Shown here piece after piece: positions 1-64,000 of a stretch of 64,000 bases of DNA (positions within the stretch are counted from its first letter, which is position 1; each line of letters starts with the position of its first letter). Source of the stretch: Candidatus Sulfotelmatobacter kueseliae (GTDB taxonomy: Bacteria > Acidobacteriota > Terriglobia > Terriglobales > Acidobacteriaceae); the NCBI GenBank assembly GCA_900290255.1, contig OMOD01000180.1:1-64000 (forward strand). Direction: 5' to 3'. The notes below the pieces were generated by a model. That model saw only the letters and a list, made by a program, of their open reading frames with translations. It ran no database searches and was not told where the DNA came from. Made by a program: the position numbers and the translations under genes.

Positions 1-2
1 TC

Positions 3-185
3 TCAGATGTGTAGCTTAACTTCCGGTCTCAAACTGTCCCATTTCCGCTGACGTGGCACATTCCAGCGATAGAACGTCTGCTCGCTGATCCCAACCCGCC
101 GAATCAGCTCGGCAACCGCCATCCCCATCTCCGCTTGCTTCACGATGGTCACAATCTGTTCGACCGAGAACCGCTCGCGCTTCAT
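3..185 (-). pseudogene. IS3-family transposase OrfA, N-terminal fragment
   Basis: The 60-residue frame begins MKRERFSVEQIVTIVKQAE and continues to GISEQTFYRW, the helix-turn-helix N-terminus of IS3-type OrfA proteins. After FYRW the sequence no longer matches and the frame stops, so about 40 conserved residues are followed by unrelated sequence. No OrfB catalytic part lies in the window beside it. I read it as a dead insertion-sequence remnant at the edge of the accessory island. Confidence 0.75.
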
Positions 186-335
186 TCCGCAAAATCCGAC
201 GAAGGAACCACGAAGAGGCGGTATTTTAGTTGAACTCCGAATGGAAAACCGAGAGGCTTAGAACCTCCCAGTATCTGTTAGTTTCAAAACCTCCGGCATC
301 TGTTGGGAATCCTGTAGGCACGCCAGCATGGAGTT

Positions 336-914
336 ATGAAGTCTTGGCTACTCTCCCTCCTGCTGGTCGTATTCGTGTCCCGATGCGCGGCATCGGTCGT
401 CGCCATCACCACCACGAGCCTACCCAACGGCACGGTCGAGACTGCCTACTCTGCGGCCATCCAGGCCAGCGGCGGCTGCACTCCCTACAAGTGGGCGATC
501 GCCTCCGGAGCGCTGCCAGCCGGCGTCACGGCGAAGGTGCCGAGCACCAGGACGTCCCTGACGCTCACGGGAAAGCCGAGCAAAGCTAGCACCGACTCTT
601 TCGTCGTGAAGGTCACCGGGTGCGGCGGTCATCTCTCGCAGTTCTCGTACAAGATCGTCATCCAAGCGACAGCCATTCATGTGGTAGAACTGAGCTGGAA
701 GGCTTCGACATCGGACGATGTCACCGGCTACAACGTCTATCGCTGTCCAGACGGCGTGACCTGGAAGAAGATCAACGTGAGCCTGATAGGTTCGACGGTC
801 TACAGCGATTCCACGGTCGCGAATGAAACCACCTACTATTACGCGACGACAGCAGTCAATATCTACGGCGCCGAAAGCAGCATGTCAGGGGCAGTCAAAG
901 CGGTTATTCCCTAA
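336..914 (+). CDS. Secreted protein with Ig-like and fibronectin type III-like domains
   Basis: 192 residues. Residues 1-20 form a signal peptide (basic start, LLSLLLVVFV core). Residues about 24-110 resemble a putative Ig (He_PIG-like) domain: TTTSLPNGTVETAYSA, then GALPAGVTA, the usual pattern of these repeats. Residues about 115-192 resemble a fibronectin type III domain (VELSWKASTSDDVTGYNVYR, then TTYYYATTAVN). Such proteins are exported and bind or scaffold other surface molecules; no catalytic motif is seen. The ribosome binding site is poor (GGAG only 2 nt before ATG), so the start is moderately certain. Neighbours give no functional clue. Confidence 0.7.
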   Translation: MKSWLLSLLLVVFVSRCAASVVAITTTSLPNGTVETAYSAAIQASGGCTPYKWAIASGALPAGVTAKVPSTRTSLTLTGKPSKASTDSFVVKVTGCGGHLSQFSYKIVIQATAIHVVELSWKASTSDDVTGYNVYRCPDGVTWKKINVSLIGSTVYSDSTVANETTYYYATTAVNIYGAESSMSGAVKAVIP

Positions 915-944
915 CTCTTAAGGTCAAGTGCCTGCGGGACAGAA

Positions 945-984
945 ATCGACAAGCGAATTTATTCGCGTAACGAAACCCTATACC
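945..984 (+). pseudogene. Relic of a PIN-domain (VapC) gene
   Basis: About 35 bases match positions 14412-14447 inside the intact vapC gene at 14349-14741, with only four or so substitutions. Read in frame it gives IDKRIYSRNETLY where the intact toxin has IDKRICSGNETLH. Just upstream a one-base deletion shifts an otherwise similar stretch (PAGQ against SAGR). No start, no catalytic residues and no downstream part remain. It is a decayed internal piece of a second vapC copy between the secreted protein and the ATPase. Confidence 0.5.
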
Positions 985-1014
985 TTCTGGCGTAACGCGG
1001 AATGGCGTAGAAGG

Positions 1015-2154
1015 CTATGCGGCCTTGGATCTGATCCAATAGGGAAGTAGCGGGTCCAGAAAGAAATACTCTCCCCGGTAGCGATCAAGAATGTCGCGCG
1101 CATCAACGGACTGGAGTGCTTTCTGAACACTTGATGCAGGGCCGAGGCGGAACTCTTCGCGGACAGTCTGGGAATATATCTCCGAGGCTCCCCGGTGTGC
1201 CAGGGCCTGCAAGGTCGCACGTTGTCGAGCAGGGAGCTGTTCCCAAAGTAGCTCGTAGTACGTAGATTGGCCGATCACAAGCTTATCGATGACACTCTTT
1301 ACCTCAGAAGTATTCAGCGCGCGTTTGTCTGTGATTTCTGCGTAGTCCCAAAGCTCGTGCGCGATACGCTGCACGTCATAGGGAATTAGGTCTGCGGTGC
1401 CAAGCAGAGCAGACAGCGCACCATCATCGATTGTTCGACCTCGCCTGCGGAACTGAGACTTTATGAATTCCCTCCAAGCCTCGGCGGGAATCTTATCTAG
1501 AAACATTTGGGGGCCGGCCTTGTGAAAGGGGCGCTTGGAAGAAAGCATCTCCTGCATGAGTGAAGGCTGTGATCCAGCAAAAACGTAACCCACTTCTCTT
1601 TGTTGCTGTACTTGATTTCGAATGGCGTTCTCGACTGAACCTCCGTCGAATTCCGAAATTTGTTGAAATTCATCAAGGCAGATGGCCATGCGGAAGCCGG
1701 CATTGTTTGTCAGCTCCCCAGGTAGTGCGAAAACGTCGGGGGCAATTGGGGTGGGGTCGAAGCCCGTCCCTTTGCCAATCGAAACATTTACCTCACCCGT
1801 ACCGATGTTGTAGTTAATATCGGGCTTGACTTGCCTTCCGAAACGCGAAATCCAGTCCTTCACCCGCTCCCATGGCCCGGCCGCTCGCAGCACTTTCTCC
1901 GCAAATTTTTCGAGAAACTGCGCATAGCTGGAATAGCTGCTTACGGTCAGATTAACGGTATGTATGTGCCTCTTCCTCAATTTGAGCATGGCAACGGCTA
2001 CCAAGGAGCTCTTGCCAAAGCGCCGGGGGGAAAGAAGGAAGACTTTTTGACCATCCGCTAAGTCGCGGACCAACTGGTCCAGTTCGTCCGTGCGATCGAC
2101 AAATCTCGCGTCGTCGATGATTTCGCCAAATACAAAAGGATTTTCTAGGGTCAT
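1015..2154 (-). CDS. AAA/STAND-type ATPase with C-terminal winged-helix-like region
   Basis: 379 residues from the ATG at 2154, giving MTLENPFVFGEIIDDARFVDR, the typical start of this family; an upstream extension to 2193 is possible but unneeded. The P-loop is SPRRFGKSS (about residue 43), a GxRRxGKS variant of archaeal-type/STAND ATPases. Walker B is MAICLDEFQQI (about residue 160), followed by a sensor-like FAGSQPS. The C-terminal 120 residues look like a helical lid plus winged helix. These proteins are DNA- or partner-binding P-loop switches, common in accessory DNA; the partner is unknown. There is no obvious Shine-Dalgarno; two palindromes touch the start codon. Confidence 0.75.
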   Translation of the reverse strand: MTLENPFVFGEIIDDARFVDRTDELDQLVRDLADGQKVFLLSPRRFGKSSLVAVAMLKLRKRHIHTVNLTVSSYSSYAQFLEKFAEKVLRAAGPWERVKDWISRFGRQVKPDINYNIGTGEVNVSIGKGTGFDPTPIAPDVFALPGELTNNAGFRMAICLDEFQQISEFDGGSVENAIRNQVQQQREVGYVFAGSQPSLMQEMLSSKRPFHKAGPQMFLDKIPAEAWREFIKSQFRRRGRTIDDGALSALLGTADLIPYDVQRIAHELWDYAEITDKRALNTSEVKSVIDKLVIGQSTYYELLWEQLPARQRATLQALAHRGASEIYSQTVREEFRLGPASSVQKALQSVDARDILDRYRGEYFFLDPLLPYWIRSKAA

Positions 2155-2183
2155 TACGCTAAATAGCGTAACGCCAATTGGCG
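2154..2183. promoter_or_regulatory. Two abutting palindromes at the ATPase start
   Basis: TTACGCTAAATAGCGTAA (7-bp arms, 4-nt loop) is followed directly by the perfect 12-bp palindrome CGCCAATTGGCG. The first overlaps the ATG of the minus-strand ATPase by one base. Operator or self-regulation site is an inference. The GCGTAACG motif inside it also occurs at 965-972 and 990-997 beyond the other end of the gene. Confidence 0.4.
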
Positions 2184-2198
2184 CAATCTGCAACTTAG

Positions 2199-2310
2199 TA
2201 GCTGTAGGTCATCAGGCCACCTGTGAGTTGTCCAGATTGGCGGGGGAGAGTTCTTCCCAGCGGCCGGCGGGGGCGAAGCCGTCGAGGCCGAGCAGGGAAG
2301 CGCCGTTGAA
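2199..2310. repeat. 112-bp direct repeat, copy 1
   Basis: This stretch and 4274-4385 are alike along their whole length, by eye about 85 percent, with a long identical core (GTCCAGATTGGCGGGGGAGA). Both lie in the same orientation, 2.07 kb apart, on either side of the gene at 3296-4075. In the minus strand the repeat encodes the end of a protein fragment (DGFAPAGRWEELS). Confidence 0.75.
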
Positions 2311-2475
2311 GACGATGTGGCTGATCTTGACTACACCCTGGAGGCCGACCAGCTGACGTTCATCCACTTCATCGCGGCCGAGCAGTTCGGCATCGTAGCC
2401 GAAGTCGCGCAAGAACCAGTTCAACTTCCACAAGGCCTTCGGGTTGCAGTCCGTCCATGGCGGGAAAGGCGAGTG
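2212..2475 (-). pseudogene. C-terminal fragment of a phage-like (DUF669-like?) protein
   Basis: The minus frame reads NPKALWKLNWFLRDFGYD, then ELLGRDEVDERQLVGLQG and NGASLLGLDGFAPAGRWEELS, with codon use like a real gene, ending at a TGA at 2212. There is no credible start: upstream the frame fades near 2475. The ALWKL..FL...G then D..LVG then NG pattern resembles the C-terminus of phage DUF669 proteins (single-stranded DNA-binding type), but this is a weak match made from memory. Part of its end is duplicated at 4274-4385, where it carries an extra stop. Confidence 0.45.
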
Positions 2476-3295
2476 GCCGAGACACGGCCTAACACAGGAT
2501 TAGGATCGCCAAATCTTGAGCTGAGGTATCGCCAACTTGGTCTCGGCTCCACGTGCCGCGCTTGCCTTCCTGCCCGACCGTCGGCGCAGGCGAATAAATA
2601 GCCCGCAGCGGTTCTGGCCAGGCGGCCTTGCCATCAAGACGCAGCGTGTAAAACTAAGGAGCCGATTACCAAAACAAATGGGGGAGGGGCAGCCTGGGCC
2701 GGAAAGGTCCTTTGACTAGCCTCTCGACTTTCTTCATTCTCTATGGGTCGCTGCCCACAGGCAGCAAGGACGCTTGGCCAAGCGCACTGTGTTAGCCCAG
2801 AGCTGCGAACGGCTTGGTCCACACCACCGGGCGGGTGCTGCCGGCCGCGGGAACCGACTTAGCCCCATCTGAAGTTACCAAGCCAACCCAAGCCCCTGTT
2901 CGTTTTCTTCAGCACTGGCTTCATTGATAGGACCGGCATGACGGGGGACCCTAGCCCCCAGGACCCGGCTACACCCGGGGGACGGACCGGTTCTAGCCGC
3001 GTGCGCCATCCCTCAACCCGGCGGCGTGCGAGTCAAGGGCCCGGTTGCCCATCCCGCGCGTAGCAGCGCCACCCCGATCGCCCCTTCATCAATCCCGGCG
3101 AGGTTTCGATCGACAATTCCGGCAATTCTCTCTGATCTACGATAAGTGCTTTATTTGTAACCGACTAGCGATATTCTCGCGCGGTCACCAAAAATTCCCA
3201 ATATCAAAGTATTAGACAGAAGCGTCTGCTTCGCGGCTCGAATTGAAGTCAAGACCCAAACCAGACGCATTGTAAATTCTACGAAGGAACCTAAG
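2476..3295. other. Gene-less stretch, 820 bp
   Basis: I find no reading frame with credible codon use or start. The 2930-3110 part is GC-rich with several short self-complementary runs (GGGGG/CCCCC patches around 2943-2980). There is no tRNA or known RNA fold that I can recognise. The last 60 bases form the leader of the next gene. Confidence 0.5.
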
Positions 3296-4075
3296 ATGAT
3301 GCACGACAATCCAAATGCTTTAACGCAGGGGGACGGCAACACCAAGCCAGACCCTAGTATCGATATGAACCTCAACCCTAACCCCACCGCCGAAGTTGCT
3401 ACCAATGGCAGCGTCGACACGCCAGACCGCAGCGACGGCGTGCCAGCCGTCCAGCCGAAGCCGCCGACCTCAGAAGCGAAGTTGCACGCCAACCGTGAAA
3501 ACGCCAAGAAGTCGACGGGGCCGACGACGGCTCGGGGGAAGTATCACAGTCGCCTTAACGCCATGAAACACGGGATGCTGTCCAAGCCTATCCTGTACCA
3601 CGCTGACGGTACCCCTACCAACGACGACTTCCACACCTTGCAAGAACGCCTGCAGCAAAAGTACGGGACGGACGACATTCGTACCCAGCTGCTGACGGAG
3701 ACGATCGTGGTCGAATGCTGGCGTCAGCGGAAGGCACTGGACATCGAGGCACAGTGTTTCGAGTACCCTACTCACTTCAGTTCGACGGGATTGATGCCCC
3801 AGTTGCAGCGTTACCGCACTGCCAGCCAGCGGGCTCTCGAGAAAAGCTTTGAGCTGCTCGAAGAACAATCGCCATCCTCGTCGGCGGGGGAAGAAGCCGA
3901 AGGCGACGCTCCTGCCTTTCAACCCGAGACCGTCCCTCAGGCAGCGAAGCCCACGGGCGGTCTAACCGTAATGACAGGCGAAGAGTCTGCCCCCGAGCAA
4001 GGTTCGGAATCCCAGAACGAGGCCTCGAGCGGTGAGGGCTCAACTTCCACGGGTGACGTCGAAGATGCGGCCTAA
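3296..4075 (+). CDS. Unknown protein of the NAKKSTGP...KHGM family
   Basis: 259 residues. The core (residues about 62-175) carries LHANRENAKKSTGPTTARGK and RLNAMKHGMLS, a signature I know from many uncharacterised proteins of Acidobacteria and Planctomycetes, often in several copies per genome and in accessory regions. A basic N-terminal motif of this sort could touch nucleic acid, but function is unknown. The flanks are low-complexity: N-terminus rich in N, D and P, C-terminus rich in E, S and G. AAGGA precedes the ATG by about 8 nt. The gene is bracketed by the 112-bp direct repeats, suggesting it moved or was duplicated as a unit. Confidence 0.75.
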   Translation: MMHDNPNALTQGDGNTKPDPSIDMNLNPNPTAEVATNGSVDTPDRSDGVPAVQPKPPTSEAKLHANRENAKKSTGPTTARGKYHSRLNAMKHGMLSKPILYHADGTPTNDDFHTLQERLQQKYGTDDIRTQLLTETIVVECWRQRKALDIEAQCFEYPTHFSSTGLMPQLQRYRTASQRALEKSFELLEEQSPSSSAGEEAEGDAPAFQPETVPQAAKPTGGLTVMTGEESAPEQGSESQNEASSGEGSTSTGDVEDAA

Positions 4076-4273
4076 AATGGGCGGCGGGGGAGTCAACGAC
4101 TCCCCTTTCGCCCTCGTGGCGACGCCGGGCGCCCCGGGGGAAAAAAGGACGCACCCGGCTTGTTCGAAGGCCGGCCGAAGAGCATTGCTGCCCGGGTGCC
4201 TTCCTGCTCCGAGCCATCGAGATAGCGATGGCGATACCGCCGTGGGCAGGTCAGGTAGCGACTGATCCGGGTG

Positions 4274-4385
4274 TAGCTGTAGGTCATAAGGCCACCTGCG
4301 AACTGTCCAGATTGGCGGGGGAGAGTTCCTTCTAGCGGCCAGCAGGAGCGAAGGCGTCGAGCCGGAGCAGGGAAGTGCCGTCGAT
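4274..4385. repeat. 112-bp direct repeat, copy 2
   Basis: Partner of 2199-2310, same orientation. It has a premature TAG in the minus frame that copy 1 leaves open (at 4332), so this copy cannot encode the same tail. Beyond 4385 the two loci share nothing. Confidence 0.75.
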
Positions 4386-4500
4386 GCCACTTTCGAGTAG
4401 AAGCACGTCTCCGCTCGCAACGGAGAATTGGTAGGCGCGCGTGAGCAGTCGAAGGGCCTGGATCCGGGAACGATTCATCTGGCTAGTCGATTTTCGCTTC
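4386..4500 (-). pseudogene. Possible PIN-domain C-terminal relic
   Basis: The minus frame reads ALRLLTRAYQFSVASGDVLLLES, which resembles the A..Y.fSvyDallLE segment near the end of VapC toxins. It has no N-terminal part and runs straight into the repeat copy at 4385. The match is short and the call is tentative. Confidence 0.3.
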
Positions 4501-4673
4501 GCAGCTGACGAATTCTCTCTGATCAAATTGCCACGCGAGCTAAGCTTCACTGAGGCTAGGAATGCTCCCTGGCAGCGATCCCCTGGAAGCGAACCAGGAG
4601 CTTCCTATTCCACCGGACATGAAGGAGTACCACAAATCCCGCTGAAATCGGTCGCTCCTGCAACAGAGAAACA

Positions 4674-5069
4674 CTACCTCGGAATCAGATACGATCCAGG
4701 AATGTTTTCGTCCAGAGTTGCGAGGACGGCACCGTTCGCACTCGCAAGCTTGCTCAAGTGACCATCGGTAATTTGCTTGGGCGCTCTGACCCAACCTGGA
4801 AGATGAGAAACATCATGTTCGTCTGAAATGAACGTGAGTCGAGAAGTCCGCGCTTCCTTAAGGCGCAACAACAAGGCACGAGCCTGGGTGACGGTAAATC
4901 CGTATGCTGGGGCTTGGGCTAGCACGCGTACAAATCCGAGCTCTGTGATCGAGCAACTCGCCAAGTTCGGTGCATTATGCGATTGAACCCAAGAAGCAAG
5001 CCGACCGTGAAATTCGTGATTGATGAAACCGAGAGCGACTAGAGCATTCACATCAAGCAGGTATGTCAT
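4674..5069 (-). CDS. vapC: VapC-type PIN-domain toxin
   Basis: 131 residues, the normal VapC length. It begins MTYLLDVNALVAL, with the first PIN acidic residue in LLDVN (D6). CSITELGFVRVL supplies the conserved glutamate, ITDGHLSKLA the third acidic residue, and LATLDENI the fourth. PIN toxins are Mg-dependent RNases that cut tRNA or rRNA. The start ATG overlaps the antitoxin stop by 4 nt (ATGA at 5066-5069), so the two are translated together. No catalytic residue appears lost. Confidence 0.9.
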   Translation of the reverse strand: MTYLLDVNALVALGFINHEFHGRLASWVQSHNAPNLASCSITELGFVRVLAQAPAYGFTVTQARALLLRLKEARTSRLTFISDEHDVSHLPGWVRAPKQITDGHLSKLASANGAVLATLDENIPGSYLIPR

Positions 5070-5323
5070 GGGAAGTTCGCCAGAATTTCTTCAACCTCCT
5101 TGCTACTTAACGTCGGTGCGTTCGGGCCTGCACTCAAGGCGGGCAATCCAGTAACCGGGTCGGTCACGAGTTTGACTCGATGCGGCCGTTTCTTGCGCGG
5201 CGTCAGGACAATTCGCCCATCCTCGATGTTGGCATCCAAAGGATCGCCGGCCCGGATATCGAGTCTGCGGCGAAGCGGGCCTGGAAGAACGACTTGCCCC
5301 TTCGTAGAAACCTTGGTTTGCAT
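5066..5323 (-). CDS. vapB: AbrB/MazE-type antitoxin of the VapC at 4674
   Basis: 85 residues. MQTKVSTKGQVVLPGPLRRRL and GDPLDANIEDGRIVL form the swapped-hairpin AbrB DNA-binding domain (residues 1-45). The acidic C-terminus (SKEVEEILANF) would wrap the toxin. It lies upstream of and overlaps its toxin, as in most vapBC operons. It probably represses its own promoter: a 7-bp palindrome touches the start codon. A -10-like TAAGAT ends only 9 nt before the ATG, leaving no room for a ribosome binding site. Confidence 0.88.
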   Translation of the reverse strand: MQTKVSTKGQVVLPGPLRRRLDIRAGDPLDANIEDGRIVLTPRKKRPHRVKLVTDPVTGLPALSAGPNAPTLSSKEVEEILANFP

Positions 5324-5340
5324 GGTAAGACAATCTTACC
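5324..5340. promoter_or_regulatory. Palindromic operator candidate next to vapB start
   Basis: GGTAAGACAATCTTACC is a perfect inverted repeat (7-bp arms, 3-nt centre) directly before the minus-strand ATG at 5323. It contains the -10-like TAAGAT (5338-5333), and TTGCGA lies 17 bp upstream (5361-5356). The half-site GTAAG also recurs at the other AbrB-type antitoxin promoter (13355 onward). Binding is inferred. Confidence 0.5.
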
Positions 5341-5395
5341 TCTGTCTTTCTTTTTTCGCAACAGATTCGCAACGGGCGCTAACGACTCCCAGTAA

Positions 5396-5746
5396 CATCC
5401 AGTTACCGGCCGTTATGACAAAAATGCCGATGGCTCCGCGCCGCCCGCCGAATGGGAGATCCGGTATCTGGGATTATCGCGGGCTAACGTCAGTGACATC
5501 GAGAATCTGCTCGGCCAGGATCTCACTCCGTTCAATGTAGACTTTGTAATGTCGAGCGACGGGTCATCCGTCGGGCGGCAGTTTCATCTGATCAATAAGA
5601 AAGCTCGCTGGAAGATAAGTCCTGAGTTCTCGGCGGCGGTCGAAAGGGCGGCGATCGAAGCCACGAATGCCTTCGAGGCCAAACTCTTTGAGAAATCTGG
5701 CGTGACGATATTTGACGACTTTCGTGGCGTTGATCCCGAGCACTGA
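5396..5746 (+). pseudogene. 5'-truncated gene of unknown family
   Basis: A frame with gene-like codon use runs from just after a TAA (5393) to the stop at 5744-5746. It begins VTGRYDKNADGSAPPAEWE and continues EIRYLGLSRANVSDIENLL, then RWKISPEFSAAVERAA. No ATG or GTG lies in its first 50 codons; the first ATG, at 5549, would leave only 65 residues and discard conserved-looking sequence. I therefore read it as a gene that lost its 5' end. I do not recognise the family. Confidence 0.45.
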
Positions 5747-6284
5747 AAAAAATGGAAATAGCCGCGTTTCTCAGCGAGCCGGCCGAAGAGTCCGACGAAG
5801 CCGTGAAGTAAACATGATGTTCCTCACGGATTCACCGGTCCCGCGGCCAAGAACCACGCGTGGCGCTACGGACAACCGCCTTGGACCGAGGCGGACGACG
5901 GAGTCGGTAAACCCTGACTGCGAGACGGAGGGAAGGGCAAATGCCGGTCCTAGAGGGCGCCGGCTTAACGTGACCGGCAATAACTGCAACCAAGCTGAAA
6001 CCAGCCGGCAACCCGCCTAAGGGCAATTGCCCCAGCTCCTGCGGACTGTCCCCTCCAGAGCGTCTCTTTGCCTCCTTGCGGCTGGTTGCCAGACGACGTC
6101 TCTCGATAGATCTGTAAACATCCTTGAATCAACAGGTTGCAATCTTAGCGATTTGGGACTTTGCATTGGTAGAATAGCGGTAGTGAGCAACCTTTTTTGC
6201 CCATCCAGCAGCACGATAACTCCCTTTCTGTCAGTACCTTACAGGCAATGGTGTTAAGAGCCGTCAACCTCCAGGAGGAACAGG
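5747..6284. other. Gene-less stretch, about 540 bp
   Basis: Apart from a 19-codon frame at 5752-5811 (MEIAAFLSEPAEESDEAVK), which may be chance, nothing looks coding. There are short GC-rich inverted runs near 5950-6010. The last 20 bases hold the strong ribosome binding site of the next gene. Confidence 0.45.
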
Positions 6285-6866
6285 ATGAACGAGTGCGACC
6301 AGACCGAACCGTCGCTCCAGCTCAAAATCAACGATACGCTGGCCAAGTCTGTGCGCCTCCGATCTCACCCGGGTGCACCTGGTGACCGCGAGGTTGTTGT
6401 CGAGGATCCTTGGCTGGGCCTCTTCGCGCTCAACAGCCAGTTCGATCTGCTTGTGCGGGAAGCAGGTTCGCCCTGGCGCGCGGTGACCTTGGATGAACTC
6501 CGTGCAATTCTCGCAGCAACCACAGGGTTTCCGGACAAAGCTACAAGCGACCGTCAGACGCCTGGGCCCACGGCGCCTAACGGACCAAATGAATTCGCTG
6601 GAGCGCACCCCAAATTGGTGGGGTTGGGAACGATGACCGGGCTCGATGCATGCCTTCAACGGATTGCAACTCTACTTTATAGGGCTTCCATTCCGCATCT
6701 GAGGGCGGGATCAACCTTCGTCGTTCCATCCATGATGAATGCCCGAGAGTGTTTGTTACGAGCCGGTTTTCACCGGGACGAGCGATACGAGGCTGTCTTG
6801 TTCGATCCCGAGAGGAGAATTGCCATTCGGCTCCTGGAACGCGACCCACGTGTAGTTCTTGGATAA
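6285..6866 (+). CDS. Hypothetical protein, 193 residues
   Basis: GGAGG at 6274-6278 lies 6 nt before the ATG, an almost ideal ribosome binding site, which supports a real gene. The protein has no signal peptide and no membrane segment. The first 90 residues (EDPWLGLFALNSQFDLLVRE, WRAVTLDELRAIL) look like a compact alpha/beta fold. The middle (PGPTAPNGPNEF) is a linker, and the end (HLRAGSTFVVPSMMNAREC, then RLLERDP) is a second short domain. I do not recognise either part. It stands alone between gene-less stretches in the island. Confidence 0.55.
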   Translation: MNECDQTEPSLQLKINDTLAKSVRLRSHPGAPGDREVVVEDPWLGLFALNSQFDLLVREAGSPWRAVTLDELRAILAATTGFPDKATSDRQTPGPTAPNGPNEFAGAHPKLVGLGTMTGLDACLQRIATLLYRASIPHLRAGSTFVVPSMMNARECLLRAGFHRDERYEAVLFDPERRIAIRLLERDPRVVLG

Positions 6867-7398
6867 GAAGCCATTTGGAAGCGCTAGCCAAAGGAGGCAG
6901 CTGATGAAGTCCAGTCACCCTCAAGGATGGGGCGGGCAATCCACAAGGCGTGATCCGAGAATTGGCGGGGGACCAAGAGAGACTCTATGACCGGTCCGGA
7001 AACGCCATCGCCACCTACAGGCGGAACGTTAACTTTACGTTCGACAACAATGGCGTGCGCTTCGGAAGCGGCAACCGGCTGGCAGGCCTGGTCGAAGACG
7101 ACGAGTAGCCGCGCAACCGTAACCGTTGCCCGGTTTTCCCCAAAAGGTCCACGCCGCGAGTCCAGCGTCTGCCAGCCATAGCTTGTAACCCCAACCCCCC
7201 TGCTCTGGAAGCGCGAGCCATAAGGCCCGCCGGCCACCAGAAGCGGCCCAAACCCGGCGCCCCGGCTGGGCGCGCCTGCTTGCGATGGAAAATAACAACT
7301 ACGGAGACCTCTTAATGAGAAAGCACCAGTCCCTTTTGTGATCCCGCAAGGGGGAGACGGGGCTTAATCCAAAGGCTCTCTCGTTAGGGAGAATCTCC
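6867..7398. other. Gene-less stretch, about 530 bp
   Basis: No frame with a good start or convincing codon use. The segment 7180-7270 is GC-rich with short inverted runs (for example CCCCGGCTGGG). GGGAGAA at 7387-7393 belongs to the next gene. Confidence 0.45.
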
Positions 7399-7773
7399 AT
7401 GACGCCAGAAGAAAAACCAATTTGCAACACGAAAGCCAATGCCGAGGGCAACGGGCAAACCCAGCCCCTGCCGACAGGAAAGAAAGCCGAAGACCTGACC
7501 GCCGAGGAATGGGCGGGAATCAATTTTGGGTGGAAAGTCTACGGACTAATCTACGATCTGGAAGCTATGTTGCGGTGTAACCGCCGTGAGCGGAAGCAAC
7601 TGTTACGCTTCGTGGATACCTGTAACGCCGTGCTTGGCGAGGGGTCTTACAAACTCTACCTCGAGGCCGAAGCGGCGAAGAACTTCAAGAATTTCAAGAA
7701 ACGTGACCGTGCGACGAGGTTCGCCATGTTTGAGAAGATGGGGGAGATGATCGACCCGCAAAATCACAAGTAG
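7399..7773 (+). CDS. Hypothetical protein, 124 residues
   Basis: ATG follows GGGAGAA by about 6 nt. The first 35 residues are polar and probably disordered. Residues 36-124 are mostly helical, with LTAEEWAGINFGWKVYGLIYD and RRERKQLLRFVDTCNAVLGEG, and a lysine-rich middle (KNFKNFKKRDRA). No membrane segment, signal or catalytic motif. It is a lone small soluble protein of unknown role in the island. Confidence 0.5.
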   Translation: MTPEEKPICNTKANAEGNGQTQPLPTGKKAEDLTAEEWAGINFGWKVYGLIYDLEAMLRCNRRERKQLLRFVDTCNAVLGEGSYKLYLEAEAAKNFKNFKKRDRATRFAMFEKMGEMIDPQNHK

Positions 7774-8356
7774 CCGTGCGGTTATTTCGGCATAGGGCAT
7801 CCGTGATGGTGTGCTCCGCAGTCGAGTTGGCAGGAAAGCGGCCGACACTTCGCGGAGAGGCTTCTTGCCGAAAATGACTTTGCCGGCTAACGCAGAACTG
7901 CCGCCGCCCGCAGCTATCTGGATCCAGGCTCTGTCTGCCGGCGCGCCCCCGGTAGGTTAACCGTGCAAGCCAAAGCTTGTCTCACCACCGCTCCAGTTCT
8001 CTATCCCCCAGATCAGCCAAAACCTCATCTGCCCGGGGCGTAACTGCGTCGCTGTCTCGATCGGTTGGAGGAGAACTACACCCGGGCGGCTAGGTTGTTC
8101 GGGCGCACCTTCGAGTGAGCCCCAGGCACCTGTTTTCGCCATGACGATCCTGGCGCTATCCGGTTCGCCGCAGGGCTGTCGCTGAAAAGCCGGCTTGCAT
8201 CACGCTGATGGAGGCTCCAGGGAGTCCGTGCCCCGGGCAGGAAGGCATGCTCCTGGACCGTGGGACGCGAACGAGATTGGCAGACGGTAAGACGGTAATT
8301 GTGCCGGCGCGTGAGCGGTCCGCTCCGGCTGCTAAGGCAACGAGATTGGGCCAATG
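7774..8356. other. Gene-less stretch, about 580 bp
   Basis: Frames here are short with poor starts. Nothing recognisable was found until the terminator hairpin at 8357. Confidence 0.45.
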
Positions 8357-8389
8357 AAAAAGGGCGGCGGGGTCACCGCCGCCCTTTTT
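8357..8389. terminator. Bidirectional intrinsic terminator
   Basis: A perfect 14-bp stem (8357-8370 with 8376-8389) around a 5-nt loop: AAAAAGGGCGGCGG pairs with CCGCCGCCCTTTTT. A-tract on one side and T-tract on the other make it work in both directions. It lies 11 bp beyond the stop of the minus-strand gene at 8401. Confidence 0.85.
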
Positions 8390-8400
8390 CGACGTGTCGT

Positions 8401-8679
8401 TTAGACGTGGTAGTAGTTCGTGACGCGGAAGCCTTCGGGGGAGGTGACACCATCAATCCCAAGATCCATGCCCTGACAGGGGCAATCCGTGTCGTGGCAC
8501 TTGCCATACACAAGGCAGCGAATACCCAGCGGCAGGGGAGCCCCTGCCTCTAAATGGGCAGCCCATGCCTCTTCCAGAGCTTCTTGGTGGTTGGAACAGA
8601 AACGCGGGTAAAAGTGAGCACGTTCCCCGATGACGATGGTGACCGTGTACATGTCTTTTTCGTTAGCAGTGTTGCTCAT
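8401..8679 (-). CDS. Hypothetical small protein with Cys/His cluster
   Basis: 92 residues from the ATG at 8679 (MSNTANEKDMYTVTIVIGE), chosen because TGAGAA lies about 7 nt upstream; longer frames to 8691 or 8793 add unlikely sequence. The body has FYPRFCSNHQEALEEAWAAH and GIRCLVYGKCHDTDCPCQG. The C..C-H..D-C-C cluster could bind a metal. I do not know the family. It is a single gene followed by a strong terminator, which supports it being expressed. Confidence 0.6.
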   Translation of the reverse strand: MSNTANEKDMYTVTIVIGERAHFYPRFCSNHQEALEEAWAAHLEAGAPLPLGIRCLVYGKCHDTDCPCQGMDLGIDGVTSPEGFRVTNYYHV

Positions 8680-9592
8680 GTTAGTTCTCATTTCGAAGTG
8701 AAAGTTGACAGAAAGAACGTGACCACATAACAACGTAACCAGGTCCTCAATCTCTAATACCCAAAAATAGGAAAAACCGGACAAGATATTCATTTCTTGG
8801 CGCGCTAGTCTTGCCGGGCTGGTCGGCCGATTTCTAGATGTAGGAGCTCGGAGAGGAGAGTGTGCTCAGCTAGAGAGGATTTCCCCGGAATGGACGGACC
8901 CCTGGAACTGGCTTAGGAGGCCACCCGGGTTTGGTCCTCTGCCGGCAAATGGGCGATCGAGATCCCGGACTGAGTCAGCGTCAGGCCGGTGCGCGCCGAG
9001 CGCGGTGGCCAAACTCGTTCGCCGGCGGAACGAGCTGACATGCCCCAGCTCGGGACCATACTCACGGACCATTCGCCCCCGCCGGAACCCGGCCGGCGCA
9101 GAGTGGATCGGATCGCCTCGAGCGCCTGCAGCTCCGTCGTAAGGGAGAACGAGTTCTGCTGCAGACGCCGCAGAAGGCGGACCCTGCTGAACCGGCACCG
9201 ACTCCCAAGAAGCCACCGCAATCGGACCGAGGCCTCAGCGCAGGGCAAGCGGATTCTACTGTGGCTGACCAAGCCGCTGGAGGCTCCGCGGTGGCGAAGC
9301 CGGCGCCGGTCGCTTGCGAGCAAAGCGTTAAGCGGCCCCCGCTAGACGCCGCCTCGGTCGATCTGGACTGAGGTCCCAGTCCGCTCTTGATATAAGCAGG
9401 GAGCCCCCTGCTTGGCCGCAGAATCTTTCCGGGGCGATGCAGTGGTTCAATGCTTTGACGACGAAGCCAAAGTGCGATCGAAACCAGAACTTTACCTCAA
9501 CCGGCAAAAGCTGCCTGCTCCTCAGCAGGAAGACAGATTCAGGCTCTTGGCCTGGTACCCTGATATGGTAAGGATCGATTCGGAGAGAGGAG
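8680..9592. other. Gene-less stretch, about 910 bp
   Basis: Several overlapping frames exist on both strands between 8866 and 9345, but all are arginine- or proline-rich shadows typical of GC-rich non-coding DNA and none has a ribosome binding site. Possibly decayed genes. No RNA gene recognised. Confidence 0.45.
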
Positions 9593-10216
9593 ATGGGTAT
9601 TCCTCAAAATTCCGTATGGAAAACACGCTTGGTGCAGTGTGGCTTTCCAGATCGTTCGTTCGACATAGAGTTTTGGCAGGAGCAGGGAGACGAGGCCATT
9701 TTTGCTGCGGCATGGGAAATGGTGGAATTAGCTGAGGAAATCAGCCATGGCAGAAAACCCACACTACAGAGAGAACTGCTACAACTCTTAAACGAGTTCG
9801 AGGTTGAATATTTGATCATCGGCGGGTTCGCGGTGATGAAGTACGGAGAGCCGCGTTACACGAAGGATCTCGACGTTTGGGTACACAATTCACCGCAAAA
9901 TTCCCTCCGTGCGGTTGAAGCGCTCAAGAAGTTTGGTGCTCCCCTTGACCATGATGGTGTCACTGCGGAGACATTCGCCGGGAAGCAGGTGGTCTATCAG
10001 ATTGGAATTGCTCCCGTGCGCATCGATATTCTGACCGAAATCACTGGCGTCGAGTTCCCCAATGCATGGAGAAAGAGAGTCGCCAGCACGTTCTTCGGTG
10101 TTCCCGTGCACTTCATATCCCTGGATGACCTTGTAGCTAACAAACACGCTTTGGGCCGCAGCAGCGACCTGAAGGACCTGACGCAGAACCCAAAGCGTGC
10201 CACGCCGGAGAAATAA
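9593..10216 (+). CDS. Nucleotidyltransferase with fused N-terminal small domain
   Basis: 207 residues. Residues about 60-190 are a minimal nucleotidyltransferase of the DUF6036/AbiEii-like type: YLIIGGFAVMKYGEPRYTKD then LDVWV gives the GG...DLD active site, and IAPVRIDILTEITG the third acidic strand. Residues 1-55 (CGFPDRSFDIEFWQEQGD, AIFAAAWEMVELAEE) resemble a small protein that I recall as a separate gene upstream of such transferases, so this is probably a fusion of two usual neighbours. Such enzymes act in toxin-antitoxin or defence pairs by modifying RNA or protein. The end (TQNPKRATPEK) departs from the family and may be altered. GGAGAGAGG lies just before the ATG. Confidence 0.75.
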   Translation: MGIPQNSVWKTRLVQCGFPDRSFDIEFWQEQGDEAIFAAAWEMVELAEEISHGRKPTLQRELLQLLNEFEVEYLIIGGFAVMKYGEPRYTKDLDVWVHNSPQNSLRAVEALKKFGAPLDHDGVTAETFAGKQVVYQIGIAPVRIDILTEITGVEFPNAWRKRVASTFFGVPVHFISLDDLVANKHALGRSSDLKDLTQNPKRATPEK

Positions 10217-10288
10217 CCCGGCAAGACAAGTGGTTCCGAGGTTCGTGAACCCATAGCTTCCGTTGGCAGTGAAGGGTGTCTATCTAAT

Positions 10289-10543
10289 ATGAAGCCGAAC
10301 AAAATCCTGAAAGACCTTATCCTTGAAGTCGTCAATGATCAGCTCAGCAGTGGGGAGCCGCCCGAGACTAGGGCAACGTACCATCGTCTGGTGAAAGATG
10401 GAATCGAAGAGCAGGAAGCAAAGCGGCTGATCGCGTGTGTGCTGGCTAGCGAACTTTTCGATGTTATGAAATCGCAGCGGCCGTACGATCATGATCGGTA
10501 TGCTAAAGCCCTTAATCGCCTGCCCGAATTGCCATGGGAGTAA
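10289..10543 (+). CDS. Conserved small protein of unknown function
   Basis: 84 residues: MKPNKILKDLILEVVNDQL, PPETRATYHRLVKDG, EEQEAKRLIACVLASELFDV and YAKALNRLPELPWE. This all-helical pattern ending in LNRLP is one I have seen in many bacteria without assigned function. It follows the nucleotidyltransferase by 72 bp on the same strand and may share its transcript. No clear ribosome binding site is visible. No catalytic motif. Confidence 0.65.
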   Translation: MKPNKILKDLILEVVNDQLSSGEPPETRATYHRLVKDGIEEQEAKRLIACVLASELFDVMKSQRPYDHDRYAKALNRLPELPWE

Positions 10544-10547
10544 ATAT

Positions 10548-10596
10548 CCTCCGGCAAAGCCGGAGGCTTTACGGTTGCTGGCCCCTCAAAGGGGCC
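10548..10596. repeat. Two tandem perfect hairpins (terminator or REP-like)
   Basis: CCTCCGGC-AAA-GCCGGAGG (10548-10566) then, 13 bp on, GGCCCCT-CAA-AGGGGCC (10580-10596). The first is followed by CTTT and starts 5 nt after the stop of the preceding gene, so it may end transcription. Paired hairpins of this kind also mark REP and IS200/IS605 ends; no transposase is nearby. Confidence 0.5.
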
Positions 10597-10882
10597 TGAT
10601 CGCAGCCGATTAAAGTCAAAATCCCAAGCTTTCAAACGTTCAGAAAAGAATGGGAGTCCGTCCCGCTCCTCTCAGCACAGGAGATCCCTCTCGGGTCTTC
10701 TCATCGCAGGAAGAAAACCCACTCCCGTATCTGTCAAACTTTTCGTGCCTACCCGGCAGAGCCGGGGGAACTCCCTAAGTATTAGAACAATAGACCAGCT
10801 GCGGATCCAGAGCCAGAAGCACCCTCCGGTTCATCAGGGTAGCGGCGTGTAGATGGGATATATAGAAGCAATAAATAATGTA
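10597..10882. other. Gene-less stretch before tacA
   Basis: AT-richer than its surroundings, with no coding frame. It ends in the tacA promoter. Confidence 0.5.
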
Positions 10883-10922
10883 TTCACATTGTACGCACAA
10901 TGATGTACAGTATTTGTGCGTA
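10883..10922 (+). promoter_or_regulatory. tacAT promoter with inverted-repeat operator
   Basis: TTCACA (10883-10888), 17 bp, TACAGT (10906-10911). A perfect 9-bp inverted repeat, TACGCACAA (10892-10900) and TTGTGCGTA (10914-10922), embraces the -10 box with a 13-bp gap. Ribbon-helix-helix antitoxins bind such sites, so autoregulation is likely but inferred. Confidence 0.55.
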
Positions 10923-10938
10923 GGAAAGGGGTTTACGA

Positions 10939-11253
10939 ATGCCGGCAACGGGAATAAGGACCGGGAAGAAGCGCGACGAGAACATCAACCTGCGTGCCAG
11001 TCAGAGCCAGAAGGCCCTGATTGACCGGGCGGCGGATGCGCTTGGGAGGAACCGGTCGGATTTCATGCTCGGGACGGCGTGCCGGGAAGCGGAAGCAGTT
11101 CTACTCGACCGTCGGTATTTCGCTTTGCCCCGCGAGGAATTCAAGCGCTTTACGGCGATGCTGGACAAACCGCGGGCCAGCGATGCGAGGCTGCGACGAC
11201 TGCTTAAGACTAAAGCGCCATGGGAGCAACGAGCCGGAGCAACCAGCCGCTGA
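10939..11253 (+). CDS. tacA: DUF1778 ribbon-helix-helix antitoxin (TacA-like)
   Basis: 104 residues. KKRDENINLRASQSQKALIDRA then ALGRNRSDFMLGTACREAE is the DUF1778 signature: an N-terminal ribbon-helix-helix DNA-binding unit (about 10-55) and a helical toxin-neutralising tail (FALPREEFKRFTAMLD). It pairs with the GNAT toxin whose start lies inside this gene, overlapping by 34 nt. AGGAAAGGGG precedes the ATG by 7 nt. It should repress the operon through the inverted repeat over the promoter. Confidence 0.92.
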   Translation: MPATGIRTGKKRDENINLRASQSQKALIDRAADALGRNRSDFMLGTACREAEAVLLDRRYFALPREEFKRFTAMLDKPRASDARLRRLLKTKAPWEQRAGATSR

Positions 11254-11753
11254 GTGCACCGGAGAAACTGCGCGCAGATCACAACCTGGAGGGATTCGAG
11301 TGTGGCGAGCCATCGCTGGACGAATGGCTGCGTCGGCGAGCGCTGCAGAACGAGGAAAGTGGCGCTTCGCGTACCTATGTGGTATGCGCTGGACAACAGG
11401 TGGTCGGCTGTTATGCCCTTGCCGTGGGTGCTGTAGCACACGCGCATGCGCCGGGTCGTGTTCGGCGTAACATGCCGGATCCGGTGCCAGTCATGGTCAT
11501 CGGCCGGCTGGCTGTCCATCAGAACTATCAGGGTAAGAAGATCGGGCCAGGTCTCCTGCGTGATGGCATATTGCGCACCTTGCAAGCTGCGGATATCGCC
11601 GGGATCCGCGCGATTCTGGTGCACGCGATTTCGGAGCGGGCACGGCAGTTCTATGAGGAGTGTGGGTTCATTGCCTCGCCGATGGACCAGATGACGCTGA
11701 TGATTACAGTATCGGAAGCTGTCAAGGCATTTGTTGGAAAGGGTGCGAAGTAA
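11220..11753 (+). CDS. tacT: GNAT acetyltransferase toxin (TacT-like)
   Basis: 177 residues. The typical N-terminus LSAPEKLRADHNLEGFECGE then PSLDEWLRRRAL is followed by the acetyl-CoA site VIGRLAVHQNYQGKKIGPGLL and the catalytic-tyrosine region ARQFYEECGF. TacT enzymes acetylate the amino group of aminoacyl-tRNA and stop translation; TacA blocks this. The ATG at 11220 gives a 34-nt overlap with tacA, longer than usual; a CTG at 11250 just before the conserved start is an alternative. All key motifs look intact. Confidence 0.9.
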   Translation: MGATSRSNQPLSAPEKLRADHNLEGFECGEPSLDEWLRRRALQNEESGASRTYVVCAGQQVVGCYALAVGAVAHAHAPGRVRRNMPDPVPVMVIGRLAVHQNYQGKKIGPGLLRDGILRTLQAADIAGIRAILVHAISERARQFYEECGFIASPMDQMTLMITVSEAVKAFVGKGAK

Positions 11754-12023
11754 CTCAAACTTCTGTTCCCCAGTTCCGGTCGATTTTATAAGCCATCAGT
11801 TACTGCGGGCTTTTGCGGTAATGAGAAAAGTTAACCCGCAAGGTGGTGCGCACACATGGCCCCCCAGGAAAGTAACTGTTCTCCTGAATCGGATGAAATC
11901 GTACGGGTCGTCGTAGTTGGGATGTCGGACAATCAGTCTGGAGACGTGGAAGCTTCGGCAGCTGGTACGGCCACTCACGCAAAGGGGCTTCGTACGCGCT
12001 TTGGCAACTGGGATCGCGATGAC

Positions 12024-12407
12024 CTACACGCGGGTGAGCTGAGGGAGTACCTCAAAGTGCGTGTCACGGGCAAACAGGACAAGCGAATGTTGCAGGACGA
12101 GGGCTGCGATCCACATATCATTCGTCGGAATGGGGGTGCCTTGCTTACGCAGTTGCCGGTAAATGGCAGCGTAATGATGCGTGGTCTGCTCGTCGGCATA
12201 GAGCACACCGACGCCGGACTTCAGGAGAAAACGTCGCAGGACAGCTTCGTTCCTTGGTCCCTGGCTGCCCGCAGCGAAACCAGCGCGCAATTCTCCTAAC
12301 ACAATGAACGGCAACCAGACCTGTTCGGCGAGCTCGACTGTCTCGACCACGGATACATCGCCCCGGCAAAGGTCGGTGTAACGGTTCGTGTCGAGCGCCA
12401 GCCTCAC
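12024..12407 (-). CDS. vapC: VapC-type PIN-domain toxin
   Basis: 127 residues from GTG at 12407 (MRLALDTNRYTDLCRGD). I chose this start because it overlaps the antitoxin stop as GTGA and has AAGGGA 8 nt upstream; a GTG two codons earlier (12413) is the alternative. The PIN acidic residues are LALDTN, FIVLGELRAGF, NDMWIAAL and FARDTHF. It should be an RNA-cleaving toxin. The family differs from the other three here (LDTNRYTDL, LGELRAG type). Confidence 0.9.
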   Translation of the reverse strand: MRLALDTNRYTDLCRGDVSVVETVELAEQVWLPFIVLGELRAGFAAGSQGPRNEAVLRRFLLKSGVGVLYADEQTTHHYAAIYRQLRKQGTPIPTNDMWIAALVLQHSLVLFARDTHFEVLPQLTRV

Positions 12408-12646
12408 CGCCACATCCCTTCGTCAACGGTATCTTGCGCAGCCCTGGCCTCGTCGAAAGCGGGATCTTTGCGCCAAGTGCCTGCGATGTCGCTTAGATCG
12501 CGCTGCCGGCCGCATTCCCCGGTAACGCCAGCACCCCGGGCCAGGGCCTCAATGGCTACTTCGTTGAGACTCTTGCCCTGCTCACGGGCAGCGCGGCGAA
12601 GAGCTTCATCCAGAGTATCTGGCACGTTGCGGATCGTGTATTGCAT
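12404..12646 (-). CDS. vapB: FitA/VapB-type ribbon-helix-helix antitoxin
   Basis: 80 residues from ATG at 12646: MQYTIRNVPDTLDEALRRAA then REQGKSLNEVAIEALARG is the Arc-like DNA-binding fold of FitA/VapB antitoxins, and the C-terminus (DIAGTWRKDPAFDEA) would bind the toxin. A longer frame to 12688 adds unlikely residues through the promoter. TACAAT (12658-12653) with TTGCAT 17 bp upstream ends 6 nt before the ATG, predicting a leaderless mRNA. The 9-bp direct repeat GCCTACAAT occurs twice in tandem over the -10 (12670-12653). Confidence 0.88.
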   Translation of the reverse strand: MQYTIRNVPDTLDEALRRAAREQGKSLNEVAIEALARGAGVTGECGRQRDLSDIAGTWRKDPAFDEARAAQDTVDEGMWR

Positions 12647-12652
12647 GCATCT

Positions 12653-12681
12653 ATTGTAGGCATTGTAGGCGACGAATGCAA
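12653..12681 (-). promoter_or_regulatory. Candidate vapB promoter with tandem GCCTACAAT
   Basis: -35-like TTGCAT (12681-12676), 17 bp, -10 TACAAT (12658-12653). Two adjacent copies of GCCTACAAT give a second TACAAT at 12667-12662. The start codon follows after 6 nt. Confidence 0.45.
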
Positions 12682-13337
12682 GCAGCACTTTGGTCCAACT
12701 GCGATCCCCGTAGTTGCAACGCGCGATCTAACCGTATTCGGCGCCAGTCATCGGCGGCGCTGCTAACACGAACTGATTGAGTTCTGCGCTAGCTGGAGGT
12801 GGGATGTGAACGCTATGTGCGGCGGCGCCCGGTCGCGTGCAGACGCCGGTCACATACAGCGCTGCAAATTCCCGTCAGAAGGCCACGCCAACCTCATTCG
12901 CACCGAGATGGAGGGTATTCGCAGATGGCATATGCATGATAGGAATATGCCATATGCTCTGGACGATCTGAGTAAGACGTATGACATATCGGTCGCCAGC
13001 GGTGACCTCCTGTATCTAGACGGAAAATCGTATCTAACTCATTCCGGGCTGCTCGGAATAGCACGCCGTAAGCGCTGCTTCGGAATCCAGTTCTGCCCTG
13101 CCACTAACATACGCAACGTCGAGCGCATGCAACGCACCGCTGGTGGACAAGCCCCTCTTCCAGTGCGGTGTCGAAGAAACCATGGCTTCGGACTGCGACC
13201 AGATCATATGGCGGCGAAAAATAGGTGTCGAATCTACCGCGGAATTCAATGACCTGCGAGCTTCTCGTCACTCGTGATCGTAAGGGGTTATGCTCCGCGA
13301 TGCTGTTGAGCGGGAGGTGAGCATTTTCCATTACGCC
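12682..13337. other. Stretch without intact gene; possible PIN relics
   Basis: Two faint pieces look like PIN debris. On the minus strand (about 13040-13190) LSTSGALHALDVAYVSGRAE then SEQPGM resembles the DALHvA...EkPG end of a PIN family, with a frameshift upstream (FFDTALEEGL in another frame). On the plus strand (about 12955-13025) ALDDLSKTYDISVASGDLLYL resembles a VapC tail. Neither has a full domain. Confidence 0.3.
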
Positions 13338-13432
13338 TTGCCAGCTTGTAAAAAGTAAGGGATAATACAGACGTAAGGATATGCATCAGTGTAAGGAGAT
13401 CGCGATGCTACACTCTACAGTGACGAGTAAGG
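13338..13432 (+). promoter_or_regulatory. vapB promoter with phased GTAAGG repeats
   Basis: TTGCCA (13338-13343), 17 bp, GATAAT (13361-13366). GTAAGG starts at 13355, 13373, 13391 and 13427, all in 18-bp register (one step empty). The third overlaps the ribosome binding site. The fourth lies in the conserved TSKG codons and may be coding coincidence. It is likely an operator array for the AbrB-type antitoxin (inferred). Confidence 0.55.
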
Positions 13433-13650
13433 GACAAACGACCATTCCCGAGAAAATTCGAAAGGCTTTGCGGATCAAGCCGGGCGACAAGTTGGAATAT
13501 GAAGTGGAGGGAGAACGAGCTACCATTCGTGTTCATCCGGGCATTCGGTCACTCAAAGGCGTGCTCGCCAGCAACAAGGGGAAGGGGATGTCTTTCGCTG
13601 AAATCCGCGAGGCCGCTGCTGAGGCTGCGCGTCATGAGGATAGTCGGTGA
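13405..13650 (+). CDS. vapB: AbrB-type antitoxin
   Basis: 81 residues from ATG at 13405, preceded by AAGGAG at 13393-13398. MLHSTVTSKGQTTIPEKIRK then GDKLEYEVEGERATIRV is the SpoVT/AbrB fold; the C-terminus (SLKGVLASNKGKGMSFAEIR) is the toxin-binding arm. Its stop overlaps the toxin start as GTGA. Unlike the other antitoxin genes here, its leader of about 30 nt carries a normal ribosome binding site. Confidence 0.9.
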   Translation: MLHSTVTSKGQTTIPEKIRKALRIKPGDKLEYEVEGERATIRVHPGIRSLKGVLASNKGKGMSFAEIREAAAEAARHEDSR

Positions 13651-14054
13651 GCAAGCAAAGACTTATCGACACTAATCTTATTGTCCGCTATTTGGTGCAG
13701 GACCATGACAAGCACGCCAGAGCAGCTGGGAGGCTGTTCGACGCCTGTGATCGGGGCGATGTGTCAGTTGTGGTGTTGCCGGTCGTTTTGGCAGAGTGTG
13801 TGTTTGTGCTCGAGTCTTTTTACGGGCATCCACGCAGCGATATCGCCTCCGCACTCGGGCACTTGATCTCGAGTCCCGGCGTCGAGATCAGTGAGGTAAC
13901 GGTCCACCTCGATGCTCTGAATCGCTATAAGGGAACGAAGGCTCACTTTGTCGACTGTCTGATCGCTGCCACCGCCGTGGCTAAGAACGTGCCAGTCTCC
14001 ACCTTTGATCAGGACTTTCGAAGGTTTCTTGACGTGCGAGTGGAAACTGAATAG
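13647..14054 (+). CDS. vapC: VapC-type PIN-domain toxin
   Basis: 135 residues from a GTG start that overlaps the antitoxin stop by 4 nt. PIN residues: RLIDTNLIVRYL, VLAECVFVLE, HFVDCLIAATA and STFDQDFRRF. It belongs to the group with AbrB antitoxins and is predicted to be an RNase. All four acidic positions are present, so it should be active unless neutralised. Confidence 0.9.
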   Translation: MSKQRLIDTNLIVRYLVQDHDKHARAAGRLFDACDRGDVSVVVLPVVLAECVFVLESFYGHPRSDIASALGHLISSPGVEISEVTVHLDALNRYKGTKAHFVDCLIAATAVAKNVPVSTFDQDFRRFLDVRVETE

Positions 14055-14086
14055 TTGCGAGCGCAACCAACTTGGGAAAGCAATTG

Positions 14087-14115
14087 TTGACATGTTAGTA
14101 ACATGAAAGTATGCT
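14087..14115 (+). promoter_or_regulatory. Strong vapB promoter with palindrome in spacer
   Basis: Consensus TTGACA (14087-14092), 17 bp, TATGCT (14110-14115), then ATG at 14122. The perfect palindrome CATGTTA-G-TAACATG (14091-14105) fills most of the spacer, as expected for an operator where the antitoxin blocks polymerase. The expected RNA start falls on or next to the A of the ATG. Confidence 0.65.
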
Positions 14116-14121
14116 TTGAGC

Positions 14122-14352
14122 ATGTCCAAGATGATTCAGCTTCGTAATGTACCCGATGCCCTACATCGTGGTCTGAAAGCTCGCGCTGCCCTGGCAGGTA
14201 TGTCGCTTTCGGACTATTTGTTAGCTGAGATCAAAGAAATCGCGGAGAGGCCAACGCTCACAGAATTACGGGAGCGGCTGCACAAACGTAAGCCGGTTAC
14301 AGCGCGGATCGAGACCGCCCGCCTGGTGCGAGAAGAGCGCGAGGCCCGATGA
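14122..14352 (+). CDS. vapB: FitA/VapB-type ribbon-helix-helix antitoxin
   Basis: 76 residues from ATG at 14122 (a TTG at 14116 is less likely). MSKMIQLRNVPDALHRGLKA then AALAGMSLSDYLLAEI is the FitA-like DNA-binding fold, and RLHKRKPVTARIETARLVRE the toxin-binding tail. The stop overlaps the toxin start as ATGA. A consensus promoter ends 6 nt before the start codon and no ribosome binding site is possible, so a leaderless transcript is predicted. Confidence 0.9.
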   Translation: MSKMIQLRNVPDALHRGLKARAALAGMSLSDYLLAEIKEIAERPTLTELRERLHKRKPVTARIETARLVREEREAR

Positions 14353-14741
14353 TCGTCCTGGATGCGTCTGCCGCAGTTGACTGGCTCCTTCAGACATCTG
14401 CGGGTCGGCGCATCGACAAGCGAATTTGTTCGGGCAACGAAACCCTGCACGCGCCTCACCTCCTAGATCTCGAGGTCATGCAGGTATTAAGGCGTTTAGC
14501 ATTGCAGGGAGTGGTCTCTGTACGACGTGCTGATGAGGCGGTCCGTGATCTGTTGGATCTCCGTCTTACTCGGTATCCTCATCTCGTGTTTCTACCCCGC
14601 ATTTGGCAACTCCGTCACAATTGTTCTGCCTATGACGCTGCCTACATCGTGCTTGCCGAGCAACTCGGAGCTACGTTGATTACAAGGGATGCTCGACTCG
14701 CTTCTGCTTCGGGTCATACGGCACTCGTCGAGCTCTTCTGA
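14349..14741 (+). CDS. vapC: VapC-type PIN-domain toxin
   Basis: 130 residues. MIVLDASAAVDWLL carries the first acidic residue, LLDLEVMQVLRRL the glutamate, SAYDAAYIVLAEQL the third and LITRDARLA the fourth. It is a canonical VapC, translationally coupled to its antitoxin. Codons for IDKRICSGNETL (14412-14447) recur as a relic at 945-984, so a related vapC was once present there. Confidence 0.92.
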   Translation: MIVLDASAAVDWLLQTSAGRRIDKRICSGNETLHAPHLLDLEVMQVLRRLALQGVVSVRRADEAVRDLLDLRLTRYPHLVFLPRIWQLRHNCSAYDAAYIVLAEQLGATLITRDARLASASGHTALVELF

Positions 14742-14979
14742 TTTTGCCTACCTCCATCGCACACATACGTTGCTCATGCCCGTTAACCTTGTGAACCATT
14801 TCTTGCGTAGTGTAATGAAAGAGAAAAGACTTTTCGTGTTAGGAACCGAGAATGAGCTTGCAAAATTGGCTTCAGAATAGTTTGGTTGATGGAGGTTTCT
14901 TGATGTCGCCAGGGCTTGTTGTGTGCTCTTCCTATTACCGAGCAATCTGCCCTTAACATGGCGGCGGCGGCGAAGGGCA

Positions 14980-15128
14980 AAGTGTTGCGGATACCAATGA
15001 GCGCTTGCCCAAGCGCCGGGCGCGGCATTCCCTCCGAACACCTCGCGCATGGCTTTCGGGGTTGTAGCTAGCTTCTGTTCTAGGAGCACGTCCCCCGTTT
15101 CGTCCAACACGCAATACCAACTCGATGG
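14980..15128 (-). pseudogene. IS110-family transposase fragment
   Basis: In the minus strand SSWYCVLDETGDVLLEQKLA then TTPKAMREVFG matches the N-terminal DEDD-transposase segment of IS110 elements. After this the frame shifts (remnants of the next helix are seen in another frame), and the conserved catalytic and serine regions are absent. The first few residues are missing where it meets the inositol-monophosphatase remnant at about 15125. Confidence 0.6.
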
Positions 15129-15367
15129 TTTCTGCCGGGCTGGCCGACGTGACCTTCACCCTCGTGCCGAAGCATGAGTGGGACGTAGCTGCCGGCTCGG
15201 CGCTGGTCCTTTCCGCGGGAGGATTCGTTTGCCGACCCGATGCCTCCGACTTGCGCTGCAATCAAAAGAATCCCTTGCTCCCCGGTTTGCTGGCAGGAGG
15301 GCCGCTTCTGGGAGAAGAACTCCTCGCGGCAGTCCATCAAGCGGTTCTCACCAAACGAACCCAATAA
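15125..15367 (+). pseudogene. Inositol monophosphatase-family (CysQ-like) C-terminal remnant
   Basis: SAGLADVTFTLVPKHEWDVA then AGSALVLSAGGFV is the WDvAAg..lv..AGG metal-binding motif of the inositol monophosphatase/CysQ superfamily. It continues NQKNPLLPGLLAGGP to a stop near the expected C-terminus. The N-terminal two thirds, including the first metal site, are gone; an IS110 fragment lies exactly at the break. Confidence 0.6.
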
Positions 15368-15445
15368 GTCGTTTGTTTGCGATATCGAAGCTATGAGCCA
15401 CAAGAAAGAGCCAGAGTCCAAAAGGCTTCGAAACCACCTGGTTTG

Positions 15446-16693
15446 ATGAACTGGGGGCAGAGGAATGCGAGCTTAGGACAAAGAGGATTGACTCCGGCCA
15501 GGAAGGCGCTTGCCCAACATCTCCGGCTTCCGGCACCGACCGACTTCGTGTCACCAGCGCTTTCAAATAGCGCCGTCGGGACTCTGTGGCGGACCGTCGC
15601 GCTTGATCTGTCGGCGGCCGCGTCTGCAGCCGCTGCCTTTCGCGTCATGACTGAGCCCATGCTGGCCGCGGCCGCTCGCCGCCAGCCGCATGCCGCCGAT
15701 GCCGTACTCATTGACTCCAACGAGAATCCGCTTGGCCCCAGCCAGGCCGCGCGCGAGGCGATGGAGGCCATTCTCCCGCAGGGCGGCCGCTACTCCGACA
15801 ATCTCACCGATGATCTCGCCGGCACTTTCGCTCAGATGGAAGGCCTCAATCCTGACTATGTTCGCGTCACCGTCGGCTCGACTCCTCCGCTGGCCCTTGC
15901 CGTTTTGGCCTTCACCTCGCCACAGAGAAGCTACGTCGCCGCCGATCCCGTATTTGAGTTGGGCGGGAATCTAGCCTCGAAAGTGGGAGTGCGCGTGGTT
16001 GGCGTCCCACTTACCAAGACATACGCGCATGACGTCAAGGCCATGCTGGCCGCCGCTCCCGACGCCGGCGTCTTTTACATCTGCAATCCGAATAACCCCA
16101 CGGGCACGCTGACCCCGCATGAGGACATCGAGTATCTGGCCGCGAACAAACCGAAAGATTCGATCGTTCTGGTGGATGAAGCCTACATCCACCTTTGCGA
16201 CGCGCCCTCCACACTCGATCTGGTGAAGGCGGGCAAGGATGTGGTCGTGCTGCGCACCTTCTCGAAGGTGTACGGCATGGCCGGTTTGCGCTGCGGACTG
16301 CTGATTGCCCGGCCCGACCTGTCCGACAAAGTCTTGGCGCGCGGCGGATGGAACTTCATGCCTATCACCGCCGTCGCGGCCGCCACGGCCAGCCTGAAGG
16401 ACCCGCAACTGGTTCCGGAACGGCGGCGCATCAACGCCGGCGTTCGCCAGCGGACCTTCGATTGGCTTGACCGCAACGGCTACGCTTACATTCCTTCCGA
16501 GTCGAACTGCTTCATGCTCCAGACCAAGCGGCCAGGCAAAGATGTGCGCGACGCCATGGCCAAGGAAAATGTTCTGATCGGGCGGACCTGGCCGGTGATG
16601 CCCACGTACGTCCGCATCACCGTCGGCACGGAGGATGAGATGGAACGCTTCCAGGCCGCATTCCATAAGGTGATGAAGGCGAGCGCTGGCTAG
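15446..16693 (+). CDS. HisC-like pyridoxal-phosphate aminotransferase, damaged Tat signal
   Basis: 415 residues from ATG 15446; conserved sequence starts near residue 82 ([14 protein letters not shown]). Fold-type I aminotransferase with [21 protein letters not shown] and the lysine motif [14 protein letters not shown], close to histidinol-phosphate aminotransferases. Just before it, [19 protein letters not shown] looks like the hydrophobic part of a twin-arginine signal, and the adjacent frame encodes RRRDS, so a single indel near 15580 may have split a Tat signal. The true start is uncertain: 15446, 15647, or lost. It borders the island, so the 5' end may have been remodelled. Confidence 0.75.
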
Positions 16694-16740
16694 CGCGAAG
16701 GGTCTCAACCAAAGCGGACTTGGGCGTGCTTGCCCTAGCC

Positions 16741-16771
16741 TTGAAAGATTGCGAATCCGGTCACGTATAAT
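16741..16771 (+). promoter_or_regulatory. glmS promoter candidate
   Basis: Perfect TATAAT at 16766-16771 with TTGAAA at 16741-16746 (19-bp spacer, slightly long), 37 nt before the glmS ATG. No glmS ribozyme-like structure was recognised in the short leader. Confidence 0.55.
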
Positions 16772-16808
16772 AGTTGCCCCTGGACAGCGAATTCCCCGAG
16801 GGTTTCCC

Positions 16809-18683
16809 ATGTGTGGCATTGTCGGCTATGTCGGTAAGAAAAGTGTCGTTCCCATCATTATTGAGGGACTGCGGCGGCTGGAATATCGCGGCTACGATTC
16901 GGCAGGAATCGCTGTGGCCGGCAAAGGCGAGGGGCTCCAGGTGCGGCGGGCCGAGGGCAAGCTGCGCAATCTGGAAGAGGCGATTGAGAAAAAGCCGCTG
17001 GACGGCACTTACGGGATTGGTCACACGCGCTGGGCCACACACGGCCGTCCCACCGAAGAAAATGCCCATCCGCATCGCGATTGCACGGGCAAGATCGTGG
17101 TCGTTCACAACGGAATTGTCGAGAACTATCTCATCCTGAAAAGGCAACTGATGGCGGAGGGACACAAGTTCACCACCGAGACCGACACCGAGATCATCGC
17201 GCACCTGGTCGAGAAGTATTCTGTGGACCGGGGAGGAGTTGGGCGCCGGCCGCTGGAAGACGCGGTGCGGCAAACGGTGAAAGAACTGACGGGCGTCTTT
17301 GCTCTGGCCGTGATCTCGAGCGAAGAGCCCAACAAGATTGTCGCGGCACGCAACGGGCCGCCGGCGGTCATCGGCTTGGGGGACGGCGAGTACTTCGTAG
17401 CCTCCGACGTACCGGCAATCCTGTATCACACGCGCGAGATTTTCTTCCTGGCGGATGGCGATCTTGCGGTCGTCACTCCCGACGGCGTGCAACTCTCTGA
17501 CTTTCACGGCAGGCCCATCGAGCGCCAGGTGCAGCATGTGACCTGGGACCCCATCATGGCGGAAAAGGGCGGCTTCAAGCATTTCATGCTCAAAGAGATT
17601 TACGATCAGCCGCCGACCGTACGCGACACAACTTTGGGCCGCGTTTCGCAGGATACGGGGCACATCTTCCTCGATGAGATAGACATTAGTGAGCAGGAAT
17701 TCCGCGCCGCCACCAAGATCAACATCATCGCTTGCGGAACGAGCTGGCATGCCGGACTGGCTGGCAAGTTCATGATTGAAGCCCTGGCACGCGTCCCCGT
17801 GGAAGTGGACTACGCCAGCGAATGGCGTTACCGCAATCCGATTGTCGATCCGAATACGATTACGCTGGTGATCTCGCAGTCAGGGGAAACCGCCGACACG
17901 ATTGCCGCTCAGCGCGAAGCCAAGTCGCGGGGCTCGAAGACGCTGGCCATCTGCAACGTCGTGGGTTCCATGATCACGCGCGAGGCAGCCGGGACGATTT
18001 ACACTCACGCCGGGCCGGAGATCGGCGTAGCTTCGACGAAGGCTTTTACCGGACAGCTCACTGCGCTCTATATCTTCGCCATGTATCTGGCGCAGGTGCG
18101 TGGCGTGATGACTCCGGAACAGGCTCGCGCCGCGATGCAGGAACTGATGCAGATCCCCGCGAAACTCGAACAGATTCTCGCGCACGACCCAGCCTGCGAT
18201 GAACTAGCCAAGATCTACCAGAAAGCGCATGACTTCCTGTTCCTGGGTCGCGGCATTCACTATCCCATCGCGCTCGAGGGCGCGCTTAAACTCAAAGAGA
18301 TTTCCTACATCCACGCCGAAGGATATCCGGCGGGAGAGATGAAACACGGACCGAACGCGCTGATTGATGAGAACCTGCCCGTCGTGGTCATTGCGACGAG
18401 GGATTGCAGCAATCCGGGGTCCCTGGTGCGCTACGAGAAAACGATTTCGAACCTGAAGGAAGTGAAGGCGCGGTCCGGAGTCGTGATCGCGCTGGCCACT
18501 GAAGGCGATGAAGAAATCAAGGAAGCGGCAGATCACGTTCTGTATGTTCCGCACGTGCCTGAAGAACTGTCGCCGATCCTGGAAATTGTTCCGCTGCAGT
18601 TGCTGGCCTACCACATCGCGGTCCGGCGCGGCTGTGACGTAGACCAGCCGCGGAATCTGGCCAAGTCGGTCACAGTCGAGTAG
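16809..18683 (+). CDS. glmS: Glutamine--fructose-6-phosphate aminotransferase (isomerizing)
   Basis: 624 residues from the ATG that places Cys2 as the catalytic thiol (MCGIVGYVG). It makes glucosamine-6-phosphate from fructose-6-phosphate and glutamine, the first step to UDP-GlcNAc for cell wall. Residues 1-230 are the class II glutaminase ([17 protein letters not shown]). Two SIS domains follow ([31 protein letters not shown]). The C-terminal [13 protein letters not shown] is the family signature. An upstream extension to 16749 would bury Cys2 and is rejected. Length is normal. Confidence 0.97.
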
Positions 18684-18713
18684 ACCAGGGTCAACGAACT
18701 CGAATTCCTGCGG

Positions 18714-19193
18714 CTAGAAGGGAATATCTTCGTCTGTAATCGGCCCGGACGCTGCCGCATGCTCGGGTTCTGGCGTGCGCTGGTCGAAGTTGTTGCCGCC
18801 TGCCGATGCTGCGCGTGAGCTTCCCGTGGAATCCCCGCCTCCGGCGCCTTCGCCGCGTCCGCCCAGCAGGATCAGGTCGCTGGCCACGACCTCGGTCATG
18901 TATTTCTTCTGCCCGGTCTGTTTGTCGTCCCAGGAGCGGGTCTGCAGGCGTCCCTCAATGTAGACCTTGCCGCCCTTCTTTAAGTATTCGCCCGCGATCT
19001 CAGCCAGGCGCTGCCACAGCACGACGTTGTGCCACTCGGTGCGATCCTGCCATTCGCCCGCTTTATCCTTGTAGCGTTCATTGGTGGCGATGGCCAGCTT
19101 GGCCACGGGCGTGCCCTGCGGTGTGTACTTGATTTCAGGATCTTTCCCCAGATTGCCGATGAGTTGAACCCGGTTCAGACTTTTTCCAGCCAT
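18714..19193 (-). CDS. ssb: Single-stranded DNA-binding protein
   Basis: 159 residues. MAGKSLNRVQLIGNLGKDPE opens the OB fold (1-110), with TEWHNVVLWQRLAEIAGEYL then KKGGKVYIEGRL. A Gly/Ser-rich linker leads to the acidic tip ITDEDIPF that recruits repair and replication partners. The ATG at 19193 has AAAGGAG 8 nt upstream, so an in-frame extension to 19259 is not needed. It converges on glmS. Confidence 0.96.
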   Translation of the reverse strand: MAGKSLNRVQLIGNLGKDPEIKYTPQGTPVAKLAIATNERYKDKAGEWQDRTEWHNVVLWQRLAEIAGEYLKKGGKVYIEGRLQTRSWDDKQTGQKKYMTEVVASDLILLGGRGEGAGGGDSTGSSRAASAGGNNFDQRTPEPEHAAASGPITDEDIPF

Positions 19194-19293
19194 GGCGGTG
19201 CTCCTTTGCAGGGGTTCACTATAACAGAGCGGCCCGGCGGAAATCGTGCCGTCAGCCACAAATGTTCGCGAACGGTATCATTTTGGGCCGCAC

Positions 19294-21783
19294 TCAGCGG
19301 TCTGTTGGTTCGATAAAACGCCGATTGTCCCTGAGATTAGGTTGCCTACGCAAAGAGCCCGTAGCCTTGATGGTGAAGTTCTGCCTTGCCGGCAGGCCTT
19401 CTATCCCATCTACGGCAAGTTGAACTGTAAAATCCGCGGTCCGCGTGTAAACGTGCGTTGCCTTTGGGCCTTCTGCCGAGGTGCCGTCGCCGAAATCCCA
19501 GTGATAGCCCACCGCCGCAACACTGTTAGCGTCGGTTTGTACCGAAAGAGAGAACGACTCGCCCACTTTGGCCTCGGCGGGTACCTGTGGATGAACCACC
19601 GGTGCGCTCGGCGGAACACTGGTATCGGTAAGCATGATCATCCTGACGGACTGCGGCGGCTGATTCGCGATGCGCACGGATCCGCCTTGGAAGTCGACCG
19701 TTGCGTTCTTCTCGAGCACATCTCTCGCGGAGTAAGTGTGACCTGCGGGGAGCCCGAGTGCTGCCAAGTCCAGAACGTGGGAACGTGGTCCTTTCGTCCA
19801 GTTAAAGACCGTCAGGATCGCCTGCCGCGGGCTTTCGCGGAGAAAGAAGATACTCGGCTGTTCGTCCTGGGGTTCATAGCTCAGCAAGTCGATCGGTGTC
19901 GACGCGCGTCCGAGCTTGGGCAGGTTCAGAAGATCCTGGTTCTCGACCAGTGCCAGGCGATCCTTCTCCGCGCCCAAAGCCAGCATGTCGTCGCCGATTT
20001 CATACATCCCTCCGCAAACGGCAGAAAGTGCGATCGACGCTTCAGCTGCTGCGAGAGAGAGTGGCGGCCGAGGGTGGGAAGCGTTGCCGAACGACTGGCT
20101 CGCGGTGTTGAAGGCATCAGGATCATCCACGAAGAAATTGCGGTGCATGTAGAAGCGCGCGGCGATGCCGGTCGCCGCCTCTTTCGTTTGCTCAAAATTG
20201 TGGCCTGTGTCTTGGGAAATCCGGCCGGTGTCCACAATGCCCACGGGGTTGAGCATAGGACTGCCGTCCTTGTCGAGGATTACGTCGTCGCCAACCGTGT
20301 CGCGAATAATCTGAAGGCCGATCCGCTGGGCCTCCAGCGCTGTGGTGTTGGGCCGGTAATGAATCCCTTCGATGGCGGTGGTGTCCATAAAATCCAGTTT
20401 GATGAACCGTACACCCCATTCGCGGACCAGTGTTTTGTACGTCTGCCGCAAGTATTCCTGCGCGCCGGGATGCGTGGTATCCAGCGTGTACAGCACATCG
20501 GTGTCCTGATTGAACACCTTGCCGCTGGGGATTGGGTCACCCTTGGCGGTGTGCACCAGCCAGTCCTTGTGATGCTCGTAGACCCATGCGCGGCTCGTGA
20601 CTTCGAACGGTCCCGTCCAGACGCCGAACGTCAAACCGTCACCGGTTATGTGATATCCCAGCGTGCGCATGCCATCAGGAAATTGAGTGGCGTTGGGTGT
20701 CGAGTATTCGCCGCGGGCGTACTGATAGCCTTCATCGACCTGGAGGAATTTATAGCCGAGCGGCTTCAGATGCTGGGCTTGCCAGTCAGCGTTGGCGAGG
20801 GTTTCGGCTTCATTGATCGCCGCATAGTAAGCCGTCCAGCTCCACCAACCAATGGGAGCGTCAGCAGGGATGCGCGCGTGATGCAGCAGTTTAATCGCAG
20901 CACCGTAGGCTAGAAGTTGGTCGTGATAATCGCTGCCGGCGGCGATCATCAGGCGCTCGGAGGCGATCTCTTCTCCCGGGGTAACCGCAAGACTCAACTC
21001 CACCTGGTCATCGGGCGGCGCATTCTTCAACTCGAATTGCTTCTGGATTTCAGTCGTGCCCGTGGACTCGGCGGTGTAGGAGGAGACTCGCGCGTTGCTG
21101 CCCGTTCCTTCCACTTGCAAGTGCATGATCGTGAGAAAACGGTCAGAGGTGAGGGCGCCCACGAAAAAGCTTTGTTTGCTCTCCCGGTTGTAGATCATCT
21201 GGCTGCCGGAGCCTCGATGCAGACCGTCGGGAGCGTTGTCCAGGTCATAGATCTTCATTTCCGGCCAGTCCTCACTGAAACTGTCAGAGAGGACACGGTC
21301 CGCCGCAGGGGGCCCGGCAATGTTCAGGATAGTGGGGCCGATGGCTTCGATGCCGCGAATCGCCTGCACCGTGATCTGTTTTCCCGTGGCGTTGTGCACT
21401 CGCACCTGGAGCGCTCCGTAAGGATTTTGATCGTAAAGTTGCAGGACGTAGATGAGGTCAGGCTGGCCTGCCAGGCCACTACAGCTGACTGTCACCTGGT
21501 GGCCTGTTCCGAGGGCATCGCTGAATTGCGATGGAGAGGCGTCGCAGTGGGGATAATCGTTTGACCGCAGCCAATGGCTGTCAACCTCGGCCGCCACGCG
21601 GGACGTAAAGATGCTTTGTCCGTTCGCCATGGCAACATGGTAGGTCCCTTGCTGTGCCTGCACCGTCAGCGACAACCTATCGTTTGTCAGTTGCTGGCCG
21701 CTACCAGGCAAAGCGAACAGGAGCGCAACAGCCAGGACTCCAAATTTTCCTTTTGTGATAAAGGCATTCACGATCATCCTCAT
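19294..21783 (-). CDS. Secreted alpha-galactosidase-like glycosidase with PKD domain
   Basis: 829 residues with a signal peptide (FGVLAVALLFALPGSGQQ). The N-terminal 280 residues form a beta-sandwich. The (beta/alpha)8 barrel runs about 295-620: PIGWWSWTAYYAAINEAETL, FLQVDEGYQY, the nucleophile motif FIKLDFMD, and the acid/base region GRISQDTGHNF, as in GH27/GH36 melibiases. A C-terminal sandwich follows, then a PKD domain (GYHWDFGDGTSAEGP, THVYTRTADFTV). It should hydrolyse alpha-galactosides outside the cytoplasm; exact substrate is unknown. Fits the other polysaccharide enzymes of the window. Confidence 0.82.
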   Translation of the reverse strand: MRMIVNAFITKGKFGVLAVALLFALPGSGQQLTNDRLSLTVQAQQGTYHVAMANGQSIFTSRVAAEVDSHWLRSNDYPHCDASPSQFSDALGTGHQVTVSCSGLAGQPDLIYVLQLYDQNPYGALQVRVHNATGKQITVQAIRGIEAIGPTILNIAGPPAADRVLSDSFSEDWPEMKIYDLDNAPDGLHRGSGSQMIYNRESKQSFFVGALTSDRFLTIMHLQVEGTGSNARVSSYTAESTGTTEIQKQFELKNAPPDDQVELSLAVTPGEEIASERLMIAAGSDYHDQLLAYGAAIKLLHHARIPADAPIGWWSWTAYYAAINEAETLANADWQAQHLKPLGYKFLQVDEGYQYARGEYSTPNATQFPDGMRTLGYHITGDGLTFGVWTGPFEVTSRAWVYEHHKDWLVHTAKGDPIPSGKVFNQDTDVLYTLDTTHPGAQEYLRQTYKTLVREWGVRFIKLDFMDTTAIEGIHYRPNTTALEAQRIGLQIIRDTVGDDVILDKDGSPMLNPVGIVDTGRISQDTGHNFEQTKEAATGIAARFYMHRNFFVDDPDAFNTASQSFGNASHPRPPLSLAAAEASIALSAVCGGMYEIGDDMLALGAEKDRLALVENQDLLNLPKLGRASTPIDLLSYEPQDEQPSIFFLRESPRQAILTVFNWTKGPRSHVLDLAALGLPAGHTYSARDVLEKNATVDFQGGSVRIANQPPQSVRMIMLTDTSVPPSAPVVHPQVPAEAKVGESFSLSVQTDANSVAAVGYHWDFGDGTSAEGPKATHVYTRTADFTVQLAVDGIEGLPARQNFTIKATGSLRRQPNLRDNRRFIEPTDR

Positions 21784-21864
21784 GGCAGGAATCTCCTTAT
21801 GACATTGCTCGACGTATGAACGAGCTATCTTATCCTAAGACGCAATTGGCGGTACTTTTTGCGC

Positions 21865-21870
21865 TATAAT
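21865..21870 (+). promoter_or_regulatory. -10 box of the ferredoxin gene
   Basis: Perfect TATAAT ending 7 nt before the ATG at 21878, with CCCCTCC between and no ribosome binding site. A leaderless mRNA is predicted. No good -35 is seen. Confidence 0.5.
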
Positions 21871-21877
21871 CCCCTCC

Positions 21878-22258
21878 ATGCCTGCCGCACCCGGAGCGAC
21901 CAGGGCCGTGGGGATGGTGCCCGACGAACTCAAGCTTGAACCAAAGTCCAAGGGTCTCACCACGCCCCGCAAGAAGAAACCCAAGGAACTGGCCGTCATC
22001 ACCGAGTGCTGCACTGGGTGTGCCGGCTCACCCGCCTGCGTCGAGTACTGTCCGGTCGAAGACTGCATGTTCTGGGTGCCCGACGAGGACAATCCGCCAT
22101 TTGGCCGCATTCAGGTGGACCCGATTCTCTGCATCGGCTGCAAGAAGTGCATCAGCAAAGGGCCCGACGGCTGCTTCCTCGACGGCTGCCCGTGGGACGC
22201 CATCGTTATGATCGACACGACCGAGGTGGAGAAGGAAGTCGGCGCAATGGCGATCTAG
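21878..22258 (+). CDS. 4Fe-4S ferredoxin-like protein
   Basis: 126 residues. A basic N-terminal 45-residue extension precedes cysteine clusters: ECCTGCAGSPACVEYCPVED (first) and CIGCKKCISKGPDGCF then LDGCPWDAI (second). The extra cysteines and the CVEYCPVEDC spacing are non-standard for a simple 2[4Fe-4S] ferredoxin. It carries electrons in the cytoplasm; its partner is not indicated by neighbours. Divergent from the alpha-galactosidase-like gene, 94 bp apart. Confidence 0.85.
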   Translation: MPAAPGATRAVGMVPDELKLEPKSKGLTTPRKKKPKELAVITECCTGCAGSPACVEYCPVEDCMFWVPDEDNPPFGRIQVDPILCIGCKKCISKGPDGCFLDGCPWDAIVMIDTTEVEKEVGAMAI

Positions 22259-22331
22259 CCTCGAGCTGCGAGGTTTGAGCGGGGGTCTGAAAGGGCGGCT
22301 CCCGGCCGCGCCGTGAACCGCACAATCAGGG

Positions 22332-22420
22332 TTGTCATTCCGAGCGGCGAAGCTGCGAGGAACCTGTTTTTCCCGGGGGATTGGCAAGAAGCAGATTCCT
22401 CGCTGCGCTCGGAATGACAA
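22332..22420. repeat. Short palindromic element, GTCATTCCGA type
   Basis: An 89-bp element with perfect 15-bp terminal inverted repeats: TTGTCATTCCGAGCG (22332-22346) and its complement (22406-22420). The inner part holds GAGGAACCTG. Related but partial copies lie at 30107-30165, 35643-35714 and 39140-39201. Confidence 0.8.
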
Positions 22421-22424
22421 AGAG

Positions 22425-23315
22425 TTACTTTGCCCGCGATTGAATCGCCTTCTCCGTCTCCACCGCCTGCTGGCGCATGTCATTGGAAACATCGGGCAGA
22501 TCGCGCTCATAGGGACGAATGGCGGCGAGATCGTCCAGTTGCCCCACTACATAAAGTGCGCGCAGGGCCTCCCAAACCTGCTCGTTTGCCGGCTCAACGA
22601 CAGCGATTTCCGCCCCGGCAGAAACATTGGCTCCAGCCTGCGCCACCGAGCGAATGCGCCCGGGGATTGGGGAACGAATCTCGGCAATATGCTCATGGTC
22701 ATATTGCAGCTTGGCGATTAATCCTCCCTGACGAATGGCTGTTCCGGGACGGTCGGCATCGACGATCCGGCCAGTTTCCGGGGCTGTGATCCGGGCCGGT
22801 TCGAGCAGCGCGACGATCTGCGGCCGCCCCGTGGCGTCGCCGAAGCGCACCAGCGAGAGCGCCGCGTTGCCGCGTACAACGGGTGAGGGGTCGGTGAGCA
22901 TCTTCAGTAGGGTTTCGTGGAATTCCGCTCCCGAAGTGTCTTGCCCCATGACCCAGGCGTCGGTGTTGCGCACCTCCTCCACCGGATAGGTCGCGAACCG
23001 CATCAGGTCGGGATACCACTGCTTCACAGCCGCGTCTCCGCGCGCCATGCGCTCGCTGATCTGCACCAAGGCCTGCTGAATGTGCCGTGGCTTCTTGTCA
23101 TCGTGAAGGTAAGCCGTCAGCTGCTGATCGGAAAGAGGCCGCCCGAACCAGGTGTTCCACCAGAACAGAAACGGCATGAGCACGATCAGCCAGCCGGTGG
23201 CGAAGAAGAGGATTTTCTGCGTGCGCGACATGCTGCTCTTTGAACTGCTCGGCACGGCGCTGCCGTCGGACCCGGCTTGCACCTTGGGAGTGGGAGTCTC
23301 GGAAGGAAGGGGCAT
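22425..23315 (-). CDS. Membrane-anchored HEAT-repeat/biotinyl-lipoyl-like protein
   Basis: 296 residues. Residues 34-54 are one membrane segment (ILFFATGWLIVLMPFLFWW). Then come HEAT-like helices (TLLKMLTDPSPVVRGNAALS then LVRFGDA) followed by a barrel-sandwich hybrid fold (residues about 175-250: TGRIVDADRPGTAIRQGGLI, SPIPGRIRSVAQAGANVSAG), as in biotinyl/lipoyl domains and efflux adaptors, but with no modifiable lysine motif seen. The combination is unusual. It may be a scaffold or adaptor; function is unknown. Confidence 0.65.
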   Translation of the reverse strand: MPLPSETPTPKVQAGSDGSAVPSSSKSSMSRTQKILFFATGWLIVLMPFLFWWNTWFGRPLSDQQLTAYLHDDKKPRHIQQALVQISERMARGDAAVKQWYPDLMRFATYPVEEVRNTDAWVMGQDTSGAEFHETLLKMLTDPSPVVRGNAALSLVRFGDATGRPQIVALLEPARITAPETGRIVDADRPGTAIRQGGLIAKLQYDHEHIAEIRSPIPGRIRSVAQAGANVSAGAEIAVVEPANEQVWEALRALYVVGQLDDLAAIRPYERDLPDVSNDMRQQAVETEKAIQSRAK

Positions 23316-23371
23316 GGTTCCGGCAAGAAACTATAGCAGATGGCAGGCGAAACCTCTCTGCTCTTGGAAGC

Positions 23372-23860
23372 CTATTTCTCGCGCAGCATGTACCAGGAAC
23401 TGAGTCCCATGCAGACGACGGTCGCGACAATGCCGAGAAGGGTCGTCCCCGTCAGGGTGGCAAGCCACTTGCCATCCATCTCCGGCCACGGGAAATGCTT
23501 GAGCCCGAGGTTGGCCATCCAGGAAGGCGCGTGGGAGAGTTGAAACGCCAGCCATGGCGAAGCCAGAATCGCGAGGGCATAGGCGCAGGTGCGCACAATC
23601 CGGATGGGCAACGTCGCCCGCCCTATTGCTTCCTCCCGCGCCCGGGCTTGCGCCTTCCGCCAGATCACAGACGCATCCGGCAAGTACAGTTCATCATTAC
23701 TATTGGCAGGCATGCTTTCTTCGCGCAAACATTCGCTGATCAGCAGGATCTCCGAGCAAACCGGACAAACGCCAACATGAGCCAGCAGTTCGTCGGGGAG
23801 CGATCCACTCTGCAACGCGGTAATCACGGCATGCTCTTGTTCGCAGTATTGGGTCTTCAT
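23372..23860 (-). CDS. Anti-sigma factor-like membrane protein
   Basis: 162 residues from ATG at 23860 (GAGGTG upstream); the start overlaps the sigma gene stop by 4 nt. The N-terminus has a zinc-finger-like HAVITALQSG then HVGVCPVCSEIL, the H..C..C pattern of ZAS anti-sigma factors. Two membrane segments follow (about 90-110 and 138-158: LATLTGTTLLGIVATVVCMG). It would hold the ECF sigma factor at the membrane until a signal arrives. Confidence 0.75.
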   Translation of the reverse strand: MKTQYCEQEHAVITALQSGSLPDELLAHVGVCPVCSEILLISECLREESMPANSNDELYLPDASVIWRKAQARAREEAIGRATLPIRIVRTCAYALAILASPWLAFQLSHAPSWMANLGLKHFPWPEMDGKWLATLTGTTLLGIVATVVCMGLSSWYMLREK

Positions 23861-24432
23861 TCGCGCACCTCTTTTTCTGCCTGCCGATGGCCACGATGCC
23901 AGCCGCCAATCAAATCCACCATTCTGTGCCGCGCCCGAAACAGCAACAGACGGATGCTCCCAGCCCGCAGACCGGTGCAATGCGCGATCTCCTCGTGATT
24001 ACACCCTTGCACATAGGCCAGCCACAGAAGTTGCCGTTCGCGGGGCTTCAGCCGCCCGAACGCCTGCCGCACGCCTAGTTTCCGTTCCAGGGGCGGAGTG
24101 GGAGACGAGGCCTCAACGGCGCTGTCCGGCAGAGCGTCTTCCCGCATCTGGCGCCATCGGTCGCGCATCAGATTGGTGGCGATGCGGAACAAGTAGCTCG
24201 ACGCCTGGCGCTGGTCCATCTCGGGCAAGCTGGCAGCCAGGAATCGGCAGTATGACTCCTGCAACAGATCCTCCGCCAAATCCCGCCTGCGGGTCACGCC
24301 CAGCAAATAGCGTAGCAACGGCCTTGACGTCTGCTCATAAAACGCATGAAAGGCAGACTCGTCCATGAGCATTCCGCCCTCCGCCTGTGACTCGACGGCC
24401 TCGGCTGGTGTCGATGTGAGTTCCAGATTCAT
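23857..24432 (-). CDS. ECF-type RNA polymerase sigma factor
   Basis: 191 residues. Region 2: FHAFYEQTSRPLLRYLLGVT, DLAEDLLQESYCRFLA, and SSYLFRIATNLMRDRWRQ binding -10 DNA. Region 4: LGVRQAFGRLKPRERQLLWL and GCNHEEIAHCTGLRAGSIRL binding the -35. ECF sigma factors direct stress or envelope regulons. The overlapping downstream gene encodes its likely anti-sigma factor. The target promoter is unknown. Confidence 0.92.
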   Translation of the reverse strand: MNLELTSTPAEAVESQAEGGMLMDESAFHAFYEQTSRPLLRYLLGVTRRRDLAEDLLQESYCRFLAASLPEMDQRQASSYLFRIATNLMRDRWRQMREDALPDSAVEASSPTPPLERKLGVRQAFGRLKPRERQLLWLAYVQGCNHEEIAHCTGLRAGSIRLLLFRARHRMVDLIGGWHRGHRQAEKEVRE

Positions 24433-24467
24433 CGGATGAGGCTAGGCGCCATCCACGATCGTAGGTG

Positions 24468-24908
24468 TTATGTTCGACCTCCGTTTAGAAGGCCGAAGGA
24501 TTTTGACAAGTAGTAGGAAGCTACGGCTGATAACGCGAATCCCACTCCCAGCATGGTGCTCAAGGTGCCGAATACAAGGAAGCCTTCTTCTGTTCCGGAA
24601 ATCCGGCCGCGCAGAAAAAGGAATGCCAAGCCGAGGAAGATCATCACGATAGAGGTTTGCAGTGCGCCAATGATTCGCGCGTGGGGCGAGTGGCGTTCCA
24701 CTTTCAGGGATTCCAGCATATCTCGGCCTGCCTCGGTTTGGGCGTAGGCGAGCAAGTCCTGGCCGGAGCCCACTTTGTCTAGCAATTTGGTCTGCACCTC
24801 CGCCTGCAGCTTCGCGATCTTGTAGCGCCGGATTGTGCCGAAAATGACCCAGGCGATCCAGCCGAACATAAACGGGACACATATCACCGCAAGACTGTCA
24901 GAATTCAT
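24468..24908 (-). CDS. Small membrane protein of unknown function
   Basis: 146 residues with three predicted membrane helices: one at the N-terminus (SLAVICVPFMFGWIAWVIFG) and two in the second half (GALQTSIVMIFLGLAFLFL; FGTLSTMLGVGFALSAVASY). A helical cytoplasmic stretch lies between (AKLQAEVQTKLLDKVGSGQD then LLAYAQTEAGRDML), resembling proteins of the DUF6249 kind. It ends 36 bp upstream of the sigma-factor start and may be a stress-regulated partner. Confidence 0.65.
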   Translation of the reverse strand: MNSDSLAVICVPFMFGWIAWVIFGTIRRYKIAKLQAEVQTKLLDKVGSGQDLLAYAQTEAGRDMLESLKVERHSPHARIIGALQTSIVMIFLGLAFLFLRGRISGTEEGFLVFGTLSTMLGVGFALSAVASYYLSKSFGLLNGGRT

Positions 24909-25047
24909 GTTTTCGCTCCTCGGGCAGTGGTCATCGGATTCAACTTATCTGCCTAGTGGTATATAACGCCTTCTGAGGGACCTTGGTTAACAGTTACGTT
25001 GAGAAAATTCGGAAGGTTCCGCCTTGGAGGAAAATCCGCGGATGGGG

Positions 25048-25326
25048 TCATTCTATGTCGGCGTCGAGCACGCGCTCCTGCTCCAGATAGTGCGACATGG
25101 CGTATTGGGCCAAAAGCGGCGTCTGCAGCCGGATTTCGGCACCGATCCATTCGCCTTTGGCGTGCGGCGCGTCCGGCGGATGGTTGCAGCGTCCGCCGCT
25201 GCCAAACTGCGGGCCAAAGTCGGCACTCTGAATCTGATCAAACTGATGGATCTCGCGCCAGGCGGCATCGCCGACGGTGCCGGTGACGTCAATCTTCAAT
25301 CTGACGATCGACATGATGTGGATCAA
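25048..25326 (-). CDS. Hypothetical protein, 92 residues
   Basis: Codon use (strong G/C in third position) and the protein-like sequence (MSIVRLKIDVTGTVGDAAWR, LQTPLLAQYAMSHYLEQERV) support a real gene despite a weak start; ATG at 25326 or 25314. No membrane segment or known motif. It lies last in the cytochrome-oxidase assembly cluster, separated from the DUF420 gene by a repeat element. Confidence 0.5.
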   Translation of the reverse strand: MIHIMSIVRLKIDVTGTVGDAAWREIHQFDQIQSADFGPQFGSGGRCNHPPDAPHAKGEWIGAEIRLQTPLLAQYAMSHYLEQERVLDADIE

Positions 25327-25413
25327 GATTTCCGATTGTCAATTTCCGATTGCCGATTGGATTCGACGCGCAATCGCAAATCGGCAATCGAAAATCGAAA
25401 ATCAAGAATGCGC
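25325..25413. repeat. Palindromic element rich in GATTGCCGATT
   Basis: An imperfect inverted repeat built from GATTTCCGATTG/CAATCGAAAATC-type words, with TTCCGATTGCCGATT against AATCGGCAATCGAAA. The TGA stop of the DUF420 gene (25402-25404) lies inside it. A similar element is at 33483-33563. Confidence 0.65.
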
Positions 25414-25836
25414 AAACCACTGGTACAGCATGAAGTAAACGATCACGCCGGTGACCGAAACGTACATCCACAGCGGCCAGGTCCAGCGCGCGATGGCACG
25501 ATGCTTGTCGTAGCGCGCCTTCAATCCGCGGCGCAGTGTCACGATGGCCAGCGGAACAATGAGAATGGCCAGGGTCACATGCGAAATCAGAATCGTAAAA
25601 TAAACCGGCCGCGACCATCCCTGGCCCAGAAAAAGAATATTTCCCACCTTGAAATGGAAGAATAAGTAGCATCCCAGAAACAATGCCGACGCGATCACTG
25701 CGGCAATCATGCAGGCGCGGTGCGCGGCGATCCGGCCGCGCGCGATCAGCGCGCGCCCCGTTAGCAGGAGCACAGCGCTGGTTCCGTTGAGAGTGGCGTT
25801 CAGGGCAGGGAAGAAGGCATATTGTTCGGGAATCAC
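25402..25836 (-). CDS. DUF420 membrane protein
   Basis: 144 residues from a GTG at 25836 that overlaps the permease stop as GTGA. Four membrane helices, with FPALNATLNGTSAVLLLTGR, AAHRACMIAAVIASALFLGC, RPVYFTILISHVTLAILIVP and the conserved H in HRAIARWTWPLWMYVSVTGV. DUF420 proteins sit in cytochrome c oxidase gene clusters and are thought to help its assembly. The stop codon is contributed by a palindromic repeat. Confidence 0.85.
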   Translation of the reverse strand: MIPEQYAFFPALNATLNGTSAVLLLTGRALIARGRIAAHRACMIAAVIASALFLGCYLFFHFKVGNILFLGQGWSRPVYFTILISHVTLAILIVPLAIVTLRRGLKARYDKHRAIARWTWPLWMYVSVTGVIVYFMLYQWFAHS

Positions 25837-26660
25837 GCGGCGGGCCTCGTGGTCCGGCGGTTGACCATCAGGAATGCCAGTCCGAACATGACCAGCGAAA
25901 ACAGAAGCAGCGTCGGCATGTCCGACGACAACGGAAAGCTTGTCTCCGCGCCGGGGTAAAGCAACCCGCGCAGTGCGTCCACGCCATATGTCAGGGGATT
26001 CACGATCATGATGACTTGAAGCCATTTGGAAGCGCCTGAAAGGCGGAACAATGCTCCAGATACCAGCCAGAGCGGGATCAGAAACAAGTTGACGATGCCG
26101 TGGAAGGCCTGTGATGAATCCATGGGCCAGGCGATGGCGAAGCCGAGAGCAGTCAGGGCAAACGATACTAGGAACACCACGACCCCGACCAGAAGCACCT
26201 GCACCGGATTCAAATGCACGCCGGCGAACGGAGCAAAGATCAGGAAAACCATGCCCTGCAAGGCGGCGAGCGTCGTCCCACCCAGCACCTTGCCGAGTAC
26301 AATCGCCGTCCGCGGCACAGGGGCAACCAGCACCGAAAGCAGAAACCCTTCTTTACGGTCTTCGATCACCGACATCATGGTGAAGATCGAGGTGAAGAGC
26401 ACGATCAGGATCAGTGTGCCGGGGTAGAAATAATCAAGATAGTGTTGCTGCCCCGCACCGCCCCCGGAACGAATCGAATTCCCGAATCCTGAGCCGAGAA
26501 CCAGCCAGAACACGAGTGGCGACGCGAGCACCCCCACGACGCGAGTCGGCTGCCTATAGAAACGCACGATCTCCCGCCACCAGAGCGTGAATGCAGGCAG
26601 CATCACACCCACGGATGCAGGCCGCTTGGGGCGCGCCAGAGTGGTTGCCGAAGTGGCCAT
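25833..26660 (-). CDS. ABC-2 type transporter permease
   Basis: 275 residues from ATG at 26660 (MATSATTLARPKRPASVGVM), 2 nt after the upstream stop. Six hydrophobic segments and the ABC-2 pattern: TLWWREIVRFYRQPTRVVGV, SVIEDRKEGFLLSVLVAPVP, TTLAALQGMVFLIFAPFAGV. It pairs with the ATPase at 27038-28066. Cargo is unknown; the position among oxidase-assembly genes suggests haem, copper or a membrane-protein task. Confidence 0.88.
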   Translation of the reverse strand: MATSATTLARPKRPASVGVMLPAFTLWWREIVRFYRQPTRVVGVLASPLVFWLVLGSGFGNSIRSGGGAGQQHYLDYFYPGTLILIVLFTSIFTMMSVIEDRKEGFLLSVLVAPVPRTAIVLGKVLGGTTLAALQGMVFLIFAPFAGVHLNPVQVLLVGVVVFLVSFALTALGFAIAWPMDSSQAFHGIVNLFLIPLWLVSGALFRLSGASKWLQVIMIVNPLTYGVDALRGLLYPGAETSFPLSSDMPTLLLFSLVMFGLAFLMVNRRTTRPAA

Positions 26661-26662
26661 TC

Positions 26663-26926
26663 TTAGCTCGCTTTCGCCGCCGGAGTCTTCGCCGGCGCCG
26701 CTTCCTTCTTGGAGAGGAATTTCAGCATTCCCCGATCGCGCATTTCCCAGTACGCGTTCAGCAGAAAGCAGGCCGACAACGCCAGCAGAATGAGGGTCAT
26801 AAAGAGCCCGTCCACTGTGGCCGAAGGCGGCCACAGCGTGATCATTCCGCTGACGAAAATCCAAGCCACGCCCAGCAAGGGCATCAGGCCAAGCACGAGA
26901 GAAAGTACCAGGATCATCGAACGCAA
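26663..26926 (-). CDS. Small membrane protein in the ABC cluster
   Basis: 87 residues, two membrane helices (MILVLSLVLGLMPLLGVAWI; LFMTLILLALSACFLLNAYW) and a basic, Ala/Pro-rich tail (KKEAAPAKTPAAKAS). It lies between ATPase and permease genes, 2 nt from the latter, so it is co-transcribed and may be an accessory part of the transporter. Confidence 0.7.
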   Translation of the reverse strand: MRSMILVLSLVLGLMPLLGVAWIFVSGMITLWPPSATVDGLFMTLILLALSACFLLNAYWEMRDRGMLKFLSKKEAAPAKTPAAKAS

Positions 26927-26962
26927 GCTACCTCCTTGTCAGCTGATGACGAACTTTAGCAA

Positions 26963-27030
26963 AGGAAGCGGGCCAGGCTCGCCCAGATCCTTCGTTTCGC
27001 AAGAAGCGCCTGCTCAGGATGACATCCACC
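26963..27030. repeat. Repeat remnant (GATCCTTCG...CTCAGGATGACA)
   Basis: AGATCCTTCG (26984-26993) and GCTCAGGATGACAT (27010 onward) are the ends of a common palindromic repeat in such genomes. It fills the gap between the ATPase and the small membrane gene. Confidence 0.45.
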
Positions 27031-27037
27031 CCGCAAG

Positions 27038-28066
27038 CTACCTCCTCTTTTTCTTCAGAATCGGCTCTTCAGAATCCTCTTCGCTGCCTTCACTCCAGAA
27101 TTTATGTCCCGTACGGTGGATGAACACATCTTCCAGCGCAGGCTTGCTGACCGAGACCGCCTGAATCTCTCCCGGAAACGCTTCGACTACGTCGGTGACA
27201 AACCGGTGGCCGCTCTCGCGCTCAATGCGCACTTGGTGACCCAGCACGGCAGTCTCCACGTGAAAGCGCGCCCGAATATGCTCGGCCAGCAAGGCCGCAT
27301 CCTGCGCGGCATCCAGGAGAACGACGTCGCCGCCGATCTCGCTCTTCAGTTCTGCGGGTGTGCCCAGCGCTACCAGGTTTCCTTCGTTCAGGATGGCCAG
27401 ACGGTCGCAGCGCTCGGCTTCTTCCATGAGGTGCGTCGTAACCAGCACGGAGACATGCTCCTCATCGCGCAGAATCCGCAAGTATTGCCACAGGTCGCGG
27501 CGCGCTCCCGGATCAAGCCCGGTCGTCGGCTCATCCAGCAGCAGAACGCCGGGGTGGTGCAAGAGTCCCTTGGCGAGCTCAATGCGGCGCTGCATGCCAC
27601 CGGAGAACGTCTCAACCCGCTCCTTGGCACGGTCGGCCAGGCCTACCCGCGCCAGAATCTCCGCGATACGTTTTCTTAATGCCGCGCCGTGAAGACCGTA
27701 CAAGTGCCCCTGATGCCACAGGTTCTCATAGGCGGTCAGCTTGGGATCGACACTCTGCGCCTGAAACACCACGCCAATCTGGCGTCGCAAGCCGGCTGCG
27801 TCCTGAGCCGCGTCGTATCCCAGGATCACAGCGCGGCCGGCCGTGGGCAGCATCAGGGTTGAGAGAATGCGGAACAGGGTGGTCTTCCCGCTGCCGTTCG
27901 GACCGAGCAGGCCGAACAGTTCCGCCGGCCTGACCTCAAACGACACTCCGTTCAACGCCGTCCGGTTCTCGTAACGATGGACGAGATTCTCGACGGAAAT
28001 AACAGGTATGGAAGTGCGGCCCACTTCCGGGTCGGGATCAGCAAGCGTGACGGCTTTCGAGACCAA
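27038..28066 (-). CDS. ABC transporter ATP-binding protein (DrrA/NatA-type)
   Basis: 342 residues. Walker A LLGPNGSGKTTLFRIL, Q-loop VVFQAQSVD, signature ETFSGGMQRRIELAKGL, Walker B VLLLDEPTTGLDP and H-loop LVTTHLMEEA. The C-terminal 100 residues are the extra domain of DrrA-like exporters (ALEDVFIHRTGHKF). The start is a TTG at 28066 with GGGGAG 6 nt upstream; an internal ATG would cut the fold. It drives the permease at 25833. Confidence 0.92.
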   Translation of the reverse strand: MVSKAVTLADPDPEVGRTSIPVISVENLVHRYENRTALNGVSFEVRPAELFGLLGPNGSGKTTLFRILSTLMLPTAGRAVILGYDAAQDAAGLRRQIGVVFQAQSVDPKLTAYENLWHQGHLYGLHGAALRKRIAEILARVGLADRAKERVETFSGGMQRRIELAKGLLHHPGVLLLDEPTTGLDPGARRDLWQYLRILRDEEHVSVLVTTHLMEEAERCDRLAILNEGNLVALGTPAELKSEIGGDVVLLDAAQDAALLAEHIRARFHVETAVLGHQVRIERESGHRFVTDVVEAFPGEIQAVSVSKPALEDVFIHRTGHKFWSEGSEEDSEEPILKKKRR

Positions 28067-28195
28067 AAGAACTCCCCAGCAACTCTATCCAGTGTACGAC
28101 ATTGTGCGCGAAACCGAGGCAGGGTACGCGATGGCTTGTAAAGTACGGTCACCGGCGATAGGCCGTGCCGCGTAAATTGGAGCCTTACCACCCAC

Positions 28196-29140
28196 TCAGG
28201 CGACCGATGCATCCCGTTGCGCCTGTGGCAGCCTTTCCTCAAATGCCACTGGGACATGTCTCCAGACCTGGATGGCCAGAATTACCGTGGTCGCCAACAG
28301 CGTCGCCCCGACGGCAACGTGGGCCACGGTGGAAACGACCATGGGGAACTCAGGCTGGGCCGCATCGCGGCCCCAGTCCACGCGCGTCACGAAAGCGGCA
28401 AAGCCGAGGCAGAGCTGGGTGACGACGAGCCCCAGCATGAGAATCGCGGGCCGGCGGACGGCTTCGATATTGGCGTGGGCCGTGAGGGCCCGAACCGCCG
28501 TCCACACCAACACGATCGAGACAACGATGGCATTCAGGACGTGCGGCCACCAACTCATGCCATGATGGCGGAACATTCCGCCCAGAATCAGCTGCACATA
28601 GAGCACAAACAGAGAAAGCAAGGTCAAGGTGAACAGGCTGGGGCGGCGCGTATCGAACTCCACGCGCGGCTGCTCCTCGACCCAGCGACGCCCGGTAAAG
28701 ACCGCAATGGCCACTGCGATGCAGAAGAAAGTCTGCGCTACGGCAGCGTGCGCCGTGGAAACGGCAGGAGGCTGAAAGAGCAGAACTGTCAAGCCGCCGA
28801 GGATCGCCTGCGCGACGACCGTGCAGAAAGCGCCAATCGCCAGCCAGCGCAACCAGCGCCGGCGCTCGATCAGCAGAGTCCAAGCGGCGATCGTGAGCGT
28901 AAGGGTAAGCAGGGAACCAGCCAGCATGCGATGAGTCCACTCGTAGCGAATCCCGCCGACAAAAGACGGCACTCTGACGAGATAGCCGAATGAAGTGGGC
29001 CAGTCGGGCACGGACAACCCGGCGTCATTGCTGGTCACGAGCGCGCCGGCGGTGATGACCACCAGGGTCGCGGAGGCCGTAAACACGGCGAACAAATGAT
29101 GAGCTCGATGGTACGGGGTCTGGATGGTTTTGAGAGTCAT
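28196..29140 (-). CDS. ctaA: Haem A synthase, COX15/CtaA family
   Basis: 314 residues with eight hydrophobic segments. Haem-ligand histidines lie in YEWTHRMLAGSLL, VSTAHAAVAQTFF, MFRHHGMSWWPHVLNA and VSTVAHVAVG; SNDAGLSVPDWPTSFGYLV is the family start motif. It oxidises haem O to haem A in the membrane for aa3-type oxidases. It lies between a cupredoxin lipoprotein and the ABC/DUF420 genes, all on one strand, as in oxidase-assembly clusters. No oxidase subunits are in the window. Confidence 0.93.
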   Translation of the reverse strand: MTLKTIQTPYHRAHHLFAVFTASATLVVITAGALVTSNDAGLSVPDWPTSFGYLVRVPSFVGGIRYEWTHRMLAGSLLTLTLTIAAWTLLIERRRWLRWLAIGAFCTVVAQAILGGLTVLLFQPPAVSTAHAAVAQTFFCIAVAIAVFTGRRWVEEQPRVEFDTRRPSLFTLTLLSLFVLYVQLILGGMFRHHGMSWWPHVLNAIVVSIVLVWTAVRALTAHANIEAVRRPAILMLGLVVTQLCLGFAAFVTRVDWGRDAAQPEFPMVVSTVAHVAVGATLLATTVILAIQVWRHVPVAFEERLPQAQRDASVA

Positions 29141-29281
29141 GGTGCTCGGGTAAGGAAGGCTCAGGAAGGCGGAGACCGCACCGCCGCCGATTCAAAAGAG
29201 CGGAGCAGACCGCACACCGGACGCGGCCTGCCCGACCAACCCGCTATTCTACCAAACCGTCATTTTGCCAAACCAGAGCGG

Positions 29282-30067
29282 CTAGTCGGCCGACGGTTTG
29301 AAAGTCTGATCCACAGTCTTGGCTTCTTTTGCCGCGACGGTGATTTTCTGGTCCTGCTCCCCTAGTTTTTCATGCACGAAGGCCAGCGTGTAATCGCCAG
29401 GTGGCAAGCCCTTGATTTCATATTTTCCGTCTTTGCCCGTGACCGCATAAAACGGGTTCTTGACCACGTTGACGTACATTTTCATCCAAGGATGCTGGTT
29501 GCACTTGACCGGCAGCATGACCTCTTCGCGGGCGAAGGTCTTCTCAATCGCCGGGGAAGAGGGCGGCTGCGACTCGTTCCACTCCCGGTTGTCCTTCGGC
29601 TGGGGATGGATGTTGTGCGTGGTCGGATCATCGTTCTTGATCTGGACGGTCTGCCCCACCATCACTCCCAGAACGTGCGGATGATAACGGCAGCCCTGCT
29701 GGTCAAGCACGACTGGGTCTTTGGGAACATCGAAAGTCCGGCTGCCCAGGCCGTCCTTCACGTAAACGAAAACGTTGGCCAGATCACCGCCCGCGACCGC
29801 GATGTTCTCCGCCTCGTTCATGCCCTTGCAACCCGGATCCTGGCTCATGTCAATCTTCTGTGCTTTGGGTGCCGTGCCATCGAACTTGACGGTGCCGTTG
29901 ATGGTGGCCACTGTCGCGGGATCAATGGGGGTAGCCGCTGGTTGCTCGGCCGTCGGACCGGCAGCCGGCGCTTCCTCTTTCTTGCTGCATGCCGCCAGTA
30001 CGATTAACCCGCACAGGACCAACATGCTGATCATCATCATCCCTGCCCAAGTTGTTCTGCTCTTCAT
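29282..30067 (-). CDS. Lipoprotein with cupredoxin-like and carboxypeptidase-regulatory domains
   Basis: 261 residues from ATG at 30067 (AAGGG upstream). Signal with lipobox (VLAAC), then an Ala/Pro linker. Residues about 60-200 resemble a type 1 copper domain: NDDPTTHNIH gives the first His, and PVKCNQHPWMKMYV the Cys-His-Met ligands. A CarboxypepD-reg-like beta-sandwich follows (TGKDGKYEIKGLPPGDYTLA). It follows the octahaem cytochrome gene by 109 bp, so an electron-carrier or copper-handling role near the bc complex is likely. Confidence 0.78.
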   Translation of the reverse strand: MKSRTTWAGMMMISMLVLCGLIVLAACSKKEEAPAAGPTAEQPAATPIDPATVATINGTVKFDGTAPKAQKIDMSQDPGCKGMNEAENIAVAGGDLANVFVYVKDGLGSRTFDVPKDPVVLDQQGCRYHPHVLGVMVGQTVQIKNDDPTTHNIHPQPKDNREWNESQPPSSPAIEKTFAREEVMLPVKCNQHPWMKMYVNVVKNPFYAVTGKDGKYEIKGLPPGDYTLAFVHEKLGEQDQKITVAAKEAKTVDQTFKPSAD

Positions 30068-30106
30068 GGTGTCGCCCTTTCTGTACGTTGTCACTACTGT
30101 TGGTTT

Positions 30107-30165
30107 GGTCATTCCGAGCGAGCCGGAGCGAAGGATACGGCCAGCGCGAGGAACCTGCTTTTCTG
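30107..30165. repeat. Palindromic element remnant, GTCATTCCGA type
   Basis: GGTCATTCCGAGCG at 30107-30120 and GCGAGGAACCTGCTTTTCT from about 30146 match the 22332 element. The distal inverted end is missing. It lies between the cupredoxin and octahaem genes. Confidence 0.6.
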
Positions 30166-30176
30166 ACGTGCGAATT

Positions 30177-33100
30177 CTACCGCGAACCTCCACTGGATGC
30201 TCGATGTTCATCCACGGCCGCCTGTTTCCGTTGAGCAGCGGGACGAGCGACGGCCGCCCTCGCCCGTGGCATGGCCGCAGCGACCCGCCGCTGCTCTTCC
30301 GGTGTTAGCTGAAAGATATAGTCCACCAGCAGCTTGCGATGGTCCCCTTGATATCCGTTAAATGACGGCGGTGTCGGCCCGGCAAAAACCCACTGATTGT
30401 TAACCTGCTTGAACAATCCCGAAGGCATCGAGGTACCTGGGCTCACCGCCTGCGGATCGCTAATCCAGCGTTCTACCCAATCCGGCTTCAGGCGTTCTTT
30501 TGCCAGCAGGAAGTTGGGCGCGGTTGCGATCTTGTCGTGTGCTGGATCACCCGTAGCGTGGCACTTCAAACAAGGTGCCCCGGTACTCGAAAACAGGCTC
30601 CGCGCCATGTCCGTTTCCTTCGCCGTGAGTACGGGCACCTCCTCGGGAATATATGGTATCGGTTGCTGCGACAAAGCTTGAAAGAACCGTACCAGCTTGC
30701 GCAGTTCGTCGTCGGAAAACGAAAACGTCGGCATGCGAACCTTCAAATAGGGCCGCACACCGTTCCGGTTTGTGTCGGTGGTGCTCAGCGCCGGATTGGA
30801 CAAAAACTTCCGCAGCCACTCGGGATCAACCCGTGCGCCCTCAGTCAGCAGCTTGGGCGGCAACTGCTCTTGTACGTCCTGGTACTGCTTCAGCCCCATC
30901 AGAATGGTTCGCTGGCCCGGGATGAACTGGTGGCATCCCATGCAGTTGTACTTCCTGATAATCCACCAGCCTTCCTGAATGTCGTGCCGCGCGTCGCCCG
31001 GCTTGTATTGATAGCTGGTGGGCAGGGAAGTCTCCTGGCTGCCCATCAGGAATGTCGTGAGGTCGAGCACCTGCTCTTTCGTCAAATGCAGGTTCGGCAT
31101 GCGCAGAACCTCGGTCTCGCTCTTCACCATGCCCTGGTCATAAACATTCGGCTCGGCGAGTTTGTGTTCGAAAAATTCCTTGTGATCGTACCAGGGCTCG
31201 GTAGCCGGACCGTCCGGCAGGCGTGCCAGATCGTCCTTGTCTTTGATGGGCTCTGCATTCTTGCCGCCTCGTTGGGCCACTTCGGTGAACAGCGCAAAGT
31301 CCAGACGCTCGATTGGCTTGCTTCCTTCGAACGTCAATTCCGTGCCGATGCGGCCTTCATCTTCGAAGCCCGCAATCTCGTGGCACCCGGCACATCCGTA
31401 GAACCGCACCCACTTCTTACCTTCGTCCTTCAGCGCGGGATCATCCATGAACGCTGCATTCGCATACGACGAAGGCTCCCGCTTCTTCTGTGTCATCAAA
31501 TACGTCGCGATGTCTTCCGCATCCTCCGGACTCAGCCGCAGGCTGGGCATAACCGTCATGTTCTGCACTTGCAGTTCGTGGCCGTCGTTGGGGCAGCGGC
31601 TATGCTCGAGATCGAACTGGTAGGGAAGTCCCTTCTTGGCGTAATCCTCCGGGCCGATATCTTTCTTCTCGTACGGGCAATAGGGCCGCGTGCGCTCGCG
31701 CGCATTGTGGATCCAGCGGACGAGGTAGTCGAAATTCGCCTTTTCGCCCTCGCGCGTCAGATTGGCGGCGAACGTGCCGCCCTGCATCTGATCGCCCTCG
31801 CCAATGGAGTGACAGGCCAGACAACCGCGGGTCTCAAACAGTTCCTTGCCGTGTGCGGCATTTCCCGGCTTGTGCTTGGGCGGCGCATCGGTGAGTCCCG
31901 ATTGCCAGATGTACGCCGAGATGGCCTGAATCTGATGCTCGGTCAAGCGGAAGTTCGGCATCTTCGTCGTCGGACGGAAATCCGACGGCTTCTTCAGCCA
32001 CACCGGAATCCAGTTCTTGTTCACCTTGAGCCGTATGTCTTTGAGATTCGGGCCTACTTTCTTCTGATCTTGCATCAGGCTGTGCGACTCGAAATCGAGC
32101 TGCTGCAGACGCCCGTCCAGCTTGCTGTTCGCGACTTTCAAGTCAACGGCTTTGCCATTGAGCGTATTGGCTTCTTCGTTAGTCTCGGCGGCGTCGGCCT
32201 GCTTCATCAGGTAGGCGGTCTGCTTCAGGTTGTCAGTTTTCTGAGATTCAATCTGCTTGATCTGCTGGCCGATCGCGTTCAGCTGTTCGGGTTCCTTGTC
32301 GTAGCCTTCATAGCGATGGCAGCCCATGCAGCCCTTCTGGCGGAACAGATCTTTGCCGTCGTTGATGGTTTGCCACTGCACATCTCCGCTGACCAGCACC
32401 ATGTCCGCGGCATGGCAAGTCTGGCAGCCGGCCTGAGCATTCTGTTTCGGATAGAGCGGCCACAGCCAGTGCTCATAATTTCCATGCGCCTTCTCGACGC
32501 TCGTTGTTGCTCGGCCATTGCCCTGGTGGCAGGGCGAGCAGCCGAACTTTTCAGGATCGTGAATGCCGAGCAATTCCGGTTCAGGATGGCTCACGAACGC
32601 CTGCGCGTACTGGTCGGGCTTCTTCTCGCCCCGGGGCGTCATGGCAGCCTCGGTGATCTTCGCCGGTTCGCGCGCATTCAGGTGGCATGATTCGCAGCGG
32701 TCGACAATATTGGCCTCGGCCACGTTGATTTGGACGATCTGGGCATCCCAGTCCGAAACTTTCTTCTTCAACCCGTCAATTTGCTGCGGAGTCAGGTCGA
32801 CCATGTGGTCCGCCACGTACTCATCCATCTTGGCTCGGGCAGCAGTGGCCGGCTTCAGCACCGTGCCCAGTTCCAGGCTCAACTTGGTTTTCTCGTCGCG
32901 GATTTCGTTGTAGGTTTCTTCCAATTGCTGGAAGTTAAACTTCTTTCTGCTGCCATCGGGGAACTCGACGGGCGCAAGCTCTGCTTTGTAATCGTCGATC
33001 TCTTTCTGCTTGCTGGCCTTTCCCGAGGCGCTGGTCGCCGTTTCCCATTCGTAAGTCAGGGCGTTCACGTAGGCGCGGCGGTCGGTAAAGACACTCTGCA

Positions 33101-33446
33101 CCGCGAGTAGCCGGGCGCTGGCGTCATCGAGCTTGGCACGTACATCTGCCGCCTGGGCCTTCGTATCCTGATAGGCCTTCTCATAAGCCTGCATCAATGC
33201 AACGTATTCCAGGTTTTTCTCTACGTCGTTCTGCGATGTTGTTGATTTGGACCGCGCCGTGTTCAGAAACGCGCTGTAGCGCTCTTTCCACTTGTCCTGG
33301 AACTCCTTCCACGGCCGCTGTCCCCAAGCTTCGTCCCACAAGGCCCAGAACAGAGTAGCGATCAGTATCACCGTGGCGATTACATAATGCGGGGCGTACG
33401 ACTTGCTGGTGATCGGATCCTGCTCGGGCATAGGTTTGTCGGGCAC
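30177..33446 (-). CDS. Giant octahaem c-type cytochrome of the bc-type complex
   Basis: 1089 residues from a GTG start (GAGGG upstream). One N-terminal membrane anchor (about 20-36), then a long helical, probably coiled-coil stretch (75-245). Eight CxxCH haem sites follow: C251, C303, C341, C373, C542, C685, C835 and C959. A second helical stretch (about 385-460) separates sites 4 and 5; several methionine-rich MPNFR/MPSLR motifs may give sixth ligands. It follows Rieske and split cytochrome b genes, so it should take electrons from the bc complex, replacing cytochrome c1. I know no close family by name. Confidence 0.88.
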   Translation of the reverse strand: MPDKPMPEQDPITSKSYAPHYVIATVILIATLFWALWDEAWGQRPWKEFQDKWKERYSAFLNTARSKSTTSQNDVEKNLEYVALMQAYEKAYQDTKAQAADVRAKLDDASARLLAVQSVFTDRRAYVNALTYEWETATSASGKASKQKEIDDYKAELAPVEFPDGSRKKFNFQQLEETYNEIRDEKTKLSLELGTVLKPATAARAKMDEYVADHMVDLTPQQIDGLKKKVSDWDAQIVQINVAEANIVDRCESCHLNAREPAKITEAAMTPRGEKKPDQYAQAFVSHPEPELLGIHDPEKFGCSPCHQGNGRATTSVEKAHGNYEHWLWPLYPKQNAQAGCQTCHAADMVLVSGDVQWQTINDGKDLFRQKGCMGCHRYEGYDKEPEQLNAIGQQIKQIESQKTDNLKQTAYLMKQADAAETNEEANTLNGKAVDLKVANSKLDGRLQQLDFESHSLMQDQKKVGPNLKDIRLKVNKNWIPVWLKKPSDFRPTTKMPNFRLTEHQIQAISAYIWQSGLTDAPPKHKPGNAAHGKELFETRGCLACHSIGEGDQMQGGTFAANLTREGEKANFDYLVRWIHNARERTRPYCPYEKKDIGPEDYAKKGLPYQFDLEHSRCPNDGHELQVQNMTVMPSLRLSPEDAEDIATYLMTQKKREPSSYANAAFMDDPALKDEGKKWVRFYGCAGCHEIAGFEDEGRIGTELTFEGSKPIERLDFALFTEVAQRGGKNAEPIKDKDDLARLPDGPATEPWYDHKEFFEHKLAEPNVYDQGMVKSETEVLRMPNLHLTKEQVLDLTTFLMGSQETSLPTSYQYKPGDARHDIQEGWWIIRKYNCMGCHQFIPGQRTILMGLKQYQDVQEQLPPKLLTEGARVDPEWLRKFLSNPALSTTDTNRNGVRPYLKVRMPTFSFSDDELRKLVRFFQALSQQPIPYIPEEVPVLTAKETDMARSLFSSTGAPCLKCHATGDPAHDKIATAPNFLLAKERLKPDWVERWISDPQAVSPGTSMPSGLFKQVNNQWVFAGPTPPSFNGYQGDHRKLLVDYIFQLTPEEQRRVAAAMPRARAAVARPAAQRKQAAVDEHRASSGGSR

Positions 33447-33482
33447 TGAATCTTTTCCCTCTAGTTGGTTAGCAAAACGATT

Positions 33483-33563
33483 TCAGACTTGAGATTGCAG
33501 ATTTCAAATTGGAGGTCGCGAATCTGCCGATCGCGCGCCTGAATCTGCAATCTGAAATCTCTT
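33483..33563. repeat. Palindromic element rich in GATTGCAGATT
   Basis: Inverted words GAGATTGCAGATTT and GAATCTGCAATCTGAAATC flank a short centre. Same style as 25325-25413. It lies between the cytochrome b C-half and octahaem genes. Confidence 0.6.
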
Positions 33564-33571
33564 CGATCTCC

Positions 33572-34519
33572 TCACACGTTGAACCACGGCGTAATCCAAA
33601 CGTACTTGATGTGCCACAAAAGGCGCAGGCCCATCTTGATCGGCAGGGCAACCATGGTCAGCAGAAAGAACTGCATAATGGAAAACTGCAGCAGGCTCAT
33701 TCGCCGGAAATCCTTCGCCATGCGGCGCCGGAACAGCGAGTACACCATCCCGCCGCCCAGCAGGTAGTACCCGCCCACGACGATCGCGCCGAAAACTCCC
33801 TTCGCCCAATTGGAGGTGATCGGGCCACCCAGCCAGCGCGGAACTTCGTCCGGCAAGTCGCGGTTCACCTCATAGATCAAGCGGTTGTGATCCCAGGTCT
33901 GGCCGGGCCAGAACCACTGCCATCCCGGACCACGAATGAATGTGCCAATCATGATCATTGAGACCCACAGAATGATGAAGCCAAAAAGAAACGTCGAAAT
34001 CGAGAAGCGCCGCTGCTTCCACGTGTAATATCCGCCGCCCAGCGGATTGGTATCAATGTAGGGGATCACCATCAGCCCGATGATGATCATGGTCGGCATG
34101 ACTACGCCGGCGATCCACGGATCGAAATAAACCAGCATTTCCTGCAGCCCGAGAAAGTACCACGGCGCTTTCGCCGGATTCATCGTCAGGTTGGGATTCG
34201 CAGGTTCTTCCAGCGGAGCGTTCAGCGTGATCGACCAGATCATCAGAATGATGGTGACGATGATCGCGCCTAGAAATTCAATGCGCAGCAGAAACGGCCA
34301 GACATGCACTTCCTTCTGCCAGCCGGGTTTGAAGGGCCAGGTCTTGCGATGATGCGTCTTGGCCATTTCCGGATCGGCCTCAAGCTGCTCGATCAACTGG
34401 TCGTTGGCCCGCGCCTGCTTCACCGCCAGATAAATGTAGAAGGCAAGCAGCGGCATCAAGCCCACGATGGGCACGTTGTCCGGGGCCGAGCAAATTTCCC
34501 AAAGTTGTCGCCAATCCAT
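33572..34519 (-). CDS. Cytochrome b C-terminal half (subunit IV-like)
   Basis: 315 residues from ATG 34519 (GGAGAA 6 nt upstream). A frame continuing to 34651 is only translated repeat sequence. It starts with a membrane helix (VGLMPLLAFYIYLAVKQ), then the cytochrome b C-domain: FKPGWQKEVHVWPFLLRIEF, NPAKAPWYFLGLQEMLVYF (PEWY-like PWYF motif at the quinol site), MIIIGLMVIPYIDTNPLGGG. Several further helices follow. It completes the quinol oxidation site with the N-half encoded upstream. Confidence 0.9.
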   Translation of the reverse strand: MDWRQLWEICSAPDNVPIVGLMPLLAFYIYLAVKQARANDQLIEQLEADPEMAKTHHRKTWPFKPGWQKEVHVWPFLLRIEFLGAIIVTIILMIWSITLNAPLEEPANPNLTMNPAKAPWYFLGLQEMLVYFDPWIAGVVMPTMIIIGLMVIPYIDTNPLGGGYYTWKQRRFSISTFLFGFIILWVSMIMIGTFIRGPGWQWFWPGQTWDHNRLIYEVNRDLPDEVPRWLGGPITSNWAKGVFGAIVVGGYYLLGGGMVYSLFRRRMAKDFRRMSLLQFSIMQFFLLTMVALPIKMGLRLLWHIKYVWITPWFNV

Positions 34520-34540
34520 AGATTCTCCAACAACCATGTA

Positions 34541-34648
34541 GCGACAGCCGCCCTCGGCTGTCGGGCCGGGCAGAGCCCGGCAAGTTGCACGCCCCAAAAG
34601 AAACCGTCGAGCTTCGCTCGACCGGACATCCGAGGGCGGCTGTCCCCA
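34541..34648. repeat. Palindromic element, GACAGCCGCCCTCGG type (A1)
   Basis: A 108-bp element with 15-bp terminal inverted repeats (GACAGCCGCCCTCGG at 34543-34557, complement at 34630-34644). Three perfect inner hairpins lie at 34542-34563, 34565-34581 and 34606-34622. It separates the two cytochrome b genes. Kin lie inside metH and ubiD. Confidence 0.85.
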
Positions 34649-34659
34649 CACAAGACTTC

Positions 34660-35616
34660 CTATTCGCCCGCCGCCTTCGGCCCGCGCCGCGGCTTATCGG
34701 CCTCGGCCTCCAGTATCACGGGAGCGGGTCCAGAAATCCCGCCATCTTTTCTCACCCGCCAAAAATGCACGATCATCAGCACCGAGGCCACAATCGGAAT
34801 CCCGATGCAGTGCCAGATATAGGACCGCAGCAGCGCGTTGGCATCCACGATCGAGCCGCCCAGCAACCCGAAGCGCACGTCATTATATGGAGTCATTCCC
34901 AACTGCGCACCGAACGGGCCTTCATGCCCCAGAAGCGGAGTTGCGCGCGCCATGTTCGTGCCCACCGTTACGGCCCAGAATCCAAGCTGATCATCGGGCA
35001 GCAAGTAGCCAGTGAACGATAGCAGCAAAGTGAACACCAGCAGCAGCACCCCAATGTTCCAGTTGAACTCGCGCGGTTTCTTGTATGAGCCGGTCAGAAA
35101 CACGCGGAACATGTGCAGCCACACCGCGATTACCATCAGGTGCGCCGCCCAGCGGTGCATGTTGCGCAGAATCTTTCCGAACGGGACGTCGTGCTCCAGA
35201 TAAAGCACGTCACGAAACGCCTGCACCTTGCTGGGGTGGTAATAAAACATCAGCAGCACGCCGGTGTAGGTGAGGATGACGAACAGGTAAAACGTGATTC
35301 CGCCCATACCCCAGGTGTAGCTGTAGCGCACAGCGTCGCGATTGATCTTTGCCGGATGCAGATGCAGGAACACGTTGGAGAGCACGCCCAATGCCCGGTT
35401 GCGCGGCGTGTCATCGTGCTTGTGGCGGAAGATCGAGGTGTAAACCTGGGTCTTGGTCGGATCCTTCAGGCTATCGATCTGCTCTTTCGCTTTGGCAGGG
35501 ATGTCGGTCCGGAGGGCCTGAATATCCTCTTTGACCCCGGTGGTCACTTTTTCCAGCAACCCCGTCTTGCTGCCGTTAGTTCCGCTGCCGCCGTTCGGAT
35601 TGTTTTCGTCAGCCAT
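34660..35616 (-). CDS. Cytochrome b N-terminal half (b6-like)
   Basis: 318 residues from ATG at 35616 (TGAGAA upstream); a 65-residue soluble extension precedes the helices. Haem ligands: [20 protein letters not shown] on one helix pair and [20 protein letters not shown] then HFWR on the other. [19 protein letters not shown] is the quinone-site motif. With Rieske protein and the C-half it forms a quinol:cytochrome c oxidoreductase in the cytoplasmic membrane. Confidence 0.93.
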
Positions 35617-35642
35617 GTGAGTTCTCAATCAGTCCCAAACTC

Positions 35643-35714
35643 GTTGTCATTCCGAGAATCCCAGACTGGTTATCATTCCGAACCGGGCGAAAGCCCGGTG
35701 AGGAACCGCTTTTC
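35643..35714. repeat. Palindromic element remnant, GTCATTCCGA type
   Basis: TTGTCATTCCGAGAATC, a second TATCATTCCGAACC, a hairpin (ACCGGGC-GAA-AGCCCGGT) and GAGGAACCGCTTTTC. Lies between Rieske and cytochrome b genes. Confidence 0.6.
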
Positions 35715-35719
35715 TTCTT

Positions 35720-36355
35720 CTAAACTCCCGTCAAGAAAGCTCCCGGATCGTTAAAGTGAGTGGGTTGTCCCTTGGGCCATGAGTATAGCTTCGAAGTATC
35801 CACGAGTATCTGTCCATCGGGAGCGAGTTCAATACGCGCCCGGTCCATGGGACGCGGCGCCGGCCCCTCGAAGTTGATGCCCTCGCTGTCGTAGCCGCTG
35901 CCATGGCACGGGCACTTGAATTTGTTCTCGCTGGGCTTCCAGTCGGGCGTGCAGCCTAAGTGTGTGCAGCGCGCGTAAATCACAAACAGCCGGTCGGGGG
36001 TGCGGTCCACCCAGATACGGTATTTCTGCTGCCACTTGGTGTCCACACCGAGCGCGTACTCCGTGGGATAGCCAATCTTGAACAGCGAGTTCGGTTCGAA
36101 AAGAGTGCGGGGCAGGAAGAAGCGGAAGAACGCCAGGAACCAGGCGGTCAGAAACCCGGTCACCATGGTCCACACGAACCGGCGCCGGCGCCGGTCAATC
36201 TCGGTGGAGGGGACAGTCCCGGCTACGCCTGCCGCGGCTGCGGCCTTGGAGGTCCCCACCGCCGGTGTGCCCACATACTTGGTGGCATCCACCGCACCCG
36301 TGGGCGCGGATTTCGCCGCCTCGAGAGTGGGATTGACCTTGCCGATCTCTGCCAT
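35720..36355 (-). CDS. Rieske iron-sulfur protein
   Basis: 211 residues. A long Ala/Thr-rich N-terminus leads to RRRRR and one membrane segment (about 60-80). The cluster ligands are CTHLGC (C130, H132) and CPCHGSGY (C148, H151). It moves electrons from quinol to the cytochrome c part. First gene of the minus-strand bc block (Rieske, cytb N, cytb C, octahaem c). The poly-Arg before the helix suggests Tat-type insertion. Confidence 0.94.
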   Translation of the reverse strand: MAEIGKVNPTLEAAKSAPTGAVDATKYVGTPAVGTSKAAAAAGVAGTVPSTEIDRRRRRFVWTMVTGFLTAWFLAFFRFFLPRTLFEPNSLFKIGYPTEYALGVDTKWQQKYRIWVDRTPDRLFVIYARCTHLGCTPDWKPSENKFKCPCHGSGYDSEGINFEGPAPRPMDRARIELAPDGQILVDTSKLYSWPKGQPTHFNDPGAFLTGV

Positions 36356-36388
36356 GAAATTCTCCCCCGTGCCTGGATGACCTGGGCC

Positions 36389-37438
36389 CTAATCCAAACC
36401 GGCGGCGACGTACTCCGGCGCTGCCAACTGCCCCCTCGTGTTGTAAAGCGGGATGAAAGAATGAATCGCCTGTCCCAGGGCTTCGCGCACGATCTGCCCC
36501 AGGGCCTGGATGAATTTCGGAGAATCGTTTAAGCCGGCGCTCATCTCGAACTGCCGAAAACCCACCCGGTACGCCTGCTCCCGCGCGTCGTGATCGATTT
36601 CACCGAGGGTTTCAACGTGATCGGAAACAAATGCCACCGGTACGACGCACACCTCGCGTACCTTCTCTGCCGACAACTGATGCAGAGTGTGGTGTAGGGA
36701 AGGCTGCAGCCATCGGCTGGCACCGACCTTGCTCTGGTAGCAAAGCCGGTACGGGTTGCGCCATCCGCCGCGCTGCCTGAGAAGCCGCACCGTTTCTTTG
36801 ATTTGCCGTTGGTAGGGATCGCCCTTCTCGATCACGGATAAAGGAACGCTGTGCGCGCTGAAGATAATCTCCGGGCGGTCCGGCACAGCGAAACGCGCCA
36901 GAGCATCATTGACTTTCTCGATCACGGCGTCTAGATATATCGTATTACGATAGAATGCCTCGACGCAATACACCGGCAGATCGTCCGAAAAGAGGCGCCG
37001 CCATTCGTTTAGACTCGACCCCGTCGTGGTGGAGGAGTACTGGGGATAGAGGGGTAGAAGGACAACCGTATCGCATTCCGCGGTCCGCAGCTGTTCGATC
37101 GCTTCGCGGGTGAACGGGTGCCAATAGCGCATGGCCACAAAACAGCGCGCGTCGATCGCTTGGCTGCGCAGTTCCGCTTCCAGCGCCCGCGCCTGCCGCT
37201 CCGTGTGTCGCCGGATAGGCGAGCCGCCGCCGATGCTGGCGTAGTGGTGCTGCACCTTGCGTGCCCGGGTGGTCGAGATCAGCTTGGCCAGCGCTTTGCG
37301 CCCGATACGCGCGAAAGGCAAATCAATGATGTCGGGATCGCAAAACAGGTTGTAAAGGAATGGCTCGATCGCTTCCAGCGTGTCGGGTCCACCGAGCTGA
37401 AAGAGAACTACCCCCACACGCCGTCTTTTGCGCGTCAT
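36389..37438 (-). CDS. hemH: Ferrochelatase
   Basis: 349 residues from ATG 37438 (MTRKRRRVGVVLFQLGGPD); a start ten codons upstream is possible. It inserts iron into protoporphyrin (or coproporphyrin) to end haem synthesis. Motifs: LLPLYPQYSSTTTGS, IIFSAHSVPLSV with the catalytic histidine, and VVPVAFVSDHVETLGEID. It ends 33 bp upstream of the Rieske start on the same strand, placing haem supply with haem-protein genes. Confidence 0.94.
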   Translation of the reverse strand: MTRKRRRVGVVLFQLGGPDTLEAIEPFLYNLFCDPDIIDLPFARIGRKALAKLISTTRARKVQHHYASIGGGSPIRRHTERQARALEAELRSQAIDARCFVAMRYWHPFTREAIEQLRTAECDTVVLLPLYPQYSSTTTGSSLNEWRRLFSDDLPVYCVEAFYRNTIYLDAVIEKVNDALARFAVPDRPEIIFSAHSVPLSVIEKGDPYQRQIKETVRLLRQRGGWRNPYRLCYQSKVGASRWLQPSLHHTLHQLSAEKVREVCVVPVAFVSDHVETLGEIDHDAREQAYRVGFRQFEMSAGLNDSPKFIQALGQIVREALGQAIHSFIPLYNTRGQLAAPEYVAAGLD

Positions 37439-37539
37439 CTTGCCCAGAATCCCCAGAACCCAAGGCACTTTACTCCCAACCCGGTGCGCGAGTCAAATGC
37501 GGGGGTGTGAAGAAGTCGTGCGGGTGGAAGCGGGGCAAG

Positions 37540-38559
37540 CTAAGCTTGCACTTCCTCCCGGGCCATTTCCTCGATCACGGCGTCGGCAAACTGCGAGGTA
37601 CCCGCCTGCCCGCCAATGTCGCGCGTGAGCTTTTCCTTATGACGATACACGCGCTCCAACGCATTGCGAATCTGCGTCGAAGCCGCGTGCTCGCCGAGAT
37701 GGCGCACCATGAGCAGCGCCGACCGCACCAGCGCCGTGGGATTGGCCAGGTTCTTGCCGGCGATGTCCGGGGCCGAGCCGTGCACCGCTTCGAACATGGC
37801 GCAATCGTCACCGATATTCGCGCTGGGCACAAATCCCAGGCCGCCCACAAACGCCGCGCACAAGTCCGAAAGAATGTCGCCGTACAAGTTCTCCATCACC
37901 AGCATGTCGTACTGATACGGGTTCAGCACGAGCTGCATGCAGGTGTTGTCCACAATGTGCTCGCCATAGGTAATCTCGGGGTACTCTTTCGCCACGTCGC
38001 GGCAGCAGCGCAGAAACAGGCCGTCCGACAACTTCATGATGTTGGCTTTGTGGATGGCGTGAATCCTCTTGCGCTGATTCTTGCGCGCATACTCGAAGGC
38101 GAACCGCGCAATGCGCGTCGAGGCCTTTTCGGTGATGATCTTCAGACTTTCAACCACGCCCGGTATGACTTCGTGTTCCAGGCCCGAGTAGAGTCCTTCC
38201 GTATTCTCCCGGACAATGATCAGGTCCACATCCGGATAGCGCGTGGGGATGTGCGGCAGATTGCGAATCGGCCGGAAGTTGGCGTACAAGTCGAACCTCT
38301 TGCGCAGGGCCACGTTGATGCTGCCAAAGCCTCCGCCCACTGGCGTCGTGACCGGTCCTTTCAGCACCACCCGCGTGCGCTCGATCGATTCGATCACTTC
38401 TTTCGGGATGTACTCGCCGTACTTCTGGTAGGCGTCAGCGCCGACGGCAAACGTCTCCCATTCAAACTTCACCCCGGTCGCCTCCAGGATGCGGACCGTC
38501 GCCTGCGTGACTTCAGGTCCGATGCCGTCGCCGGGAATGAGGGTGACTTTGTGACTCAT
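37540..38559 (-). CDS. Isocitrate/isopropylmalate dehydrogenase family protein (NAD-isocitrate type)
   Basis: 339 residues. MSHKVTLIPGDGIGPEVTQA start; substrate site RENTEGLYSGLEHEV; lysine-tyrosine region IHKANIMKLSDGLFL; metal-binding aspartates and NAD motif YGDILSDLCAAFVGGLGFVP then EAVHGSAPDIAGKNLANPTA. The short single-domain form with ENTEGLYSG fits NAD-dependent isocitrate dehydrogenase, an oxidative decarboxylase of the citric acid cycle; a homoisocitrate role cannot be excluded. Confidence 0.88.
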   Translation of the reverse strand: MSHKVTLIPGDGIGPEVTQATVRILEATGVKFEWETFAVGADAYQKYGEYIPKEVIESIERTRVVLKGPVTTPVGGGFGSINVALRKRFDLYANFRPIRNLPHIPTRYPDVDLIIVRENTEGLYSGLEHEVIPGVVESLKIITEKASTRIARFAFEYARKNQRKRIHAIHKANIMKLSDGLFLRCCRDVAKEYPEITYGEHIVDNTCMQLVLNPYQYDMLVMENLYGDILSDLCAAFVGGLGFVPSANIGDDCAMFEAVHGSAPDIAGKNLANPTALVRSALLMVRHLGEHAASTQIRNALERVYRHKEKLTRDIGGQAGTSQFADAVIEEMAREEVQA

Positions 38560-38567
38560 AGAAAGGC

Positions 38568-38643
38568 AGTGGCCAGTGTTCAGTGATCAGTGGTCAGAAA
38601 ACCTCCTGTGAAACTGACCACTGATCACTAACCACTAGCCACT
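38568..38643. repeat. Near-perfect 30-bp inverted repeat, CAGTGATCAGTGGTCAG type
   Basis: Left arm 38568-38597 and right arm 38614-38643 pair at 27 of 30 positions around a 16-nt loop. The right arm contains the last two sense codons and the TAG stop of nrdR. It lies between nrdR and the isocitrate dehydrogenase gene. Confidence 0.85.
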
Positions 38644-39096
38644 TTTTGCCTTTACCAAGTCCTTCAACTCATTCATGAACTCTTTCACGTCCTTGAAATC
38701 CAGATACACGGACGCGAAGCGCACATATGCGACTTTGTCGTGACGCCGCAGTCGGTTCATGATCAGCTCGCCCAGTTCGCTCGTCTTTCGCTCGCGCTCG
38801 GCCGATTCGATGACGAACGACTCGGCTTCGTTCACGATCTGCTCCAGCTTGCTCATGGGCACGGGCCGCTTTTCGCACGCCCGCAGCAATCCGTTGAGCA
38901 CCTTCTGCCGGTCGAATTTCTCCCGCCGGCCGTCTTTTTTCACCACCATGTAGGGGATCTCATCAATGCGCTCGTAGGTGGTGAAGCGCTTGCCGCATTT
39001 CAGGCACTCGCGGCGCCGCCGGATCGATTCCGCTTCCTTGCTCTCGCGCGAATCTACAACCTTGTCATTGGCAAATCCGCAAAAAGGACATTTCAT
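38635..39096 (-). CDS. nrdR: Transcriptional repressor NrdR
   Basis: 153 residues. Zinc ribbon MKCPFCGFANDKVVDSRES then RRECLKCGKRFTTYERI, followed by an ATP-cone (YMVVKKDGRREKFDRQKVLN then GLLRACEKR). NrdR binds (d)ATP and represses ribonucleotide reductase genes. No reductase gene is nearby. The last codons (S-G-stop) belong to a palindromic element, so the C-terminus has been replaced by repeat sequence. Confidence 0.95.
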   Translation of the reverse strand: MKCPFCGFANDKVVDSRESKEAESIRRRRECLKCGKRFTTYERIDEIPYMVVKKDGRREKFDRQKVLNGLLRACEKRPVPMSKLEQIVNEAESFVIESAERERKTSELGELIMNRLRRHDKVAYVRFASVYLDFKDVKEFMNELKDLVKAKSG

Positions 39097-39139
39097 GGCG
39101 CTATTTGCTGCGTTCAGAGATCTTCAGCTTGAGACTAAC

Positions 39140-39201
39140 CTTGTCATTCCGACGCGCGACGACGAGCGCAGCAACGGCGGAGCAAGGAGGAATCTGCTGC
39201 C
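39140..39201. repeat. Palindromic element remnant, GTCATTCCGA type
   Basis: CTTGTCATTCCGACGCGCGA then GGAGGAATCTGCTGCCCTGA. Lies in the 165-bp gap between metH and nrdR. Confidence 0.55.
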
Positions 39202-39261
39202 CTGATCGGTCAGTTGGAATTGTAACAGTTGAAGCGGGACCTTCAGGCAACGGCTCTCGCC

Positions 39262-42200
39262 CTACACCACGAAATACTTCGCCCCCGGATGGTGCACAAC
39301 GATCGCCGAAGTGGACTGCTCCGGCTCCAGCAGAAACGCAGAAGTCAGCCGCACGCCGATATTCTCCTCTGGTCTCAGCAGCGCGAACAGCTTGGTCTGA
39401 TCCTCCAGGTTGGGGCACGAAGGATAGCCAAACGAGTACCTCGATCCACGATACTTCTGGTGAAACAGATCGCGAATCTCCGGCGCATCCTCGCCCGCGA
39501 TCCCCAATTCCTCGCGCATTTTCTTATGATGCAATTCCGCCAGCGCTTCCGCAGTCTCCACGCTCAGCCCGTGCAGGTAGAGATATTTCGTGTACTCCCC
39601 GCCTTCAAACAACCGCTGCGTCTCGATCGTCGCCTTCGGTCCAATGGTGACCAGCGACAACCCGATCACATCCATCTTCCCCGAGGCCTTGGGCGCGAAG
39701 AAATCCGAGATGCAGAGCCGCCGGCCTTCCTTTTGGCGGGGAAAGGTGAAACGCAGCAACTCACGTGTGGGGACAGCCGCCCCCGGCTGTCCGGCCGAGC
39801 GCAAGCTCGGCTCGCGGGCAGGAGTGCCCGGGCCACATGGGCCTGGTTCATACACAACCACATCATTCCCGTCACTCTGGGCAGGGAAGTACGCGTACAC
39901 TGCTTTGGGCTCAAACAATCCCGAACCTGCAACCTCGTCCTCGAGCCCCCGCAGGATCGGCCGGAACTTCTCCTCCACCAGCCGCACATAGTCTGCCTGC
40001 GAAGCCGTCTTCAACTGCCACTGATTCTTGAACAGCGCCGTCTCGTTGATGTAACGAAAGACTTCGCGCAGATCATAGTCCGTACGCACACGGACGCCCC
40101 AGAACGCAGGCGCCGGAATGTTGGGAGCGTCGCCCACCACCGGGCTTCGTTCCGCGAACACCGGCCCGGTTTCTTCATCCACGGCCGCAGCCTTGGCGTA
40201 GTCCTTTACTGTTCGTCCTTCGCGCAGCCGAGCCTCGCGGGCGCTGTTCTCCGTCGCCAAATCCTCCATGATGTGCAGTCCGGCAAAAGCATCATCGGCG
40301 TAGAAGACGGCATTGGCGTACTCCCGCCGCAAATCGTCCTCGACATACTTGCGCGTCAGCGCTGCTCCGCCGCAGATCACGGGGAACTCCAGCTTCTGAC
40401 GCTCCAGATCCTGGATCACATACTTCATCTCCAGCGTGGACTTCACCAGCAGCCCGCTCAGACCAATCGCATCCGCCTCATGCTCCTGCGCCGCGCGGAT
40501 GATCGCATCCCCCGGCTGCTTGATCCCTAAATTGATGACCTTGAATCCATTGTTCGAGAGAATGATGTCAACCAGATTCTTCCCGATATCGTGCACGTCG
40601 CCTTTCACCGTGGCGAGAACAATCGTACCCTTCTGCGATGCGGCCTTCTTCTCCATCTTCGGCTCAAGATAGGCCACCGCCTGCTTCATCACGCCCGCCG
40701 AATCGAGCACGGAGGGCAGCTGCATCTTGCGCGCGCCGAACAGATCGCCGACCGTCTTCATGCCATCGAGCAGAACGGTATTAATCAACTCGAGCGGGGA
40801 GTAACTTGCGAGAGCTTCTTCCAGCAATGCTTCGAGCGATTTCTTATTCGCGCCTGCGCCCACGGATTTTTCGCCGTTGATGATGGCAAATTTCAACTTG
40901 TCCTCGACCGAAAGCGTATCCACGTGCGCGGTGGTCGAGGCCGCCGGCTTACCCTTCAGGCCGGCGAAATGTGCCATATAGTTCTGCAGCGGGTCGCCCG
41001 CCGACGCATCGCGGTAGATCAGTTTGCGCGCAAATTCCACTTCTTGCTGCGGAATCTTGTACAGCGGATAAATCTTCGTGTAGTTCACGATGGCCATGTC
41101 AAGCCCGTGGTCTACCGCCTCGTGCATGAACACTGAATTCAACACGCGCCGCGGATACGCATCCAGGCCGAACGAAATATTGCTCACGCCCAGGATCGTC
41201 TTCACCGTTGGCAATTCTTTCTTGATCCGCTCGACTGCCTTGAGCGTCTCCATCCCGGCCGTCCGGTACTCTTCTTGTCCGGTCGAAATCGGCAGAGTCA
41301 GTGCATCAAAAATCAGGTCGGTGCCGTCGAGACCATACTTTCTGGTCGCTAAATCAAAGATTCGGTGCGCGATGGCAACCTTCTTATCCACGGTCAGCGC
41401 CATGCCTTCTTCGTCAATGGTCAGCGCGATTACAGCCGCGCCATAGCGCTTGGCCATGGGCAGAACTTTCGAGGTTCGCTTCTCGCCATCTTCCAGATTG
41501 ATCGAGTTGATGATGGCTCGCCCGGGGATGCGCTTGAGGGCTTCTTCCACCACGTCGGCTTCGGTCGAATCCACCAGAATCGGAGCCGGCACGCGCGTGG
41601 CAATCTTTTCGAGGATGGAAGTCATATATCCCTTCTCATCCTCGCCCACAATGGCGCAGCACAAATCCAGCATGTGCGAACCGTTGTTCACCAGCCTTTT
41701 CGCCAGCGCCAGAATCTCGTCGTTCTTCTTCGCCCGTACCAGGTTCCGGAAATGCTCCACGCGCGTGGTCGTGTTCATTTCCTCGGCGACGATCAGCGGT
41801 TTAGGCTCCAGATCAAGCGGGACCGAACTGTACGCGCTGGACGCGGCCCCTACGCGCTTCACGTCGCGCTTCGCCGGCTCGACGCCCGACACAGCCTCGA
41901 CCACCGCCTTCAGATGCTCGGGCGATGTGCCGCAGCATCCACCGACGACGCGCACGCCGTAGTCGGCGACAAAGTGCTTGTGATAGCTCGCCAGTTCCTC
42001 TGGCTTGAGCTTGTAGACGGCGCGCCCGCCCTCGTTCTGCGGCAGCCCGGCATTGGGCAGAACCGAAACGTGCTTGGTCGAGTTCGCTCCCAGGAAGCGC
42101 ACCGCATCGTTCATCTCGACGGGGCCGGTAGCACAGTTCAGTCCGATGATGTCCACGTCGTAGGGTTCGAGCGCGGTCAGAGCGGCGCCGATTTCGGTGC

Positions 42201-42798
42201 CCAAAAGCATCGTCCCCGTAGCTTCAAGTGTTACTTGAACTGTCACCGGAAGCCGCTTGCCCGCATTGCGCATCGCGTCGAACACGCCAGCCAGCGCCGC
42301 CTTGGCTTGCAGCAGGTCTTGCGAAGTCTCGATCAGGAGCACATCCACGCCGCCCTCGATCAACGCCGCCGCCTGCTCTTCGTACCCGGCCGCCATGGCA
42401 TCGAACGTAATGTGCCCCAGAGACGGTAGCTTGGTCGTCGGCCCGATCGATCCCGCGACGAATCGCAGCTTGTCCTTGCTGGAGTACTGCTGCGCCACTT
42501 CCCGGGCCAGGCGTGCGGCCACCAGATTCAGCTCCGCGACTTTGTCCTGCAGGTCATATTCGGCCAGCACGACGCGTGTCGCCCCAAACGTGTTGGTCTC
42601 AACCACATCGCAACCGACCTGGAAGAAGGAAGCGTGAATGTCTTTGATGATGTCTGGCCGGCTCAACACCAGCAGTTCGTTGCAGCCTTCTTTGCCCCAG
42701 AAATCGTCCACACTGGGATTGCGGACCTGAATGTTGGTCCCCATGGCGCCGTCATAAATCACGACGCGCTCGTTCACGGTTTGTAGGAAATCAGTCAT
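39262..42798 (-). CDS. metH: Cobalamin-dependent methionine synthase
   Basis: 1178 residues. Domains: homocysteine-binding barrel (1-310; zinc cysteines in [13 protein letters not shown]), pterin-binding barrel (about 345-620), cobalamin-binding (about 650-890; DVHDIGKNL supplies the axial histidine near 736) and AdoMet activation domain (about 890-1178). It methylates homocysteine from methyl-tetrahydrofolate. Within the activation domain, residues about 983-1012 ([20 protein letters not shown] and following) are translated palindromic repeat inserted in frame, flanked by normal VVVYE and LLRFTFPRQ. Whether activity survives is unknown. Confidence 0.95.
39771..39830. repeat. Palindromic element inside metH (A2)
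   Basis: Three consecutive perfect hairpins: 9-bp stem at 39771-39792, 6-bp stem with GCAA loop at 39795-39810, 6-bp stem at 39815-39830. Same order and GGACAGCCG...CGGCTGTCC word as the intergenic element A1. It lies fully inside the metH frame. Confidence 0.85.
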
Positions 42799-42808
42799 TG
42801 AAAGATCG

Positions 42809-42850
42809 TCATTCGTCGTTGGTCATTCGTCGTTGGTCGTTCGTCGTTGG
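42809..42850. repeat. 14-bp tandem repeat, three copies
   Basis: TCATTCGTCGTTGG at 42809 and 42823, and TCGTTCGTCGTTGG at 42837, head to tail, directly upstream of metH (ATG at 42798). Confidence 0.85.
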
Positions 42851-42984
42851 CCTTAGCGCTGCCGGCGCTCCGGTGTGTGTTGGTTTGGGGAACGACCACC
42901 GGCCTACGACCGGGTCTTATGCACAAACGCCGGTCGCGGTTGGACCGGCGTGTCGATTGCATTGGACCTGCTACTGTCGAAAAC

Positions 42985-43515
42985 TTAGCTCCCCGACACC
43001 ATCTGCGCCGGCGCCCCCGCGTCCACGTCGGCCTGATTGAAGATTGCGTTGGCTCCCATGTGTGCTGGCCGGGGGGCCAGCATCTGCTCCTTGCGGTAGA
43101 CCAGGTTGCTGGCGTTAAACGTCGCCAGCTCAAATCCGTGACCGTGCGTGATGGCATCGGTCGGGCAAGCCTCCACACAGTAGCCGCAGAAGATGCACCG
43201 GTTGTAGTCGATGTTGTAAACCTTGGCGTAACGTTCGGCGCCCGAGACGCGGTGTTCGGCCGTGTTCTCGGCCGCCTCGATATAAATGCAGTTCGACGGG
43301 CAAGCCGCCGCGCAAAGGAAGCAGGCGACGCATTTCTCCAGCCCGTTTTCGTCGCGCTGCAGCACGTGCGCGCCGCGGAATCGCGGCTCAAACACTGCCC
43401 CCTTCAGCGGGCCCTTGCCATCGGGATAGTTCTCGACGATCGTGGGCTGAAACATCTCCAGGAAGGTGATGCTCATGCCCTTGGCCACGGCCGCAATGTT
43501 CTTCAAAATCGGCAT
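42985..43515 (-). CDS. nuoI: NADH-quinone oxidoreductase subunit I
   Basis: 176 residues. Two [4Fe-4S] motifs, CVACFLCAAACPSNC and CIFCGYCVEACPTD, plus the N-terminal amphipathic helix GMSITFLEMFQPTIVENYPD, identify NuoI of complex I. Its clusters (N6a/N6b) relay electrons to the quinone module. No other nuo gene is in the window, so it is an isolated copy or complex I genes are scattered. The C-terminal 25 residues (APAQMVSGS) may be altered. Confidence 0.92.
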   Translation of the reverse strand: MPILKNIAAVAKGMSITFLEMFQPTIVENYPDGKGPLKGAVFEPRFRGAHVLQRDENGLEKCVACFLCAAACPSNCIYIEAAENTAEHRVSGAERYAKVYNIDYNRCIFCGYCVEACPTDAITHGHGFELATFNASNLVYRKEQMLAPRPAHMGANAIFNQADVDAGAPAQMVSGS

Positions 43516-43829
43516 GCTTATTCAGTATACCGAAAGAGCCGCGGAATCGTCGCTGGTGGCGCACTCGGTGTTCTTTTCTGAAGTGCTTCGGAATCAGACC
43601 CGATCTCGTCCGTTTGTTCCGGCGATGAAACATCGCAACCACGTGGAAGAGCGGCCCTTTAGGGCCGCGTTAGAGGTTCTTCAACGGAAGGCCTTCAGGC
43701 CCTGAGGCCACAGGGGCTAAAGCCCAGATCCTCGGCCGTTCTCCACGCGGCGCTGAAGCGCCGCTCTTCCACCGCTGCTCAGGCTTTGTCGCACCATGCC
43801 GGGAGCGCAAACCAATTCTAGTCGGACGA
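43516..43829. other. Intergenic stretch, mostly repeat
   Basis: Contains the palindromic element 43643-43772 and otherwise only the leader of nuoI. No gene. Confidence 0.6.
43643..43772. repeat. Palindromic element, GGGGCTTTAGCCC type (B1)
   Basis: A 130-bp element with perfect 13-bp terminal inverted repeats (GTGGAAGAGCGGC, complement at 43760-43772). Inner hairpins include GCGGCCCT-TT-AGGGCCGC (43651-43668) and CGGCGCT-GA-AGCGCCG (around 43748-43763), and the word GGGGCTAAAGCCC. Kin occur in hemC and at 63350. Confidence 0.85.
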
Positions 43830-44792
43830 CTACTTTGGGGCGGGAACTAACGGCGCATGCTCCGGCACCGGCGTAGCACTCTCCAGCCACGCCGTGTACC
43901 ACAGATTCAACAGCATCTGCGATCCGGCGGCCAGACGGTGGGTAGTGAATTCGAAAGCGGCCGGTGTGCCCTTGCCAGTGAAGCCTCCGGCTTTCTCCAG
44001 CCGGTACACATCTTCGACCATGCTATTCGACTGCCGCAGATACGCGACGTAACGCGCGAACGGATCATCAAGGCGCTCGGGCGCTTTCACGTATCCGGCA
44101 AAATCTCTGGCTGTGATTTTGGCGGCGACGTAGGTGGTCTCAAACTGCGCGTGGATGCCGTGCTCGGTCGTGTATCCGTTGGGATTCGGCCCGACCCAGC
44201 CGTTGTAATGAATGGTCGTATGCAGGGGCTGCGAGCCATCGGCAACGTAGTGCCCCAACCATCCGGCATAAAAGATAATCGCGTGCTCGACCGCTTCTGT
44301 TGGCTGGTGCGCCGCCCTCCGTTGCCGGTATTCGCGGAACGCGGCCTTTAGCCGGCCGTAGACTTCCATCGTGATGTAAGGCTGTAGCCCGACGCGCTCG
44401 GGAAGGTAATCGTCGGGGTGGTCTGTGGTCGCAGCTCTCTTCTCGTAGAGCTTGCGCAGGAACTCGTAGCGGCCCGGAGGAAGAGGATCGAGCCAGGAGA
44501 CGCGTTCGAGATCAATGAAATGATCAGGCTCTTGCGCGTTCTTGAGAGCGAACTCCGACGGACTGCGCCAGCGGTCCGGCTCCGGGCCAAGATAGGCGAT
44601 CTCAGCCACGGCGAGACGCAGAAATCGCGGCATGGTGGCCGGAATCTTCTCCGCGGCCACGCGATTGATGTAAGTGTGTCCTTCGTTGCCCCACGCCGCC
44701 GCCGCCGGACTCTGGATGAGAACGAGGGCGACCAGCGCCAGGCTGATCAGCCCTCGTCCAAATCGTCCTCGTCTAAACCACCCGGCTTTCAA
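43830..44792 (-). CDS. Secreted S1/P1-like nuclease or zinc phospholipase-fold protein
   Basis: 320 residues with a signal peptide (LISLALVALVLIQSPAAAA). The mature start WGNEGHTYINRVAAEKIP matches S1/P1 nucleases, where the N-terminal Trp and next His bind zinc. Further ligands: ALKNAQEPDHFIDLE, HAIIFYAGWLGHYVADGSQP then LHTTIH, and TTEHGIHAQFE. Such enzymes cleave single-stranded nucleic acids or phospholipids outside the cell. Substrate is not settled by sequence alone. Confidence 0.8.
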   Translation of the reverse strand: MKAGWFRRGRFGRGLISLALVALVLIQSPAAAAWGNEGHTYINRVAAEKIPATMPRFLRLAVAEIAYLGPEPDRWRSPSEFALKNAQEPDHFIDLERVSWLDPLPPGRYEFLRKLYEKRAATTDHPDDYLPERVGLQPYITMEVYGRLKAAFREYRQRRAAHQPTEAVEHAIIFYAGWLGHYVADGSQPLHTTIHYNGWVGPNPNGYTTEHGIHAQFETTYVAAKITARDFAGYVKAPERLDDPFARYVAYLRQSNSMVEDVYRLEKAGGFTGKGTPAAFEFTTHRLAAGSQMLLNLWYTAWLESATPVPEHAPLVPAPK

Positions 44793-44836
44793 TTCACTCA
44801 GCAGGACTCGGCTGCTCCTTTGCCCTCACTCGGTCG

Positions 44837-47800
44837 TCAGAACGTCAGGTGCAGCGCCATCTGAATAAAGCGCGGACTGCCAATGGTGTGCTGCAGCGTG
44901 CCCAGGTAGCCTGTCGGCGGGCACTGGTAAGCCCCAGTGGCCGGAACGCACGCGGAACCGGTGTAGATCGGCGGATTGGCGTAATTGGGATTAAATGACA
45001 CATCGTTGCTGGGAATATCGAAGCTCGGATGGTTGAAAATGTTGTAGGCAATAACGTCGTAGTTCAAGGCCCAGCTCTCTGTGATTTTGAAACTTTTCGA
45101 AAGGCCGAAATCAAAGCGATTCTGGAATGGGCCATGGAAGATATTCCGTCCGCCGGTGGTGTACGGGGTCTCGAAATAATCGCATGCCCCGGAGACTGGG
45201 TCGCACGGTGGCACCCCGCCCGTACCGGGCGTGATCGGCGCTGGAATCCCAAAGGCTAACTGGTTCAGTACCGGCTTCGAGCCGTTGATTCCGGTTGTTC
45301 CCTGTAGATACGGATTGGTGGCCGTTGCGCCAACACCGCCGACGGGAACTATTGGATTGGTGACCGCATCTTGGCCGCCACCCCAATAAATGCTGGCCGC
45401 GCCGCCAGTGTAGTCAATTACGCTGTAGGGCTGCCCGCTCTGCAGCACAGTCACACCGTTAAACGCCCAGCCGTTAATTAGTTGCTTTTCCCATCCCTGC
45501 GCCGTGGCACGCGACGGGAGTTCATAGTGATAGACCACCGTCCAGACGTGTGTGCGGTTAAAGTCGGAGTTGCCATAGGCCGACCTGGGATTGTTGGGAT
45601 CGTTCCCGTTGAAGAAAAGACCCAGGGCGCTCTGTTCGTCCAGCGTGTGCGCGTAGGTGTAGGAACCGGAGACCTGCAATCCGTGTTGCAAGCGTTTAGT
45701 TACGTTGAACTGCAGGGCCGCATAGTTGGACATCCCTAGCGCCTTATAGAAAGTGGAATTGGGATCGTAGCCAATGTTAGGAGCGCGCAGCGACACGTTA
45801 CCCGTCGGATAGCCATCCGTGATCGTCTGGTTAGCTTCTGCCGCTACTCCGGTAACGCTATACCCGTATGAATAGTTTTGCTGGTTGGGACCGCCTGCCA
45901 AGACCGGGTTTTGTGGCGTGGCAATCTGCGCCTGATTGAAGGGCAGAGGGATCGTTTCGTGTACGCCGTGGTTGCCCACGTAGCCGAGCGTGAAAACCAG
46001 GTCGTTCTTCGGCTGCCATTGCAGATCCAGCGTCCAGTTCTCCGAGTAAGGCAGTTTGTTCTTGGGATCGTAGCCCGCAAACATGAACGGGCCACACCCG
46101 CTCTCCCCAATCCCTTTGCAGTAACTCGTATTCTGCTTGAGTAACCAGTCGGCATTTGGCAACAACTGCTGCACCTGTGAGAAGTTGGTGGGCGGAGGAC
46201 GCACCGTCAACCAGGGCTGTGCGAACGAGTTTTGCTGCGCATAGACCGGAACCACAAACGGCTCTGCCACCGTCACACCGAAGGGACCGCTGACTCCGCC
46301 GCCGGCGCCGGGTGAAAACTCGCTGAAATACTCTCCGCGGTCGTAGTACATACCGAATCCAGCGCGAACCACGACGTTATGCGCAAAGGCCGGGGTGTAC
46401 GCGAGCCCGAGACGCGGAGCAAATCCCCACTGCCGTCCCGTAAGCGTCGAGTTGCTGACACCCTTCGTGCCACCGAATGCCTTGTTGTTTCCGGCGATCA
46501 CCAGCCCGATGTTCTCAATCGTGTCGCTCGCCACATTGTAGGAATAGTCGTCGGGATGGAAGTTCGTGAGATTGCCGTTCTTCTCGTAGAGGGGGCCGTC
46601 CCAATCCCACCGCAGCCCAAGGTCCAAGGTCAGGTTCGACTGCACCCGGATATTGTCCTGCACATAGGCGCCGACCTGCTTCGAACGGTAATAGCGGCTC
46701 GTGGCGCCGCTCAATACCTCCGACGGGTCCTGCCCGTAGCAGTAGGCCGTGTTCGGCCCGCACACCTGGCCCGTCAGAAAGTCGGGGAAATCCGCAAAGG
46801 TAATGCGCGCCACCGAGTTGTTCTTGTTGATGACGTTGAGCTGCGCATAACCGAAATTCATTCCCGAGGAAATCGAGTGGTGTCCCCGGCTCCATTTCAG
46901 GTCGGTAGAGAACTGCGCGCCGTTCTGATAAAAACCCGCATTGGCAAAGTTGTTAACCGGACCGATGGAGAGAGTATTCCCGCTCCAATAAGGACTGTAC
47001 GTAGGATCGTAGGTTGCGTTGTCCGCATTCTTGAGATTGATGCCCGGAAAGAAGCTTGTGCCCGGAATGCTGATTCCCACCGAGGACGGCTTTATGAACT
47101 GGTTGGTGGAAGCGTAATCGCGCATGCGGATAAACCCTACGCGCTGTTCCCAGGTAAGGTTTGGAGTGACGGAAGTCGCGTTGTCGAGCGAGAACGTTTG
47201 GCTGCCAGCCGAGAGCGATTGCGGGAAGCCGAGCAGGGTACTCTGCGCGAACGGCGTGGCGTTGGGATCGTTCTGGAAGTAATATTTCAGCGCAAGCCGG
47301 TCCTTGGGGCTGAAATAGTAGTCCACATTGGCATTGACCTGGTCGGCGCTGAAATGAGAGCTCGGGCCCAGAATGTTCGCGTCCCCACCTTGGCTTTGTA
47401 GACCTGTTGTTTGAAAGTTCGGAATCCACCACGTGCCGTCTGGCGCTTTCTGTTTCATGATAGCCAGGGATTGAGCGGTAATTTGGCTCGCCGTTATGCA
47501 GGCTGGGTTGGGACCCGTGCAAGGAAAGTCGGTATTGGCGAGCGCGGCCAGACCGTCGGCGGTGCGATTGTTGTCGGCGAGTCCCGGCGGCACAGCAGCG
47601 ATTGAGTTGGCCAGCAACTGGTCGGTAACGCGCTGCGCCTGGTACGAGCCAAAGAAAAACAGCTTATCCTTCCTGATCGGACCGCCGATGTAACCGCCCG
47701 CGACCGTCCGGTGCATTTGCGGACGCGGCAGTTGGTTGTGATTGAAAAACCACTCGTTCGCGTTCCAACCTGTTTGTTGGTGAAATGCGTAGGCCCCACC

Positions 47801-48706
47801 GTGCAACTGGTTCGTGCCGGATTTCGTAATGGCCACGATCTGGGCGCCGCTGTTCGCTCCCTGCGAGGCATCGTACATCGCCGAATTCACTTGCATTTCC
47901 TGGATCGTTTCCGGCGGCGGGGACGGCAATGCCTCGCCGATCGCACCGTAAACGGAAGTGCTGGTGGCAATTTCTCCGCTCGGGTTGTTGCCGTTTCCGT
48001 TTTCGCCAATGTTGACTGCCACCCGACTCGAGGTCACCTGGCTGCTGGATTTTCCGTTGAAGAGGTTATTCGCGTTCACGCCGTTAATCGTGAAGCTGTT
48101 GCTGGTGTCGCGCTGGCCGTTGGACCACACTGCCTGATTTCCCAAGCCGGCGTTGGTGCCGGCGGTGTTCAGCAGATCGGCGCTTACGCCGGGACTCAGG
48201 ATGGCCAATTGCGTGAAACTCCCTGTACCCAGCGGCATCTCGGTGATCTGCGACTCATTCAACGTGTATCCGGTGGTGGTGTCGACCTGGTTCAGCAGCG
48301 GGGTTGCTTCGACGGTTACCATTTCGGACGCGGAACCCGGCTTAAGGATCGCGTTGATCGTCGCGGTACGATCCGCCCGCAGGATGATCTGTGGGTGCAC
48401 GTCCGTTTGAAAGCCGCCCTTGAGGAACTTAACTTCGTAGGTGCCGATGGGCAGGTCGGCGATGCTGAACGAACCATCGTTCTTGCTTTGCGCCGTTAGT
48501 TCCAGATTCGTGGCCAAGGCACGAGCCTGGACAGTGGCTCCTTGCACGACAGCACCGCTGCTGTCGGTGACGGTGCCGTTGATGGACCCGAGCGTCTGTT
48601 GGCCGAGCGCAAGTTGCGGCAGGCAGGCGAGACTCAGTACCGCGATGACAACCAGCACACGGAAGGAAAATGTCGAGCGAAGCAGAGAATGACCCCAGTA
48701 GGTCAT
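44837..48706 (-). CDS. TonB-dependent receptor, Oar-like
   Basis: 1289 residues, typical for acidobacterial Oar-like proteins. Signal peptide to about 36 (LACLPQLALGQQ), carboxypeptidase-regulatory-like domain 37-120 (LGSINGTVTDSSGAVVQGAT), plug 130-330 (ITEMPLGTGSFTQLAILSPG), then a beta-barrel ending in ALHLTF, with the terminal Phe for outer-membrane insertion. It likely imports a carbohydrate or other large ligand using TonB energy. No substrate is evident from neighbours. Confidence 0.92.
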   Translation of the reverse strand: MTYWGHSLLRSTFSFRVLVVIAVLSLACLPQLALGQQTLGSINGTVTDSSGAVVQGATVQARALATNLELTAQSKNDGSFSIADLPIGTYEVKFLKGGFQTDVHPQIILRADRTATINAILKPGSASEMVTVEATPLLNQVDTTTGYTLNESQITEMPLGTGSFTQLAILSPGVSADLLNTAGTNAGLGNQAVWSNGQRDTSNSFTINGVNANNLFNGKSSSQVTSSRVAVNIGENGNGNNPSGEIATSTSVYGAIGEALPSPPPETIQEMQVNSAMYDASQGANSGAQIVAITKSGTNQLHGGAYAFHQQTGWNANEWFFNHNQLPRPQMHRTVAGGYIGGPIRKDKLFFFGSYQAQRVTDQLLANSIAAVPPGLADNNRTADGLAALANTDFPCTGPNPACITASQITAQSLAIMKQKAPDGTWWIPNFQTTGLQSQGGDANILGPSSHFSADQVNANVDYYFSPKDRLALKYYFQNDPNATPFAQSTLLGFPQSLSAGSQTFSLDNATSVTPNLTWEQRVGFIRMRDYASTNQFIKPSSVGISIPGTSFFPGINLKNADNATYDPTYSPYWSGNTLSIGPVNNFANAGFYQNGAQFSTDLKWSRGHHSISSGMNFGYAQLNVINKNNSVARITFADFPDFLTGQVCGPNTAYCYGQDPSEVLSGATSRYYRSKQVGAYVQDNIRVQSNLTLDLGLRWDWDGPLYEKNGNLTNFHPDDYSYNVASDTIENIGLVIAGNNKAFGGTKGVSNSTLTGRQWGFAPRLGLAYTPAFAHNVVVRAGFGMYYDRGEYFSEFSPGAGGGVSGPFGVTVAEPFVVPVYAQQNSFAQPWLTVRPPPTNFSQVQQLLPNADWLLKQNTSYCKGIGESGCGPFMFAGYDPKNKLPYSENWTLDLQWQPKNDLVFTLGYVGNHGVHETIPLPFNQAQIATPQNPVLAGGPNQQNYSYGYSVTGVAAEANQTITDGYPTGNVSLRAPNIGYDPNSTFYKALGMSNYAALQFNVTKRLQHGLQVSGSYTYAHTLDEQSALGLFFNGNDPNNPRSAYGNSDFNRTHVWTVVYHYELPSRATAQGWEKQLINGWAFNGVTVLQSGQPYSVIDYTGGAASIYWGGGQDAVTNPIVPVGGVGATATNPYLQGTTGINGSKPVLNQLAFGIPAPITPGTGGVPPCDPVSGACDYFETPYTTGGRNIFHGPFQNRFDFGLSKSFKITESWALNYDVIAYNIFNHPSFDIPSNDVSFNPNYANPPIYTGSACVPATGAYQCPPTGYLGTLQHTIGSPRFIQMALHLTF

Positions 48707-48888
48707 GGCGCAACCCTCCAGTCAACAGGTGGCACACCTTATAGCAAAATCGAGTGGCGACCTTCAAGGTCGACCGATGAATTCTCGGTTAATTTTCCTT
48801 CAGGTGCGCCCGGGCCGTCCGCACTGTGCTCAACGATTTTGGGCCTGCTCTACGCGGCCTACGCTCCAGACTGGACTATTCTTTCATC

Positions 48889-49095
48889 GTGAGCAATGTG
48901 GAAGATCAGGACCGCGCCGGGTTGTGCGTCCGGTGCCGGTTCATGCGGCTGATGAACTCCGACCGCGGTGCAACCTTCTACTCATGCGAGCGGTCGGCAA
49001 CTGACGTGGCGTTCCCAAAGTATCCGCGTCTGCCGGTGTTGCAGTGCCCAGGGTACGAGCGTCGACCTGCGAAGAACGACTCCCCGAACAAATAG
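48889..49095 (+). CDS. Small Cys-rich (zinc-binding?) protein
   Basis: 68 residues from GTG at 48889 (MSNVEDQDRAGLCVRCRFMR). CVRC, then FYSCERS and PVLQCPGYE give four cysteines that fit one zinc site. I recall this LCv.CrhmR...DrGstFYlCeRs...fPkYPrlPVl.C.GYe pattern as a conserved small family of unknown function. ATG at 48826 would add upstream residues unlike the family. Divergent from the TonB receptor. Confidence 0.72.
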   Translation: MSNVEDQDRAGLCVRCRFMRLMNSDRGATFYSCERSATDVAFPKYPRLPVLQCPGYERRPAKNDSPNK

Positions 49096-49243
49096 TCTCC
49101 CGTCGGAATGTTTCCGCCGAGCTGGCTGGAAATCGCCGATTCGACGATCTGGCGTGACCAGCCTCACTGCGCACGCCGCGAGGCTGCTGCAGAATGACTT
49201 GAGGTTCCGGACGAAGTCCGGGACGTCCCAAAGGAGTCATATC

Positions 49244-49420
49244 ATGTTGATGAAGATTCTTGCCGGCGGCGCCATCGTTCTATTCTTTGTTTGATTGATT
49301 GCCGTGCTCCAGGGCTGGAGTAAAAACACGCTTTTCCAGCGGATGATCGGATTGGCATTTTTGGTCGGGTTTGGCTTCGCGGCTACTTGGGGCGCTCGGG
49401 TTCTCCACTTAATTCGCTGA
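49244..49420 (+). pseudogene. Small membrane protein gene interrupted by an in-frame TGA
   Basis: AAGGAG lies 7 nt before ATG at 49244. The frame reads MLMKILAGGAIVLFFV, then TGA (49292-49294), then continues LIAVLQGWSKNTLFQRMIGL and AFLVGFGFAATWGARVLHLI to a stop at 49418-49420. Both parts have gene-like codons and together make a two-helix membrane protein. The TGA sits where TGG (Trp) would fit. It may be a fresh nonsense mutation, a sequencing error, or stop read-through. Confidence 0.6.
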
Positions 49421-49453
49421 GAACCTGGCGTCGCCACCGGGAATCGGCGAGAC

Positions 49454-51091
49454 TCAGCCGATCCCAAGCTCTTTGGCCAGCGCCTTCCACTTGCTATCCA
49501 CCAGCGCCTTGGTCTTCGCGTCCATAACAATTTCCTCTGGCCAGGGGCGCGTGAATCCTTCGCTTGCCCACTTGCGCGTGGCATCAATTCCCATCTTCGA
49601 GCCGTAGTCGGGCAGGCGCGAAGCGTGGTCGAGCGAATCCACGGGGCCGAGCGTGAACTGAATATCGCGCTCGGGATCGATGTGGTTGAATACTCTCAAC
49701 GTCACGTCGGCGAGATCCTGCACGTCCACATTTTCATCCACCACCACAATGCACTTGGTGAACATGGCCTGGCCCAGCGACCAGATAGCGTTCATCACTT
49801 TGCGAGCCTGGCCGGGGTAAGACTTCTTGATTGAGACGATCATCAGATTGTGAAAGATGCCTTCAATCGGCAGGTTGATGTCCACCAGTTCGGGAATGGT
49901 GAGTTTCATCAGCGGCAGAAAGATGCGCTCGACCGCCTTGCCCATGTAGGCGTCTTCCTGCGGCGGCTTGCCGACGATAGTTGCGGCGTAGATCGGATCT
50001 TTGCGGTGCGTGATGCAAGTGACGTGGAACACGGGATACAGGTCCTCCAGCGAATAGAAGCCGGTGTGATCGCCAAACGGGCCCTCCGTGCGGAGTTCGT
50101 CGAGATTGACGTAGCCTTCGAGGACGATCTCGCTCGTCGCCGGAACCTCAAGGTCCACGGTTTCGCACTTCACCAGATCCACGGGAGCCCCGCGCAGGAA
50201 GCCGGCGATCACATACTCCTCGATGTCAGGCGGGGCAGGAACAACGGCGCAGAACGTTACGACCGGGTCGGTGCCGATCGCGACCGCAACTTCCATCTTG
50301 CCCGAAGGCCGTTCCCCCGGGGCAAGAACAGAACCACCGGAGGATCGAGCCATGATCTCTACGGCCGCGCGCGCTGACTCCGCGCGCGCCGGACGGGCGA
50401 GGGCGCCCGTCCCCACACGATCCTCCACCGCCATTCGCATGCGTTCGCGGGCGTGCTCGGCGGCATTCTTCTGCCGCTGCCAGTGCATTCCGGCCGTGCG
50501 CTCGTCGTAAACCTGCATGCGGTACATGCCCAGGTTGCGCTTGCCGGTCTTAGGATCGCGCGTCACCACGCAGGGCAGAGTGATGAAACGCCCGCCATCT
50601 TTCGGCCAGCACTGCAGGACAGGAAAATCGAGAAGCGAGAACTGGTCGCGCTGAATCACTTCTTTGCATGGGCCGGTCGAAACCGTGCGCGGGAAGAACT
50701 TTCCCGCTTCCGCCAGAAGCGGCAGCATCTTGATTTTGTCGAGGAAACCCTGGGGCGATTTCACATCCATGAAGGCGCGGATGCGGTCGGCGACCTCGTC
50801 GAAGGAAGTGACGCCGAGCGCCAGCTTCATGCGGGCGTCGGAGCCAAACTGATTGATGAGAAGCTGGGAGCGAGCATGGCCCTTGAGATTCTGAAAGAGC
50901 AGGGCAGGGCCGCCAGGCTGGCGGCCTTCGCCCGCCCGGACAGAGGGCGGCTGTCCCCGCAGGTGCACCTTGGAAACCCGGTCGGTGATTTCCGCAATCT
51001 CCAGGATGGGGCTTGCTTCGGTCTGAATGCGCTTCAGTTCGCCGGCGCGGTCGAGCGCGGCGATCCACTGGCGAAGATCGTCGAAGGGCAA
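49454..51091 (-). CDS. ubiD: UbiD-family decarboxylase
   Basis: 545 residues from a TTG at 51091 (MPFDDLRQWIAALDRAGEL) with GAGAGGA upstream; earlier in-frame codons are leader. UbiD enzymes use prenylated FMN to decarboxylate 4-hydroxy-3-polyprenylbenzoate or related acids. Motifs: GRFITLPCVVTRDPKTGKRN, MEVAVAIGTDPVVTFCAVVP, EFVE-like LRTEGPFGDHTGFYS. Two stretches are foreign to the family: residues about 43-61 (HLRGQPPSVRAGEGRQPG) and 225-244 (VGTGALARPARAESARAAVE). Both are translated palindromic repeats in frame, which explains the extra length. Confidence 0.93.
   Translation of the reverse strand: MPFDDLRQWIAALDRAGELKRIQTEASPILEIAEITDRVSKVHLRGQPPSVRAGEGRQPGGPALLFQNLKGHARSQLLINQFGSDARMKLALGVTSFDEVADRIRAFMDVKSPQGFLDKIKMLPLLAEAGKFFPRTVSTGPCKEVIQRDQFSLLDFPVLQCWPKDGGRFITLPCVVTRDPKTGKRNLGMYRMQVYDERTAGMHWQRQKNAAEHARERMRMAVEDRVGTGALARPARAESARAAVEIMARSSGGSVLAPGERPSGKMEVAVAIGTDPVVTFCAVVPAPPDIEEYVIAGFLRGAPVDLVKCETVDLEVPATSEIVLEGYVNLDELRTEGPFGDHTGFYSLEDLYPVFHVTCITHRKDPIYAATIVGKPPQEDAYMGKAVERIFLPLMKLTIPELVDINLPIEGIFHNLMIVSIKKSYPGQARKVMNAIWSLGQAMFTKCIVVVDENVDVQDLADVTLRVFNHIDPERDIQFTLGPVDSLDHASRLPDYGSKMGIDATRKWASEGFTRPWPEEIVMDAKTKALVDSKWKALAKELGIG
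50363..50412. repeat. Palindromic element inside ubiD (A3)
   Basis: A perfect 9-bp stem with 4-nt loop, GGACGGGCG-AGGG-CGCCCGTCC (50391-50412), preceded by a GCGCGCG/CGCGCGC hairpin (about 50366-50387). Same architecture (9-bp stem next to CCCCACA) as A2. Confidence 0.8.
50908..50956. repeat. Palindromic element inside ubiD (A4)
   Basis: GGCCGCCA-GGC-TGGCGGCC (50908-50926) and GGACAG...CTGTCC (50938-50956), containing GAGGGCGGCTGTCCCC, the end of the A1 element. Lies between the VSKV and GGPALLFQN codons of ubiD. Confidence 0.8.
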
Positions 51092-51201
51092 GAGGTCCTC
51101 TCGCTGTGACGCAAGGTGGTGTGACGCACGATTATAAGAGCATGGCGCAGGTCTCGCCACTTGTGGGTTACAATTCGGCGACCAAACAAGGGGGCACTGC
51201 G

Positions 51202-51675
51202 ATGGAAAAAACAAAGCTCTTAGCGAAGGTCGGACTGCTGGGAGTCATGCTGTTTGCCGCTGTCGCGTTGGCCGTTGGCCAAGCGCCGGGCGACGACTCG
51301 GAAGCCGTCCGCCAAGTCGAGAGTCGCTTCCATCAGGCCTTCGTAGCCGGGGATGCGAAGACCCTCGATGCGCTGCTGACCCCTGATTTTGTCTGGATGC
51401 ACGGCGACGGAGCGGTGTGGCCCAAGCAGCAACTCCTCGACCTGATCCGCTCGGGAAAGTTGAACTATAAGCGCGACGAGATTGACAGCGTGAAGATTGC
51501 GCTTTACGGTTCCGCAGCGGTCGTTGTCGGACACGATGCGCGGGAGCGCGATACCGGCGAAAAGCTCGATTACAACTACACCACCACCTACGTGAAGCAA
51601 AGCGGCGAGTGGCACATCGCACTTTACCACAGCAGCCATTGCCCTTGCGCGAAACCGCCGTCCATACCGAAGTAA
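51202..51675 (+). CDS. Exported SnoaL/DUF4440-like protein
   Basis: 157 residues from ATG at 51202 (AGGGGG upstream). Signal peptide (KVGLLGVMLFAAVALAVGQA), then an NTF2-like cone fold: AVRQVESRFHQAFVAGDAKT then LDALLTPDFVWMHGDGAV, ending in YTTTYVKQSGEWHIALYHSS. DUF4440 proteins are often binding or enzyme-like with no fixed reaction. The tail HCPCAKPP is short and Cys-containing. Function is unknown. Confidence 0.78.
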   Translation: MEKTKLLAKVGLLGVMLFAAVALAVGQAPGDDSEAVRQVESRFHQAFVAGDAKTLDALLTPDFVWMHGDGAVWPKQQLLDLIRSGKLNYKRDEIDSVKIALYGSAAVVVGHDARERDTGEKLDYNYTTTYVKQSGEWHIALYHSSHCPCAKPPSIPK

Positions 51676-51681
51676 ACGCGG

Positions 51682-53493
51682 CTACTTCCTTTGTTCGAGT
51701 TTGACGCTGGCCGTCACCGGCTGCCCGTCGCGCAGGACTTTCACTTCGACCACGTCTCCCACCTTGCTGCGCCGCAACGCATCGGTGAAATCGTAGAGAT
51801 TCTTGATGGGCTTGTCGCCGAATTGAATAAGCACATCTCCGGCCTTCAATCCCGCTTTGGCCGCGGGTGAGTTCGGCTTCACGTCGGCAAACTTCACGCC
51901 GTTTTCGGTTTGGCCGAAGTCCGGGATCGAGCCGAAATAGGGGCCGTAGCCGGCTCCTCCTCCGCCTGCCGGCGGCTTGTCTTCCGCGACTACCTGGAAT
52001 GTGGGTGTGTCCTGAGCATTCGCCAGCTGCACCGCTACGTTGCCAATCATGTCGAGCAGGCGCACGGCAGAGGGCGCGTTGATCTTGTCCCAGGTATCGG
52101 AAGGTTTGTGGTAATCCGAATGCAAGCCGGAGAAAAAGAAGAGCACAGGAATCTTCTTGGCCACGAATGAAGTGTGGTCGCTCGAGGAATATCCTCCGGG
52201 CGAGTACTCGATTTTGAAAGGCGTGTCTTTCTGCGCCTGTTCGAGGATCAATTTGAAAGTCGAGCCCGTGCCAACCCCGCCGATGTAAACCTTGTCGTCT
52301 TTGATGCGGCCGATCATGTCCATGTTGATCATGGCCACGGCTTTGGCGAGCGGGCGCGTCGGTTCCTTCACCCACTCCGCCGATCCCAGCAGGCCGAGTT
52401 CTTCGCCGGCAAAATTCATAAATAAAATGCTGCGCCGCAACTGGCCGCGCTGGGGCGCGAGCAGGCGCGCCAGTTCAAGAACTCCGGCCGTACCGCTGGC
52501 ATTGTCATCGGCCCCGGGATGGATCTGCCCGATTTGCGATGGCGCCAGGGAATCAACTCCGCCGCGGCCCAGGTGATCGTAGTGGGCTCCAATGATCACG
52601 TATTCCTCGGTCTGGCCCGGGAGCCATGCCAGAACGTTATTCACAGTCGCGCGGGTGGTTTCGATGTCAATGTGGAGCGACAGGCGTAGCGTCTCGGGCA
52701 GAGCGAACGAGGCGGGCTTGGTCGCGGAATTGATCTGTTCCTGAACTTCTTTCAGCGACTTCCCGGCTGCTTGGAGCCAGGCGTCCGCCACCGCGTTTTT
52801 CACTTGCACGAAAACGAGGCCAACATTTTCCGGTCCGCTGACACTGCCAAAACGACTCAGCAGGTCTTCCTCGCCGTCACCCAACTTACCGTTTACCACG
52901 ACCACGGCCTTGGCTCCGTGATTGCGGGCATTAATCGCCTTGGTGATCAGTTGCGAATGCTGGGTCAGTCCCTGGTGGCCGCTCTTCTCCGCAAAGCCCG
53001 AAGGCTCATAGCGCAGCACGACCACGATCTTGTCCTTAACGTCGACTCCGGCGTAGTCGTCGTAGTGAAACTCGTCGGCTGTCGCGCCGTATCCGGCGAA
53101 AACGACCGGGCCTGCGACCTGACCTGAAGAAGAGAAGCTGAAGGGAACGAAATCCTCGTTGATCTTCAGATTCTTGGAGTCAGCCGACTCGACGACAAGG
53201 TGATTATCAGACTTGAGCCGCGCCCCGGTGATGACGCTGAAAGGCTGCGCGTAGCCGTTGACGCCCGCGGGCGGGAGGCCAAGCTCCTTGTATCGCTTCT
53301 CGATCAGATGCTCAGCGCGCGTGATGCCCTTGGTGCCGGCGCCGCGGCCTTCCATGTCCGGAGCGGCCAGCGTCTTGATGTCATTCAGGTAACGGGTCGG
53401 ATCTGCCGGTTGGAACGGAGTCGAAGCCGCGGTGAGAACTAGGGCAGCGGCAAAGGCAAGCAGAAAACGATGGAAGCGCAGACGATTCGGCAT
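51682..53493 (-). CDS. Secreted M28 aminopeptidase with PA and PDZ domains
   Basis: 603 residues, signal peptide 1-25. A PA-like insert lies at about 115-245 (GPVVFAGYGATADEFHYDDY, GHQGLTQHSQLITKAINARN). The M28 metallopeptidase spans about 250-490, with zinc ligands HYDHLG, GADDNASGTAG, NFAGEELGL, INMDMIG and LHSDYHKPSDT. A PDZ-like domain ends the chain (PNSPAAKAGLKAGDVLIQFG). It trims peptides outside the cytoplasm using two zincs. All catalytic residues are seen. Confidence 0.92.
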   Translation of the reverse strand: MPNRLRFHRFLLAFAAALVLTAASTPFQPADPTRYLNDIKTLAAPDMEGRGAGTKGITRAEHLIEKRYKELGLPPAGVNGYAQPFSVITGARLKSDNHLVVESADSKNLKINEDFVPFSFSSSGQVAGPVVFAGYGATADEFHYDDYAGVDVKDKIVVVLRYEPSGFAEKSGHQGLTQHSQLITKAINARNHGAKAVVVVNGKLGDGEEDLLSRFGSVSGPENVGLVFVQVKNAVADAWLQAAGKSLKEVQEQINSATKPASFALPETLRLSLHIDIETTRATVNNVLAWLPGQTEEYVIIGAHYDHLGRGGVDSLAPSQIGQIHPGADDNASGTAGVLELARLLAPQRGQLRRSILFMNFAGEELGLLGSAEWVKEPTRPLAKAVAMINMDMIGRIKDDKVYIGGVGTGSTFKLILEQAQKDTPFKIEYSPGGYSSSDHTSFVAKKIPVLFFFSGLHSDYHKPSDTWDKINAPSAVRLLDMIGNVAVQLANAQDTPTFQVVAEDKPPAGGGGAGYGPYFGSIPDFGQTENGVKFADVKPNSPAAKAGLKAGDVLIQFGDKPIKNLYDFTDALRRSKVGDVVEVKVLRDGQPVTASVKLEQRK

Positions 53494-53587
53494 GATGGCA
53501 AACCCCGTTTAGCGAGAATCGTATGGGTTGACGGAAGCAGTGTCAACGAACCGGACCCACCAGTAATGTCTCGGTGTGCGGAAACAA

Positions 53588-53672
53588 CTGTGTGGGAGCA
53601 GCCGCCCAAGCCGCCCTCAGCGTAGTCGAAGTGGCTGTCCGGTCGAGCGCAGCTCGACAGGGCGCAGACCAG
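53588..53672. repeat. Palindromic element, GACAGCCGCCC type, degenerate (A5)
   Basis: GGAGCAGCCGCCC at the left, a perfect GTCGAGC-GCA-GCTCGAC hairpin (53642-53658) and GGCTGTCCGGTCGAGC as in A1. Lies upstream of the M28 gene. Confidence 0.6.
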
Positions 53673-53748
53673 CACCGGTTGATGCGATTTTGCCGCTCCT
53701 GAATTAACGATCATGATTCAACGATCATGGATTTACAATCACGGTGTC

Positions 53749-54276
53749 ATGAAACACATCGCCTTTGTTCTGATCGTTGCCATGTACTGTCTGACCGGCT
53801 GCAACAAGCCGGCGGGATCTGCTGCGCCGAGTACGGGTGCCTCCGCGGCGCCGGCATCTCCTGACGCCGTTCAACAGAAATTGCAGGAATATTCCGGTGC
53901 CGGCGCCACCGATTGCGGCCGCCTCGATGTGCACGCCGCCCAGGCCCAGCTCAAAACGGCCAGCGACTGCGCCCTGCAAGCGAACCAGAGCAAACATCCG
54001 TTCTACGTCGCCTACGACATGCCGGGGATGACCGTCGGAGTGGCGGGCAGCGCCGAGGGCAAACTGTTCACGGTGCAGGCGCAGAGCGAGGGCGCTTCTC
54101 CGTCGCTGACCGGCGGCGCATGTCCCGCGCCGCTCCGCATCGCCTCCAGCGGACGCGTTACCTGCTTTGCTCCCGGCGATATGGGCTCGATGAGCGGCAG
54201 CCATGGTGGCGGCGCCATGCCCCCGGGCATGCCGAATCCGCACACGGCTGGCGGAACCAAATCAGCCAATCAGTAA
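53749..54276 (+). CDS. Lipoprotein of unknown function
   Basis: 175 residues from ATG at 53749. Signal with lipobox CLTGC (MKHIAFVLIVAMYCLTGC), then an Ala/Ser-rich linker. The body has two cysteine pairs (GATDCGRLDVH and ASDCALQANQ; GGACPAPLR and RVTCFAPGD) likely forming disulfides, and a Gly/Met/Pro/His-rich end (GGGAMPPGMPNPHTAGGTKS). The His/Met-rich tail could touch metal. Family not recognised. Confidence 0.68.
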   Translation: MKHIAFVLIVAMYCLTGCNKPAGSAAPSTGASAAPASPDAVQQKLQEYSGAGATDCGRLDVHAAQAQLKTASDCALQANQSKHPFYVAYDMPGMTVGVAGSAEGKLFTVQAQSEGASPSLTGGACPAPLRIASSGRVTCFAPGDMGSMSGSHGGGAMPPGMPNPHTAGGTKSANQ

Positions 54277-54621
54277 GCATGCGGAGCCGATTGCGACGCC
54301 GGCGACAAGGCTTTCTCCGGCACCCGTCTCCGGTACTGGGCGACTTTTTCCCTGCAACGTTGAGGGCATCCCGTTCTCGGGGTTGTTGGGTTCGAAACCC
54401 ACTCACGGGCGGATATTTGCGCGAAACTGCGCAGTCAGGCGGCCGATTGTGCGCGGCCCAGGCTGCCGCCCCGGCTGGCGATTTGCTCTCTATCCTCTAA
54501 GTGGTTGTTTGTCTGTAGCTTAGGTAGGGGTCCCGAGACAATTAGAGAACCGATCCCCAGCGACCAGTTTTGGCTCGAAACTTGCGATAGACTCATTAGG
54601 ATCATACCGAGTTCGACTCCT
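54277..54621. other. Gene-less stretch, 345 bp
   Basis: Nothing coding. It must hold the promoter of the haem operon, but I find no clear -35/-10 pair. GGGTTCGAAACCC near 54389 mimics a tRNA T-arm but no tRNA can be built around it. Confidence 0.5.
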
Positions 54622-55431
54622 ATGTCTCTGCTTTGGCTACGTTTCGCGCTGGGCTGCTACTTTATCGGTCTGGTTTACGCCTTCGTGGCGCTCAGCCGCA
54701 CCAGCGATCTGTTTGCCCGCATCGCGCTGCATGCGGCCAGCCTGGGCATGGTGTTTCATTTCGTCTCGCTGGTCGAAGTCTTTCTTTCCGGGCAATTCGT
54801 CTGGGCCTCGGTGCACAACGGGGAGTCGCTGCTGGCGTTCATTTCGATGACCTTCTTCATGGTGATCTATGCCATCTACAAGACCACCTCGCCCGGCGTG
54901 GTCGTGTTCCCGGTGGTCTTTTTCCTGACCTTCGTGGCAGCCGTGGATCAGCAACCGGTGCTGCTTACGGCTTTGGTCCAACGCCGCGGGTGGCTCATCG
55001 CCCACATTATTCTGATCTTCACCGGCTACGCCGCGCTCGTGCTGAGTTTCGGGGCCAGCCTGCTCTACTTGCTGCAGGAGCGCCGCCTGAAGGCCAAGAA
55101 ACCAAGCAGTCTGACCTCTTTTCTTCCTCCGCTCGAAACGATTGACCAGATCGGGTACCGCTCGCTCCTGCTGGGCTTTCCCTTCATGACGCTCGGTCTG
55201 CTGACCGGTTCGGTCGTGGCGCTCACCACCTATGGCCGGGTGAACTTCCTGGATCCCAAGATTCTGTTGTCGGTGCTGATGTGGGCCGTCTACATGATCA
55301 TGGTCTTTACCCGCTGGAATTCCGGCTGGCGCGGACGACGCGCCGCAATTCTGGCGAGCTTCGCCTTCGTGGCCGCGTTGGCCGCCTGGGCGGCTAACTA
55401 TTTCTCGACCATGCACAGGTTCGCTTCATGA
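54622..55431 (+). CDS. hemX: CcsA/HemX-type cytochrome c assembly membrane protein
   Basis: 269 residues from ATG at 54622 (MSLLWLRFALGCYFIGLVYA). Eight membrane helices with the CcsA pattern: VWASVHNGESLLAFISMTFF, GWLIAHIILIFTGYAALVLS, and a final LLSVLMWAVYMIMVFTRWN. CcsA members move or present haem for cytochrome c; HemX members regulate HemA level. The position directly before hemA, overlapping it by 4 nt, favours HemX; the sequence alone does not decide. Confidence 0.85.
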   Translation: MSLLWLRFALGCYFIGLVYAFVALSRTSDLFARIALHAASLGMVFHFVSLVEVFLSGQFVWASVHNGESLLAFISMTFFMVIYAIYKTTSPGVVVFPVVFFLTFVAAVDQQPVLLTALVQRRGWLIAHIILIFTGYAALVLSFGASLLYLLQERRLKAKKPSSLTSFLPPLETIDQIGYRSLLLGFPFMTLGLLTGSVVALTTYGRVNFLDPKILLSVLMWAVYMIMVFTRWNSGWRGRRAAILASFAFVAALAAWAANYFSTMHRFAS

Positions 55432-56744
55432 GATTCCAGCTCATTGGCGTGAATCACAAGAGCGCGCCGCTCGAAGTCCGCGAGCGGCTGGCGATCTCGG
55501 AATCGCGTCTGCCCGATACCTGCCGTGATCTCACGGCCTACCCGGGGATCGAAGAAGCCATGGTGATCTCCACCTGCAACCGGGTGGAAGTCATCGCCCA
55601 CACGGTCAACGGCCACGCCGACCTGCGCGGTTTTCTGCACGAGCATTTTCATCTGAAGCCGGAAGAACTCGATCCGCATCTTTACGAACTTCGCGAAAAA
55701 GATGCCGTGCGGCACGTCTTTCGCGTGGCTTCAAGCCTGGATTCGATGGTGGTCGGCGAGGCGCAGATTCTAGGCCAGGTGAAAGAAGCCTACGCAACCG
55801 CGCGCGCCGTCGGCGCGGTCCGCGGACAGCTCGACCAGCTTTTCAGCCGCGCCTTCGCTGTTGCCAAGCGGGTGCGCACTGAGACCGCGGTCGGATCATC
55901 TTCCGTCTCGATCGCCTCGGTCGCCGTCGAACTTGCCAAGAAGATTTTCGGCTCGCTTCATGGCAAGAATGTATTCATCGTCGGCGCCGGCAAGATGAGC
56001 GAACTCGCCGCTCGCCATTTAATGGCCCACGGCTGCGCGTCGATTTTCGTCGCCAACCGCACCTACGAGCGCGCCATCGGGCTGGCGCAGAAATTCGACG
56101 GCCAGGCCATCAAGTTCGAAGACCTGTATGCCACCTGCGACCGCGCCGACATCGTCATTACCTCGACCGGCGCGCCCCACGCCATTTTCCGCCGCGAGCA
56201 CGGCGAGCAATTCCTCGCCCGCCGCAAGAACCGCCCGATGTTCTTCATTGACATCGCCGTGCCGCGCGACGTTTCGCCCGAGATGGCGAAGCTCGACGGC
56301 ATCTTCACCTACGACATTGACGACCTGCAGCAGGCGGTCTCGAGCCACGTCGCCGACCGTCGCAAGGAAGCCGAGCTTGCCGAAGCTATCATCGCCAGCG
56401 AAGTTGAGCGCTTCGAAGCTCGCCTGAGCACGCTCGACGTGGTGCCGACGATCGTGAGTCTGCAGGACCATCTGGAGACCATCCGACAAGCCGAAATCGA
56501 CCGCGTGCGCGGCCGCTTGGGCCAGATGACTCCCGAGCAGGAGATCGCCGTTGAAGCCTTGACGCGGGGCATCATCAACAAAGTCATGCACACGCCGATC
56601 ACCACGCTGAAGTCCGCGGCGAAGGAGCCCGAGGCAACAACGGTGGTGGATGTAGTTCGGCGCCTGTTCAATCTGCAAGTCAAAGGGAAGGACGGAGCGG
56701 CGCAGTCGGCGGCGAAGAAAGACGAAGTGGGGACGCGCTCCTGA
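55428..56744 (+). CDS. hemA: Glutamyl-tRNA reductase
   Basis: 438 residues. [20 protein letters not shown] start, the catalytic cysteine in [33 protein letters not shown], and NADPH domain [20 protein letters not shown]. It reduces glutamyl-tRNA to glutamate semialdehyde, the first step of haem synthesis by the C5 path. ATG overlaps the preceding stop by 4 nt; its own stop overlaps hemC by 1 nt. Length is normal. Confidence 0.97.
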
Positions 56745-57754
56745 TGGCTCGTCTCCGCATTGGCTCCCGCGGTTCGCAGCTTGCGCTCTGGCAGGCCAAC
56801 CACATTTCCGCGCTGCTGCGCGCCCGCGGACACGAAGTCGAAATCGAGATTATTCACACGACCGGCGACAAGATTACCGACGTTGCTCTCGCCAAAGTCG
56901 GCACCAAAGGCATGTTCACAAAGGAGATTGAAGAAGCCCTGGCCGTCGGCCGCGTCGATCTCGCTGTGCATTCGTTGAAGGATCTCCCGACCGAATTGCC
57001 CAAAGGCTTCGAAATCGCCGCCATTACTGAACGTCAAGACCCGCGCGACGCCTTCTGCTCCCGCCAGTACGCGAAAATTGAAGACCTGCCCCAGGGCGCC
57101 CGCGTCGGCACGTCCAGCCTGCGCCGCCAGGCACAACTCAAGGCCATTCGTCCCGATCTCGACATTCATCCGCTGCGCGGCAACGTAGATACCCGCCTGC
57201 GCAAACTCGGACAGGGCGAATACGACGCTATCATTCTCGCTTCGGCTGGACTCAAGCGCCTGGGCAAGACGGAGCTGATCAGGCAGATCATTCCCGCCGA
57301 AATCATGTGCCCAGCCGCTGGCCAGGGGGCCCTCGGCATTGAAATCCGCGCAGGCGACGCCGCCACGCGCGAACTGCTCGCCTTCTTGAACGACCCCGCG
57401 GCCCGCGCCGCCACCACTTGCGAGCGCGCTCTGCTGAATCGGCTTGGCGGAGGCTGCCAGGTTCCGATCGGCGCGTTTGCGGAAGTGCGGGTGGCAGTAA
57501 ACCGGGAAGGGCACGAGTTCACTCGTGCCGATAAAGCGCCCCAATTAAATGGGGCTTTAGCCCCTGGGGTTCACCTGCATTTAGAATCCATTGTTGCCGA
57601 TCCCGACGGCACCAAACTCCTGCGCGACTCGCGCGATGGAGACAATCCCGAAAAGCTCGGCAACGACGCTGGTGCGGCGCTGCTCGGCCGCGGCGGTGAC
57701 GCAATTCTCGAAGCCGTCTACGGTCGCGGCCTGGCCATTCCCCCGCAACCGTGA
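56744..57754 (+). CDS. hemC: Porphobilinogen deaminase (hydroxymethylbilane synthase)
   Basis: 336 residues, about 25 more than usual. [20 protein letters not shown] start; [54 protein letters not shown]; cofactor cysteine in [15 protein letters not shown]. It joins four porphobilinogens. Residues about 253-279 ([20 protein letters not shown] then PGVH) are a translated palindromic repeat placed between EVRVAV and [12 protein letters not shown] in the C-terminal domain, in frame. This accounts for the extra length. Confidence 0.96.
57509..57563. repeat. Palindromic element inside hemC (B2)
   Basis: GGCACGAG-TTCA-CTCGTGCC (57509-57528), then GCCCC (57537-57541) pairing with GGGGC, and GGGGC-TTTA-GCCCC (57550-57563). 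The same TTCA-loop hairpin is intergenic at 63350-63369. Confidence 0.85.
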
Positions 57755-57775
57755 TGCGCGTCGTAGAATCCTGTA

Positions 57776-58411
57776 ATGTACATCCCTGAACATTTCCGGG
57801 TTTCTGACCACGCCACCGCGCTGGCCTTCATGCGGGCGAACCCGTTCGTCATCCTCATCTCAGGCGCCGATGACGGGCCCTTTGCCACGCACGTCCCCGT
57901 CGCCGTCCGCGAGACCGGAGATCAAGTTGTCATCCGCGGCCACGTTGCCAGGGCAAACCTGCACTGGCGCTATCTCGAACGGCAGCCGCGCTGCCTGACC
58001 ATCTTCCACGGACCGCATGCTTACGTATCGGTGTCGAATTATCCCGCGCGCGAGAATGTCCCTACGTGGAACTATGCTGCCGTGCACGCGTACGGAGAGG
58101 CTCGCGTGTTTTCCGCGCCGCAGGAGTTGCAGAAGGTTCTGCACGAATTAATCGGCAGCTTCGAATCCGGCTTCGCCGAGCAGTGGGACGGACTCAGCGA
58201 TGCCTACCGCGATGACTTACTGCGCCAGATCGTCGGTTTTGAGATCGCGGTGACGAAGATCGAAACCAAGTTCAAGCTGAGCCAGAACCGGACTCCGGAA
58301 GAGCAGGCAAACGTGATTGCTTCATTGGGCCGCGCCGAGGATTCGGCAGTTGCCGGCGTGGCGCGCCTGATGCGTGAGCAGGGGCTCGGCGTAAAGAAGG
58401 AACATGAATGA
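57776..58411 (+). CDS. PaiB-type FMN-binding protein
   Basis: 211 residues. MYIPEHFRVSDHATALAFMR start, FATHVPVAV, HVARANLHWRYL, the FMN-site region FHGPHAYVSVSNYPARENVP then TWNYAAVHAYG, and LLRQIVGFEIAVTKIETKFK then LSQNR at the end: the complete PaiB pattern (split-barrel flavin or haem binding). PaiB homologues are annotated as transcriptional regulators, but a haem-handling role would fit its place between hemC and hemD. Possibly it acts in haem breakdown or sensing; inferred from context only. Confidence 0.9.
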   Translation: MYIPEHFRVSDHATALAFMRANPFVILISGADDGPFATHVPVAVRETGDQVVIRGHVARANLHWRYLERQPRCLTIFHGPHAYVSVSNYPARENVPTWNYAAVHAYGEARVFSAPQELQKVLHELIGSFESGFAEQWDGLSDAYRDDLLRQIVGFEIAVTKIETKFKLSQNRTPEEQANVIASLGRAEDSAVAGVARLMREQGLGVKKEHE

Positions 58412-58474
58412 GCCGGTGTGGAGCGGACCTGTCCTGAGCGAAGTCGAAGGAACTCCTGCCCGCTAACCCTGACC

Positions 58475-59365
58475 ATGAGCAAAAAAGCCAATAAATCGAT
58501 GAACCAGCCACTGCGCGGAATCCGAGTGCTCGTGGGCCGCGCCCGCCATCAGGCTGGCGCGCTTTCGGCACAGTTTCTGCGGCTGGGCGCACAGGTAATC
58601 GAAATCCCGTTCATCGAAATCCGTAAACCCAGATCATTCAAGCTGCTGGACCATGCGTTGAAGAATCTCGCTGATTATGACTGGCTGATCCTGACCAGCG
58701 TAAATGGCGTCGAAGCCATGTGGGAGCGGATGACAAAACTGCAGTTGACCACTCTGGGAACGGATCGGGGAGGGCACGCCTTCAGCCTTGCCAGACTGGG
58801 GCAAGAAAGCCCACCTGTGGGGAAGCGCCTGCGTATCGCCGCCATCGGCCCGGCAACGAAGAAGGCGATGGAGCAGCGCGGCGTCAAGGTTGACGTCGTG
58901 CCCAAGGAATATGTGGCCGAATCCGTGGTGCGCAGTCTGAAAAGCAAAGTGAAAGGGAAGCGCGTGCTGCTGGTGCGCGCCAAAGTCGCCCGCGACGTCA
59001 TCCCCCGCGAACTGCGCCAGGCCGGGGCCCGTGTGGATGTGGTCGAAGCCTATGAGACAGTGGTGCCGCAAACTTCGCGGAAGCGTCTCAGCGCCGCGCT
59101 GAAGAATCGCAGGCGGTGCCCGCATGTGGTCACCTTCACAAGTTCCTCAACCGTCCGCAATTTCGTGGCGCTGATGGCAGGAACGCGCGGGCGGGTCGCC
59201 CATCCCCACCCCAGCCTTGATGGCATCCTGACGGCTTCCATCGGCCCGGTTACTTCTTCAACTCTTCGCGAACTCGGGTTGCCCGTTGATATCGAGGCGA
59301 AAGAATTCACCATCCCAGGCTTGGTCGACGCAATCGCGCGCGGAATAGCCCGTCGCGCAGAATAG
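58475..59365 (+). CDS. hemD: Uroporphyrinogen-III synthase
   Basis: 296 residues from ATG 58475 (alternative 58499). Two-lobed HemD fold: RGIRVLVGRARHQAGALSAQ, YDWLILTSVNGVEAMWERM, RIAAIGPATKKAMEQRGVKV, VVTFTSSSTVRNFVAL and ASIGPVTSSTLRELGLPVDI. It closes and isomerises hydroxymethylbilane. Residues about 97-118 (GGHAFSLARLGQESPPVG) look like a decayed palindromic element in frame, and a second possible insert lies near residue 240 (RGRVAHPHPSLDG). The 58418-58474 leader is itself repeat sequence. Confidence 0.92.
   Translation: MSKKANKSMNQPLRGIRVLVGRARHQAGALSAQFLRLGAQVIEIPFIEIRKPRSFKLLDHALKNLADYDWLILTSVNGVEAMWERMTKLQLTTLGTDRGGHAFSLARLGQESPPVGKRLRIAAIGPATKKAMEQRGVKVDVVPKEYVAESVVRSLKSKVKGKRVLLVRAKVARDVIPRELRQAGARVDVVEAYETVVPQTSRKRLSAALKNRRRCPHVVTFTSSSTVRNFVALMAGTRGRVAHPHPSLDGILTASIGPVTSSTLRELGLPVDIEAKEFTIPGLVDAIARGIARRAE
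58772..58815. repeat. Degenerate palindromic element inside hemD (B3)
   Basis: GGCACGCC-TTCA-GCCTTGCC keeps the TTCA loop of the B family with two mismatched stem pairs, followed by AAGAAAGCCCACCTGTGGGG, which ends in CCCAC-CTG-TGGGG. Lies in frame within hemD. Confidence 0.5.
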
Positions 59366-59366
59366 C

Positions 59367-61385
59367 TTACTCAGTTACCGAGCAGCCGCAGTCTGCCGGC
59401 GGCACGTGGGCCAGCAGAAAATCCGCCACGCGCTTGTACTCGTCAATCTGATTTTCCACGCGCGAGAAGCCGTGGCCTTCGTTCTCGTAGACCTTGTAGT
59501 CGACCGTTCCGCCCCGCTTCTTGATCGCATCGACCACCTGCTGCATTTCCTCTTTTTTCGGACAACGCGGATCGTGCCCGCCCGCCAGCAGCAGCAGCGG
59601 CGCCTTGATCTGATTGATAAAGTTAATCGGCGACCGATCTTCGTAAAGCGCCTTGTTCTTCACCGGATCGCCCATCTGCGCCAGATCCGACTGCTGCAGC
59701 AGCGGATCCTCGTTCGCGATCTCGGTAAACCAGTTCACGAGCGGGACGATCGCCACACCCGCCGCCCAGACGTCCGGCGCCTTCGTCACTGCCATCATCG
59801 TCATGTAACCGCCGTAGCTTGCGCCCATCACTGCGATTTTCTTGGGATCGAGATGCCCGGTCTGCTTGATCCAATTCACGCCGGCCAGCACGTCTTGTAG
59901 ATCGCCACCGCCCATGTCGAACAGATTCGCCTGCTCGAATTCCTTGCCATATCCAGTTGAGCCGCGGTAATTCGGCGCCAGCACCATGTATCCCTGATTC
60001 ACCGCGTATTGAATGAACCGGTTGAACGAGTTCATGCTCTGCGACGCCGGCCCGCCGTGGACGTAAACGATGGCGGCGTTCTGCCCGTTGCGCGCCATGT
60101 TGAACGGGACATAGAGAAACGCAGAGATCGTCCACTTGCCATCGCGGCTGGGATAATGCACCAGGTATGGCTCAGCCAGATCCTCGGGCCGCAGGCCGCC
60201 GAAAAGAGAATATGTGATCTGTTGCGACTTGCCTGAGGCCAGCGTATAGACCCACAGATCGCCGGGCGCCGTCGGACCGTTGTGGTTGTAGAGCAAACGC
60301 GAGCCGTCAGCACTGAAGGCAGAGTGGCCACCCACCGGCTCGTTCACTCCCTTCGAAATCGGTAGAGCCGTCGACTTGCCGGTCGCAAGGTCGTAGAAGT
60401 AGATATTTTCGTTTCCGTCAACGTTGGCGGTGAACGTGACATGCTTGCCGTCCGGCGAAAACTCGCCGCCGCGAATCTCCCACTTATCTTTCGTGAGCCA
60501 CTTGATTTCGCCCGGATGTGGGTCGCCCCTCGTGCCGATCAGGAGCAGGCCGATGTTTTCGTAACCGTTCTCGGCGTTGGATGTGATCATCACCGTCTGG
60601 GCGTCGTACATGCCGAGGGCGGAAATGTCATTCGCGAGATAGAGTTGCTCTCCTTCATGCGGTGTGAGCAACGTAGTCTTCGCCGTTCTGACACTCGCAA
60701 TGAAGATATTTGAGTCCGTTCCCTTGGCTTGCTTCTGCGTATAGACGATGTATGCCCCATCCTTCGACCAGATGGGATTCACGTTGCGCTTATCCTGCGC
60801 CGTGTTGGCCGTGAGGTGCTTTACCTCGCGCATGATCGTGTCGTAGATATCAATCTCATACGCGGCCGAAGTCTTCGGCTTCACTTCATAGGCCAGGTAG
60901 CGGCCGTCGGGCGACCACGTCGGATTCGACTCTGCGATCTCCCGCGTGTTGGTGACGTTTACGACTTTGCCGGTCTTGGGCGAAACGAGAAAAATGTCCC
61001 ACTGCTCATCGCCATCGTAATCCGACTGATAGGCGATCCATTTGCCATCGGGCGACCACGCTGGATTTGTCTCGCGCTGATCGCTGACCGTCAATTGCGT
61101 CGGAAATCCGCCCTCGGCCGGAACCACCCACAAATTGTTTCGCCCGCTCATGTTCGAGATGAACGCGATAGTCTTCCCGTCGGGCGACCACGTTGCCGGC
61201 CCGATCTGGCGCGTCATGTACAGCTTCTCGATGGTCAGGCTGCGCGGCTCTACCTGTGCGTTGGGCTTGGACGAAATCTTCTTCGGGTCGGTCACGGCCT
61301 GGGGCGCAGGCAGCGTCTGGGCTGCGGTTTCGGCAACAACAGTGCTAATGAAAATGACGATGGCAAAGAGTGTGCAAAGGCGCAT
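59367..61385 (-). CDS. Secreted S9 family peptidase (dipeptidyl/acylaminoacyl peptidase)
   Basis: 672 residues from ATG at 61385 (MRLCTLFAIVIFISTVVAE), a signal peptide. An open frame continues to 62537 but only as the reverse of the GH35 gene. A TolB-like propeller (about 60-400) has repeated WSPDGK motifs: ATWSPDGKTIAFISN, PAWSPDGKWIAYQSD, PTWSPDGRYLAYEV. The alpha/beta-hydrolase domain carries nucleophile GASYGGYMTM, Asp in AGGHDPRCP and His in NEGHGFSR. It cleaves peptides in the periplasm. Confidence 0.93.
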   Translation of the reverse strand: MRLCTLFAIVIFISTVVAETAAQTLPAPQAVTDPKKISSKPNAQVEPRSLTIEKLYMTRQIGPATWSPDGKTIAFISNMSGRNNLWVVPAEGGFPTQLTVSDQRETNPAWSPDGKWIAYQSDYDGDEQWDIFLVSPKTGKVVNVTNTREIAESNPTWSPDGRYLAYEVKPKTSAAYEIDIYDTIMREVKHLTANTAQDKRNVNPIWSKDGAYIVYTQKQAKGTDSNIFIASVRTAKTTLLTPHEGEQLYLANDISALGMYDAQTVMITSNAENGYENIGLLLIGTRGDPHPGEIKWLTKDKWEIRGGEFSPDGKHVTFTANVDGNENIYFYDLATGKSTALPISKGVNEPVGGHSAFSADGSRLLYNHNGPTAPGDLWVYTLASGKSQQITYSLFGGLRPEDLAEPYLVHYPSRDGKWTISAFLYVPFNMARNGQNAAIVYVHGGPASQSMNSFNRFIQYAVNQGYMVLAPNYRGSTGYGKEFEQANLFDMGGGDLQDVLAGVNWIKQTGHLDPKKIAVMGASYGGYMTMMAVTKAPDVWAAGVAIVPLVNWFTEIANEDPLLQQSDLAQMGDPVKNKALYEDRSPINFINQIKAPLLLLAGGHDPRCPKKEEMQQVVDAIKKRGGTVDYKVYENEGHGFSRVENQIDEYKRVADFLLAHVPPADCGCSVTE

Positions 61386-61460
61386 GGCGCGGAATCTCAA
61401 ACTGAGGTAGAAAAGAGAGTCTAGCAGAGTCAGTTTTCGATCCGTTAGGAGCTGGCTGAC

Positions 61461-63314
61461 ATGAAATCGTTCGCTGTGTATTTCATCCTTAACGCCCTGG
61501 TAGCTTGCAGCGCGCTCGCATTTCCCGGCGCGGCCTGTGCACAGAGCACGGGCACTGCTCCAGTCCATCATTTTGGAATTGAGGGCGGTCACTTTGTGCT
61601 CGACGGGAAGCCCTTTCAAATCATCTCCGGCGAAATGCACTACGCCCGCATCCCGCGCGAATACTGGCGAGATCGGCTGAAGAAAGCCCGGGCCATGGGT
61701 CTGAATACTGTTTCCACTTACGTCTTCTGGAACGCCCACGAGCCCAAGCCCGGGGTGTACGACTTCAGCGGCTCGCTGGATGTAGCGGCATTCGTGCGGA
61801 TGGCGCAGGAAGAAGGACTTTATGTGATCCTGCGCCCGGGACCGTATTCCTGTGCCGAGTGGGACCTGGGCGGCTTCCCGGCGTGGCTGTTGGCTGATCC
61901 CAAGATCGTTCTGCGCAGTACCGACGAAAAGTTCATGGGCCCTGCCGAGCACTGGCTCGCACGCCTGGGCAGGGAACTGGCTCCACTGCAGATCACACAG
62001 GGCGGGCCGATCCTGGCGGTGCAGGTGGAGAACGAGTACGGCTCGTTTGGGAACGACAAAGAATATCTGAAGCGTGTTCTGACGGCTCTCAGAAACGGCG
62101 GTCTGGGCGAAGTGATGCTCTACACCGCCGACGGCGCCGACGAGCTGGCCGCCGGCACGTTGCCCGGCATTCACGCGGTGGTGAACTTCGGTCCGGGCGA
62201 TGCCAAAGATGAATTCGAAAAGCTGCAGAGATTTCGTCCGGGCCGTCCGGTGATGAGCGGTGAGTACTGGGACGGATGGTTCGATCACTGGGGCGTGAAA
62301 CATGAGGTCACCGACACCAAGCAGCAGGCGCAGGAACTGGAGTGGATTTTGGGCCAGGGATATTCCATCAACCTCTACATGTTCCATGGGGGAACGACCT
62401 TCGGTTTCATGAACGGAGCCAATTTCGACAAGGTCTACGAGCCGGACGTGACCAGCTATGATTACGATTCGCCAGTGAGCGAGTCTGGAGCGCTGACCAA
62501 GAAGTATTTTGCGTTCCGCGAGGTCATCGCCAAGCATCGACCGGGTGTGAACATCCCCGAGCCTCCGGTACCGCTGCCGATGATCGAAGTTCCAGAATTC
62601 GATTTACAGGAGAGCACGCCTCTGTGGTCGAACCTGCCGGCTGCGATCAGCGTGGAGAGTCCACGCTCCATGGAAACTTTCGGCCAGTCCTACGGGTACA
62701 TCTTGTACCGCACGAAAGTTAGAGCGGTCACTGGGGAGTTGCAGATTCGCGAGTTGCGCAGCTACGCGCAGGTCTTCGTCAACGGCAAACTTGCCGGCAC
62801 GCTCGACCGCAGGAAGAAGCAGGATCGGCTGCGGATCGAGGCCAGTGCAGAATCGCAGCTCGACATCCTGGTAGAGGGCACAGGCCGCATCAATTTCAGC
62901 GCCCAGCTGCGTAACGAGCGCCAGGGCATCAGTGGCGCGGTGACTCTCGCGGGCAAGGAACTGTCCGGCTGGCAGATCTTCCCTCTGCCGATGGACGATC
63001 TCTCAAAGCTGCAATTTCACGAGTCGCTGAGAAACGCTCCCGTCGGCCCGGCGTTTTACCGCGGTCACTTCGATTTAAAGAACACCGGCGACACTTTCCT
63101 CGACACGCGTGGATGGGGCAAGGGAGCCGTCTGGATCAACGGCCATGCCCTGGGACGTTTCTGGAATCTAGGCCCGCTGCAAACGCTTTACGTTCCGGCT
63201 CCATGGCTGCGCAAAGGAACCAACGAAATTGTGGTGTTCACACAGGCCCAACCCCATGACGCTCGTCTGCGAGGGCTACGCCAGCCGATTTTGGATGAGC
63301 TGGGAAGCGAGTGA
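61461..63314 (+). CDS. Secreted GH35 beta-galactosidase
   Basis: 617 residues with signal peptide (LVACSALAFPGAACA). GH35 barrel: PFQIISGEMHYARIPREYWR, GLNTVSTYVFWNAHEPKPGV, LRPGPYSCAEWDLGGFPAWL, acid/base Glu in AVQVENEYGSFG, nucleophile Glu in PVMSGEYWDGWFDHWG, and YMFHGGTTFGFMNGANF. C-terminal beta-sandwich domains end in WGKGAVWINGHALGRFWNLG. It removes terminal beta-galactose from oligo- or polysaccharides. AGGAG precedes the ATG. Divergent from the S9 peptidase (75 bp apart). Confidence 0.95.
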   Translation: MKSFAVYFILNALVACSALAFPGAACAQSTGTAPVHHFGIEGGHFVLDGKPFQIISGEMHYARIPREYWRDRLKKARAMGLNTVSTYVFWNAHEPKPGVYDFSGSLDVAAFVRMAQEEGLYVILRPGPYSCAEWDLGGFPAWLLADPKIVLRSTDEKFMGPAEHWLARLGRELAPLQITQGGPILAVQVENEYGSFGNDKEYLKRVLTALRNGGLGEVMLYTADGADELAAGTLPGIHAVVNFGPGDAKDEFEKLQRFRPGRPVMSGEYWDGWFDHWGVKHEVTDTKQQAQELEWILGQGYSINLYMFHGGTTFGFMNGANFDKVYEPDVTSYDYDSPVSESGALTKKYFAFREVIAKHRPGVNIPEPPVPLPMIEVPEFDLQESTPLWSNLPAAISVESPRSMETFGQSYGYILYRTKVRAVTGELQIRELRSYAQVFVNGKLAGTLDRRKKQDRLRIEASAESQLDILVEGTGRINFSAQLRNERQGISGAVTLAGKELSGWQIFPLPMDDLSKLQFHESLRNAPVGPAFYRGHFDLKNTGDTFLDTRGWGKGAVWINGHALGRFWNLGPLQTLYVPAPWLRKGTNEIVVFTQAQPHDARLRGLRQPILDELGSE

Positions 63315-63349
63315 GATCCGAGAGCGTGTTTCATGGTGGTTTTGGGTAG

Positions 63350-63412
63350 GGCACGGCTTCAGCCGTGCCGTTCAGGGCCCGACGGAATGTAGGCTTTAGC
63401 CGCTGAGGGATA
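63350..63412. repeat. Palindromic element, GGCACGGCTTCAGCCGTGCC type (B4)
   Basis: A perfect 8-bp stem with TTCA loop (63350-63369), then AGGCTTTAGCCGCTGAGGG as in the B family. Lies between GH35 and nth genes. Confidence 0.8.
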
Positions 63413-63472
63413 TGCCTTCTGGGCTGGAATGCATTCACGAACCATGCCCGAGGCGACCGCACGCTGCGGGGA

Positions 63473-64000
63473 TTACCCCTTCGCCCCCTTGTGCATCTCC
63501 ACCGTGCTCCAGGTCTTGTCCTCCGCGTGGCATAGGTTCTCCAGCGGGCAATCGGCGCACTTGGGCCTGCGTGCAATGCAAAGCCGACGCCCGTGCCAAA
63601 TGATCTGGTGCGAGAACAGAATCCACTTTTCGCGCGGAATGATCTTCATCAAATCCTGCTCGATTTTCTGCGGATCATCCTGCGTGGTCAGTTCCAGCCG
63701 CCGCGAGATGCGGTGCACATGCGTATCGACCACTACGCCTTCGGCTTTCTTGAACCAGCTCCCTAGCACGACGTTTGCGGTTTTTCGGGCCACGCCCGGG
63801 AGGGTCAATAGCTTGTCCATTTCGTCGGGAACCTGCCCGCCGAAATCGCTGACGATCTTCCTGGCCGCTCCCACCACCGACTTTGACTTATTGCGGAAGA
63901 AGCCGGTCGAGCGCACGTCGGGCTCCAGTTGTTCCGGCGTCAGCGCGGCGAACGCTTGGACCGTCGGATACTTGCGGAACAGCTCGGGCGTCACGCGGTT
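63473..64000 (-). CDS. nth: Endonuclease III, partial (5' end outside window)
   Basis: At least 175 residues; the frame runs off the window edge (NRVTPELF), so the N-terminal 40 or so residues lie beyond 64000. Helix-hairpin-helix LLTLPGVARKTANVVLG with the catalytic lysine in RKTANV, catalytic Asp in VVDTHVHR, and the 4Fe-4S loop CIARRPKCADCPLENLC (C-x6-C-x2-C-x5-C). It removes oxidised pyrimidines from DNA and nicks the site. The C-terminal tail after the cluster (HAEDKTWSTVEMHKGAKG) is short and basic. Confidence 0.95.
   Translation of the reverse strand, partial: NRVTPELFRKYPTVQAFAALTPEQLEPDVRSTGFFRNKSKSVVGAARKIVSDFGGQVPDEMDKLLTLPGVARKTANVVLGSWFKKAEGVVVDTHVHRISRRLELTTQDDPQKIEQDLMKIIPREKWILFSHQIIWHGRRLCIARRPKCADCPLENLCHAEDKTWSTVEMHKGAKG

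Follow-up and report, generated by a model that had tools for sequence, protein, structure and literature searches.

Intragenic REP sequences in a variable loop of the methionine synthase MetH in a genus of Acidobacteria

Introduction

REPs take their name from lying outside genes, and the RPEs of Rickettsia are palindromic repeats that lie in frame within unrelated proteins. The metH gene in a 64,000-nucleotide stretch of DNA from Candidatus Sulfotelmatobacter kueseliae (the window, at its full length) raises the question of how palindromic repeats come to be carried within the reading frame of a housekeeping enzyme. A sequence-only reading had reported there a palindromic element at 39763-39850, composed of three consecutive hairpins whose words recur between genes, and had likened it to the Rickettsia elements. 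The explanation preferred here, with a probability of about 0.8, is that two resident repeats, designated REP-A and REP-B, landed in a β-hairpin turn of the MetH activation domain and are tolerated there in an exposed loop. The following features of the window are central to the argument.

39262-42798, minus strand: metH, cobalamin-dependent methionine synthase of 1178 aa and host of the insert (TIGR02082, 1230.2 bits, cut-off 1011)
39754-39849, minus strand: MetH loop, metH residues 984-1015, a recurrent insertion site between the strands VVVY and RFTFPRQ (alignment of 79 MetH genes)
39766-39811, minus strand: REP-A copy with stems at 39771-39792 (9 bp) and 39794-39811 (7 bp) and a GTGG end at 39767-39770
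39813-39837, minus strand: REP-B copy, the third hairpin, with a stem at 39815-39830 (6 bp), encoding CGPGTPAR(E)
34538-34649, no strand assigned: inverted REP-A pair with inner hairpins, BIME-like and intergenic (DNA fold z of -6.30 and -6.62)

The Insert in metH

The metH gene is intact, with an open frame over its full length in which the insert is kept, and a profile search placed Pfam domains along it, including Met_synt_B12 at residues 909-1178; together with the TIGR02082 score, this bears out the earlier view that normal MetH lies on both sides of the insert. A palindromic insert in frame was also correctly recognized, but its repeat-derived part is shorter than proposed, covering 39766-39837 (72 nt, 24 codons, frame kept). 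All three of the consecutive hairpins described were found. They do not form one element: hairpins 1 and 2 constitute REP-A and hairpin 3 is a copy of REP-B (one mismatch). A single three-hairpin element was rejected because the two families differ in their copy sets and in their RAYT neighbours. As DNA, the 88-base stretch originally delimited folds with z of -4.47 (plus strand) and -4.19 (minus strand), and none of 200 shuffles was equally stable on either strand.

The activation domain was modelled with AlphaFold2 from 37 rows, comprising the window and 36 of 54 usable loci, at a mean pLDDT of 72 and a pTM of 0.73. Domain residues 96-114 (metH 989-1007), inside the insert, have pLDDT below 50 and lie between predicted strands at 86-90 and 120-125; three more short segments of the modelled domain also have pLDDT below 50. 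The model fits an insert that forms a flexible turn, with low pLDDT reflecting missing homologous columns as well.

A plasmid collection searched with metH gave no match, and an Rfam search of the window gave none at gathering level. Directly upstream of metH, at 42806-42850, lies a 7/14-bp tandem array with the units GTCGTTG and GTCATTCGTCGTTG; heptad arrays of unlike sequence are also found within the MetH loop of relatives.

REP-A and REP-B in the Genome and Genus

The core pattern of REP-A has 135 matches with up to three mismatches in the 5.39-Mb assembly and REP-B has 53 at the same tolerance, with no match for either reversed pattern. A blastn search with the metH stretch returned at least 45 matches, itself included (40 of 185 candidates scored), most of which span roughly query positions 3-49. 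From the 135 REP-A matches, 105 distinct copies were fetched and examined, leaving about 30. Two stems and a CCCCACA(T/C) end delimit their unit, and the flanks further out are near-random; the search pattern preselected the core positions but not the second stem or the last bases. The variable base at position 21 yields GTGG in 90 copies and GTAG in the other 15.

These properties are those of GTAG-class REPs. Both families are high-copy palindromes of the short kind (20-40 bp) typical of the class, REP-A carries GTAG or a close variant at the foot of its stem, and its copies appear to lie mostly outside genes, with an inverted pair at 34538-34649. The recurrence of the hairpin word between genes was read correctly from the window: the pair, which lies between two cytochrome b-type genes (named from the look of their translations), has the word at 34544-34561 and, as an inverted copy with one mismatch, at 34626-34643. 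In the window the first hairpin word has four matches with up to three mismatches, where shuffles average 0.25; the match at 30250, with three mismatches, is of no evident kind. The first-start ORF of the cytochrome b-type gene at 33572-34651 (likewise named from its look) traverses the REP pair. As the codon model confines its coding part to ~33575-34486, automatic start calls may translate the pair.

All 45 genus genomes searched contain REP-A, at 2 to 165 copies each, with a reversed control of 0. In a class-wide search of 121 genomes, using a longer pattern with one mismatch allowed, it occurred only in two members of the genus and in none of the 119 genomes outside it. The notion that REP-A is shaped for coding, having no stop in six frames, was considered and judged weak, since 78% of stem-keeping shuffles and 29% of plain shuffles are also free of stops; by form, GTAG copies have one six-frame stop and GTGG copies none.

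RAYT Genes

RAYTs are HuH/tyrosine single-strand transposases. Eleven Y1_Tnp matches were found in the genome, ten of them above the Pfam cut-off, and each of the two families in metH flanks a cognate gene. Four REP-A copies, all of the GTAG form, lie around the RAYT gene at C1:38400 (L121 1745-2341), which scores 80.1 bits against NF047646, the NCBIfam model of REP-associated tyrosine transposases, barely over its cut-off of 80; one of these copies is within the 5' part of the first-start ORF. REP-B copies lie around a RAYT-like gene at C147:96835 (L130 1728-2243; Pfam Y1_Tnp). The reading frame of this latter gene ends inside a REP-B copy, so that its C-terminus, CGAGTPAREN, is nearly the peptide of the MetH insert.

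Other RAYT-like genes (L125, L127, L128 and L132) have repeated hairpins of their own nearby, such as GGGCGGACGCCCTCGTCCGCCC and CGCAGCGCTTCAGCGCTGCG, and the genome may hold many REP/RAYT pairs. Beside the C1 RAYT gene, a YegS-type lipid kinase gene (L121 2346-3485) bears an in-frame segment within its C-terminal domain that is related to REP-A and was missed by the core pattern.

The MetH Loop Across Relatives

The nearest relatives are acidobacteria. Eighty MetH genes were fetched, two of which gave no loop (L112, with no C-terminal anchor, and L117, with an unmatched left anchor), and the remaining 78 plus the window provided 79 loops of 9-57 residues. No other insertion site in the MetH alignment comes near this loop in width: its main gap block, 51 columns wide, is occupied in 53 of 79 rows, and any block outside the loop that exceeds 8 columns is occupied in three rows at most. 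Among 72 rows, several of which are cut or broken at their ends, the standard deviation of length is 11.0 for the loop and 12.1 for the rest of MetH, and loop length correlates with total length at 0.66; that the remainder varies as well speaks against a simple picture.

The contents of the loop vary widely and include REP-A, a GACGG variant of REP-A, the GGCGGGACGCCGGCGCTAC family, REP-B-like sequences, HEGHEG-type repeats, heptad arrays and a repeat with GTCGAAGGG or its complement. Named modules supported by independent evidence, defined strictly as a match of at least 18 nt, a stem of at least 8 bp or a tandem pair, are present in 31 of 79 loops under seven labels, two of which are variants of one core. 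Five further loops have repeat evidence without a named module, and 43 have no repeat evidence.

Each loop was compared with 20 windows of equal length from the same gene. Judged by the longest match to non-metH DNA, 20 of 79 loops beat all their controls, and judged by hairpin stem 20 of 79 did so; the effect resides in the longer loops. At 26 aa and above, 13 of 20 loops exceeded their controls by match and 11 of 20 by stem; the corresponding figures were 6 and 7 of 23 for loops of 18-25 aa and 1 and 2 of 24 for those of 13-17 aa, and none of the 12 loops of 12 aa or less did so, no excess being visible among the shorter loops. The match pool was rich in REP-A loci from the window's genome, which favours detection of REP-A, but the controls were drawn against the same pool.

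For the loops tested, the repeats are the residents' own. The loop DNA of L044 has at least 55 other matches in its own genome (40 of 122 candidates scored), and because most of these fall within positions 7-61 of 75, its outer bases are not repeated; that of L066 has at least 39 (40 of 122 candidates scored). The insert of the relative L047 is identical to that of the window at 50 of 50 consecutive bases, while the remaining metH is 79.5% identical. An old, conserved MetH loop with unrelated codons, the result that was to have told against a mobile repeat, did not emerge from the alignment with close relatives, and this candidate was rejected on that alignment and on the L047 identity. What is supported is that variability at this loop is old in the clade, the site being filled with different repeats in different species. 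The identity with L047, at the same position and in the same orientation, need not reflect a fresh insertion; the insert could have been retained, exchanged between species or drawn to a preferred target.

Turnover of Loop Contents and its Possible Causes

The loop columns were removed, a MetH tree was built from the rest of the alignment (IQ-TREE quick, LG+G4, SH-aLRT support alone), and loop contents were mapped on this tree by parsimony, which counts gains and losses alike as state changes and cannot separate them. With strict labels (31 of 79 loops) there were 33 changes, compared with a shuffled mean of 35.2 and values as low in 10 of 200 shuffles. The presence or absence of a repeat tracks kinship, with 19 changes against 26.5 in shuffles and none of 500 shuffles that low. 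The kind of repeat shows hardly any such signal, each named kind listed requiring about as many changes as when shuffled. REP types alone, in 21 loops, account for 18 changes. Looser labels (41 of 79 loops, 35 changes; shuffled mean 39.7, 0 of 200 as low) were set aside in favour of the strict ones because they rested partly on short matches, as in L075, L081 and L084; under them, too, repeat presence clusters by kinship and the individual kinds do not.

In the clade most distant on the tree, none of the 15 rows has a named module, and the loops are 10-17 aa long. Near and within the window's genus, the loop is often repeat-bearing and the kind differs by species. The sisters L057 and L062 (support 100, 87.0% identical outside the loop) have, respectively, a 41-aa loop with a GACGGG repeat and a 10-aa loop with none; L071, with REP-A and REP-B, and its sister L049, with a HEGHEG-type repeat under the loose labels only, are 89.7% identical in the rest of the gene.

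Several processes other than insertion into a tolerant loop might produce this pattern. Loop contents might change through recombination between dispersed copies or gene exchange between species, without transposition, as could be read from the 50 identical bases shared with L047 amid a metH that otherwise differs by 20.5%, and from the more than 100 similar copies in the genome. This account leaves the first entry of a repeat into an empty loop unexplained, and the heptad repeats likewise, and the same families are found around RAYT genes; it is regarded as rather unlikely. The loop might instead be a DNA hot spot, where a RAYT cuts at a preferred short target and the protein plays a minor part. 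In the MetH loops of the window, L041, L047, L055 and L071, REP-A indeed has a common orientation and a common place beside an ELL motif, and available sections of a study of TnpA-REP describe the enzyme cutting at CT or CA beside REPs, possibly guided by the tetranucleotide (PMC8266576). A preferred target is nevertheless improbable, as L114 carries REP-A in the opposite orientation, the flanks of the 105 genomic copies reveal little except a weak CACA(T/C)G end, and hairpin-free heptad arrays and HEGHEG-type repeats occupy the same loop. Because such hairpin-free repeats share the site, tolerance by the protein explains it better than the target of one enzyme.

REP-A in Other Genes

A codon model trained on the genome itself served to score the flanks of the 105 REP-A copies, and the frames were then read. 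At least 13 copies lie in frame in recognizable genes, with the following hosts.

MetH: one copy
M28/PSMA-like peptidase: one copy
MnmE C105: two inserts
MnmE C71: one copy
UvrD: two inserts
Molybdopterin oxidoreductase: one copy
PgeF-type laccase-domain protein: one copy
Oligopeptide ABC ATPase: one copy
2-oxoacid dehydrogenase E2: one copy
Lhr: one copy
ParB: one copy

The count is a lower bound, since only 11 of the 27 distinct open ORFs through REP-A copies were run against Pfam, chosen for flanks resembling known proteins; L005, scored as coding on both sides, was outside this test. With a flat threshold, nine copies have coding sequence in a single frame on either side, eight of which are among the 13, and no copy has flanks that both code on the same strand but in differing frames. 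The in-gene share of 12%, again a lower bound, compares with a coding fraction of about 76% that the codon model assigns to the window, so that genes seem to be avoided, being hit less than random scatter would give. Within the window, coding calls by this model are weak and patchy at 1-15500 relative to the rest.

Comparison with solved structures was most informative for MnmE, where alignment with 1xzp leaves a clean 20-residue gap at the insert. The alignments of the ABC ATPase and UvrD break at the inserts, and the peptidase is a less clean case because the aligned chain is only 8 residues shorter at the insert. For PgeF the structural alignment begins past the insert, and for MetH it ends before the loop.

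The genome-wide hairpin search and the tabulation of in-gene copies that the sequence-only reading had proposed thus agree with its central claim: copies throughout the genome, relatives and other in-gene copies all support a dispersed palindromic repeat in frame in metH. The in-gene copies also bear on whether the insert is selected, either because mRNA hairpins slow translation or regulate metH or because the peptide tunes the activation domain. Its folds are stable, and four of the 13 in-gene copies (in the peptidase, one UvrD copy, the molybdopterin oxidoreductase and E2) lie between two Pfam domains, where pausing could aid folding. Yet both orientations and five of six frames are in use among these copies, sister species bear unrelated peptides and DNA, including hairpin-free repeats, at the MetH site, and L062, L120 and L087 manage with loops of 9-10 residues, all of which makes selection for the insert very improbable.

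MnmE, which is unrelated to MetH, likewise takes repeats, probably at two sites. At site 1, after FGEL and before IDEVVV, different species of the genus have different repeats; site 2, also variable, precedes TSALTGEGI. The sample comprised loci from the best matches of 30 of the 45 genomes plus L200, of which 29 of 31 gave a site-1 segment. Against 20 controls each, 14 of these 29 segments stood out by match, 15 by hairpin, 17 by either and 12 by neither. The window's assembly contains two mnmE genes (C71 and C105; L209 and L200) that are 75% identical and have REP-A at the same site in opposite orientations, and both are among the 29 segments. With assembly contamination estimated at 8.46%, one mnmE may belong to a close relative; the pair may reflect contamination or two lineages. 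Such a pair would also be the argument for regarding the metH insert as an artefact of assembly or binning, an explanation that can practically be discounted, as the separate assembly of L047 has the same metH insert with 50 identical bases and others have comparable inserts.

Insertion into tolerant loops remains the preferred reading, and its proposed course is as follows. REP elements would have spread in the genus, probably via RAYT, or by recombination between copies, and most insertions in coding positions would have been removed by selection. In-frame insertions in loops may be nearly neutral because they leave the fold undisturbed, and the few exposed loops and linkers that tolerate them would for that reason be filled and refilled. 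We infer that the metH segment is translated and that its movement was RAYT-driven; the segment would be a disordered surface stretch with no function of its own. The broader proposition, that throughout the genus REPs and other intergenic repeats keep entering, eroding and being replaced in the same exposed enzyme loops (that of MetH and two in MnmE, with UvrD and others as possible further cases), is given an even chance.

Relation to Known Repeats

Intragenic REPs of the GTAG and CGTC classes were described in 2013 by Di Nocera et al. in Opitutus terrae, Thauera, R. conorii and others, and the accessible portion of that paper reports them as most numerous in O. terrae and R. conorii, with more than half being dimers or groups that encode 20-30 residues (PMC3733652). 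The same portion notes different REPs at about one site in recB of two Xanthomonas species (PMC3733652). In its available text, known GTAG-class REPs resemble REP-A and REP-B as short, GC-rich palindromes of high copy number with a GTAG/GTGG end, and also in their inverted pairs, the flanking of RAYT by copies and the presence of some copies in genes in frame. REP-A differs in having been found only in one acidobacterial genus and in that most copies end in GTGG; the portion seen gives a GTGG majority for GTAG-20 of O. terrae (PMC3733652). A further difference is that, across dozens of species, one MetH loop holds repeats under seven labels, and MnmE behaves similarly.

The parallel with Rickettsia holds in that REP-A, like the RPEs, is palindromic and present in frame within genes for unrelated proteins, but it is not the only one, as the same partly available source documents in-gene REPs in other phyla too (PMC3733652). 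The RPEs belong to a different phylum, and REP-A has RAYT genes with copies around them, differences that set the two apart by description only; the available text also calls RPE-1 longer (PMC3733652). RU-1 to RU-3 of enterobacteria, as described in the part of PMC2759123 at hand, are likewise small mobile repeats that supply codons and are found intragenically, with units of 103-168 bp as opposed to the 25-46 nt REPs in a recurrent loop site here. The TIRYT genes of K. versatilis, T. saanensis, A. capsulatum and G. mallensis, like the RAYT genes of this study, encode tyrosine transposases of Acidobacteria, yet according to the accessible text they are flanked by long inverted repeats and not by REPs (PMC3733652). 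High-copy structures near class 3 tnpA genes, about 600 of them in Solibacter usitatus, are recorded in excerpts of PMC6006769.

The available part of PMC3733652 makes no mention of in-gene REPs in Acidobacteria, and a literature search, with most subscription journals outside its scope, found neither an account of them nor anything judged closer than that paper. Given the intragenic REPs of other phyla and the RPEs of Rickettsia, the kind of phenomenon is already known; what is new is its occurrence in Acidobacteria and the finding that one housekeeping-enzyme loop shows turnover of unrelated repeats.

Implications

Repeat-filled loops can mislead alignments and gene models. Because unrelated repeat families share one protein loop across species, the tolerance of the site for insertions can be read from genomes alone, and the MetH loop amounts to a naturally repeated experiment on the absorption of inserted DNA by a protein. 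It offers a testable system for how short noncoding DNA turns into protein sequence. If the broader proposition is true, the repeats would supply new loop sequence continually and across the proteome, with every loop serving as a natural insertion-tolerance assay that has run independently in dozens of species.
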